From a virus, in IMG/VR virus record IMGVR_UViG_3300044623_000570, positions 1 to 28,099 of that record: 28,099 bases of DNA, one strand, 5' to 3'. Below, piece after piece: positions 1 to 28,099 of this stretch. The notes under the pieces were generated by a model. It was not told where the DNA came from and did not search any database. It saw only the letters and a list, made by a program, of their open reading frames with translations. The first letter of the stretch is position 1. Each line of letters opens with the position of its first letter. The position numbers were made by a program, and so were the translations under genes.

Positions 1-670
1 CCTCCAATGTGGTCAAACGACGACCAGCAGCCTTCTTGAATGTTGCTACGCAAAACTTAAATAGGTCTTCAAGCGGTGCTGGGCCAGAAGCACGACCACC
101 AAATGTCTTGAGCGGTGCGCCAGCAGGGCGTACCTTAGAAAGGTCCCAGCGAGGAACCTGACCAGCATATAGAAGATGAATTAGTTCCTTGAGAGACTTT
201 GCCCAGCCAAGCTTTGAGTCAGCCACTACGATGTTTGTTTCAGTATCATGAAATGAATCCGATACGATAGGCAGTTGATCAACAAACTTTGATTCAACAG
301 AGAAACCAACACCAGTACCATTCATAAGAACATAAAGAATTTCATCGAATGAGCGAGGATTATCTACAGCAACATAAGAGCAATTGTAACCAGCAACGTT
401 CTCACGCTTGAGTGCTTCACCAGCAGTCATTAGACAACGCATAGATGGCATGATTTCAAGGTTCAATACAGCGTCTTCAAGCTGCTTACGCTCTTCCTTG
501 GTAACAGTATAGCCAGTATTTTCCTTGATATGTTCATCGAAGAAGTTGAAATAACGAGCAACTGTTTCATCCCAGTTTTCACGACGATTTTCTTCCCACA
601 ACCACTTAGCATAGCGGCTCTTATAAATGAATTCCTGATATAGTGTCGGTAACATATTACTGCCTGACAT
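1..670 (-). CDS. nrdJ: Adenosylcobalamin-dependent (class II) ribonucleotide reductase, N-terminal part
   Basis: Reduces ribonucleoside triphosphates to deoxy forms for phage DNA synthesis, using B12. The gene starts at 670 (AGGAGA 10 nt upstream) and runs off the left edge, leaving about 223 residues. The translated start has the monomeric class II RTPR pattern: an aromatic-rich RYAKWLWEENRREN segment near residue 20, MPSMRCLMTAG near 74, then AGYNCSYV at 93-100. In this family the Cys of NCSY (C97 here) is one of the redox-active cysteines, and GTGVGFSVE follows. The active-site thiyl Cys lies beyond the window. ThyX is directly upstream on the same strand, forming a dNTP supply pair. Class II RNR is oxygen-independent and common in phages of B12-using alphaproteobacteria. 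Family call is strong; subtype is from remembered motifs. Confidence 0.9.
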   Translation of the reverse strand, partial: MSGSNMLPTLYQEFIYKSRYAKWLWEENRRENWDETVARYFNFFDEHIKENTGYTVTKEERKQLEDAVLNLEIMPSMRCLMTAGEALKRENVAGYNCSYVAVDNPRSFDEILYVLMNGTGVGFSVESKFVDQLPIVSDSFHDTETNIVVADSKLGWAKSLKELIHLLYAGQVPRWDLSKVRPAGAPLKTFGGRASGPAPLEDLFKFCVATFKKAAGRRLTTLE

Positions 671-689
671 ACGTGTAGTCTCCTAAATT

Positions 690-1358
690 TTATTGATTGT
701 TTTCTAATACGTTCTTAAGTGAGGGGAATTGCTCAGTAATGATATTCCAACACTGGGTAGCTAATTCTCTATGTTCCTTCTGCGTTCCGTTGGCCATGCG
801 AAGCTCACAGTAGTGGATCCATGAACGGAGTGTTCCTGACATATACATGCGTGACATAGTGAGACCTTCAGGCAAAACAGCGCGAGCCAATTCTTTTGCG
901 ATGCCATTCTTTATTGCCCAATCATAGTATGTCTTGGCAGCCAATAGCATTTCATTCTGTACAAGATTCCAACTATTTTGAAGATCGTTATTATCAGTCT
1001 CAATACTATTCTGTCTATTCTTTGTATCCTGCAATCGTGCTTCGCGCGGTTCACTCATATCTTGAACTTCCGCATATCGCTGTGAAAATTCCTGAAACGA
1101 GAACGACCGATGACGAAGGATCTGACGGCCGATATCACGGGTAGTCTGGATCTCCATAACAATATGTACCATTTCAAATGGTGACCAGTGCTTGTTCTTC
1201 ACAAGATACTTGAGAAGACGTTCGCTATCTGGGTTGTCCTGATTAGCAGGATTAGATACGCGGGCACAGTAAGCAATCAAGCCTTCGGCCGACATGTTCA
1301 AATCATCTTCTACCTTCAGAGTCGGCTTAGTGACTCCGATCAACTTCACACTATTCAT
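690..1358 (-). CDS. thyX: FAD-dependent thymidylate synthase ThyX
   Basis: Makes dTMP from dUMP using methylene-tetrahydrofolate and FAD/NADPH. The 222-residue length is normal for ThyX. The signature RHRxxSxxxxSxR is complete: R82-H83-R84, S87, S92, R94. The HxxFExV-like region (HWSPFEMVH, 57-65) precedes it, and a C-terminal substrate-binding helix has RSWIHYCELR. AGGAAG lies about 9 nt before the ATG. It is followed after 20 nt by nrdJ and preceded by a small conserved gene, so it sits in a nucleotide-metabolism operon. No truncation seen. Confidence 0.97.
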   Translation of the reverse strand: MNSVKLIGVTKPTLKVEDDLNMSAEGLIAYCARVSNPANQDNPDSERLLKYLVKNKHWSPFEMVHIVMEIQTTRDIGRQILRHRSFSFQEFSQRYAEVQDMSEPREARLQDTKNRQNSIETDNNDLQNSWNLVQNEMLLAAKTYYDWAIKNGIAKELARAVLPEGLTMSRMYMSGTLRSWIHYCELRMANGTQKEHRELATQCWNIITEQFPSLKNVLENNQ

Positions 1359-1361
1359 AAT

Positions 1362-1628
1362 TTATACTTCCTGATATGTCTTGATAAAAATATTATTCTT
1401 GCAAGGATAGAACTCGCCTTCAACATCTTTGATAATCCAATCACCAACAGATGCTTCCATGCGGCCTTCTAATGTATCTATCCACAGAGTAGGAGGGTTG
1501 GTGCTAAAGCCCACATCACCACTGTTTATCCAATCTTCTATATCTAGCACGGACTTTGCATCTGTCAATTGCATCGCTTCGATTGTTACAGGCTTCTTAC
1601 GAAACTTTCTAACTACACCTTTTTCCAT
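1362..1628 (-). CDS. Small conserved phage protein (KFRKKPVxIEA family)
   Basis: An 88-residue protein starting VVRKFRKKPVTIEAMQL and ending with a GDWIIKDVEGEFYPCKNNIF-like C-terminus. I recognise this pattern from many phage and actinobacterial small proteins, but no function is known to me. No signal peptide or membrane segment. Its start overlaps the primase 3' end by 16 nt in another frame (ATGG within the primase codons for QWKK), suggesting translational coupling. It precedes thyX by only 3 nt. Confidence 0.8.
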   Translation of the reverse strand: MEKGVVRKFRKKPVTIEAMQLTDAKSVLDIEDWINSGDVGFSTNPPTLWIDTLEGRMEASVGDWIIKDVEGEFYPCKNNIFIKTYQEV

Positions 1629-2623
1629 TGTTCAAACTCCAGCTTTGCTCTCAAATCATTAAATGTATGTCTATCTATAATACTCTGGATCTCACTTGGT
1701 GTCGTTCCCGTCAGGATCCAGTCGTTTATATCTTTTGCTACTATATTTTGAGGCCAAATAAAAATATAATCACCGTGACGAATTGTCTTATTCATCTGCT
1801 TAACGATATCAACATTTCTTGGCTCATTATCATGTATGAAGACATAATCATAATTGCCGAGCAAAAGAGTAATATTATACAACGAAGCGTCCATTGTTGC
1901 AAGTGAATTCTGTAAGAATAGACTATCAATTGGACCTTCAACAACATAAACGCGCTTCGTTAAGTCTACGCGATCAAGCCCGTAGATTTTTTTGAAGTCT
2001 TCATCCATCTTGATTGTGATATACTTAACTTTAGACTCACCAATAGCACGACCCTGAAAACCAAGAATCTTTTTGTCTTGATCATAGAACGGGAATATGA
2101 TACGCTGTTCTTCAAACAAAGTCTTTTCATAATCAGGCAACATCTCCAGAACAAACGCCTTGAAGTTGGATGCGTAGTATATATCATTCATTCTATCGCG
2201 CGGTATTTTACGATCCACAAGATACTTCTTCGCTGCATGATCTTCTGGTAGAGATTCGATAGTAGGAAGATTTATCTTCTGTACGATATTGAATACAGGC
2301 TTTGTCTTTGCTATAGAAAAATCTGGTGTTGCTACATTACCTTTGTTTTCATTCTTGTAGCGTTCAAGTTGATACTCACGATAGAGTGAACGATCAATCG
2401 TCTTTAAAAAGTTCCCGATAGACAACGATGTGCCACAGTTATGACACTGGAAAAACAGATCAGACTTGCGGCGGTAGAAATAGCCGCGCGTCTTTAGTTT
2501 GTTCTTGTGGGAATCTCCACAGATAGGGCATCGAAAATTCCATAAGAATTCCGACTTCTGCTTGAAGCGTTCCAGTTTAGTGGAAACTAGAGATACGAAT
2601 TTTTTATCAATGTATAAGGACAT
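1613..2623 (-). CDS. DNA primase, T4 gp61 / DnaG type
   Basis: Synthesises RNA primers for lagging-strand replication, normally with a gp41-like helicase. The 336 residues match T4 gp61 in size. A CHC2-like zinc ribbon is visible: C32-x2-C35 and C60-x2-C63, around RGYFYRRKSDLFFQC. A TOPRIM core follows, with VYVVEGPIDSLF near residue 225 (catalytic Glu in VEGP) and FIHDNEPRN later as the acidic metal motif. A sigma70-like promoter lies just upstream (TTGACT-16-TATAAT, 2651-2678), fitting early expression. The weak GGTGG Shine-Dalgarno lies in a 9-bp hairpin that only transcripts from further upstream would carry in full. Confidence 0.9.
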   Translation of the reverse strand: MSLYIDKKFVSLVSTKLERFKQKSEFLWNFRCPICGDSHKNKLKTRGYFYRRKSDLFFQCHNCGTSLSIGNFLKTIDRSLYREYQLERYKNENKGNVATPDFSIAKTKPVFNIVQKINLPTIESLPEDHAAKKYLVDRKIPRDRMNDIYYASNFKAFVLEMLPDYEKTLFEEQRIIFPFYDQDKKILGFQGRAIGESKVKYITIKMDEDFKKIYGLDRVDLTKRVYVVEGPIDSLFLQNSLATMDASLYNITLLLGNYDYVFIHDNEPRNVDIVKQMNKTIRHGDYIFIWPQNIVAKDINDWILTGTTPSEIQSIIDRHTFNDLRAKLEFEQWKKV

Positions 2624-2650
2624 AATGCCACCCAGTTGTAGTTAGGTAGC

Positions 2651-2678
2651 ATTATATCAGGTAGAATTAGAAAGTCAA
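2651..2678 (-). promoter_or_regulatory. Sigma70-type early promoter of the primase
   Basis: On the minus strand TTGACT (2678-2673) and TATAAT (2656-2651) are 16 bp apart. The predicted start is about 2644, 21 nt before the primase ATG. The promoter interrupts an inverted repeat (2624-2632 / 2645-2653, 9 bp with one GU), so its own transcripts lack the upstream arm. Confidence 0.7.
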
Positions 2679-2681
2679 CGG

Positions 2682-3155
2682 TTATTCAAAGAGCTTGGTA
2701 ATATTGATTGCGTTGTTTGCTACCAAGAATAGAAGGAATGAAACGATAGCAGCAATGCCATATTTCCACATTTCAATCTGACCAAGGCGCTTACTGATTC
2801 CTGTATCCTCTTTATGGATCTCATCTCTCAACTTTTTCAGTTCAGCCAGAATCGATTTTTCGGAATCTTCTATCTTGTCTGTCAATTCTTTGTTGACTGT
2901 ATTGATTCGGTTGTAGATATCTTTGATGTTATTGTTTGTCTCTATTCTTCTCATTTCCAGAACACTCTGCATTTCGGCTGTTGTTTTTTCTTGGTTCTCA
3001 AGTCTCTGCTCTTGCAAAGATACCATTCTAGAAAGGCTGGATGCAATCTCTTGCATCTTGTCTATAGTAGTGTCGAACTTCTCTAACAAAGCTGACATGG
3101 TTACTACATCTTTTTTCAGTAATTCAATATCAACTTTAATTTCTTGTTCAGACAC
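2682..3155 (-). CDS. Coiled-coil protein with C-terminal membrane anchor
   Basis: 157 residues, unknown function. Residues about 1-125 are charged and heptad-like (repeated L/I/M spacing, many E, K, Q), predicting a long coiled coil. Residues about 130-150 (GIAAIVSFLLFLVANNAINI) form one transmembrane helix, followed by a short tail. No cysteine motif or catalytic signature. It follows the holin gene by 27 nt, so a lysis accessory role (spanin- or antiholin-like membrane adaptor) is possible but is inference from position. A GATAAATA late-promoter motif lies 29 nt upstream of the ATG. Confidence 0.75.
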   Translation of the reverse strand: MSEQEIKVDIELLKKDVVTMSALLEKFDTTIDKMQEIASSLSRMVSLQEQRLENQEKTTAEMQSVLEMRRIETNNNIKDIYNRINTVNKELTDKIEDSEKSILAELKKLRDEIHKEDTGISKRLGQIEMWKYGIAAIVSFLLFLVANNAINITKLFE

Positions 3156-3182
3156 AGCACTTCACTCCACTTGTTGTTATTT

Positions 3183-3749
3183 TTATTTATCTCTTCCTGT
3201 TCCTGCAGGCTTCTTTACAGGAACCTTAGTAACAGGTGCTTTATTAGGTATTACTTTTACATTGAGTTGTGGTTGTTGTGATAATGTGACAGCGGCCAAC
3301 TTCTCTTGTTTTTCCATCACGCGCGAACCAAACCAGAATGCGATAATGGTAGAGAATAGGGACATAGTGTCTGGATCCCATACAGCATCAAGCATAGTTG
3401 GGATATCTTGCCCCTGCTTGATCATCACATAGGCCGCAGACCACTTAACGGCCACGAAGAGAATAAAGAATGAATAGGTGATAACGGGTCTGATAGAAGC
3501 TCGTAATGCGTTGATAAACTTGCCACCATCAAGAGACTTATCATGATCAAGAGCTGATTGTCGAGACTCAGCGTCAGCCTTAATTTCCTCAATATGGTAC
3601 TGTATGTTTGCCTGCGTTGCAGCAGCATTGAGCTTGATTTCGGTAAGTTGTAACTCATACTTTAACTCCTGCTTACGTTCAAATATTCTCACAATGGAAG
3701 GCAGTAGACTTCCTAAAATTCCCAAAAAAGGTGCTAGTAATGCTAACAT
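3183..3749 (-). CDS. Holin, 3TM gene-transfer-agent type
   Basis: Forms inner-membrane lesions that release the endolysin. The 188 residues contain an N-terminal hydrophobic helix (2-20, ALLAPFLGILGSLLPSI), an amphipathic charged stretch with ADAESRQSALDHD, then the family-like core RASIRPVITYSFFILFVAVKW (TM2), a DPDTMSLFSTIIAFWFGSR segment (TM3) and EKQ. I assign this to the 'holin of 3TMs, for gene-transfer release' family, typical of alphaproteobacterial phages and GTAs. A basic Pro/Lys tail (about 165-188) is an addition. The gene overlaps its upstream neighbour by one base (TAATG). Confidence 0.85.
   Translation of the reverse strand: MLALLAPFLGILGSLLPSIVRIFERKQELKYELQLTEIKLNAAATQANIQYHIEEIKADAESRQSALDHDKSLDGGKFINALRASIRPVITYSFFILFVAVKWSAAYVMIKQGQDIPTMLDAVWDPDTMSLFSTIIAFWFGSRVMEKQEKLAAVTLSQQPQLNVKVIPNKAPVTKVPVKKPAGTGRDK
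3184..3191 (-). promoter_or_regulatory. T4-like late promoter motif GATAAATA
   Basis: GATAAATA on the minus strand overlaps the holin stop codon (AGA GAT AAA TAA) and lies 29 nt upstream of the next gene's ATG. It differs from the T4 late consensus TATAAATA only at the first base. The same variant occurs at 15428-15435. Confidence 0.55.
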
Positions 3750-4048
3750 TATTTACCTCGTTTAATCTGTGTAGGTGTCATGGTTGTAGTTGTCTTCTGT
3801 ACTTCTTCACCACCCTCAATCAATTGTACAATCTTCTCTTGCCCTCTAGTCCAAGCAGCAACGCCTATGATTGCTGCCATGGCCAGATGATAGAAGCCGC
3901 CTTCTTTTAATGTAATAGGATCCCACGGCTCTCTAACAATATACATATAGACTGAAGGAAATATAATGAAGTCGCATATACACACAGCAAAGTACTGCCA
4001 CGCAATGGCTGGTCTCCAATATGTCTTCAGCCAAGGATCTTCTTTCAT
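3749..4048 (-). CDS. Small membrane protein of the lysis cassette (second holin candidate)
   Basis: The best start is the ATG at 4048, in ATGA overlap with the endolysin stop, giving 99 residues; longer readings need a TTG inside the endolysin gene. The sequence begins MKEDPWLKTYWRPAIAWQYF, with hydrophobic segments around residues 15-35 (AIAWQYFAVCICDFIIFPSV) and 50-65 (YHLAMAAIIGVAAW), then a polar tail rich in Thr and Lys. The WRPAxAWQYxxVCxxDFxxxP pattern is familiar from phage holin-like proteins beside M15 endolysins. Function is inferred from context and topology. Confidence 0.75.
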   Translation of the reverse strand: MKEDPWLKTYWRPAIAWQYFAVCICDFIIFPSVYMYIVREPWDPITLKEGGFYHLAMAAIIGVAAWTRGQEKIVQLIEGGEEVQKTTTTMTPTQIKRGK

Positions 4049-4566
4049 CTCAATCTTGCAAACTGCCAATGCATCCCATCACAACGGCGCTCGTCTAGTG
4101 TGTCCTTATCACCATCCCAATCACCACCCCACAATGCGCCTGTTTTGGCCCAAGCATCCAGAACTTCTGGGAACTGAGCAAAACGTGGAGTGTTATCCGA
4201 TAATGAATTGTTTGCAGGATCAAGATCAATAGCACAACCCCATGAGTGCATTGATAAACTGTTACCACCACGCATCAAGCGATAGTTATAACAACCAGCA
4301 AAGGTAGATACGCCCCAGTGGTCTAAAGTCTTCTGCTTACCGCCTGCGGCCTTGTATAAGTTGTTGAATGCTTCTTGGAATCCAACGAGACAGTTCTTGT
4401 TTACTTTAAACTGTGCTACATGCTTGCCAGCGTATGTAATCCGAAACGGTGGCTTGAATGCTACCAAATATTCCGATTCCCACTTCGCAGATGGTTGTGT
4501 TATATTCTTGCCGCGTGGATTACCATAGAAGGAATCACATTCGCGTTGTAATGGCCATTTTGTCAT
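4045..4566 (-). CDS. M15-family peptidase endolysin (D-Ala-D-Ala carboxypeptidase type)
   Basis: Cuts peptidoglycan peptide cross-links during lysis. The start at 4566 has GGAG 9 nt upstream, giving 173 residues; an ATG at 4590 would add 8 residues but lacks a spaced Shine-Dalgarno. The zinc site is visible: SMHSWGCAIDLD supplies H107 and D114, and CDGMHWQF supplies H166, with W167 typical of M15C enzymes. WPLQRECDSFYGNPRG at the N-terminus is also typical. No signal peptide, so release depends on the holin genes downstream. Lys-type operon order: endolysin, small membrane protein, holin. Confidence 0.9.
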   Translation of the reverse strand: MTKWPLQRECDSFYGNPRGKNITQPSAKWESEYLVAFKPPFRITYAGKHVAQFKVNKNCLVGFQEAFNNLYKAAGGKQKTLDHWGVSTFAGCYNYRLMRGGNSLSMHSWGCAIDLDPANNSLSDNTPRFAQFPEVLDAWAKTGALWGGDWDGDKDTLDERRCDGMHWQFARLR

Positions 4567-4567
4567 T

Positions 4568-4903
4568 TCATATATCTCCATAGCGCACATACATACAGGC
4601 GCCTGTGTTCTCGTCCTCTACAATTATTGGACCTTTTCTTTTCTTTCTCGCATATTCTCTTAGTTCATAATAAGCATCATCTTCCTCAAGATATCTTTTC
4701 CAATGCATACCTTTTTTCTTTTGGTGTTTGATTGAATTGAAAGTGGAAGAAGAAACGATAAATGTTTCCTGATTTAGAAAAGTGCCTTTTTTTCTTTTCT
4801 GCATAGGCATCAACTCTGCTGATTTCCATGTCGCAGGATTATCACCTGTTCCAGGAACAGCAGAACCAGTAGCATTTGTAGAAACATCTTCTTTCAATTT
4901 CAT
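4568..4903 (-). CDS. Unknown phage protein, basic, 111 residues
   Basis: Begins MKLKEDVSTNATGSAVPGTGDNPATW, a polar Gly/Thr/Asn-rich segment like the N-termini of several T4-like phage virion proteins. A basic region (KRKKG, KHQKKKG) and an acidic/aromatic stretch (EEDDAYYELREYARKKRKGP) follow, then a short beta-like C-terminus. No catalytic motif or membrane segment. It overlaps nothing upstream but ends 2 nt before the chosen endolysin start, so the two are co-transcribed. A structural role is a guess. Confidence 0.7.
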   Translation of the reverse strand: MKLKEDVSTNATGSAVPGTGDNPATWKSAELMPMQKRKKGTFLNQETFIVSSSTFNSIKHQKKKGMHWKRYLEEDDAYYELREYARKKRKGPIIVEDENTGACMYVRYGDI

Positions 4904-4910
4904 TTTTCTC

Positions 4911-4939
4911 TTGACTTTCTATTGACAACGTGGTATAAA
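4911..4939 (+). promoter_or_regulatory. Possible plus-strand (antisense) sigma70 promoter
   Basis: TTGACT (4911-4916), a 17-bp spacer and TATAAA (4934-4939) lie on the plus strand in the only clear gap in this operon. It would read antisense into the two genes to its right. No plus-strand gene follows, so it is either an antisense-RNA start or a chance match. Its TTGACTTTCTA start resembles the primase promoter. Confidence 0.35.
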
Positions 4940-4967
4940 GGCTATGTCAGCCATGATATGAATAACT

Positions 4968-5354
4968 CTATAGATTCCTTAGTCTGTTTCCAACAAATAT
5001 ATCTATACCAATATCGGCTGCATTATAATGATTACCATTAATACCATTTATATGTCTTGGCATAAAATTTAGAAACAGTAGAAAAGTTTTAAGTATGTCA
5101 AAGTCTTCCTTATCAATCTTAAAGAACAACATTCTCGCTGAGGATTCTATTCCAAATACATTTGATAGAACAATGATATGATTTAAAATCAATCTTTCCT
5201 TTAGCTCACCTGTAGTCTTATATCTTTTGATAAGTCTCTTGACATACTTAATTCTACTCAAGTCTTCTTCAAATTCACTCATCACACAATTAGGTCTATC
5301 GTAGGCTTTCATTGCGTAGATGATGAAGTTATCATCATTTAAGTTTTCAATCAT
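4968..5354 (-). CDS. Conserved T4-like phage protein of unknown function
   Basis: 128 residues, mostly helical and without low complexity: MIENLNDDNFIIYAMKAYDRPNC near the start, ERLILNHIIVLSNVFG around 73-88, and ARMLFFKIDKED after it. I associate the 'NLNDDNFxxYAMKxYD...RLILNHIIVLxNVFG' pattern with cyanophage and other T4-like genomes, where it is uncharacterised. The start overlaps the upstream stop by one base. No motif suggests an enzyme. Confidence 0.75.
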   Translation of the reverse strand: MIENLNDDNFIIYAMKAYDRPNCVMSEFEEDLSRIKYVKRLIKRYKTTGELKERLILNHIIVLSNVFGIESSARMLFFKIDKEDFDILKTFLLFLNFMPRHINGINGNHYNAADIGIDIFVGNRLRNL

Positions 5355-6211
5355 TATTTCTTTTTTGCCATACCCATCTTAGCTAGACGCTTTGTTATCT
5401 TCTTAATCTTTGACTTAGATTCTTTTTCTGGTGTTTTTGTTTCATCACCTTTAGAATCCCATGGCAAATCTTTTTCTTCTTTAAGCTTCTTCTCAGCTTT
5501 GTCGGCTCTCAACCATCTCTTAGCAAGATCATTTCTGCTCTTGTCTTCTTTCTTGGTCTTCTCAGAACCTTTTAGCTTTTCTTTAGCTCTCTTCTCATGA
5601 GTAGCTTCCCACTCTTGATCATGCTTCTTTTCAATTCTCTTCTTGATAGCTTTCATAGCTTCTTTTGATTTGCCACGAAGTTCATTAAGAGTTTCTTCAT
5701 TCAGACCATTATCAGCCTTATATGAATCAAATGAATCTTCAGCATCAGCTTCATCTCCATCTGTTGTTTCTCCATCTTCCATTTCAGATTCGATATCATC
5801 TAAAATTTCTTGGAGTTCACTCTCTTCCACGATCTCACAGAAGATATCAAATGAACCTCTATCATTCATTTGATACTCAAAGTATATGTAATATGGATCA
5901 TAGTTCTTTACAACTACTGTTCCATCATTTGTCATACCCATCTTGTTTCCAAATTGACTGATTGGAAACACTTCATGACCTGAATCCCCATCTAAGAAAT
6001 TTGTCTGAGGTGGAAATATGCTGAATGGTGCTAGAATCTTGCGAACCATTTCCATAGCATGGTATGGAGTCGCATGTGGTCTAGCTGTTACTGAGGCTAG
6101 ATGAATGTTGATGTTATCTCTAACAGGCCCATTATCTACTCCTACAAAGCCCTTCTCGGTCTGAGCATAGGGCATCATCTCTTCACTGAGGAAATCTTTA
6201 AATTTCTTCAT
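5354..6211 (-). CDS. Unknown phage protein with folded N-terminus and long charged tail
   Basis: 285 residues. About 1-140 looks folded, with a KPFxDFLSEE-like start (MKKFKDFLSEEMMPYAQ) seen in several T4-like phage head-region proteins. About 140-285 is extremely charged: an acidic block (EDGETTDGDEADAEDSFD) followed by many Lys/Glu repeats ending KRLAKMGMAKKK. This could be an internal or DNA-binding virion component; that is inference only. It directly follows the beta-rich virion-like gene (3-nt gap) and overlaps its downstream neighbour by one base. Confidence 0.7.
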   Translation of the reverse strand: MKKFKDFLSEEMMPYAQTEKGFVGVDNGPVRDNINIHLASVTARPHATPYHAMEMVRKILAPFSIFPPQTNFLDGDSGHEVFPISQFGNKMGMTNDGTVVVKNYDPYYIYFEYQMNDRGSFDIFCEIVEESELQEILDDIESEMEDGETTDGDEADAEDSFDSYKADNGLNEETLNELRGKSKEAMKAIKKRIEKKHDQEWEATHEKRAKEKLKGSEKTKKEDKSRNDLAKRWLRADKAEKKLKEEKDLPWDSKGDETKTPEKESKSKIKKITKRLAKMGMAKKK

Positions 6212-6214
6212 TTA

Positions 6215-6751
6215 TTAAGATCCTGGGAAGTATGTATTGTCTGATGTATCGTCGCCAGCAATTGTTCCTGTTGCCACAAGAGTTTCATAGAACTTACGAC
6301 CAGCACGACCACCAACTGTAACTGTAAATGTTGGACGGGTTGTGTTTGCACCAACATATGTCACTGTTGGAGCAGATGTGTATCCTGTTCCAGGACTATT
6401 GAGAACAACCGAAGCAACTACATTCCATGCAGGATTTGTTGAGAATGACTGTAATGTGTTCTGTGAGTTTGCTGTTGTATATGATGCGTTAGCATCAGCG
6501 CCACCGCCGCCAGAGATTGTCAAATATCCAGCTGAGTTGATGCCTGTACCACCACTTGAAATAGTAATTGTAGCAACACCACCTGTACCAAGTGTCTGCT
6601 TTACCCAACCAGAGTGAGGCGGTATATTACCAGCCGCAATAGCTTGAGTGTTTGATTTTTCTGTCACAGATACGCCCATTGTACTTGCTACATTAGCATA
6701 CTTTGGCTTGCTGTTACCTGTAGCTCCGTCTAGATTACCCCATAGTGGCAT
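6215..6751 (-). CDS. Beta-rich putative virion structural or decoration protein
   Basis: 178 residues beginning MPLWGNLDGATGNSKPKYAN, a start I know from T4-like cyanophage virion proteins (MPLWG/MPLFGN). The middle is rich in Gly, Thr, Ser and Val with repeated short strands: GWVKQTLGTGGVATITISSGG at about 48-68, then ISGGGGADANASYT and VVLNSPGTGYTSAPTVTYVG. The 'GTGY..APTVT' style repeats resemble tail-fibre or capsid-decoration proteins. No catalytic residues. The start overlaps the previous gene by 17 nt. Confidence 0.7.
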   Translation of the reverse strand: MPLWGNLDGATGNSKPKYANVASTMGVSVTEKSNTQAIAAGNIPPHSGWVKQTLGTGGVATITISSGGTGINSAGYLTISGGGGADANASYTTANSQNTLQSFSTNPAWNVVASVVLNSPGTGYTSAPTVTYVGANTTRPTFTVTVGGRAGRKFYETLVATGTIAGDDTSDNTYFPGS

Positions 6752-7220
6752 TTTTTTTCTCCTTGATTTCTTTTGTACTTGTGTTTTTGTTCATTGAACC
6801 TGTAGCCGAAGCTGTATTATCTGTTGGATTCACACTTACTGTTTCTGATTCTTTACCTTTTTTACCGGTATCAGTTGATCCTAAATCTGTTTCGACAGAT
6901 TCTTGTCTATTTTTCATAGATTGATTTCCGTGAGCTTGATACTTACTTCTATCAGATGGCAATTTTGAAACATTACCAATTGTCACTCTAGGATTATGCC
7001 TAGCACCAACACCTTGCTGACGAAATGGTAATTCCTCAGTCATTCTGTGCTTATAGTCGTTTGGTGATGTATTATCATTCTTGTTAGATGAATCAGGAAT
7101 ATGCTCAGGTTTAAACTTCTGTTTTTTAAGGTAAGCAGAAGTTTCGGCTTTCGGATCCTGTTCTTCTAATTTCTTCTTGCGAAGAGATTTGACCATCTCT
7201 GCCAATTGTTTGTTGTTCAT
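6735..7220 (-). CDS. Disordered hydrophilic phage protein
   Basis: 161 residues, very rich in Lys, Ser, Thr, Asn, Asp and Glu with almost no hydrophobic core, so probably intrinsically disordered. The N-terminus (MNNKQLAEMVKSLRKKKLEEQ) could form a short helix. The C-terminal KEKKNATMG reads into the next gene's start. It lies between the large repeat protein and the beta-rich virion-like protein, all overlapping by a few bases, suggesting co-translation. Function unknown. Confidence 0.6.
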   Translation of the reverse strand: MNNKQLAEMVKSLRKKKLEEQDPKAETSAYLKKQKFKPEHIPDSSNKNDNTSPNDYKHRMTEELPFRQQGVGARHNPRVTIGNVSKLPSDRSKYQAHGNQSMKNRQESVETDLGSTDTGKKGKESETVSVNPTDNTASATGSMNKNTSTKEIKEKKNATMG

Positions 7221-9211
7221 TACTTAACTCTTCCTGTTCCAACTGGCGCTTTCTTACCAACTACAGGTCTATTAGTAATAGTTTTGCCTGTCTTTGTACC
7301 AGATGTTACGCCACCAGGACCTTTAGTTGATCTACCGCTTGCTCCAATAGTATCATCTCTTTGATTTCTTGTTTGCAATCTAGACTTCACTGCTGATGCT
7401 GCTGGACTTGCTGCGACAGGTTTAGCTGATGTTGGTTTTGCTGTGACAGGTTTATCGGCAGAAGGTTTAGCTGAACCGCCTGAACTTCCTGAAGATCCTG
7501 TAGCAGGTGTTGCTCCAGCACTATCTGGACTATTTTTATTTGATAAACCATACATAGCGCCACCAACAGCAGTCGCAACTGCGGCTTTACCAAGTCTACC
7601 AAGTAATTTTGATTTGCCGGTTTGACTTGCAACTTTTGTAGCGGCACTACCAACTGTTGCTGGTAGTCCTGGTCTATTAGCAACAGCAGGAACGCCTGGC
7701 TTATTTGCTACAGCAGGAACGCCTGGTTTCTTTGTCACAGCAGGAACACCTGGACGAGTTACAGTAGCAGGCTCAGTTGTTTTTCTAACTGCTACGCCAC
7801 CTTTACTAGGACCATAGTTCTCACTGCCTTTTCTTGCCTTCGCTAGATTATCGCTAAATCTACCACCAGCAGTGCCTGGTTTATTATACTTTGAAACATT
7901 TGCTGCCGCTTTTGAAGCAGCACTACCACCTTCTTTAGCAGCTGGTGATACTGGTGTTGATTTTGCTTTTGAAATAAAGTTATCAACAGCAGTTGGTGCT
8001 TTTGCAGCAGCCGTAGAAGCGGGTTCTCTTGCTGCCTGAGATACAGCTTTTGTAGACGAAGGAAGTGTTTTTGTAGTTGCTGCTACTGTATCATCTGCGC
8101 TTTTTTGAATTAGTTTTTTTGCACCGTATTTAACACCTGATTTTGCTAATCCAGCAACACCTGCAACTGTAGCTATATCGTCAGCAGCTTTACCTATTTT
8201 TGTTGCTGTAGGATTATTAAGTTCTGCTCTTTTAGATTTTTCTTTTTCTTGTTCCAACTCTTTTGCGTATGTTGTGCCTTGGCCTATACCAAGTTTAGCA
8301 CCCACATTCTTTACAGCATAGTCGCCTGCCGCAGCAACATAATCTCCACCCATACCTTGTGCAAATTTACGAACACCAGCATCGACTGCACCAATAGCGT
8401 TACTTACTTTTGTTCCAATAGAACTTGGTGCTACTGCTGGTTCTCTTGCAAGTCTAGCATTGGTTGAGTTTATGTCTTTTACAATATTTCCTCGCGCTTT
8501 TTGATCTGCAGGAGAAAAACTAACTCTTTCATTAAGCTGATCCGCCACGACCTGTCCTTCAACAGAAGCAGTTACGCTCGAATCATGACGGTCATTAAAA
8601 CCCTCGTTATTACTTTCACACATAGAAGCTTTCTTAGCTTCCTTGATGCTCTGAATCTTCTTTGTTAAAGCTGCCTTTTGATCCGATGTGATTTCTGTTG
8701 CCTTTGGTTTAGGTACTGTTGTTACGGTACCGCTGCCAGTAACTGTATCTCCAGGAATTGCCTTACTTGGATCACCCTCTTCGCTTACTGGAACGCAATT
8801 AGGAACTGGTTTGCCGCCCTTCTTCTTCATTCCAACCATCTTATAGTTTTTCCAGCATGGATCATCACCCTTCATCTTCTTTTCTGCTTCTTCAAGTTCA
8901 CCAGCAGCAGCTTTCTTTTTGTGTGTGCCTGCTCTGGCATGAGCTAGATCGTTTCCAGTAAATCCTGGTTTACCATCAAGATTAGCAAATTGCTTTTTGC
9001 TCATTTTAATTTTTTCATCAAGTGCTTCTACACCTTCGGTTAATACAGACTTATAAGCAGCATCCCACTCGCCCTGACGTTCGTGTGGAAGGACTCTACG
9101 GTCTTGAATACCAAACTTTTCGTTAACTGCCTTTATAGCATCACGATCAGCCTGGTTACTCTGCATAACCTGCTGAATAGCATCAATTAGTGGATCTTTC
9201 TTGTTAAGCAT
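7220..9211 (-). CDS. Large Ala/Gly/Lys-rich low-complexity phage protein
   Basis: 663 residues. About 1-100 is ordered (MLNKKDPLIDAIQQVMQSN, then QGEWDAAYKSVLTEGVEALDEKIKMSKKQFANLDG). GDDPCWKNYKMVGMKKKGG near residue 115 is a motif I recognise in other T4-like phage virion or processing proteins. The rest is Ala/Lys/Pro/Thr/Ser-rich and likely disordered, with a hydrophobic Ala/Gly patch near 545-560. Four 9-residue PGVPAV repeats occur (DNA 7649-7756). The tail is basic (VVGKKAPVGTGRVK). It may be an internal head or scaffold-like protein; function not established. Confidence 0.65.
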   Translation of the reverse strand: MLNKKDPLIDAIQQVMQSNQADRDAIKAVNEKFGIQDRRVLPHERQGEWDAAYKSVLTEGVEALDEKIKMSKKQFANLDGKPGFTGNDLAHARAGTHKKKAAAGELEEAEKKMKGDDPCWKNYKMVGMKKKGGKPVPNCVPVSEEGDPSKAIPGDTVTGSGTVTTVPKPKATEITSDQKAALTKKIQSIKEAKKASMCESNNEGFNDRHDSSVTASVEGQVVADQLNERVSFSPADQKARGNIVKDINSTNARLAREPAVAPSSIGTKVSNAIGAVDAGVRKFAQGMGGDYVAAAGDYAVKNVGAKLGIGQGTTYAKELEQEKEKSKRAELNNPTATKIGKAADDIATVAGVAGLAKSGVKYGAKKLIQKSADDTVAATTKTLPSSTKAVSQAAREPASTAAAKAPTAVDNFISKAKSTPVSPAAKEGGSAASKAAANVSKYNKPGTAGGRFSDNLAKARKGSENYGPSKGGVAVRKTTEPATVTRPGVPAVTKKPGVPAVANKPGVPAVANRPGLPATVGSAATKVASQTGKSKLLGRLGKAAVATAVGGAMYGLSNKNSPDSAGATPATGSSGSSGGSAKPSADKPVTAKPTSAKPVAASPAASAVKSRLQTRNQRDDTIGASGRSTKGPGGVTSGTKTGKTITNRPVVGKKAPVGTGRVK
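7649..7756 (-). repeat. Four tandem 27-bp repeats encoding (R/K)PGVPAVxx
   Basis: Inside the 663-residue gene, a 27-bp unit repeats four times, giving RPGVPAVTK, KPGVPAVAN, KPGVPAVAN and RPGLPATVG. The core acagcaggaacgcctgg is exact at 7683-7699 and 7710-7726 and nearly exact at 7737-7753. It is a coding minisatellite and probably varies in copy number. Confidence 0.85.
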
Positions 9212-9237
9212 TTCTTTATTCCTTTTGAATTTAATTA

Positions 9238-9245
9238 TATTTATT
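9238..9245 (-). promoter_or_regulatory. Late-promoter-like AATAAATA
   Basis: AATAAATA lies 27 nt upstream of the 663-residue gene's ATG, in the 40-nt gap after the 1073-residue gene. AT-rich surroundings lower its value; the Shine-Dalgarno AAAGGAA follows. Confidence 0.35.
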
Positions 9246-9251
9246 TAAACT

Positions 9252-12200
9252 TTATTCTTCGCAGTTCCAACGTCTAAGCGACATAGCCTTTCGTGTTGGT
9301 CTGCCTTTTTCGTCTTTCATTGGGCCAGGCATACCGCCCATTCTTGCACAAAATGACTTACGGCGTTTGGCAGCTTTACCATCAGGATCTAACTTTGATG
9401 GTGGTGTTGTAACTGCTGTTTTAATACCAAATTTCTTTGCGCCTTTTCTTGTTAGACCTGCACCACTTTCGGTTGATCTGTAATAACCTTTTGAATCTGC
9501 ACCGCGTTCATTAAGTTCTTTTGATTCCTCTTTCATAGCCTGTGCTGTAGCAATACTAAACTTCTTTTCGTCAGAATATTCAGGATTTTCTCTTTTTATA
9601 GCATCGGCAATTTCATTTCTTTTTTTAATTTGGGCTTTAGACATAGCTTCTGCAATAGATGCTTTGATTGGAGTAACTGGTTCTTTTTCATCCATCAAAG
9701 CAGCATGTTTCTTTTCTTGTGTAGAACGGAAATCAATCTTCTTCTTATATGCTTTCAATGATAGTTCGGTTACGGAAGTTACAGAATTTCTATCATCTTT
9801 ATTTTGATTATTGATTGAACTCAGATCGTCGTAACCTAAACCAAAACCTTCTTTCATTTTCTTAAGAGACTTTGGCTTCGTATGATCACAACCACAACCA
9901 GCAGCCTCAAGTCTTAGAGCGGCCTCGATCAACTTTTGTTCAGCAAGATTACCATACTTTTCAGCAAACTTTTGTTGTGTCTTTGGACTTAATGCCCACT
10001 CTTGAATGGACTTTGATGCTTCATATACAGAATTGCCGATATTACCAAATCCAGTCACAAGTGCTGGTGATACCTGAATGCCATACTCTGGACCAAGACC
10101 GCCACTCTTAGGTAAACCAAACTTACCGCGTGGAATAACATTATCTTCTGCCACTTCTTGACCTGGCGTCATCTTCTTATAAATCTTCGCAAGACTATCT
10201 GTACCAATTTCACGATTAGCTGGTTTCTTCATGTAACTTTCGAAGCTTGTATCTATTGTTTCGGCAAGTTTACGCTTGATTTTTTTCTCTATTCTATTGT
10301 GCTTCTTATATTCTTTTTCTTGATCAATATTCTCGCGACCTTCGTTCATGTTTTGAACCCTTACTAGTTTGCCACCTTTACTGTGGTATAATACCTTGTT
10401 TTCGTTTCCTACTTTACGACCAAATCTACCAAATCCATAGTATGATAGTCCAAGCTTTCTTGCTTGTGCCATCAGCTCATTATCTGGCTTATGAATAACA
10501 TTTGGAACATTTTGACGAACCTGTGTGAGAGTTTTAGTTGCTCTTGGTTCTTGATATGTGATGCCGCGCTTCTGTGCTTCCTTTTCAATCCACGCCTTTG
10601 CTGCTGGATTTTGATTATCAGCGCGAACAAACTGTTGTGCCATGCGACGAACACGATTGAAGTTTGTTTGAATCTTTTCTTTTTCTTCAGGAGATACTTT
10701 ACGAATGTCAGCGGTGTTATCTACTACTGTAAAGTTCTTATTGCCGAATATCTTCTGTAGTTCACCGATATTCTTCTGTGCTAAATCCCACTTCTCTTGA
10801 CGGATATCGGAAGAGTTATCTGGCATACCTTGCTTGTCTGTGCCATCTGGAACTTTACGCTTACCCATCTTACCGCGTTCAACATTACGCTCACGCGAAA
10901 CTTCATTAGAAGTGTTTACGAATACCATCATAGTTTCGTAACCGTCAGCCTCAAGATTCCTCTTAACTGTCTTAATCTTTTCTAAATCGTCTGCGGTGCC
11001 ATTAATGATAAGCCCTAGACGACCTGAAAGAGCTAGTCTTTCTTGTTCTTTGGTAATGTTCTTCGCGCGACCGCGAACAATATCACGCTCGACTCTTTCT
11101 TCATCAGGCATTTCAAGATCAAGACCATTCTTCTGCATTAGATATTCAAAAGCAACATCCGAATTGACTTCTCTTAGCCCTTCACCACGAAGAACTGAAT
11201 TCATTACAAAGTCTTTACCGGAACCTGGGCCGCCCGCTAAGAAGATAGCCTTGAGTTTGCCTGGATCATTGATACCTTCTTGAAGATTCTTTTTTAGATA
11301 TTCTTTTCTTGATTCTTCATCTTTCCATTCACCCTCATCAGTGTCTAAGACTTGAGTTGAATTCGAAGCCTGCATCTTCTTTGTGTCTGCGATGTTTTGT
11401 GTTAGATAGTTAGAAACAACTGTAGGCGATACTTGCCCTGTAACATATCCCATACCTCTTATATCACCACCAGAAGCATGATTTGCAGCGTGATCTTCTA
11501 CAACATAACCTTGCTTGAACATATCTGGATTAGACTTTGCAAACCAGCGCATGATCTTACCTGCTTCTAAGTTTGCTTCGTTCTCAATATCGGATCCAGT
11601 AGAACCTTCCTTAGCAATATCTTTACCTAGTTTTCCATCTTCATTCTGCTTATGATGTACAAGTTCATGTGCAACAGAACGGAATATATCCATAGGGTGC
11701 CTATTCATAGTAGACACTGATAGTTCATTAGATGATGGATTGTATGCTGCGAATGAATTGTATCCGTCTTTATCGGTCTTATATCTAAGATTAGGCATAG
11801 ACTTTAGACCAAGTTTATCAGACGCAAAAGACACGAAAGAGTCCAGCATTGGTGCTAGTTCTTTGCGTGTCACTTCTTCGTTTAGGGAATGATGTTTGCG
11901 GATTTGTGTGAAAACTTTGCGAACATGACTATCAGGCATACCAGGATGATATGCTTTAAAATGATCGTAGTTGCCATCTTTAGCCAGTTTTTCAAGCTTA
12001 GACGCTGATACAGAACTGGTTAGTTCTGCGCGACTCATCTTGCGAGGATCTTTATTACTCTCTGTTCGTTCACCACCAGCAGCATGTACTTGCCAGCTTT
12101 TGAAATGAAATGGGACGTTACCTTTTTTATCTTTATTACCATTGTACTTTTGTAGGAAACTTTTGTATTCCTCAACACGGTCTGAACCCGCGACAAGGTG

Positions 12201-12473
12201 TAAATGATCATGATGTTTATTGAGATGGGATAAGAAGGCAGGTAAAGTCTTGGTATGCTCGGTGCCCGTATCTACAGGGTGAGCGAATACTTTTTCTGCG
12301 TGGGATTTCTTGGTTTTGATATCAAGTGGTTCGGCTGTACCCGAAAGACCTATTGAAAGTTTACCACCAGTCTTGGTTGCTATATCTTTTGCTTGATCAA
12401 TAGCTGCTTTGTGACCGATGGTAGGTATGCGTACTTTGCCATAAAAGGCAACGCCAGTGGTTTTCTTTTTCAT
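9252..12473 (-). CDS. Giant fusion: nucleotidyltransferase, HExxH protease, P-loop kinase, basic DUF6321-like tail
   Basis: 1073 residues. Residues 1-180 resemble the NMNAT/cytidylyltransferase fold: GVAFYGKVRIPTIGHKAAI has the TxGH nucleotide site (H21), with SVSASKLEKLAKDG (154-167) in place of the ISSTxIR motif. Residues about 205-310 carry SVAHELVHHKQ (H269, E270, H273) and a downstream IENEAN Glu, a zinc metalloprotease pattern. Residues 408-600 contain a Walker A GGPGSGKD (414-421), VNSD, and an Arg-rich lid (SRERNVERGK), like polynucleotide/zeta-type kinases. The last 60 residues (RRKSFCARMGGMPGPMKDEKG) match a tail motif seen in other phage proteins. It follows the HAD and ligase-like genes, suggesting nucleic-acid repair. 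Expression is probably late-gated by a hairpin at 12480-12507. Domain calls are motif-based. Confidence 0.8.
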   Translation of the reverse strand: MKKKTTGVAFYGKVRIPTIGHKAAIDQAKDIATKTGGKLSIGLSGTAEPLDIKTKKSHAEKVFAHPVDTGTEHTKTLPAFLSHLNKHHDHLHLVAGSDRVEEYKSFLQKYNGNKDKKGNVPFHFKSWQVHAAGGERTESNKDPRKMSRAELTSSVSASKLEKLAKDGNYDHFKAYHPGMPDSHVRKVFTQIRKHHSLNEEVTRKELAPMLDSFVSFASDKLGLKSMPNLRYKTDKDGYNSFAAYNPSSNELSVSTMNRHPMDIFRSVAHELVHHKQNEDGKLGKDIAKEGSTGSDIENEANLEAGKIMRWFAKSNPDMFKQGYVVEDHAANHASGGDIRGMGYVTGQVSPTVVSNYLTQNIADTKKMQASNSTQVLDTDEGEWKDEESRKEYLKKNLQEGINDPGKLKAIFLAGGPGSGKDFVMNSVLRGEGLREVNSDVAFEYLMQKNGLDLEMPDEERVERDIVRGRAKNITKEQERLALSGRLGLIINGTADDLEKIKTVKRNLEADGYETMMVFVNTSNEVSRERNVERGKMGKRKVPDGTDKQGMPDNSSDIRQEKWDLAQKNIGELQKIFGNKNFTVVDNTADIRKVSPEEKEKIQTNFNRVRRMAQQFVRADNQNPAAKAWIEKEAQKRGITYQEPRATKTLTQVRQNVPNVIHKPDNELMAQARKLGLSYYGFGRFGRKVGNENKVLYHSKGGKLVRVQNMNEGRENIDQEKEYKKHNRIEKKIKRKLAETIDTSFESYMKKPANREIGTDSLAKIYKKMTPGQEVAEDNVIPRGKFGLPKSGGLGPEYGIQVSPALVTGFGNIGNSVYEASKSIQEWALSPKTQQKFAEKYGNLAEQKLIEAALRLEAAGCGCDHTKPKSLKKMKEGFGLGYDDLSSINNQNKDDRNSVTSVTELSLKAYKKKIDFRSTQEKKHAALMDEKEPVTPIKASIAEAMSKAQIKKRNEIADAIKRENPEYSDEKKFSIATAQAMKEESKELNERGADSKGYYRSTESGAGLTRKGAKKFGIKTAVTTPPSKLDPDGKAAKRRKSFCARMGGMPGPMKDEKGRPTRKAMSLRRWNCEE

Positions 12474-12479
12474 TATTTC

Positions 12480-12515
12480 CCTCTATAGGAACGTTAATCT
12501 ATAGAGGTATTTAGT
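12480..12515 (-). promoter_or_regulatory. SD-sequestering hairpin overlapped by late-promoter motif
   Basis: A perfect 9-bp stem (CCTCTATAG/CTATAGAGG, 12499-12507 and 12480-12488, 10-nt loop) holds the GAGG Shine-Dalgarno of the 1073-residue gene in its 3' arm, 6 nt before ATG 12473. ACTAAATA (12515-12508) abuts the 5' arm. Transcription from it would start about 6 nt later, inside the arm, leaving only about 4 bp of stem. Confidence 0.6.
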
Positions 12516-12520
12516 AAACT

Positions 12521-13207
12521 TTAACTTTCGTAGAGCTTACGTACTATTGTCGATTTCGCAACAGAAATGACGCTTTCAGCTATCGCTTTCTTTGGTAGAT
12601 ATTTTGATACCTTGCCGTTTTTTACGAGATATCCAATAGCTTCTACACCAGGATACATTGCGGCCACCTTGTATAGCATATCCAGATTCTTCTCATGATC
12701 ATCCCACATACGAATCCTATCCCACTTACCAGAGGCAAGATACTTCTTTATGATAACGCCCTTATTGATATGTGCTGGTGAGCTTGGCTTTAACTTAGAT
12801 AGGTTGCCAGAACGCTCAACATAGACATGATCAATAGGAAATCCATGATCACGAAAGGCTTCTAGAAACTCTTTATGGTCATCGAAGTCTGCTCTGGCAG
12901 TAATGATGATAGAGTGAGAGTTTTCAGACTGATTCATTACGATACTTTTGGCTCTATCTAGAACATTGCTGATTGGCTTGAATGTATCACGAAAGATTTT
13001 ACCGGAACGAAACTGAGAAAAATCCAACTCTTCACCTTGACCTAGCTTATAGGTGTTATACTCACCCGCTGAAAGAGATTTGATTACTTTGCCGTTTTTC
13101 TTTATGTCTACTTTTGCGGATGTTTTGCCTAAAGTGTCATCAATGTCCCACACATTCAAGGTGCGAACTTCATTTTTATGCTCTCTTAAATAATCACTCA
13201 GTTTCAT
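12521..13207 (-). CDS. HAD-superfamily phosphatase
   Basis: Likely hydrolyses a phosphomonoester; in this setting perhaps a nucleic-acid 3' or 5' phosphate. Start chosen at ATG 13207, in ATGA overlap with the upstream gene (a TTG 9 nt earlier is less likely), giving 228 residues. HAD motif I is NVWDIDDTLG (nucleophile D21, acid D23). Motif II is in HSIIITARAD, motif III Lys in NKGVIIKKYL, and motif IV in RMWDDHEKNLDML. Coupling to the ligase-like gene upstream and the kinase fusion downstream suggests an end-healing role, by analogy with T4 Pnkp, whose phosphatase is also HAD-type. Substrate unproven. Confidence 0.85.
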   Translation of the reverse strand: MKLSDYLREHKNEVRTLNVWDIDDTLGKTSAKVDIKKNGKVIKSLSAGEYNTYKLGQGEELDFSQFRSGKIFRDTFKPISNVLDRAKSIVMNQSENSHSIIITARADFDDHKEFLEAFRDHGFPIDHVYVERSGNLSKLKPSSPAHINKGVIIKKYLASGKWDRIRMWDDHEKNLDMLYKVAAMYPGVEAIGYLVKNGKVSKYLPKKAIAESVISVAKSTIVRKLYES

Positions 13208-14442
13208 TTGGACCAATTCTTTGTGGCGTTGAAGTTTGCTTGTGAGAATTCTAAACGATCTATCAGTTTGACTGCTTTGCCAATCTTATCAATGGCAACA
13301 AATCCTTCTGGAGATGTTACCTTTAATCCAGTGGCATCTGTTCTAAGATATGTTCCGACAGCATCCTGTACCTGTTGGAGTTTCTTTACTATCATATTTT
13401 TAGCACGAACGAGCAAGTTTTGCAAGTCAAAAATCTTCTTTAACTCATTTTTATTTGACTTATAAAAATTCATAACGATATTTTTTTCCATTTGACGTTT
13501 CTGCTTTGTGTCTGCTTTCTTAGCCTCTATAATAGACTTGTTAAGCTTTTCTTCCACAGTAGAAATAAGTCCAGCTACATGTTGTGATGTATTCGTAATT
13601 TCTTTTCCTTCACGGACTTTCAAATTATTCCACGCTTTGATTGTAATTTTATAGGTATCATTTACCGCAATCTCATTCAAAACTCTGGCAGGTATTGTTC
13701 TGAACAATGAGCCTGCTTGAGACAAAATCGAAGTTAGTTCATCTGTTTCCTGCTTCGTGAATGTAGCAGTTCCTGTGGCATCAACAAAAGAAGCATCACG
13801 ATACCAAACGTTTCTCGATTGCTTGAATTTACCAATGTCAGCACCAAAAGATGCCTGCATATCTTCCATTGTATTTCCATTATATGTTGTGTGCCAAACA
13901 ACACCTAACTTAGCTGACTTTATAGACTGAGCAAGTTTACTATCGTTTGGTACAGCGTAGACTATTGTGTTTGGTTGAAAAGTAACATAAGATTTGCCTT
14001 CAATCGTTTCAATCTTTAAGTCTTCAGAGGTAAACATCATATCGCCCTGCATTACTCCATTGATTCCAAGTTCAGGCAAGTATCTAAGAGCCACTTTGAG
14101 CTTTGCGTTTAGACCTGATGCTGGATAACTAGCATCAATATCGGCTGAAGTATAATTGAGTTTAGCATTCTTAGCGAACACTCCTTTGGTACCAACAAAG
14201 AACTTACCGTTCTCCGGATTGATACCAGCAAAGATGGCAGGTGCGCCATCCCATTTCGTTGTTAAGTTAACACTTCTACCAGTAGCATGACCAGCGAGCA
14301 TATCACGAAGAGACTGTAGAAAGGATATCGCACCTCTTGTGCCAGAAACTCCTCCATTGAGTACTTCGTCCTCCAAGTGTTCTAAGTGAAGGTTCTTACC
14401 TTCTTTTGATTCTGTTATATAGTCTTGATAATTTAACATCAT
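13204..14442 (-). CDS. Putative nucleic-acid ligase-like nucleotidyltransferase (DUF6267-like)
   Basis: 412 residues. I see an ordered motif set of covalent nucleotidyltransferases: TTKWDGAPAIF (motif I, KxDG, K63 as candidate nucleophile), GVMQGDMMF (about 126-134, motif III-like), SPEGFVAID (E379, motif IV-like) and AVKLIDR (K392, motif V-like). A helical basic region (about 290-365) separates them. I recall such phage proteins annotated as DUF6267, of unknown function. It overlaps both neighbours by 4 nt (ATGA) and sits with HAD phosphatase and kinase genes, supporting nucleic-acid sealing. The spacing III-IV is long, so it may be divergent or inactive. Activity is inference. Confidence 0.7.
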   Translation of the reverse strand: MMLNYQDYITESKEGKNLHLEHLEDEVLNGGVSGTRGAISFLQSLRDMLAGHATGRSVNLTTKWDGAPAIFAGINPENGKFFVGTKGVFAKNAKLNYTSADIDASYPASGLNAKLKVALRYLPELGINGVMQGDMMFTSEDLKIETIEGKSYVTFQPNTIVYAVPNDSKLAQSIKSAKLGVVWHTTYNGNTMEDMQASFGADIGKFKQSRNVWYRDASFVDATGTATFTKQETDELTSILSQAGSLFRTIPARVLNEIAVNDTYKITIKAWNNLKVREGKEITNTSQHVAGLISTVEEKLNKSIIEAKKADTKQKRQMEKNIVMNFYKSNKNELKKIFDLQNLLVRAKNMIVKKLQQVQDAVGTYLRTDATGLKVTSPEGFVAIDKIGKAVKLIDRLEFSQANFNATKNWSK

Positions 14443-15404
14443 GGTTGGAATCCAAGTTTGTCTAATTTTAATCTGCCAGAACTGCTTCTTCTTTCAACGC
14501 CCTGCTTTGATCTAAGTTTTGCTTTCTTTTGTGCTGTTCTAGGATTATCTATTGAAAAAGAAAGTTTGCCCTTACTACTCAAATCAAATTTTAAAAACAA
14601 AACATTACCTTCTGTTACATCAACAAAAAGGTCATGGTAACTTGAATCATTTTCAGATTGTTGAACTAGAAGCTTTTCAAATATAAAATTGATCATTGTG
14701 CCTGATACTTCTTCGGTATCTTCGTATTTTTTTGCCGCTGTAGGATCTGATTTTATAAGACTCATTATAGATTTTGGTACATTTTTTAGAATCACATCAT
14801 TCTGATTCAATTGATTGATTACACCAGTATATTCGCTTTGAGTGACCTTAACAAGTTTTGGATAGTGTTTTGCTATTGCGCTAATTGGTCCTGATACGAC
14901 ATTTTTTGTATTCAGTATTTCAAACACTTTAAAATATTTTGTTTTTGCCCATTTATCTGACAGGGTTTTATTTGTTCTTACTAATCTAACAACATCTCCA
15001 GGTTTAAGAGTATTTGTTCCACCTTTTTTCTGCTTGTTCGAAACTAAAATTTCTTCTTTGCCTCTATAAACTTTGAAGTCATAGAGTGCTTCCGTATCCG
15101 ATGTTGAAAAGTATGTGTGATCACTTGGTTTAAGTCCACTAATAAGCCTATTTTCTTGGCACCAAATAGGACCCATGACTTCAGCAAAGAAGTTTTTTAT
15201 ATCGCTTATCTCGGCAGTATTCAATTTACTTATGTCTACAACGCTTCCATTTGCTGCATTCATAATATTCAAACATACATCAGCAACGTTTTTCTGTCTC
15301 GTTTTTGTTTTCGACATTGCTGTAAGTTTTGTTATTACTTTTTTTTTGTGTAGGGATATTGTGTTTTTTGTGCCCACAACGCCCATTTGAGATGGTTTCA
15401 ACAT
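14439..15404 (-). CDS. Unknown phage protein, possible nuclease-like core
   Basis: 321 residues. The N-terminus is basic (KKKVITKLTAMSKTKTRQ). Around 105-140, TSDTEALYDFKVYRGKEEILVSNKQKKGGTNTLKPGD could be a D...xxK strand-turn-strand reminiscent of PD-(D/E)xK nucleases, but the pattern is weak (S instead of E before NK). The C-terminus is basic (RTAQKKAKLRSKQGVERRSSSGRLKLDK). It is first in the ligase-like/HAD/fusion operon, with a GATAAATA late motif 24 nt upstream and AGGA before the ATG. Function unknown; membership of the repair-like cluster is by position. Confidence 0.65.
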   Translation of the reverse strand: MLKPSQMGVVGTKNTISLHKKKVITKLTAMSKTKTRQKNVADVCLNIMNAANGSVVDISKLNTAEISDIKNFFAEVMGPIWCQENRLISGLKPSDHTYFSTSDTEALYDFKVYRGKEEILVSNKQKKGGTNTLKPGDVVRLVRTNKTLSDKWAKTKYFKVFEILNTKNVVSGPISAIAKHYPKLVKVTQSEYTGVINQLNQNDVILKNVPKSIMSLIKSDPTAAKKYEDTEEVSGTMINFIFEKLLVQQSENDSSYHDLFVDVTEGNVLFLKFDLSSKGKLSFSIDNPRTAQKKAKLRSKQGVERRSSSGRLKLDKLGFQP

Positions 15405-15427
15405 GATAGATCCTATACATTTTAAAG

Positions 15428-15435
15428 TATTTATC
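15428..15435 (-). promoter_or_regulatory. T4-like late promoter motif GATAAATA
   Basis: GATAAATA lies 24 nt upstream of the 321-residue gene and overlaps the 3' end of the Zn-ribbon gene. Same sequence as at 3184-3191; probable late start for the repair-like operon. Confidence 0.6.
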
Positions 15436-15601
15436 TACTCCATTTTCCGAGTGGACACTGGGCAAAAGGTATGAATGCCTTGTATTCCATAAAGCATCCG
15501 CACTCTTTACATCGCGTAGATTCCTTATCATATCGATCACAGAAGTTGCAGACTTCTAGTCGTTCTTCTTTGATTATTCTTCTTTGTTCGAATGGATTCA
15601 T
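15431..15601 (-). CDS. Small zinc-ribbon protein
   Basis: The ATG at 15601 gives 56 residues (a GTG 15 nt earlier lies in the terminator stem). Cysteines pair as CNFC (C18, C21) and CKEC-GC (C31, C34, C36), followed by a C-terminal AQCPLGKW. This RLEVCxxCxxY...TRCKxCGCF...CPLGKW pattern is common in small phage proteins of unknown role, probably binding one or two zinc ions. No Shine-Dalgarno is visible, since an intrinsic terminator ends only 5 nt before the start codon. Translation may therefore depend on read-through. Confidence 0.75.
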   Translation of the reverse strand: MNPFEQRRIIKEERLEVCNFCDRYDKESTRCKECGCFMEYKAFIPFAQCPLGKWSR

Positions 15602-15606
15602 AACGC

Positions 15607-15628
15607 AAAAGGGCACCCGAAGGTGCCC
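15607..15628 (-). terminator. Intrinsic terminator after the glycine-rich secreted protein gene
   Basis: On the minus strand GGGCACC-TTCG-GGTGCCC forms a 7-bp stem with a UUCG tetraloop, followed by TTTT. It ends the 110-residue gene's transcript just before the small Zn-ribbon gene. Confidence 0.8.
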
Positions 15629-15634
15629 ACTTTC

Positions 15635-15967
15635 TTATCGATAACAAACACGCTTTTTTACAACCCGATACTCATCAAGATTTGGGTCATAAATCTTCTT
15701 CTTCTTATATACACATTGAACAGGAGCCGGCTGAACATATTCCTCATACAACACGACAGGCGGTTGAGCATATACAACAGGCGGTGGTAGATATGGAGGT
15801 GCTGCATATACTCGATTGTTATTACCAATAGCTTCACCAATGATAAGACCACCGAGTGCGCCACCGAGAATACCGATAATAACATTTTCAGAGTTATCAG
15901 CATGTGCTGGAATTGTACCTGCCAGAACTGCTACTGAAACTAGTGCAGCCACTAAAAACTTTTTCAT
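15635..15967 (-). CDS. Secreted glycine-zipper/proline-rich small protein
   Basis: Starting at ATG 15967 (ATGA overlap with the Dps stop) gives 110 residues. MKKFLVAALVSVAVLAGTIPAHA is a clear Sec signal peptide cut after about residue 23. The mature part has a glycine-zipper-like segment (IIGILGGALGGLIIGEAIG), a Pro/Tyr/Val-rich stretch (PPYLPPPVVYAQPPVVLYEEY) and two Cys (CVYKKKK, VCYR) that could form a disulfide. It probably acts in the periplasm or outer membrane; the exact role is unknown. A strong terminator follows. Confidence 0.75.
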   Translation of the reverse strand: MKKFLVAALVSVAVLAGTIPAHADNSENVIIGILGGALGGLIIGEAIGNNNRVYAAPPYLPPPVVYAQPPVVLYEEYVQPAPVQCVYKKKKIYDPNLDEYRVVKKRVCYR

Positions 15968-16407
15968 GATTTCTTTCCCATTGTTGCTTTGATCATCCAA
16001 GCAAGTTTCATTTGAGCAGTAATGCGATCCTGAAGATAGTTGGAAAGACCATACATTTTCTGTGCTTCTGCCATTTCATACGCTTCAACAACTAGATTGG
16101 AAAGATTATCATTACAGGTCTGGAGATTGGCAATCATCTTTTCCGCAGTAGGAATCTTCTCATCCTCCATTATTATAGACAATTCTTTCATCCTTGTCAA
16201 GGTCTGAGGTGCAAAAGCATCTAACTGACGGATGTGTTCCGCTAATGGATCAACTGCGCCATGGTAATCTTCATAGATGGTTGCGAAGAAATCATGTAGT
16301 TGGGGGAAATCGGAACCAATTACATTCCAGTGATATGACTGAGCTTTAAGTCCAGCAGCAAAGGTACTTGCTAATACCGCCTTCATCTTTTCTACTAATT
16401 CTTCCAT
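15964..16407 (-). CDS. Dps-like ferritin family protein
   Basis: Dps proteins form dodecamers that oxidise and store iron and protect DNA. The 147-residue length fits. Ferroxidase ligands have exactly the E. coli Dps spacing: H26 (SYHWNV), H38 (LHDFF), D53 and E57 (AVDPLAEHI), i.e. gaps of 12, 15 and 4. The family helix YEDYHGAVDPLAEHIRQL is intact. No lysine-rich N-terminal DNA-binding tail is visible. A perfect TATAAATA late promoter lies 25 nt upstream and AGAGGA precedes the ATG. It may protect phage DNA or scavenge iron late in infection (inference). Confidence 0.92.
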   Translation of the reverse strand: MEELVEKMKAVLASTFAAGLKAQSYHWNVIGSDFPQLHDFFATIYEDYHGAVDPLAEHIRQLDAFAPQTLTRMKELSIIMEDEKIPTAEKMIANLQTCNDNLSNLVVEAYEMAEAQKMYGLSNYLQDRITAQMKLAWMIKATMGKKS

Positions 16408-16431
16408 TTTATTTCCTCTGAGTTATATCAC

Positions 16432-16439
16432 TATTTATA
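16432..16439 (-). promoter_or_regulatory. Perfect T4 late promoter TATAAATA
   Basis: TATAAATA (minus strand) begins at the base after the encoded CCA of tRNA-Ser(GCT) and lies 25 nt upstream of the Dps ATG. It would allow late transcription of Dps independent of the tRNA transcript. Confidence 0.7.
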
Positions 16440-16529
16440 TGGCGGAAGGTGAGGGATTCGAACCCTCGGTACCGATTAAGGTACGTCTCGTTAGCAGTGA
16501 GGTGCCTTAGACCACTCGGCCAACCTTCC
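16440..16529 (-). tRNA. tRNA-Ser(GCT)
   Basis: Class II cloverleaf with GGAAGGT/ACCTTCC acceptor, anticodon stem CTCA and loop CTGCTAA (GCT), long variable arm, T-arm with TTCGAAT, discriminator G, encoded CCA. It lies between the L,D-transpeptidase stop (1-nt gap) and the Dps late promoter. Confidence 0.95.
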
Positions 16530-16530
16530 A

Positions 16531-16956
16531 TTATTCTATTACACGTATATATGTATTCTCTTTGCCACTTTCATCTATTAGGCGATATAACCAACGAGCA
16601 TTCTTTAGTTCAAGTCTAACACAACCGTGAGAGGCTGGTGATCCAAGACGCTCAACTTCACCAGTCGCATGAATGGCGTATCCTTCGTGGAAAAAGATTG
16701 ACCAAGGCATCGGCGCATTATCATACTTCTTGCTATAGTGGAGTCTCTTAAGTAGATACGGACGATATTCTCCAGACGGCGTATTGTATCCTTTTCGACC
16801 CGTAGAAATTGGCCATTCATATGTATCGGTTAAAGTTTCAACATACATTGTTTGATCCGACTTATCAATCGTAATGAATACTTCCGCTTTAGCTCCGACA
16901 ACCAACATAAAGATTGCGAAGATAACAACACAAATCATAACGAAAAATCTTGCCAT
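16531..16956 (-). CDS. L,D-transpeptidase (YkuD domain), membrane-anchored or secreted
   Basis: L,D-transpeptidases form 3-3 cross-links or attach proteins to peptidoglycan. The ATG at 16956 gives 141 residues (an upstream TTG is less likely; GGAG lies 11 nt before the ATG). Residues 2-24 (ARFFVMICVVIFAIFMLVVGAKA) are a signal peptide or anchor. The YkuD site is complete: IHA (H96) and SPASHGCVRL (H110, C112, R114). TYEWPISTGRKGYNTPSG matches the substrate-side region. In a phage it may remodel the host wall, for instance against lysis or superinfection; that role is inference. It overlaps nothing, and follows the FlbD-like gene by 1 nt. Confidence 0.92.
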   Translation of the reverse strand: MARFFVMICVVIFAIFMLVVGAKAEVFITIDKSDQTMYVETLTDTYEWPISTGRKGYNTPSGEYRPYLLKRLHYSKKYDNAPMPWSIFFHEGYAIHATGEVERLGSPASHGCVRLELKNARWLYRLIDESGKENTYIRVIE

Positions 16957-16957
16957 T

Positions 16958-17155
16958 TTAGACTGCTTCTCCAATCAACTTCATTACTTCACCAAGACTT
17001 TCTTCGACTGACCATGTAACATTCTCTGCATGGACTTGAGTCAAAAGACTGCCTCCTTCAACATGATCCTCATATACCACCTTGATATGATTTACATTGA
17101 TATATAGAGGATCACCTTTTCGTTCTGGTACCATATTAGTCAAACGAATAAACAT
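16958..17155 (-). CDS. Small FlbD-like protein
   Basis: 65 residues: MFIRLTNMV, then YINVNHIKVVYED, TQVHAENVTWSVEESLGEVMKLI. The pattern 'I.L.......G.P.YIN...I......HVEGG..' followed by 'V.ESL.EV...I' resembles the small FlbD/YlzI family encoded near flagellar genes, but those functions are unclear. It shares the A of TAATG with the DUF458 gene and is probably co-translated with it. Confidence 0.65.
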   Translation of the reverse strand: MFIRLTNMVPERKGDPLYINVNHIKVVYEDHVEGGSLLTQVHAENVTWSVEESLGEVMKLIGEAV

Positions 17156-17649
17156 TATGCTACTTCCTTCTTAGCATTCCAAATTGCGTCATTGAACCGA
17201 TCAGCACAGTATGAAGCTGCCCAAGCATTAGGCTTGACCAAAGGTATGATGTTACACATACCGCGAATGTAACCAACAGCTTCGTTTATAACACATGAAG
17301 AACCATGCTTTGAATCTGGATTGATATCAAGATGGATTTCAACCACACGATCTTCCAGAGCTTCTTCAAGGTCTATGTATAGCTGCGCGGTCTTCATTAC
17401 TTCATTCATGAGACGCATACGCGGCTTGTCCTTCTGCTGGTCATAGTCGCGCTCACGCACAATACCACCAAACACCTTACAACCGTTCTTGCCGTTCTTG
17501 TGAACAACTACCACATTGATGTAGTCGGCATGCCACACGCCATCGATCTGAAAGCGTTCTGAGTCGCCGCCCAGATATACCTTTGTCTCAGGAGACTGAG
17601 CGTTGATGAATGCCTTAACTTCTTCTAAGTTTAATGCTTTGCGTATCAT
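17155..17649 (-). CDS. DUF458 (YkuK-like) RNase H-fold protein
   Basis: Start at ATG 17649 (AGGA 9 nt upstream), giving 164 residues; a TTG further upstream is inside the methyltransferase stop region. The family pattern is visible: VYLGGDSERF (D29 likely metal ligand), a beta-strand NVVVVHKNGKNG, R.RDY, MRLMNEVMKTAQLY, then VEIHLDINPDSKHGSS and a C-terminal VKPNAWAASYCADRF. YkuK-type proteins have an RNase H-like fold, so nucleic-acid cleavage or resolution is possible; function is not established for the family. It sits between methyltransferase and FlbD-like genes. Confidence 0.8.
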   Translation of the reverse strand: MIRKALNLEEVKAFINAQSPETKVYLGGDSERFQIDGVWHADYINVVVVHKNGKNGCKVFGGIVRERDYDQQKDKPRMRLMNEVMKTAQLYIDLEEALEDRVVEIHLDINPDSKHGSSCVINEAVGYIRGMCNIIPLVKPNAWAASYCADRFNDAIWNAKKEVA

Positions 17650-17653
17650 TTTT

Positions 17654-18313
17654 TTATTCCTGTTTACTTGCAACCTCAGTGAAAGGTTCTACTTTTCTTT
17701 TTTCAAAAACGACAATGCTGTTATAGAATGAAACCGAATAAAGATCATTGAATACAACAAGAGCTTCGTTTGGAATCTTATCGCTTTCGATATGTTTTTG
17801 GTTTACGATATCGGTAACGGCCTGAGAATGTGATAAGAAGGTGTCGTTTCTGCCGTAACCACCACCCCACCTCTGCCAATAACTGGTGTGAGTGTCTTCG
17901 CAAAGATATACACCATTATCTTTTAGATGAGGAAATGTTTGTTGTAATGTAATAATCTGGTGCGACATGATATGACTACCATCGTCAATGATAATATCAA
18001 ACTCAGGATGCCTTGAAAGAAGACTCTGCCAGAACGGAACAGAAGATTGATCACCCATTACAATTTCAGCATTACCATCATACTTGTATGACAGACAATC
18101 AGGATTGATATCAACACCAACGACCTGTGTGCCTTCACCAAAATACTTTAACCAAAGTTCAATTGAACCTCCGCCTAGAATACCAATCTCTAGGATCTTA
18201 GGTGCTTTGCCAACAAATTTGGAGAAGTGATGTTCATATACATCAAAATAAGAATTCCATTTAATGGATCTGCGTTCAAGAGAGTTGAACAAGTCAAGAA
18301 TTTTATTCATCAT
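17654..18313 (-). CDS. SAM-dependent methyltransferase (CmcI/MycE-like class I)
   Basis: 219 residues. Class I Rossmann motifs: ILEIGILGGGS (40-50, SAM-binding loop), VVGVDINPD (64-72, acidic ribose ligand), and EFDIIIDDGSHIMSHQ (104-118), a metal/substrate motif shared with CmcI and MycE-type small-molecule or sugar O-methyltransferases. Hence an O-methyltransferase acting on a carbohydrate or metabolite is more likely than a DNA methylase; substrate unknown. AGGAAC precedes the ATG. It lies directly after the tRNA-Thr(TGT) gene and may be cargo of the tRNA region. Confidence 0.85.
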   Translation of the reverse strand: MMNKILDLFNSLERRSIKWNSYFDVYEHHFSKFVGKAPKILEIGILGGGSIELWLKYFGEGTQVVGVDINPDCLSYKYDGNAEIVMGDQSSVPFWQSLLSRHPEFDIIIDDGSHIMSHQIITLQQTFPHLKDNGVYLCEDTHTSYWQRWGGGYGRNDTFLSHSQAVTDIVNQKHIESDKIPNEALVVFNDLYSVSFYNSIVVFEKRKVEPFTEVASKQE

Positions 18314-18326
18314 TAAGTTCCTAAAA

Positions 18327-18400
18327 TGGTGCCCGCTGAGAGAATCGAACTCCCAACCTCGGATTACAAAACCGATGTTATACCACTTAACTAAGCGGGC
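18327..18400 (-). tRNA. tRNA-Thr(TGT)
   Basis: GCCCGCT/AGCGGGC acceptor, loop TTTGTAA (anticodon TGT), T-loop TTCGATT, discriminator A, encoded CCA. The 31-39 pair is T-T. Confidence 0.95.
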
Positions 18401-18406
18401 GTTATC

Positions 18407-18480
18407 TGGTGCCTCTAACAGGTATCGATCCTGTGTCTCGGCTTTACCAAAGCCGTGTACTACCTTTATACTATAGAGGC
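18407..18480 (-). tRNA. tRNA-Thr(GGT)
   Basis: GCCTCTA/TAGAGGC acceptor, stem CGGCT/AGCCG with loop TTGGTAA (GGT), discriminator A and encoded CCA. Six bases from the other tRNA-Thr gene. Confidence 0.93.
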
Positions 18481-18485
18481 TTTGT

Positions 18486-18570
18486 TGGTGCGGGTAGAGA
18501 GACTTGAACTCCCATGGATTACTCCGCTGGAACCTAAATCCAGTGCGTCTGCCAATTTCGCCATACCCGC
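18486..18570 (-). tRNA. tRNA-Leu(TAG)
   Basis: Class II with long variable arm, GCGGGTA/TACCCGC acceptor, anticodon stem CTGGA/TCCAG, loop TTTAGGT (TAG), T-loop TTCAAGT, encoded CCA. Confidence 0.94.
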
Positions 18571-18584
18571 ATTATTTTTAATAT

Positions 18585-19292
18585 TTAGTTCTCAATCTTT
18601 AAATTGAGTTTAGTTTTATGATCGTAAGGGCACTTAGAGCCATCAGGATACAGACCCCTAAAATATTGCTTTTGCCATTCATCAGGTCCACGTTGAGGAT
18701 TCTTATTGAACTCGTCTCTTCTAGATCCCCATTCAGAATATTGTTTTTCTAGTTCGGGATCATCTCTTAGATTTTTTGTCTCTATAGAAAAAGATTCGAT
18801 CAGATTTCTTTGAATAGGAAATACAAAGCAGAATGGCTCATCTTCTTCAAATACAACACGCCGATTTGCTTCCGTAAATTTCCAGTTCATTGTAAAAGAA
18901 TATGGAGCCCAATCTGCTTCGTATATACCTGTAAGTGGCACAATACTATTTTTTGAAGTGTTAGGAGGACCTGAAATGTATAAATTGTATCCTTCCGGCA
19001 ATTTAAAAAGATAATCAATACTGAAAGTTAATATTCCATTTCCAAAATGACTTCCTGCCATCTGTGATGAAGATTCAATTTTTACACCATCTATTTCATT
19101 AATACCATTCCACTCAGCACAAACTCTTTCTTTTAAAGAAAATGTCCAGCCATGTTGATTGGCTATTACAAGAGGAAGACACCTATATGCAAATCTATTG
19201 TTCTCTCCCATCCATCTTCGTTCTTTTGAAGCCACTTTAATTGGAGTGCGCGATTCCTCATTAAAGACTTTATATAGCGTAATTTTGTTCAC
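18585..19292 (-). CDS. DUF6065 family protein
   Basis: 235 residues from a GTG start (GAGG 6 nt upstream). Conserved-looking blocks: RRWMGENNRFAYRCLPLVIANQHGW (26-50), HFGNGILTFSIDYLF, YISGPPNTSK near 105 and DWAPYSFTMNWKFTEA near 130, which match my memory of DUF6065. That family occurs in scattered bacteria, sometimes near secondary-metabolism genes, with no proven activity. The C-terminus is polar. It stands alone between tRNA-Leu and tRNA-Val genes, beginning 17 nt after the latter's CCA, so it looks like cargo of the tRNA array. Confidence 0.8.
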   Translation of the reverse strand: MNKITLYKVFNEESRTPIKVASKERRWMGENNRFAYRCLPLVIANQHGWTFSLKERVCAEWNGINEIDGVKIESSSQMAGSHFGNGILTFSIDYLFKLPEGYNLYISGPPNTSKNSIVPLTGIYEADWAPYSFTMNWKFTEANRRVVFEEDEPFCFVFPIQRNLIESFSIETKNLRDDPELEKQYSEWGSRRDEFNKNPQRGPDEWQKQYFRGLYPDGSKCPYDHKTKLNLKIEN

Positions 19293-19308
19293 AGTAACCT
19301 CAAAAAAA

Positions 19309-19383
19309 TGGTAGCCGTTGAGAGGGTCGAACTCCCGACATCCTCGGTGTAAACGAGGCGCTCTCCCACTGAGCTAAACGGCC
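19309..19383 (-). tRNA. tRNA-Val(TAC)
   Basis: GGCCGTT/AACGGCT acceptor (1G-72U), stem CCTCG/CGAGG, loop TTTACAC (TAC), discriminator A, encoded CCA. Its first 10 bases also encode the last codons and stop of the heme-oxygenase-like gene. Confidence 0.95.
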
Positions 19384-19871
19384 TTAATTTCATCCATAAT
19401 CTTTAGAAGAGCATGAAAACAGTTTTTAGATTCTTCTACTATGTCTTCACGTTCTCTAAACTTATTAAGTTCCACAATTGCTGCTTTTCTATCATCCCAT
19501 TCAAGATGAGTTGTAGGATAGCCAACAAGTCTTCTACGCATAATCTCACCACCCATTAGATGAGCACCTGTAAGAACATATGCTGCGCCAGCAATATCTT
19601 TTTCCGTTATTAAGGAACTGGTGTATTTGTTAGCAGCACGTATTATATTAGCAGAACAGTTAGTGGCTGTCAAGTCATTTTGAACTCTTTCCGTTCTATG
19701 AATGACTTCTGGAATATGTTGATCAACTTCCCAGTGTATAGTATAAAGAGCGGAAAGCCAGTCGGCATACCATTTCATAGGTGGACTACCACTTGCCATA
19801 GCTGCACCAACAGGATGCGCTTCACAAGCATGGTGTAAGTCTCTAGTCGCTTCCCATAATGGTCCAGGCAT
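19374..19871 (-). CDS. Heme oxygenase-like protein
   Basis: 165 residues, all-helical in look. The start LWEATRDLHHACEAHPVG resembles the heme oxygenase proximal helix (His13/14 as candidate heme ligand). GAAYVLTGAHLMGGEIMRRRL (95-115) matches the distal kinked glycine helix of the fold. Such enzymes open heme to biliverdin, releasing iron and CO; cyanophages encode versions for bilin synthesis, but no bilin reductase is seen here. Heme iron release near a Dps gene is an attractive but unproven link. AGGAG precedes the ATG. The final codons and TAG overlap tRNA-Val by 10 nt. Confidence 0.75.
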   Translation of the reverse strand: MPGPLWEATRDLHHACEAHPVGAAMASGSPPMKWYADWLSALYTIHWEVDQHIPEVIHRTERVQNDLTATNCSANIIRAANKYTSSLITEKDIAGAAYVLTGAHLMGGEIMRRRLVGYPTTHLEWDDRKAAIVELNKFREREDIVEESKNCFHALLKIMDEIKAV

Positions 19872-19884
19872 TTATGCTCCTACT

Positions 19885-20211
19885 GATTAATAAGGTGAGG
19901 TGGGATTCGGGTACACCCACAAGTCACGGCCCAGATACCTGTTCAAACGCGACAGCCTAGATTTTCTTGGTCGGAAACGATACATCTTCTACTCTCGTAG
20001 ATCATGCACGGGCACCACACCATCTAGCCAAGTTAGCTGGTCTTTGCGTCCAGCCATTTCCTTGCACTCGACCGATTCCCGTCGGAATCGGCATTTAAAT
20101 TGGAGGCCCGTTAGCGGTTACTGCGATCAGTGATTCCTTATGGAAGGGTCAAGGCAGGAACTTACACCCCGAGGATTTATATACCGTCACGGGCCAACGA
20201 CGGTTCTTTAT
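19885..20211 (-). other. 327-bp GC-rich gap: no intact gene, strong hairpins
   Basis: I find no tRNA or intact gene. Minus-strand hairpins include CCGATTCC-GACG-GGAATCGG, TCTAC-GAGA-GTAGA (GNRA loop), GCTGG...CCAGC and CCGTC...GACGG. One minus frame stays open apart from a single TAG: a segment with KEMAGRKDQLTWLDG, then the stop, then MYRFRPRKSRL ending with TAA at the heme-oxygenase leader. It may be a structured RNA or a broken small gene. Confidence 0.5.
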
Positions 20212-20385
20212 TTACATTCCAGAAATTAGTGAAGATACTGAATCGTGAACCCAGACCCACCAAGCAGCAGCAGCGGCTACGATAGCAGCGCCACCCTTCT
20301 TAAGATCCCAGCCATTCTGCCACATTTCCCAGAGAACCCAGAGAACAGCCACGACTAGAACTAATACAACGAGTGTGTTTAGCAT
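20212..20385 (-). CDS. 57-residue double-TM small membrane protein
   Basis: An ORF with GAGG 9 nt before the ATG. The protein has two hydrophobic stretches, residues 3-19 (NTLVVLVLVVAVLWVLW) and 32-47 (GAAIVAAAAAWWVWV), separated by a short charged turn (WDLKKGG). Both ends are polar. It resembles phage small membrane proteins (holin-like or inhibitor), but no family is recognised. An ACTAAATA late-like motif (20424-20431) lies 39 nt upstream, by the CCA of tRNA-Met. Confidence 0.7.
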   Translation of the reverse strand: MLNTLVVLVLVVAVLWVLWEMWQNGWDLKKGGAAIVAAAAAWWVWVHDSVSSLISGM

Positions 20386-20423
20386 GTTAATACCTCATTA
20401 TTCGACCTTGATTGGCCGTGAAG

Positions 20424-20431
20424 TATTTAGT
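20424..20431 (-). promoter_or_regulatory. Late-promoter-like ACTAAATA
   Basis: Same octamer as the one before the 1073-residue gene (12508-12515), here between tRNA-Met(CAT) and the 57-residue membrane protein gene. Confidence 0.4.
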
Positions 20432-20432
20432 T

Positions 20433-20508
20433 TGGTGCGTCTGCCGAGTTTCGAACTTGGTTGTCCGGCTTATGAGACCGGTGAGATTGCCAACACCTCC
20501 CCAGACGC
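20433..20508 (-). tRNA. tRNA-Met(CAT), elongator-like
   Basis: GCGTCTG/CAGACGC acceptor, loop CTCATAA, T-loop TTCGAAA, encoded CCA. The paired 1-72 position argues against an initiator; a lysidine-modified Ile role cannot be excluded. Confidence 0.92.
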
Positions 20509-20517
20509 TTAGTGTGA

Positions 20518-20967
20518 TTAGGTACCAGGTCCGTATAGACCGGTAGAAGGATCAAAACCTTCTATATCATTGCTGTTGCTTTGAGGAGGGCTTGTGTTGT
20601 TATCACCACCGTTGTTATTGTCTGGCTGGCTACTATTGTCCGTATCACTATCGGGACCCGTGCCCGGATCTTCACCACCGGCGTTCGAATCAGTATCGGG
20701 ATCAGTGCCAGGATCATTGTTATTGGTACTGCCGATGCCGACATTACCGTTGTCATTCTTCTTTGACTTGTCATTAGACTTCATATTAAACTTGAAGTCG
20801 GGAAGCTTTGCGCTAGAACCAGAGCCGCTATTACAACTCGTCCATTCCTTACGAAGAGCCTTGAAACATTGCTTGTCAAGACCACCAAAAGCAGCACTGG
20901 CATGAGCAATAGTAGTAAAGGTAGTAGCGGCTAGTGCCAACGTGCCGATTAGAATAGTGAACTTCAT
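20518..20967 (-). CDS. Secreted Asn/Asp/Gly-rich disordered protein
   Basis: 149 residues. Residues 1-24 (MKFTILIGTLALAATTFTTIAHASA) are a Sec signal peptide. A short conserved-looking head has two Cys (CFKALRKEW...C at about 34 and 45). The rest is a low-complexity linker of N, D, G, S, P and T, with repeats like PGTDPDTD and PGTGPDSDTD. It is probably a periplasmic or surface protein with a disordered tail; no catalytic motif. AAAGGAA precedes the ATG. Confidence 0.7.
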   Translation of the reverse strand: MKFTILIGTLALAATTFTTIAHASAAFGGLDKQCFKALRKEWTSCNSGSGSSAKLPDFKFNMKSNDKSKKNDNGNVGIGSTNNNDPGTDPDTDSNAGGEDPGTGPDSDTDNSSQPDNNNGGDNNTSPPQSNSNDIEGFDPSTGLYGPGT

Positions 20968-20999
20968 TTCAAATTCCTTTATTTGATTTCATAATATAT

Positions 21000-21075
21000 T
21001 GGTGCTGCCTCTCTGAATCGAACAGAGTCCCCACGCTCTTCAGGCGTATGTACGCACCAGCTATACCAAGGCAGC
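21000..21075 (-). tRNA. tRNA-Phe(GAA)
   Basis: GCTGCCT/AGGCAGC acceptor, stem TACGC/GCGTG, loop CTGAAGA (GAA), T-loop TTCGATT, discriminator A, encoded CCA. Confidence 0.93.
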
Positions 21076-21077
21076 GT

Positions 21078-21224
21078 TTAGTCACGAAGCAATCGAGGAG
21101 CAGATTCCATTAGCTGCTTTCTCTCATGTTCTTGTAGTTTAGCAGAATACTCTTCATTTGTCAAGCTATGCCATCCGACACACTTTCCATTTGGACTTCT
21201 TCCGCATCCACAATCTTTACTCAT
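21078..21224 (-). CDS. 48-residue Cys-rich protein (CGCGRSPxGxCxGWH)
   Basis: Start ATG 21224 with AGGA 9 nt upstream. MSKDCGCGRSPNGKCVGWHSLTNEEY has C5, C7 and C15 plus H19, a possible small metal-binding knuckle, then a charged helix. I recognise this pattern as a recurrent small T4-like phage protein of unknown function. The first 9 bases and the 14-nt leader are duplicated in front of the sulfotransferase gene at 21831-21853. The stop is 2 nt from tRNA-Phe. Confidence 0.8.
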   Translation of the reverse strand: MSKDCGCGRSPNGKCVGWHSLTNEEYSAKLQEHERKQLMESAPRLLRD

Positions 21225-21238
21225 ATTGTTTTCCTTTT
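21216..21238 (-). repeat. 23-bp direct repeat, copy 1 (leader of the 48-residue gene)
   Basis: The 23-bp sequence covering the ATG AGT AAA start and AGGAAAACAAT leader is identical to 21831-21853, in front of the sulfotransferase. Together with the duplicated tRNA-Ser 3' half it marks a segmental duplication or recombination. Confidence 0.9.
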
Positions 21239-21242
21239 TAGT

Positions 21243-21302
21243 TGGCGGATAGAGTAGGATTCGAACCCAAGGAACCTTCCAGTTCTCCAGTTTTCAAGAC
21301 CT
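21243..21302 (-). pseudogene. tRNA-Ser(TGA) 3'-half fragment
   Basis: The 27 bp from the CCA through acceptor and T-arm (21243-21269) are identical to the intact tRNA-Ser(TGA) at 21966-21992. The 19 bp across the anticodon (21282-21300) are identical to 22005-22023. The variable arm diverges but still pairs. The D-arm and 5' acceptor are missing, replaced by sulfotransferase codons. Its anticodon TGA is the sulfotransferase stop codon. Confidence 0.85.
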
Positions 21303-21839
21303 GGCCATGGTCCTGCCCTTGTTGAGGTCAGGGAACGGCTGCGACAATATTTCTCGGCCCAGGAAGGGGCAGAGCTTTTGCCAGTTATCACCAAGGGACA
21401 GGTTCATGACCAGCAAGTCATCGGGACGCTGGGCAAACCAGTTCAGTACATCTGAATTGTGCTCTGAGTAGCGTCTCAAGTAAACCTCTTCGTTTCCTAA
21501 CGGGCTACCTACGCCATAGATCCACTTTCGTATTGGTGTATCCCTGCTTCCGAAGTGTCGCACCGCACTTTCGATCCAGGAAGAAGGTTCCCGAACGGTG
21601 AGAATGAACTTGCTATTTGGAAACAATTTGTCAAGATCCCTGAAGATAACCGGCCAGGGATTGTCCTCGAATGCATCGTAATTTGGAACAATATGGCAAG
21701 CCTTTGTGAGCACATCTTGAGCGATAACAGGATCTCTCATGCCGAAACCGCCATGTACCCTATAACCGAGAAGGTCTAGCGCCGATCCCATGCTCGTCGT
21801 GCCGGTCTTTTGAAAGCCTATACAGAAGATTTTACTCAT
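21294..21839 (-). CDS. PAPS-dependent sulfotransferase family protein
   Basis: 181 residues. IFCIGFQKTGTTSMGSAL (4-21) is the 5'-phosphosulfate-binding P-loop-like motif of sulfotransferases. FILTVREPSSWIESAVRHF (78-96) is the 3'-phosphate motif. PAPS-dependent enzymes sulfate carbohydrates, lipids or proteins; the phage substrate is unknown and could be a host envelope glycan. The length is short for the family (often 200+), with the C-terminus perhaps clipped. The gene is GC-richer than its neighbours and inserted between a tRNA-Ser fragment and the intact copy, so recent transfer is likely. Its last codons derive from the tRNA fragment. Confidence 0.85.
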   Translation of the reverse strand: MSKIFCIGFQKTGTTSMGSALDLLGYRVHGGFGMRDPVIAQDVLTKACHIVPNYDAFEDNPWPVIFRDLDKLFPNSKFILTVREPSSWIESAVRHFGSRDTPIRKWIYGVGSPLGNEEVYLRRYSEHNSDVLNWFAQRPDDLLVMNLSLGDNWQKLCPFLGREILSQPFPDLNKGRTMARS

Positions 21840-21853
21840 ATTGTTTTCCTTTT
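21831..21853 (-). repeat. 23-bp direct repeat, copy 2 (sulfotransferase leader)
   Basis: Identical to 21216-21238; supplies the Shine-Dalgarno and first three codons of the sulfotransferase gene. Confidence 0.9.
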
Positions 21854-21965
21854 AATTAGATCGGGTACGTGAGCCTCTGCACGACCTGAGAAAGTCATTT
21901 AGCGGCTTTGCCAGCAGTTACTCATTAAGCCAGTTGTCTCAGTTACTCTGGCTGCGTCCCGAAAG

Positions 21966-22053
21966 TGGCGGATAGAGTAGGATTCGAACCCACGAAACAT
22001 TTCTGTTCTCCAGTTTTCAAGACTGGCGCCTTCAGCCGCTCGGCCATCTATCC
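21966..22053 (-). tRNA. tRNA-Ser(TGA)
   Basis: Class II, GGATAGA/TCTATCC acceptor, stem CCAGT/ACTGG, loop CTTGAAA (TGA), variable arm, T-loop TTCGAAT, discriminator G, encoded CCA. Intact parent of the fragment at 21243-21302. Confidence 0.95.
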
Positions 22054-22092
22054 AAATTCGATGCGATTTCTTATAGTGGTTACGCCCTCCAC

Positions 22093-22121
22093 TTTTATGA
22101 TTAACGAGAGTTTCCAGTCAA
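22093..22121 (-). promoter_or_regulatory. Possible sigma70 promoter for tRNA-Ser(TGA)
   Basis: TTGACT (22121-22116) followed after 16 bp by CATAAA. The predicted start is about 22087, ahead of the tRNA-Ser gene. The -10 is weak (4 of 6). Confidence 0.35.
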
Positions 22122-22152
22122 TTACAGTCCACTCACAAACCTCTAACACATA

Positions 22153-22500
22153 TTATTTTATCACAGCTATTTGTACTTTACAAACTCCATGACATCCAAT
22201 CTTCCGAGCAGCCGCCCTGGAAAGATCAATATGACGACCCTTAATAAACGGGCCGCGATCATTTATTCTCACGACAACTGACCTTCCCTTATAGGTAATA
22301 CGAACTTTTGTACCGAAAGGAAGAGTCTTATGCGCCGCTGTCAACGCATTGGGGTTAAATCTTTCCCCGTTAGCAGTAATCTTGCTCTTACTACATTCAC
22401 CTGGTTTCACACAATCATACCATGATGCAACGGTAGCATGGGCAGAAGGCATTGCCACAAATAAAAATGATGTAGCAATTAAAGTTTTAATAAGTTTCAT
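22153..22500 (-). CDS. RlpA-like double-psi beta-barrel protein
   Basis: 115 residues. [22 protein letters not shown] is a signal peptide. The DPBB core is complete: VASWYDC (24-30), [28 protein letters not shown] (42-69), then [28 protein letters not shown] (75-102). RlpA proteins are septal lytic transglycosylases acting on denuded glycan; there is no SPOR domain here, and four Cys (30, 36, 103, 107) suggest disulfides. In a phage it may help wall degradation or remodelling. AAAGGA precedes the ATG. It lies between tRNA-Arg-like and tRNA-Ser genes. Confidence 0.9.
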
Positions 22501-22516
22501 TAATTTTTTCCTTTAA

Positions 22517-22608
22517 TGGAGCATTCGACAGGATTCGAACCTGCATTAGTTGTTATACCATTTCCAGTTACCTTTCTCTCCGTTCGTAGCGGAGGGGGAT
22601 ACGAATGC
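22517..22608 (-). tRNA. tRNA-Arg(ACG)-like, aberrant fold
   Basis: Acceptor GCATTCG/CGAATGC, T-arm GCAGG-TTCGAAT-CCTGT and encoded CCA are canonical. Stem CTCCG/CGGAG carries loop CTACGAA (ACG). But only 7 nt separate the acceptor from the anticodon stem, so the D-arm is missing there, while about 33 nt fill the variable region. The identity is a guess from the loop and an acceptor like E. coli tRNA-Arg(ACG). Confidence 0.55.
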
Positions 22609-22613
22609 ATTAT

Positions 22614-22689
22614 TGGAGGAGCCGATCAGATTCAAACTGATACCTCAAGGATTTGCAGTCCCGCGCATTAATCGTTTTGCTACGGCTCC
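22614..22689 (-). tRNA. tRNA-Cys(GCA)
   Basis: GGAGCCG/CGGCTCC acceptor, loop CTGCAAA (GCA), T-loop TTTGAAT, discriminator T, encoded CCA. U73 is the Cys identity base. Confidence 0.94.
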
Positions 22690-22705
22690 ATTAACTTATT
22701 TATTC

Positions 22706-22779
22706 TGGCTGCCAGGCATGGATTCGAACCACGATAGCATGAGTCAGAGTCATGCGTCCTACCGTTAGACGACCCGGCA
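22706..22779 (-). tRNA. tRNA-Gln(CTG)
   Basis: TGCCGGG/CCTGGCA acceptor, stem CATGA/TCATG, loop CTCTGAC (CTG), T-loop TTCGAAT, discriminator G, encoded CCA. Confidence 0.93.
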
Positions 22780-22832
22780 ATGTTCAATTGTTTGTACATA
22801 TAGACGCTTCGCGTACAAATGAATGAACAAAT

Positions 22833-22907
22833 TGGTCCCGAGTGGTGGAATCGAACCACCGTATCATGTTCCACAGACATGCGTTCTAACCATTGAACTA
22901 AAACGGG
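22833..22907 (-). tRNA. tRNA-His(GTG) with A73 and no G-1
   Basis: Stem CATGT/ACATG, loop CTGTGGA (GTG), T-loop TTCGATT, encoded CCA. The discriminator is A and the base before position 1 is A, not the usual G-1:C73. Acceptor positions 5-68 and 6-67 are mismatched. Confidence 0.92.
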
Positions 22908-22908
22908 T

Positions 22909-22985
22909 TGGTTGCGGGAGCCCGAATCGAACGGACCTCTTTAGCTTATGAGACTAAGCTGGAACCGCCTCCAGTCTATCCCGCA
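22909..22985 (-). tRNA. tRNA-Met(CAT), second copy
   Basis: TGCGGGA/TCCCGCA acceptor, stem TTAGT/GCTAA, loop CTCATAA, T-loop TTCGATT, encoded CCA. There is no run of three G-C pairs in the anticodon stem, so initiator identity is doubtful; lysidine-Ile is possible. Confidence 0.9.
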
Positions 22986-23117
22986 TCACTTAAACGTACT
23001 AATGTATACTTCTTTCTTCTTGTCATAAACTTGTGAGACCAGTTTGTAACCGAATCTCACATACTGCTTGGCCAACGACTTAGCTCCGATAGCAGATAAT
23101 GAAGTGAGTTTGAACAT
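22986..23117 (-). CDS. 43-residue basic small protein
   Basis: Strong AAGGAGT Shine-Dalgarno 4 nt before ATG 23117. MFKLTSLSAIGAKSLAKQYVRFGYKLVSQVYDKKKEVYISTFK is 43 residues long, amphipathic and basic, with no known motif. The stop codon TGA ends at the first base of tRNA-Met (0-nt gap). It is a plausible small gene, not a fragment of anything I recognise. Confidence 0.65.
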   Translation of the reverse strand: MFKLTSLSAIGAKSLAKQYVRFGYKLVSQVYDKKKEVYISTFK

Positions 23118-23131
23118 TCTAACTCCTTGAT

Positions 23132-23206
23132 TGGTAGTTCCAGCGGGAGTCGAACCCGCCTCTGATCCTTGAAAGGGACCTGACCTAACCGATAGTCGAT
23201 GGAACC
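23132..23206 (-). tRNA. tRNA-Glu(TTC)
   Basis: GGTTCCA/TGGAACT acceptor, stem GGTCC/GGATC, loop CTTTCAA (TTC), T-loop TTCGACT, encoded CCA. Confidence 0.93.
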
Positions 23207-23211
23207 ATATT

Positions 23212-23287
23212 TGGAGAACCCTCTGGGATTCGAACCCAGGACAGACGGATTAAAAGCCCGCTACTCTAACCACTGAGTTAAGGGTTC
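23212..23287 (-). tRNA. tRNA-Lys(TTT)
   Basis: GAACCCT/AGGGTTC acceptor, loop CTTTTAA (TTT), T-loop TTCGAAT, discriminator T, encoded CCA. Confidence 0.93.
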
Positions 23288-23290
23288 AAT

Positions 23291-23364
23291 TGGCTGGGAG
23301 ACTAGGATTCGAACCTAGATAGCAGGAATCAAAATCCTGCGTCCTACCTTTAGACGATCTCCCA
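23291..23364 (-). tRNA. tRNA-Gln(TTG)
   Basis: TGGGAGA/TCTCCCA acceptor, stem CAGGA/TCCTG, loop TTTTGAT (TTG), T-loop TTCGAAT, discriminator G, encoded CCA. Three bases after tRNA-Lys. Confidence 0.94.
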
Positions 23365-23370
23365 ATGAAT

Positions 23371-23439
23371 TGGCTTCCAGTGTTTGATTCGAACAAACTT
23401 AGCGGAACCGGTTAACCGCAGCACCATGCTATACTGGAA
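23371..23439 (-). tRNA. Short tRNA-like gene (66 nt + CCA), identity unclear
   Basis: Perfect TTCCAGT/ACTGGAA acceptor, perfect T-arm GTTTG-TTCGAAT-CAAAC and encoded CCA. The middle is 7 nt short: the D hairpin is AGCA-TGG-TGCT, and GCGG/CCGC closes a 10-nt loop TTAACCGGTT, so no normal anticodon can be read. Either a decayed tRNA or a functional oddity. Confidence 0.5.
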
Positions 23440-23445
23440 ATGAAA

Positions 23446-23519
23446 TGGTTGGCCAGTAGGGAATCGAACCCTCGTCAAACGCCTATCAAGCGCCTACTCT
23501 ACCATTGAGCTACAAGCCA
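23446..23519 (-). tRNA. tRNA-Ile(GAT)
   Basis: TGGCTTG/CTGGCCA acceptor (one mismatch, one wobble), stem GGCGC/GCGTT, loop TTGATAG (GAT), T-loop TTCGATT, discriminator A, encoded CCA. Confidence 0.9.
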
Positions 23520-23529
23520 GTGAATTAAT

Positions 23530-23589
23530 TGGTCGGGTATTTCTACACCCAGAGCGCATGGGCTCATGCCCTGCCATTTCTACCGACCA
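23530..23589 (-). ncRNA. tRNA-like folded RNA closed by TGGTCGG/CCGACCA
   Basis: A perfect 7-bp outer helix encloses hairpins GCATG-AGCC-CATGC (or the alternative GAGC...GCTC) and GGGT...ACCC. No T-loop consensus and no readable cloverleaf. It lies at the normal spacing of a tRNA in the array. Confidence 0.4.
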
Positions 23590-23765
23590 CTGGGTCTGCT
23601 TCGTATGCCTTTCGGCAAGTCGTATGCCTTTCGGCAAGTTCTTATTCTTTACACCTTATCGGTTTAGCCCATTGCGCTTATTGAGGTAAGCAATCCGATA
23701 TTAGCAAGCATTCCCCTCTGATAGTCTTGCGAGGTCTCTCCAGTCTGTTCTAGAATACTGGATAA
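23590..23765 (-). ncRNA. Multi-hairpin spacer RNA candidate
   Basis: 176 nt without an ORF but with successive stems: CCAGT/ACTGG, GCAAG/CTTGC, TATCGG/CCGATA (23657-23700) enclosing an 8-bp bulged stem, and two tandem GAAA-tetraloop hairpins in the 19-bp repeats. Comparable in kind to the stable non-tRNA RNAs of the T4 tRNA cluster (analogy only). Confidence 0.4.
23602..23639 (-). repeat. Two exact tandem 19-bp repeats, each a GAAA hairpin
   Basis: cgtatgcctttcggcaagt occurs at 23602-23620 and 23621-23639. On the minus strand each copy contains TGCC-GAAA-GGCA. Confidence 0.9.
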
Positions 23766-23767
23766 TT

Positions 23768-23853
23768 TGGTGGGTGAGGTTGGATTCGAACCAACTAAGT
23801 ACTAGACAGGGGATTTACAGTCCGCCGCAACTCGCCGTCGTTGCCGCTCACCC
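23768..23853 (-). tRNA. tRNA-Tyr(GTA)
   Basis: Class II with long variable arm, GGGTGAG/CTCACCC acceptor, loop CTGTAAA (GTA), T-loop TTCGAAT, discriminator A, encoded CCA. Confidence 0.94.
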
Positions 23854-23863
23854 AAACTGTATT

Positions 23864-23992
23864 CAGTGTATAGACCGAGAGATAGTAGGACTTGCACCTA
23901 CCCCATCACCTGCATAAGAGACTATATCCCCTTCGTCATTTATACAGTAGGGAAGATGACCGGCTGCTCCGTATCTCCCAGTCTATACACTG
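23864..23992 (-). ncRNA. Structured RNA with 12-bp outer helix and tRNA-like inner end
   Basis: CAGTGTATAGAC (23992-23981) pairs perfectly with GTCTATACACTG (23875-23864). Inside lies a 7-bp acceptor-like helix (GGGAGAT/ATCTCTC) and a T-arm (GTAGG-TGCAAGT-CCTAC), with GGAG/CTTC as a D-like stem. The middle, about 50 nt, does not give an anticodon arm, and no CCA is encoded. Confidence 0.5.
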
Positions 23993-24000
23993 TAAATAGC

Positions 24001-24105
24001 TGTGCCTCACGCGGTCGGCACGAATGTTATCTGTAACTTGGCGACACATTCACAGTAATGTTATTCCGGACTCAAACGTCCGGCATCCTGTGCGATGGTG
24101 ACAGA
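24001..24105 (-). other. Spacer with several hairpins, no gene
   Basis: Stems GTGCC/GGCAC, GTTA-CAGA-TAAC, ACATT/AATGT and CCGGAC/GTCCGG follow one another on the minus strand. I cannot fold a tRNA here. Confidence 0.35.
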
Positions 24106-24113
24106 TTAAACTT

Positions 24114-24188
24114 TGGTGGAATGCCAGGGAATCGAACCCTGTCGTCCGCCTTGCAAGGGCGGCATGCTCCCGTTATCATCAGCACCCC
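24114..24188 (-). tRNA. tRNA-Ala(TGC)
   Basis: GGGGTGC/GCATTCC acceptor (two G-U), stem CCGCC/GGCGG, loop CTTGCAA (TGC), T-loop TTCGATT, encoded CCA. Note that the usual G3-U70 pair is present. Confidence 0.94.
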
Positions 24189-24193
24189 ATTAT

Positions 24194-24268
24194 TGGCATC
24201 AGTGTAAGGATTTGAACCCTAGACGCACGGTTTTGGAGACCGGCATGTTACCGCTACACCACACTGAT
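24194..24268 (-). tRNA. tRNA-Trp(CCA)
   Basis: ATCAGTG/CACTGAT acceptor, loop CTCCAAA (CCA), T-loop TTCAAAT, discriminator G, encoded CCA. Confidence 0.93.
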
Positions 24269-24274
24269 AGAATT

Positions 24275-24362
24275 GCTGGCGCGTTTTTATAGAGGTGTCA
24301 GCCTGTCCTCTACTGGTACGCACAAGAGACAGAGTGCACCGTCCGTCTCTATAGTAATCCAG
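24275..24362 (-). ncRNA. Structured spacer RNA candidate
   Basis: GCTGG/CCAGC ends enclose a 7-bp TATAGAG/CTCTATA stem, then GCAC/GTGC and GAGG/CCTC hairpins. Cloverleaf-like size (88 nt) but no T-loop, anticodon or CCA. Confidence 0.4.
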
Positions 24363-24366
24363 CGAT

Positions 24367-24445
24367 TGGTCAGTGTAGGTGGATTTGAACCACCGATCCC
24401 TACCTTCCAAGGGTAGTGGGGACGGCCAGACTCCCCTACACACTG
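24367..24445 (-). tRNA. tRNA-Pro(TGG), copy 1
   Basis: CAGTGTG/TACACTG acceptor, stem CTACC/GGTAG, loop CTTGGAA (TGG), T-loop TTCAAAT, encoded CCA. Confidence 0.92.
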
Positions 24446-24519
24446 TTTTAAAACTCGGCGAAGTTTCCTTCGCTTCGGCTCGGGAGTGACCCGGCGTTCC
24501 CTTTAGGGGCTTACTAAAT

Positions 24520-24597
24520 TGGTCTGGGTGGAAGGATTTGAACCCTCAGTCTTCTGCTCCCAAAGCAGACGCGATAACCAGATTACGCTACACCCAG
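24520..24597 (-). tRNA. tRNA-Pro(TGG), copy 2
   Basis: CTGGGTG/CACCCAG acceptor, stem TCTGC/GCAGA, loop TTTGGGA (TGG), T-loop TTCAAAT, encoded CCA. Its first 15 bases also encode the last codons and stop of the HNH nuclease. Confidence 0.92.
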
Positions 24598-24903
24598 ATA
24601 ACTTTTTAACTTATAGAACGGAACTTTATTTTCCATGTAACCAACGAAAGTGTTACATTGATGGCAAAGTATGCCTCTTACTGTTCCATTTTTATGGCAA
24701 TGGTCAACGTTACCGCTTTTGTAACTACCACCATTAAACATCTTAACTTCTTTATCACACAAAGCACATTTGCCATTTTGACTCTCATGTAGAGTAAGAA
24801 CATCATTTCTGTTCATGTTATAGTTATACAGATTGTCCTTACAAACTCTACACGATAGGCCGCGCATGTTGTGTTCTTCTCCACAGTGTTTACAGATTTT
24901 CAT
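24583..24903 (-). CDS. HNH / endonuclease VII-type nuclease, probable free-standing homing endonuclease
   Basis: 106 residues. N-terminal zinc pairs CKHC (C4, C7) and CRVC (C18, C21). The His-Me finger core has CALC (C46, C49), NVDHCHKNGTVRGILCHQCN (66-84) with D67, H68 and H70, and C80/C83 zinc ligands, as in the recombination endonuclease VII family. Free-standing HNH nucleases in T4-like tRNA regions are usually mobile. The C-terminus (SYLGVA and stop) is read from the 5' end of tRNA-Pro. A 7-bp hairpin hides its AAGGAG, overlapped by TATAAATA, suggesting expression only from late transcripts as in I-TevI. Confidence 0.88.
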   Translation of the reverse strand: MKICKHCGEEHNMRGLSCRVCKDNLYNYNMNRNDVLTLHESQNGKCALCDKEVKMFNGGSYKSGNVDHCHKNGTVRGILCHQCNTFVGYMENKVPFYKLKSYLGVA

Positions 24904-24905
24904 AG

Positions 24906-24930
24906 AATACTCCTTTTGAGAGTATTTATA
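24906..24930 (-). promoter_or_regulatory. SD-sequestering hairpin with perfect late promoter (HNH gene)
   Basis: Stem AATACTC (24926-24920) / GAGTATT (24912-24906), loop TCAAAAG; the AAAAGGAG Shine-Dalgarno is half inside the 3' arm, 2-9 nt before ATG 24903. TATAAATA (24930-24923) overlaps the 5' arm, and its predicted start near 24917 is in the loop, so late RNA cannot form the stem. Confidence 0.75.
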
Positions 24931-25035
24931 AAACTGTAGCGTTACACTGTGTCGCTAATAGAATAACGGCTTTCGTACTGCGAGGGTGCCGTCAACCCTA
25001 CCCAACGTATCCCGAAGGATGCTCGGCGTACTAAT

Positions 25036-25118
25036 TGGTGGAGGAGTTTCATATCTTAATACTTTATATCTCTCCCCAAGCCCGTATGTCAGGCACCCAC
25101 ATTGTCAAGAGGTGGGCT
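25036..25118 (-). other. Folded spacer with CCA-like end, not a tRNA
   Basis: AGCCC/GGGCT (25114-25118 and 25079-25083) or the alternative CCCAC/GTGGG stems can form. The end at 25036-25038 reads CCA after CTCCTCC-A, but no matching 5' acceptor exists nearby. Upstream 24931-25033 is also non-coding, with an ATCC-TTCG-GGAT hairpin. Confidence 0.3.
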
Positions 25119-25123
25119 GTTAT

Positions 25124-25197
25124 TGGCGATCTTGACGAGGCTCAAACTCGTTACTCCTCTTAGACAGAGAGGTGTGATATCCATTCACTACAAGACC
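25124..25197 (-). tRNA. tRNA-Asp(GTC)
   Basis: GGTCTTG/CAAGATC acceptor, D-stem GTGA/TCAC, stem CCTCT/AGAGG, loop CTGTCTA (GTC), T-arm ACGAG-TTTGAGC-CTCGT, discriminator G, encoded CCA. Confidence 0.92.
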
Positions 25198-25203
25198 ATG
25201 GAT

Positions 25204-25278
25204 TGGTGTGCCAGAAGAGAATTGAACTCTTGACCGTCGGTTTAAGAGACCGCTGCTCTACCACTGAGCTACTGGCGC
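25204..25278 (-). tRNA. tRNA-Lys(CTT)
   Basis: GCGCCAG/CTGGCAC acceptor, stem GCGGT/ACCGA, loop CTCTTAA (CTT), T-loop TTCAATT, discriminator A, encoded CCA. Confidence 0.91.
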
Positions 25279-25282
25279 ATAT

Positions 25283-25357
25283 TGGAGCGGGAAATGGGGA
25301 TCGAACCCACGACATTCACGTTGGCAACGTGACGCTCTACCTCTGAGCTATACCCGC
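25283..25357 (-). tRNA. tRNA-Gly(GCC)
   Basis: GCGGGTA/TTCCCGC acceptor (one mismatch), stem TCACG/CGTGA, loop TTGCCAA (GCC), T-loop TTCGATC, discriminator T, encoded CCA. Confidence 0.93.
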
Positions 25358-25361
25358 ATAT

Positions 25362-25438
25362 TGGCTCCCTTAATAGGATTCGAACCTATAACGGCCTGAT
25401 TAACAGTCAGGTGCCGGTACCAACCCGGCTCCAAGGGA
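25362..25438 (-). tRNA. tRNA-Asn(GTT)
   Basis: TCCCTTG/TAAGGGA acceptor, stem CCTGA/TCAGG, loop CTGTTAA (GTT), T-loop TTCGAAT, discriminator G, encoded CCA. Confidence 0.93.
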
Positions 25439-25452
25439 ATAAAACTTATCAC

Positions 25453-25566
25453 TTCCGCGACACACCAGCTAGTTTAGTTCGATAAGCTAGTATCGGACGC
25501 AGACGTTTCGAACCAACCTGTCGTCCTGTCTGGTGTGTCTCGGAAGAGATAACTTTCGTTATCTCT
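25453..25566 (-). ncRNA. Structured RNA: 15-of-16 bp outer helix plus GAAA-capped hairpin
   Basis: TTCCG-c-GACACACCAG (25453-25468) pairs with CTGGTGTGTC-t-CGGAA (25530-25545), and GGACG/CGTCC closes an inner loop containing TTCGAAA. Directly upstream, AGAGATAAC-GAAA-GTTATCTCT (25566-25545) is a 9-bp stem with a GNRA loop. No T-tract follows, so not a terminator. Lies in the 3' region of the 64-residue gene. Confidence 0.5.
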
Positions 25567-25596
25567 AGGAACTTAACAATGTAAATCAGCAAGCCG

Positions 25597-25791
25597 TTAT
25601 TCTTTGAGATCACTAAAGGATCGACTACGCGGCTCCTGATTAAAAGAGCCAGTAGCAAAGACAACGGTATCATCGGGAGTTATCTCCCGTCGAGCACGAA
25701 GATCCCATCCCGGATGGATGAAATCTGGTAAACCAAACACGCGACAAGCCCGAAGGTATTCGTCGCCTTTAAACCCTACGAAGTGAAGCAT
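25597..25791 (-). CDS. 64-residue conserved protein (MLHFVGFKGDEY family)
   Basis: Start at ATG 25791 behind a strong AAGGAGGGG; an upstream TTG would add 16 residues without support. MLHFVGFKGDEYLRACRVFGLPDFIHPGWDLRARREITPDDTVVFATG is a pattern I recall from phages and genomes of rhizobia and related alphaproteobacteria. The IHPGWDxRARREIxPxDTVVFA core is very conserved in memory, but the function is unknown. A weak TTGAAA-17-TATCTA promoter is possible upstream, and a terminator (25894-25923) isolates it from the tRNAs beyond. Confidence 0.75.
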   Translation of the reverse strand: MLHFVGFKGDEYLRACRVFGLPDFIHPGWDLRARREITPDDTVVFATGSFNQEPRSRSFSDLKE

Positions 25792-25893
25792 CGCCCCTCC
25801 TTCTCTCAATCTCTTACATACTATAGATAATGCCTGCAAGTCTGTTTTTCAATGTTTTGTTTTGCATGGCAGCTATGTTATTTTCGCATAACT

Positions 25894-25923
25894 AAAAACC
25901 CCGAGAGTTTCCTCATCGGGGTT
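25894..25923 (-). terminator. Strong intrinsic terminator
   Basis: AACCCCGA/TCGGGGTT 8-bp stem with a further GAG/CTC inside, followed on the minus strand by TTTTT (25898-25894). It ends the small transcript started near 26068. Confidence 0.85.
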
Positions 25924-26068
25924 CTTTAAGAATCTAAGTCTGTAACAAGACTCAAATCATAGAACCCCCGTTGCCTGCCCATGATGGGCGACCTTGTGGT
26001 TGATTATTCGTAATCGGGCAATATTGGTGTTTCATTTTTTGTTGGAACGATTCTCTTATTAACTTGTA
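25894..26068 (-). ncRNA. Candidate small RNA unit (about 175 nt)
   Basis: A consensus promoter (26075-26103) and a strong terminator (25894-25923) bound a segment without a convincing gene. Hairpins GCCCA-TCA-TGGGC and AGTCT/AGACT lie inside. A 27-codon ORF (MKHQYCPITNNQ...) is present but has no Shine-Dalgarno. Confidence 0.55.
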
Positions 26069-26072
26069 TTCT

Positions 26073-26103
26073 TATTTATATCACATCCAATCTGGATTGT
26101 CAA
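26073..26103 (-). promoter_or_regulatory. Consensus sigma70 promoter overlapped by TATAAATA
   Basis: TTGACA (26103-26098), exact 17-bp spacer, TATAAA (26080-26075). The same -10 is part of a perfect TATAAATA (26080-26073), so the unit could be read both early and late. Predicted start about 26068. Confidence 0.75.
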
Positions 26104-26123
26104 GTATTATAAAATTTATTTTT

Positions 26124-26205
26124 TGGTGCGAGTGGAGGGACTTGAACCCCCATGCTTACGCGGTGGATTTTGAGACCACTGTGTCTACCGTTTCACCACA
26201 CTCGC
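26124..26205 (-). tRNA. tRNA-Leu(CAA)
   Basis: Class II with long variable arm, GCGAGTG/CACTCGC acceptor, stem GTGGT/TCCAC, loop CTCAAAA (CAA), T-loop TTCAAGT, discriminator A, encoded CCA. Confidence 0.94.
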
Positions 26206-26210
26206 ATATA

Positions 26211-26417
26211 TTACCAAACATCATAATCGGTAATATCGATAAAGATACCTTCCGATTCAGTAGTCTTAACTCTGGCCTGTGTCGCGGTACCAATACCGTT
26301 GCCACATTCCTGTTCGATTACAACTCGGTGTGTCCGCTTAAGACCGTGCTTTTCGAGCCAAGCAGCAAGATCCAAAATCTCACCGATATTCATTTCCATC
26401 TTCGTAATCATCTTCAT
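26211..26417 (-). CDS. Small conserved-looking acidic protein
   Basis: 68 residues; ATGA overlap with the upstream Zn-ribbon ORF, AGGA just before the ATG (ATG 26411 is an alternative). EILDLAAWLEKHGLKRTHRVVIEQECGNGIGTATQARV and a C-terminal FIDITDYDVW look like a folded small domain. I recall similar phage proteins (VYIEQECGNGIG) without a known role. No membrane segment. Confidence 0.65.
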   Translation of the reverse strand: MKMITKMEMNIGEILDLAAWLEKHGLKRTHRVVIEQECGNGIGTATQARVKTTESEGIFIDITDYDVW

Positions 26418-26647
26418 CTTCCTAATTTGGTTGGCGTGCTAGGTTTCGATCCTAGTCGAGAACAGTCATCTACTGCTAAAGGGTTTATAAGGCCCTCTTG
26501 TGTACCAACACCCACGCCATTATTCACTGTAGATTGTTTCAGTCCACATGTATAATACGGACAATTCAAAAGAGCATCGATATAATCATCTCCTTTGAAA
26601 GTCTTCTTACATTTAGGACATTTTACCTTCAATCTTTTTGATTCCAT
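26414..26647 (-). CDS. Small zinc-ribbon protein with tRNA-derived C-terminus
   Basis: Start chosen at ATG 26647, overlapping the upstream stop; 77 residues. KVKCPKCKKTFKGDDYIDALLNCPYYTCGLK gives a CxxC plus C...C zinc ribbon in the first 35 residues. From about residue 45 onward the codons run straight through a tRNA-like sequence (26428-26519), so that part (VGVGTQEGLINPLAVDD...) is probably tRNA-templated and not an ancestral protein region. Function unknown. Confidence 0.55.
   Translation of the reverse strand: MESKRLKVKCPKCKKTFKGDDYIDALLNCPYYTCGLKQSTVNNGVGVGTQEGLINPLAVDDCSRLGSKPSTPTKLGR
26428..26519 (-). tRNA. tRNA-like gene, possibly tRNA-Ile(TAT) with long variable arm
   Basis: Perfect TGGCGTG/CACGCCA acceptor, discriminator A, encoded CCA, perfect T-stem CTAGG/CCTAG but loop ATCGAAA. 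The loop CTTATAA would be anticodon TAT, with a C-A closing mismatch. The D-stem is short and a CAGT/ACTG variable stem is present. The identity is uncertain, and it is overlapped by the Zn-ribbon ORF. Confidence 0.5.
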
Positions 26648-26831
26648 ATACATAGTTCTCGGCCGCATCCTCATGGTATATGAGACCATGGCCATCATAC
26701 GATTCGGTTGTCACTAGAAAACCATTCTTAGCGTAATCAACCTCATATTTATCCGTGTTTGTATCATAGTACACAATCGCCTTTAAGTCAAGGTCTTCCG
26801 AATGAAATACTGATATTTGTGTCCTGCTCAT
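26613..26831 (-). CDS. Small unknown protein
   Basis: 72 residues; AGGA 6 nt before ATG 26831. MSRTQISVFHSEDLDLKAIVYYDTNTDKYEVDYAKNG reads as beta strands with aromatics, and the C-terminus is AAENYVYGIKKIEGKMS. The last 35 nt overlap the Zn-ribbon gene in another frame, implying coupling. A TATAAATG late-like motif (26840-26847) is just upstream. No family recognised. Confidence 0.65.
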   Translation of the reverse strand: MSRTQISVFHSEDLDLKAIVYYDTNTDKYEVDYAKNGFLVTTESYDGHGLIYHEDAAENYVYGIKKIEGKMS

Positions 26832-26839
26832 TAGATCCT

Positions 26840-26847
26840 CATTTATA
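26840..26847 (-). promoter_or_regulatory. Late-promoter-like TATAAATG
   Basis: One mismatch from TATAAATA at the last base. It is only 9 nt before the ATG, so a start from it would give almost no leader; treat as weak. Confidence 0.3.
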
Positions 26848-26850
26848 TAT

Positions 26851-26926
26851 TGGTGCGCCCACCAGGATTCGAACCCGGAACCAGACGGTTATGAGCCGTC
26901 AGCTCTAACCATTGAGCTATAGGCGC
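26851..26926 (-). tRNA. tRNA-Met(CAT), third copy
   Basis: GCGCCTA/TGGGCGC acceptor, stem GACGG/CCGTC, loop CTCATAA, T-loop TTCGAAT, discriminator A, encoded CCA. Elongator or lysidine-Ile type. Confidence 0.92.
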
Positions 26927-26931
26927 TTGAT

Positions 26932-27014
26932 TGGTGTCCCCTGCCAGACTCGAACTGGCACTCCGAAGAAGCAGATTTTAAGTCTGCCGTGGCTACCGAT
27001 TACACCAAGGGGAC
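26932..27014 (-). tRNA. tRNA-Leu(TAA)
   Basis: Class II, GTCCCCT/AGGGGAC acceptor, stem GCAGA/TCTGC, loop CTTAAAA (TAA), T-loop TTCGAGT, discriminator A, encoded CCA. Confidence 0.94.
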
Positions 27015-27015
27015 A

Positions 27016-27092
27016 TGGCGGTTCCGGAGGGATTCGAACCCCCAACTCGTCGCTTAGAAGGCGACTGCTCTATCCAGTTGAACTACGGAACC
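27016..27092 (-). tRNA. tRNA-Arg(TCT)
   Basis: GGTTCCG/CGGAACC acceptor, stem GTCGC/GCGAC, loop CTTCTAA (TCT), T-loop TTCGAAT, discriminator G, encoded CCA. One base from tRNA-Leu(TAA). Confidence 0.95.
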
Positions 27093-27099
27093 AGTTTTT

Positions 27100-27107
27100 T
27101 ATTTATG
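27100..27107 (-). promoter_or_regulatory. Late-promoter-like CATAAATA upstream of the tRNA run
   Basis: Overlaps the stop of the 62-residue gene (GCA TAA) and lies 8 nt before tRNA-Arg(TCT). Like the holin-gene motif, a late element is embedded in a stop codon. Confidence 0.4.
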
Positions 27108-27291
27108 CTACATCCTCAAGGATATAACCCTTGACATAACAACCGTCGAGAAACTTGTGGCCGACATAGTGGGCATCATCCGAGTTACGGTAGAACTGCT
27201 CATGGACACAATCATCTTCTTCAAAACAGTATAGCATGAATCCAGCACGATTGTCAAGAACATAAAAATCTACATCATAAGACCTAACCAT
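27103..27291 (-). CDS. Small unknown acidic protein
   Basis: 62 residues, MVRSYDVDFYVLDNRAGFMLYCFEEDDCVHEQFYRNSDDAHYVG..., rich in D, E, Y and F; a small folded beta domain is plausible, with Cys at 22, 28 and 51. Starts within TAATG of the upstream gene, so probably translationally coupled. No family recognised. Confidence 0.6.
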   Translation of the reverse strand: MVRSYDVDFYVLDNRAGFMLYCFEEDDCVHEQFYRNSDDAHYVGHKFLDGCYVKGYILEDVA

Positions 27292-27518
27292 TACGCGACC
27301 TCACGTAACTTAATGCCAGTGACCCGTTCATATGCGATAACAGAAACGGGGTACTGAGGATTCCCAGTGTATAAACGAAAAGTATCTTTATGATCATGTC
27401 GCTCACTTTTGATTACCCTTCCAGACTTGATAGAGACACTGTGTCGTGCGCCGTACTTGTATTCCGTACGAACGTGAACCAGATCACCGACTTGAATATT
27501 CCGTTGCTTTGTCATCAT
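27291..27518 (-). CDS. Small basic SH3/KOW-like protein
   Basis: 75 residues: IQVGDLVHVRTEYKYGARHSVSIKSGRVIKSERHDHKDTFRLY then VSVIAYERVTGIKLREVA. 'GDLVHVR' with 'GRVI' spacing resembles small SH3-like barrels, but that is weak. The predicted promoter start falls on the first ATG (27518), so the mRNA may be leaderless; a second ATG follows at once and no Shine-Dalgarno is visible. Confidence 0.65.
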   Translation of the reverse strand: MMTKQRNIQVGDLVHVRTEYKYGARHSVSIKSGRVIKSERHDHKDTFRLYTGNPQYPVSVIAYERVTGIKLREVA

Positions 27519-27524
27519 GTTTAT

Positions 27525-27553
27525 ATATTAGCACTATCCAGCGGGTTTGTCAA
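27525..27553 (-). promoter_or_regulatory. Consensus sigma70 promoter, predicted leaderless start
   Basis: TTGACA (27553-27548), 17-bp spacer, TAATAT (27530-27525). The predicted +1 is about 27518, the A of the ATG ATG start. Confidence 0.7.
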
Positions 27554-28056
27554 GTCTTGTTGAAACGCATCAGTTTTCCACCGATGTAAAGTTTTCCGTT
27601 CTTAAACTTGACCTTTTCGGTCTTCAACAATACCTGATAGAACAGGTAGAGCGAACGATCACGGCCGTAAGCTTCCACTTCCCAAGGCCAGTTAAGGTAA
27701 TCTTCCATTGAGTTAGTCAGCTTGAAGGTTTTTCCCTGCCACTTTGCGGTGATCAACTCGGAAGACAACTCGCCACGGGCATACTGCTTCACATGAACCA
27801 TCTCATGCGCGAGGCACTGGAGCATCTTATACCGCTGCATTCCTGGACGAATACCAATCTCAAAGGAGCGAGGGCGCCGTTCAGCATCAAGAGGATTACA
27901 ACAACCCTCATTTTTTCCCTGATCCTCGATGCGGATTTCGAAATCAAGGTTCTTGGCTAAACGCTCACCCATAACATAGTTGGCAAAGAATGCGGTAGCG
28001 AATTTGATTTCCGCCTTACACATGTGCTTAGCCTTGCCGATGATCTTAATGTCCAT
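27550..28056 (-). CDS. SprT-like zin-metalloprotease domain protein
   Basis: 168 residues. CLAHEMVHVKQYARGEL (81-97) is the HExxH zinc motif (H84, E85, H88). NWPWEVEAYGRDRSLY (122-137) supplies the likely third ligand Glu (E126 or E128), as in phage SprT-like proteins. The host-type SprT acts on DNA-protein crosslinks, but phage versions are of unknown role. GAGGA precedes the ATG, and the gene overlaps the end of the partial gene's region by only 5 nt spacing. Its 3' end contains the next gene's -35 box. Confidence 0.85.
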   Translation of the reverse strand: MDIKIIGKAKHMCKAEIKFATAFFANYVMGERLAKNLDFEIRIEDQGKNEGCCNPLDAERRPRSFEIGIRPGMQRYKMLQCLAHEMVHVKQYARGELSSELITAKWQGKTFKLTNSMEDYLNWPWEVEAYGRDRSLYLFYQVLLKTEKVKFKNGKLYIGGKLMRFNKT

Positions 28057-28061
28057 TAGTT

Positions 28062-28099
28062 TTAGTCCTCAATTGTAATTGCATCAATACCGAACTCTT
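28062..28099 (-). CDS. C-terminal fragment of a gene entering from the right
   Basis: Frame ...EFGIDAITIED ending with TAA at 28064-28062, 5 nt before the SprT-like start. Its GAGGAC codons also serve as the Shine-Dalgarno of that gene. Too short to identify. Confidence 0.5.
   Translation of the reverse strand, partial: EFGIDAITIED

Follow-up and report, generated by a model that had tools for sequence, protein, structure and literature searches.

The window analysed here, a stretch of 28,099 bases, is a fragment of an aquatic T4-like phage. Its minus strand carries, in coding-strand order, a tRNA array, a gene for a 321-aa protein (14439..15404), a gene for a 412-aa protein of the DUF6267 family (13204..14442), a gene for a HAD phosphatase (12521..13216; 231 aa from a TTG start) and a gene for a 1073-aa fusion protein (9252..12473). 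The first-pass annotation had singled out the last three as coupled genes with motifs of nucleic-acid repair; all three open reading frames were found on the minus strand at these coordinates, and their motifs are conserved beyond chance. The gene ends overlap at 13204/13216 (DUF6267 and HAD) and at 14439/14442 (321-aa gene and DUF6267), and because of these overlaps we regard the cassette genes as coupled. In the alignment of relatives of the 321-aa upstream protein, residues E75, D109 and S122xK124 are conserved, which weakly suggests a PD-(D/E)XK-like nuclease; PDB sequence-profile search with this protein returned no match. The tRNA array (16440..27092, minus strand), detected with ARAGORN and Rfam, comprises 29 tRNAs covering all 20 isotypes, 25 of the 29 ARAGORN predictions scoring above the Rfam gathering score.

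The 412-aa protein was assigned to DUF6267 (PF19782), a family without a described function, by a Pfam match over residues 17-408 (E 1.7e-112, 376.9 bits against a cut-off of 27). It also matches phrog_455 and corresponds to T4-GC 71 of cyanophage annotation. Our literature search found no paper naming DUF6267, although an earlier mention in a 2016 survey of RNA repair is possible. Across an alignment of 91 relatives the invariant residues are K63-W-D-G, Q132-G-D, E379-G, V382 and K392, and they fall into a series resembling the motifs of covalent nucleotidyltransferases: motif I KWDG with K63 (14245..14256), a motif III-like QGD at residues 132-134 (14041..14049), motif IV EGFV at 379-382 (13297..13308) and a motif V-like KLID at 392-395 (13258..13269), where L and D are nearly invariant. 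In the compact member gp87 of S-CREM2 motif I reads KIDG. The same alignment revealed conserved H/E/D residues N-terminal to KxDG.

The AF2 model of the DUF6267 protein (pLDDT 82) presents a nucleotidyltransferase core split by a helical insert at about residues 230-356, which compact members, among them S-CREM2 gp87, do not have; motifs III, IV and V lie in canonical order on or beside the predicted core strands, QGD being on a strand. When the model was compared with known structures by VIA-align, the RNA ligases NgrRnl (Z 7.5), REL1 (7.0), T4 Rnl2 (6.2) and T4 Rnl1 (6.1) ranked high, and ligases, many DNA ligases among them, filled almost all of the 50 best rows; the best score, being below 8, is under the level able to stand alone. 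Foldseek alone gave no significant match with this model, the PDB sequence-profile search no informative one, and Pfam no match to the Rnl1 (PF09511) or Rnl2 (PF09414) family, while an NCBIfam scan of two window proteins was likewise without match. Comparison by hhalign with T4 Rnl1 and Rnl2 was not significant for either the single sequences or the profiles of their families, the latter scoring no better than decoys; the Rnl1 match falls on motifs IV-V of DUF6267 (EGFVAI/EGYVAV), but decoys score alike. As Foldseek and hhalign were not significant, the ligase call is one of motifs plus predicted fold. The initial reading of this protein as ligase-like, based on KWDG, EGFV and KLID, is nevertheless borne out by the invariance of these motifs and by the RNA ligases heading the structural list (Z 7.5; profile tests not significant). 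The check proposed with that reading, whether the protein lacks a nucleotidyltransferase fold, did not refute it, as the predicted fold matches ligases best, at a Z below 8. DUF6267 is a candidate for a previously uncharacterised family of KxDG nucleotidyltransferases, with a modelled fold closest to RNA ligases.

The aspartate of the DIDDT motif in the HAD protein is D24 when counted from the TTG start and D21 from an internal ATG. Alignment of 18 relatives showed D24, D26, T106, K152, D172 and D173 to be invariant, which accounts for all four HAD motifs. The protein matches phrog_415 polynucleotide kinase (E 1e-6), and the best structural match of its model is the 3'-phosphatase of T4 Pnkp (Z 12.6), followed by Pnkp1 of the bacterial Pnkp1/Rnl/Hen1 repair complex (4xru, Z 12.2). 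The earlier reading of a Pnkp-like phosphatase is supported, with close competitors, as Lem4, lipin and AphA lie within about 1.5 Z of the T4 enzyme. PDB sequence-profile searches with the HAD protein gave no informative match.

Four parts were recognised in the 1073-aa protein, all encoded on the minus strand: a HIGH-superfamily (TIGH) nucleotidyltransferase domain of the NMNAT/cytidylyltransferase-like kind (11886..12473; phrog_3041 cytidyltransferase, E 3.9e-25), an HExxH domain at about residues 197-335 (11469..11885), found in the window's lineage only, a P-loop kinase domain at about residues 397-640 with the Walker A sequence GGPGSGKD (10554..11285; AAA_33 and Zeta_toxin above the Pfam cut-off), and a C-terminal DUF6321 module (9267..9464; Pfam E 2.1e-15). 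DUF6321 and DUF5824 are small attached modules whose function is without description. Among 32 aligned nucleotidyltransferases the GH and G-D-R motifs hold and the domain is divergent in the window's lineage; it resembles nicotinate nucleotide adenylyltransferases by a weak match, and its PDB sequence-profile search yielded no informative match. In the alignment of 25 kinases the P-loop G-x-G-K, D46 and Arg residues are invariant. By hhalign (prob 78.7, E 1.7e-5) the kinase profile aligned with the T4 Pnkp kinase over about 150 columns, including the RN..R..VP segment, and also with zeta toxin and PSTK; the domain matched AAA_33 and Zeta_toxin and gave no NadR-type match. Its PDB profile list also contains CthPnkp entries. 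The proposal of a P-loop kinase is supported as regards a Pnkp-related domain, with one correction: the kinases of the window's lineage read GKD instead of GK[ST], and judging from the missing Ser/Thr, catalysis may be weakened or changed.

DUF6267 was matched by 467 phage records of one collection and is spread over marine cyanophages, pelagiphages and OM43 phages. By similarity of the 412-aa protein, the nearest isolates are Methylophilales phage Melnitz, phage C48C1, Stenotrophomonas phage DLP6, Pelagibacter phage HTVC008M and many cyanophages. In all 21 close relatives with enough DNA, the HAD, nucleotidyltransferase, HExxH and kinase parts follow DUF6267, so that the genes of the cassette do occur together elsewhere, as had been proposed for survey. 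Beyond these relatives the nucleotidyltransferase accompanies DUF6267 at 41 of 49 distant loci and in 12 of 13 DUF6267 genomes, and the two are fused in S-PM2 and at two further loci (L129 and L142). The kinase is present in 5 of the 13 genomes, only non-cyanophage ones, and is missing from cyanophages. The HAD hardly occurs outside the window's lineage and is missing from isolates; its place in the cassette is confirmed for close relatives, where it appears as a lineage-specific addition. DUF6267 and the nucleotidyltransferase, in turn, are a near-universal core pair of marine T4-like phages, and the HIGH-type enzyme, earlier taken for an unexplained addition, is the most constant DUF6267 partner.

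The position of the cassette just downstream of the tRNA array had suggested a system for the repair of tRNAs. A tRNA array stands beside the cassette in 11 of 12 loci of the window's lineage for which the HAD and upstream DNA are present, versus 3 of about 21 other loci, two of which have a single tRNA, and hundreds of phages with the DUF6267 and nucleotidyltransferase pair have no such array nearby. Since the adjacency is found mainly within one lineage, it perhaps reflects one event, and we gave up the idea of a general link between cassette and tRNA arrays. Repair of tRNA is a plausible reading of the cassette, but a tRNA-specific role is not supported.

A feature that the first-pass annotation did not contain is a predicted capsid-targeting sequence (CTS), MMLNYQDYITE|S, at the N-terminus of the DUF6267 protein (14410..14442, minus strand), which follows the pattern of T4 IPII and IPIII, with hydrophobic residues at the targeting positions and an (L/I)xE site. 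In T4 internal proteins, CTS positions 4 and 7 are responsible for targeting, and positions 8 and 10 allow processing by gp21 (PMC9026906). We searched for a start followed by [FY]xx[FYM][LIMV]xE within the first residues. This pattern is specific in T4, where it selected 2 of 438 ORFs, namely IPII and IPIII, and in S-CREM2, where it selected 3 of about 700, a SAM hydrolase, an APH/ChoK-like kinase and a cytidylyltransferase; internal control stretches matched at 0.14%. All three tagged S-CREM2 enzymes are among the 52 virion proteins detected by mass spectrometry (PMC10665884 Table 3), and the tagged cytidylyltransferase is the nucleotidyltransferase of the cassette. The S-SM1 GC190 cytidylyltransferase is also tagged and was detected in virions by MS (PMC3037559). 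An apparent S-SM1 tag match at 46068-46478 was discounted, as it needs an unlikely upstream start.

Around DUF6267 loci the tag was found on 91 of 157 DUF6267 proteins versus 48 of 1074 other ORFs, a comparison of related sequences in which P values overstate the significance; with the same relatedness, 17 of 53 stand-alone nucleotidyltransferases and 8 of 31 kinases carry it. In tagged DUF6267 proteins it stands immediately N-terminal to the KNxHLEHLED core, at which most untagged members begin (cyanophages) unless they retain a degenerate tag. This position and the low confidence of residues 1-17 in the model make the tag look like a module in its own right. DUF6267 of heterotroph phages, the window's included, is predicted from its sequence to open with a T4-type CTS, which is described here for the first time. 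The window's HAD and 1073-aa proteins bear no strict tag, the HAD N-terminus, MKLSDYLREH, being degenerate and tag-like, and a 285-aa protein encoded elsewhere in the window (5354..6211, minus strand) matches the same pattern (MKKFKDFLSE|E). Of 12 related contigs, 5 encode a gp21-type prohead protease (PF03420), the contigs of the near relatives L041 and L050 among these 5; the window itself is a fragment. The untagged gp87 of S-CREM2 is not in the virion protein list (PMC10665884), and the notion that S-CREM2 virions contain DUF6267 was dropped on these grounds. Our literature search found no virion proteome of a phage with tagged DUF6267.

Taking these results together, we give an even chance to the explanation that the cassette is a kit for healing and sealing nucleic-acid ends, partly packaged and injected. 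DUF6267 would most likely join 5'-phosphate and 3'-OH ends, with K63 forming the lysyl-nucleotide intermediate, and possibly with a preference for RNA. The HAD would do for 3' ends what the phosphatase half of T4 Pnkp does, the P-loop domain of the fusion protein would stand for the 5' kinase half, and the HIGH-type nucleotidyltransferase, probably NMNAT-like, would supply or recycle a nucleotide cofactor. The prohead protease would cut the tag at (L/I)xE, and DUF6267 would be loaded into the head and injected; in relatives the nucleotidyltransferase, kinase or HAD carries the tag as well. Injected in this way, DUF6267 would be at work from the outset of infection, on breaks that the host inflicts in tRNA, other RNA or incoming DNA, and the phage may benefit at this early stage.

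The distribution of ligases bears on this explanation and on its nearest competitor. T4 has gp30, Rnl1 and Rnl2 and no DUF6267, while our family profile search of 13 DUF6267 genomes found no Rnl1, Rnl2 or NAD+ DNA ligase in any of them and an ATP DNA ligase only in DLP6, which leaves 12 of the 13 genomes without any other recognisable ligase. This census makes DUF6267 the best available ligase candidate for these phages. It could also be read as pointing to DUF6267 as the replicative DNA ligase that marine T4-like phages seem to lack, sealing Okazaki fragments in the stead of gp30 among neighbours that serve replication or the nucleotide pool. A 2010 review recorded that no gp30 homologues had been found in cyanomyoviruses, left the reason open and noted that distant homologues might exist (PMC2984593); in cyanophages DUF6267 sits between the gp41 helicase and gp61 primase/nrdA. 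Against this, only about 20 residues follow K392 in DUF6267, so that the C-terminal OB domain which DNA ligases have beyond motif V is lacking; DLP6 carries a DNA ligase and DUF6267 together, a replisome enzyme is ill-matched to capsid tagging in heterotroph phages, and the host ligase may be enough. We consider a replicative role unlikely.

An injected module for NAD+ homeostasis, in which the nucleotidyltransferase and kinase rebuild NAD+ like NadR and DUF6267 is a NAD+-using enzyme or transfers nucleotides to a protein or small molecule, seems, with both parts taken jointly, improbable to a similar degree. It would account for the weak likeness to nicotinate nucleotide adenylyltransferases, for the constancy and occasional fusion of the nucleotidyltransferase with DUF6267 (12 of 13 genomes) and for the H/E/D residues preceding KxDG, and NadR-type fusions have been described in phages (PMC7824862, PMC9503650). 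A HIGH-superfamily nucleotidyltransferase, joined in some cases to a P-loop kinase, is common to the cassette and to phage NadR/NadM salvage. The kinase, however, groups by its matches with Pnkp, zeta toxin and PSTK rather than with the NadR family, the constant partner is DUF6267 and not NadV, the pair occurs without the kinase in cyanophages, and the Pnkp-like HAD is left unexplained. We regard it as very unlikely that the cassette encodes structural or inhibitor proteins of the head interior that are built on enzyme folds yet catalyse little or nothing; the divergent nucleotidyltransferase, the GKD P-loop and the attached DUF6321 and DUF5824 modules would suit such a role, but residues of catalytic type in DUF6267 and the HAD do not vary even among relatives that have diverged widely.

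Read as an end-healing and sealing kit, the cassette resembles T4 Pnkp (pseT) with Rnl1 (gene 63) in that a 3' phosphatase, a 5' kinase and a KxDG ligase are all predicted, the HAD being structurally and the kinase profile-related to Pnkp. Unlike in T4 Pnkp, kinase and phosphatase are not on one chain but on separate proteins, encoded by the genes at 9252-12473 and 12521-13216; DUF6267 lies outside the Rnl1 family by Pfam and hhalign; and the cassette adds nucleotidyltransferase and HExxH domains and predicted capsid packaging to the T4 scheme of tRNA repair. With the bacterial Pnkp1/Rnl/Hen1 complex it shares a HAD of the Pnkp phosphatase type (4xru, Z 12.2) and an RNA-ligase-like partner, but it has no visible Hen1 methyltransferase, a ligase of another family and a phage operon. 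Its short N-terminal CTS with an (L/I)xE-type cleavage site is like that of T4 IPI, IPII, IPIII and Alt, and the cargo differs: a ligase-like enzyme, nucleotidyltransferases and kinases here, inhibitors or an ADP-ribosyltransferase in T4. We know of no earlier case of a packaged nucleic-acid sealing enzyme, and DUF6267 would be the first.

A precedent for an injected enzyme is T4 Alt (PMC9026906). A ligase role for DUF6267, if true, would answer the question raised in 2010 of cyanomyoviruses seemingly without a ligase (PMC2984593). The tag explains the cytidylyltransferases detected in virions, for which earlier authors could not exclude contamination, and it offers a simple rule for predicting which enzymes T4-like phages inject. 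With somewhat less than even confidence, we propose that marine T4-like phages package and inject a ligase of a new family together with end-healing and NMNAT-like partners, so that repair of RNA or DNA would precede phage gene expression.

Within the 1073-aa fusion protein, an (L/I)xE-G sequence (window ~11267-11285) is located immediately N-terminal to the kinase domain, and its E and G are invariant in all 25 P-loop kinases of alignment A4 (columns 4-7). It could be a prohead-protease site that splits the fusion protein. Window 9267-9464 and the 663-aa protein at 7220-9211 contain small basic modules flanked by Cys residues, of the DUF6321 type and CWKNYKMVGMKKKGGKPVPNC, and such modules are repeated across several different proteins of window-related phages.

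The gene coupled upstream of DUF6267, the ligase-like candidate, occupies window 14439-15404 and carries conserved E75, D109 and S122xK124, resembling a PD-(D/E)XK nuclease of an SxK variant; relatives of this gene take the same position in several phages. In several distant loci an adenylate-kinase-like gene adjoins the Pnkp-like kinase (2954-3538 in L108, similarly in L104, L134 and L149), both being sandwiched between DUF6267 on one side and the nucleotidyltransferase on the other. A manA RNA (RF01745) element lies within the tRNA array of the window, at 19892-20089.

In S-CREM2 (OR473000), the Cas9-like nuclease (7704-10546) appears in the authors' list of virion proteins detected by MS, while our pattern scan of S-CREM2 ORFs revealed no strict capsid tag in it. 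Its neighbour gp13, which carries the near-tag MKDLHSFLTE, was MS-detected in virions too. Tandem arrays of 3-4 tagged proteins each, of unknown function, are situated a short distance downstream of DUF6267 (L084, 2002-5640; L082, 1767-4511), and their N-termini are alike (MKRFKEYLNE..., MKSFKQYITE...). In Melnitz (L001), two further genes (82-1131 and 12203-13288) show the capsid-tag pattern, one coding for a RimK-like ATP-grasp protein and the other preceding DUF6267; because of this tag, a RimK-like modifier may also be injected.
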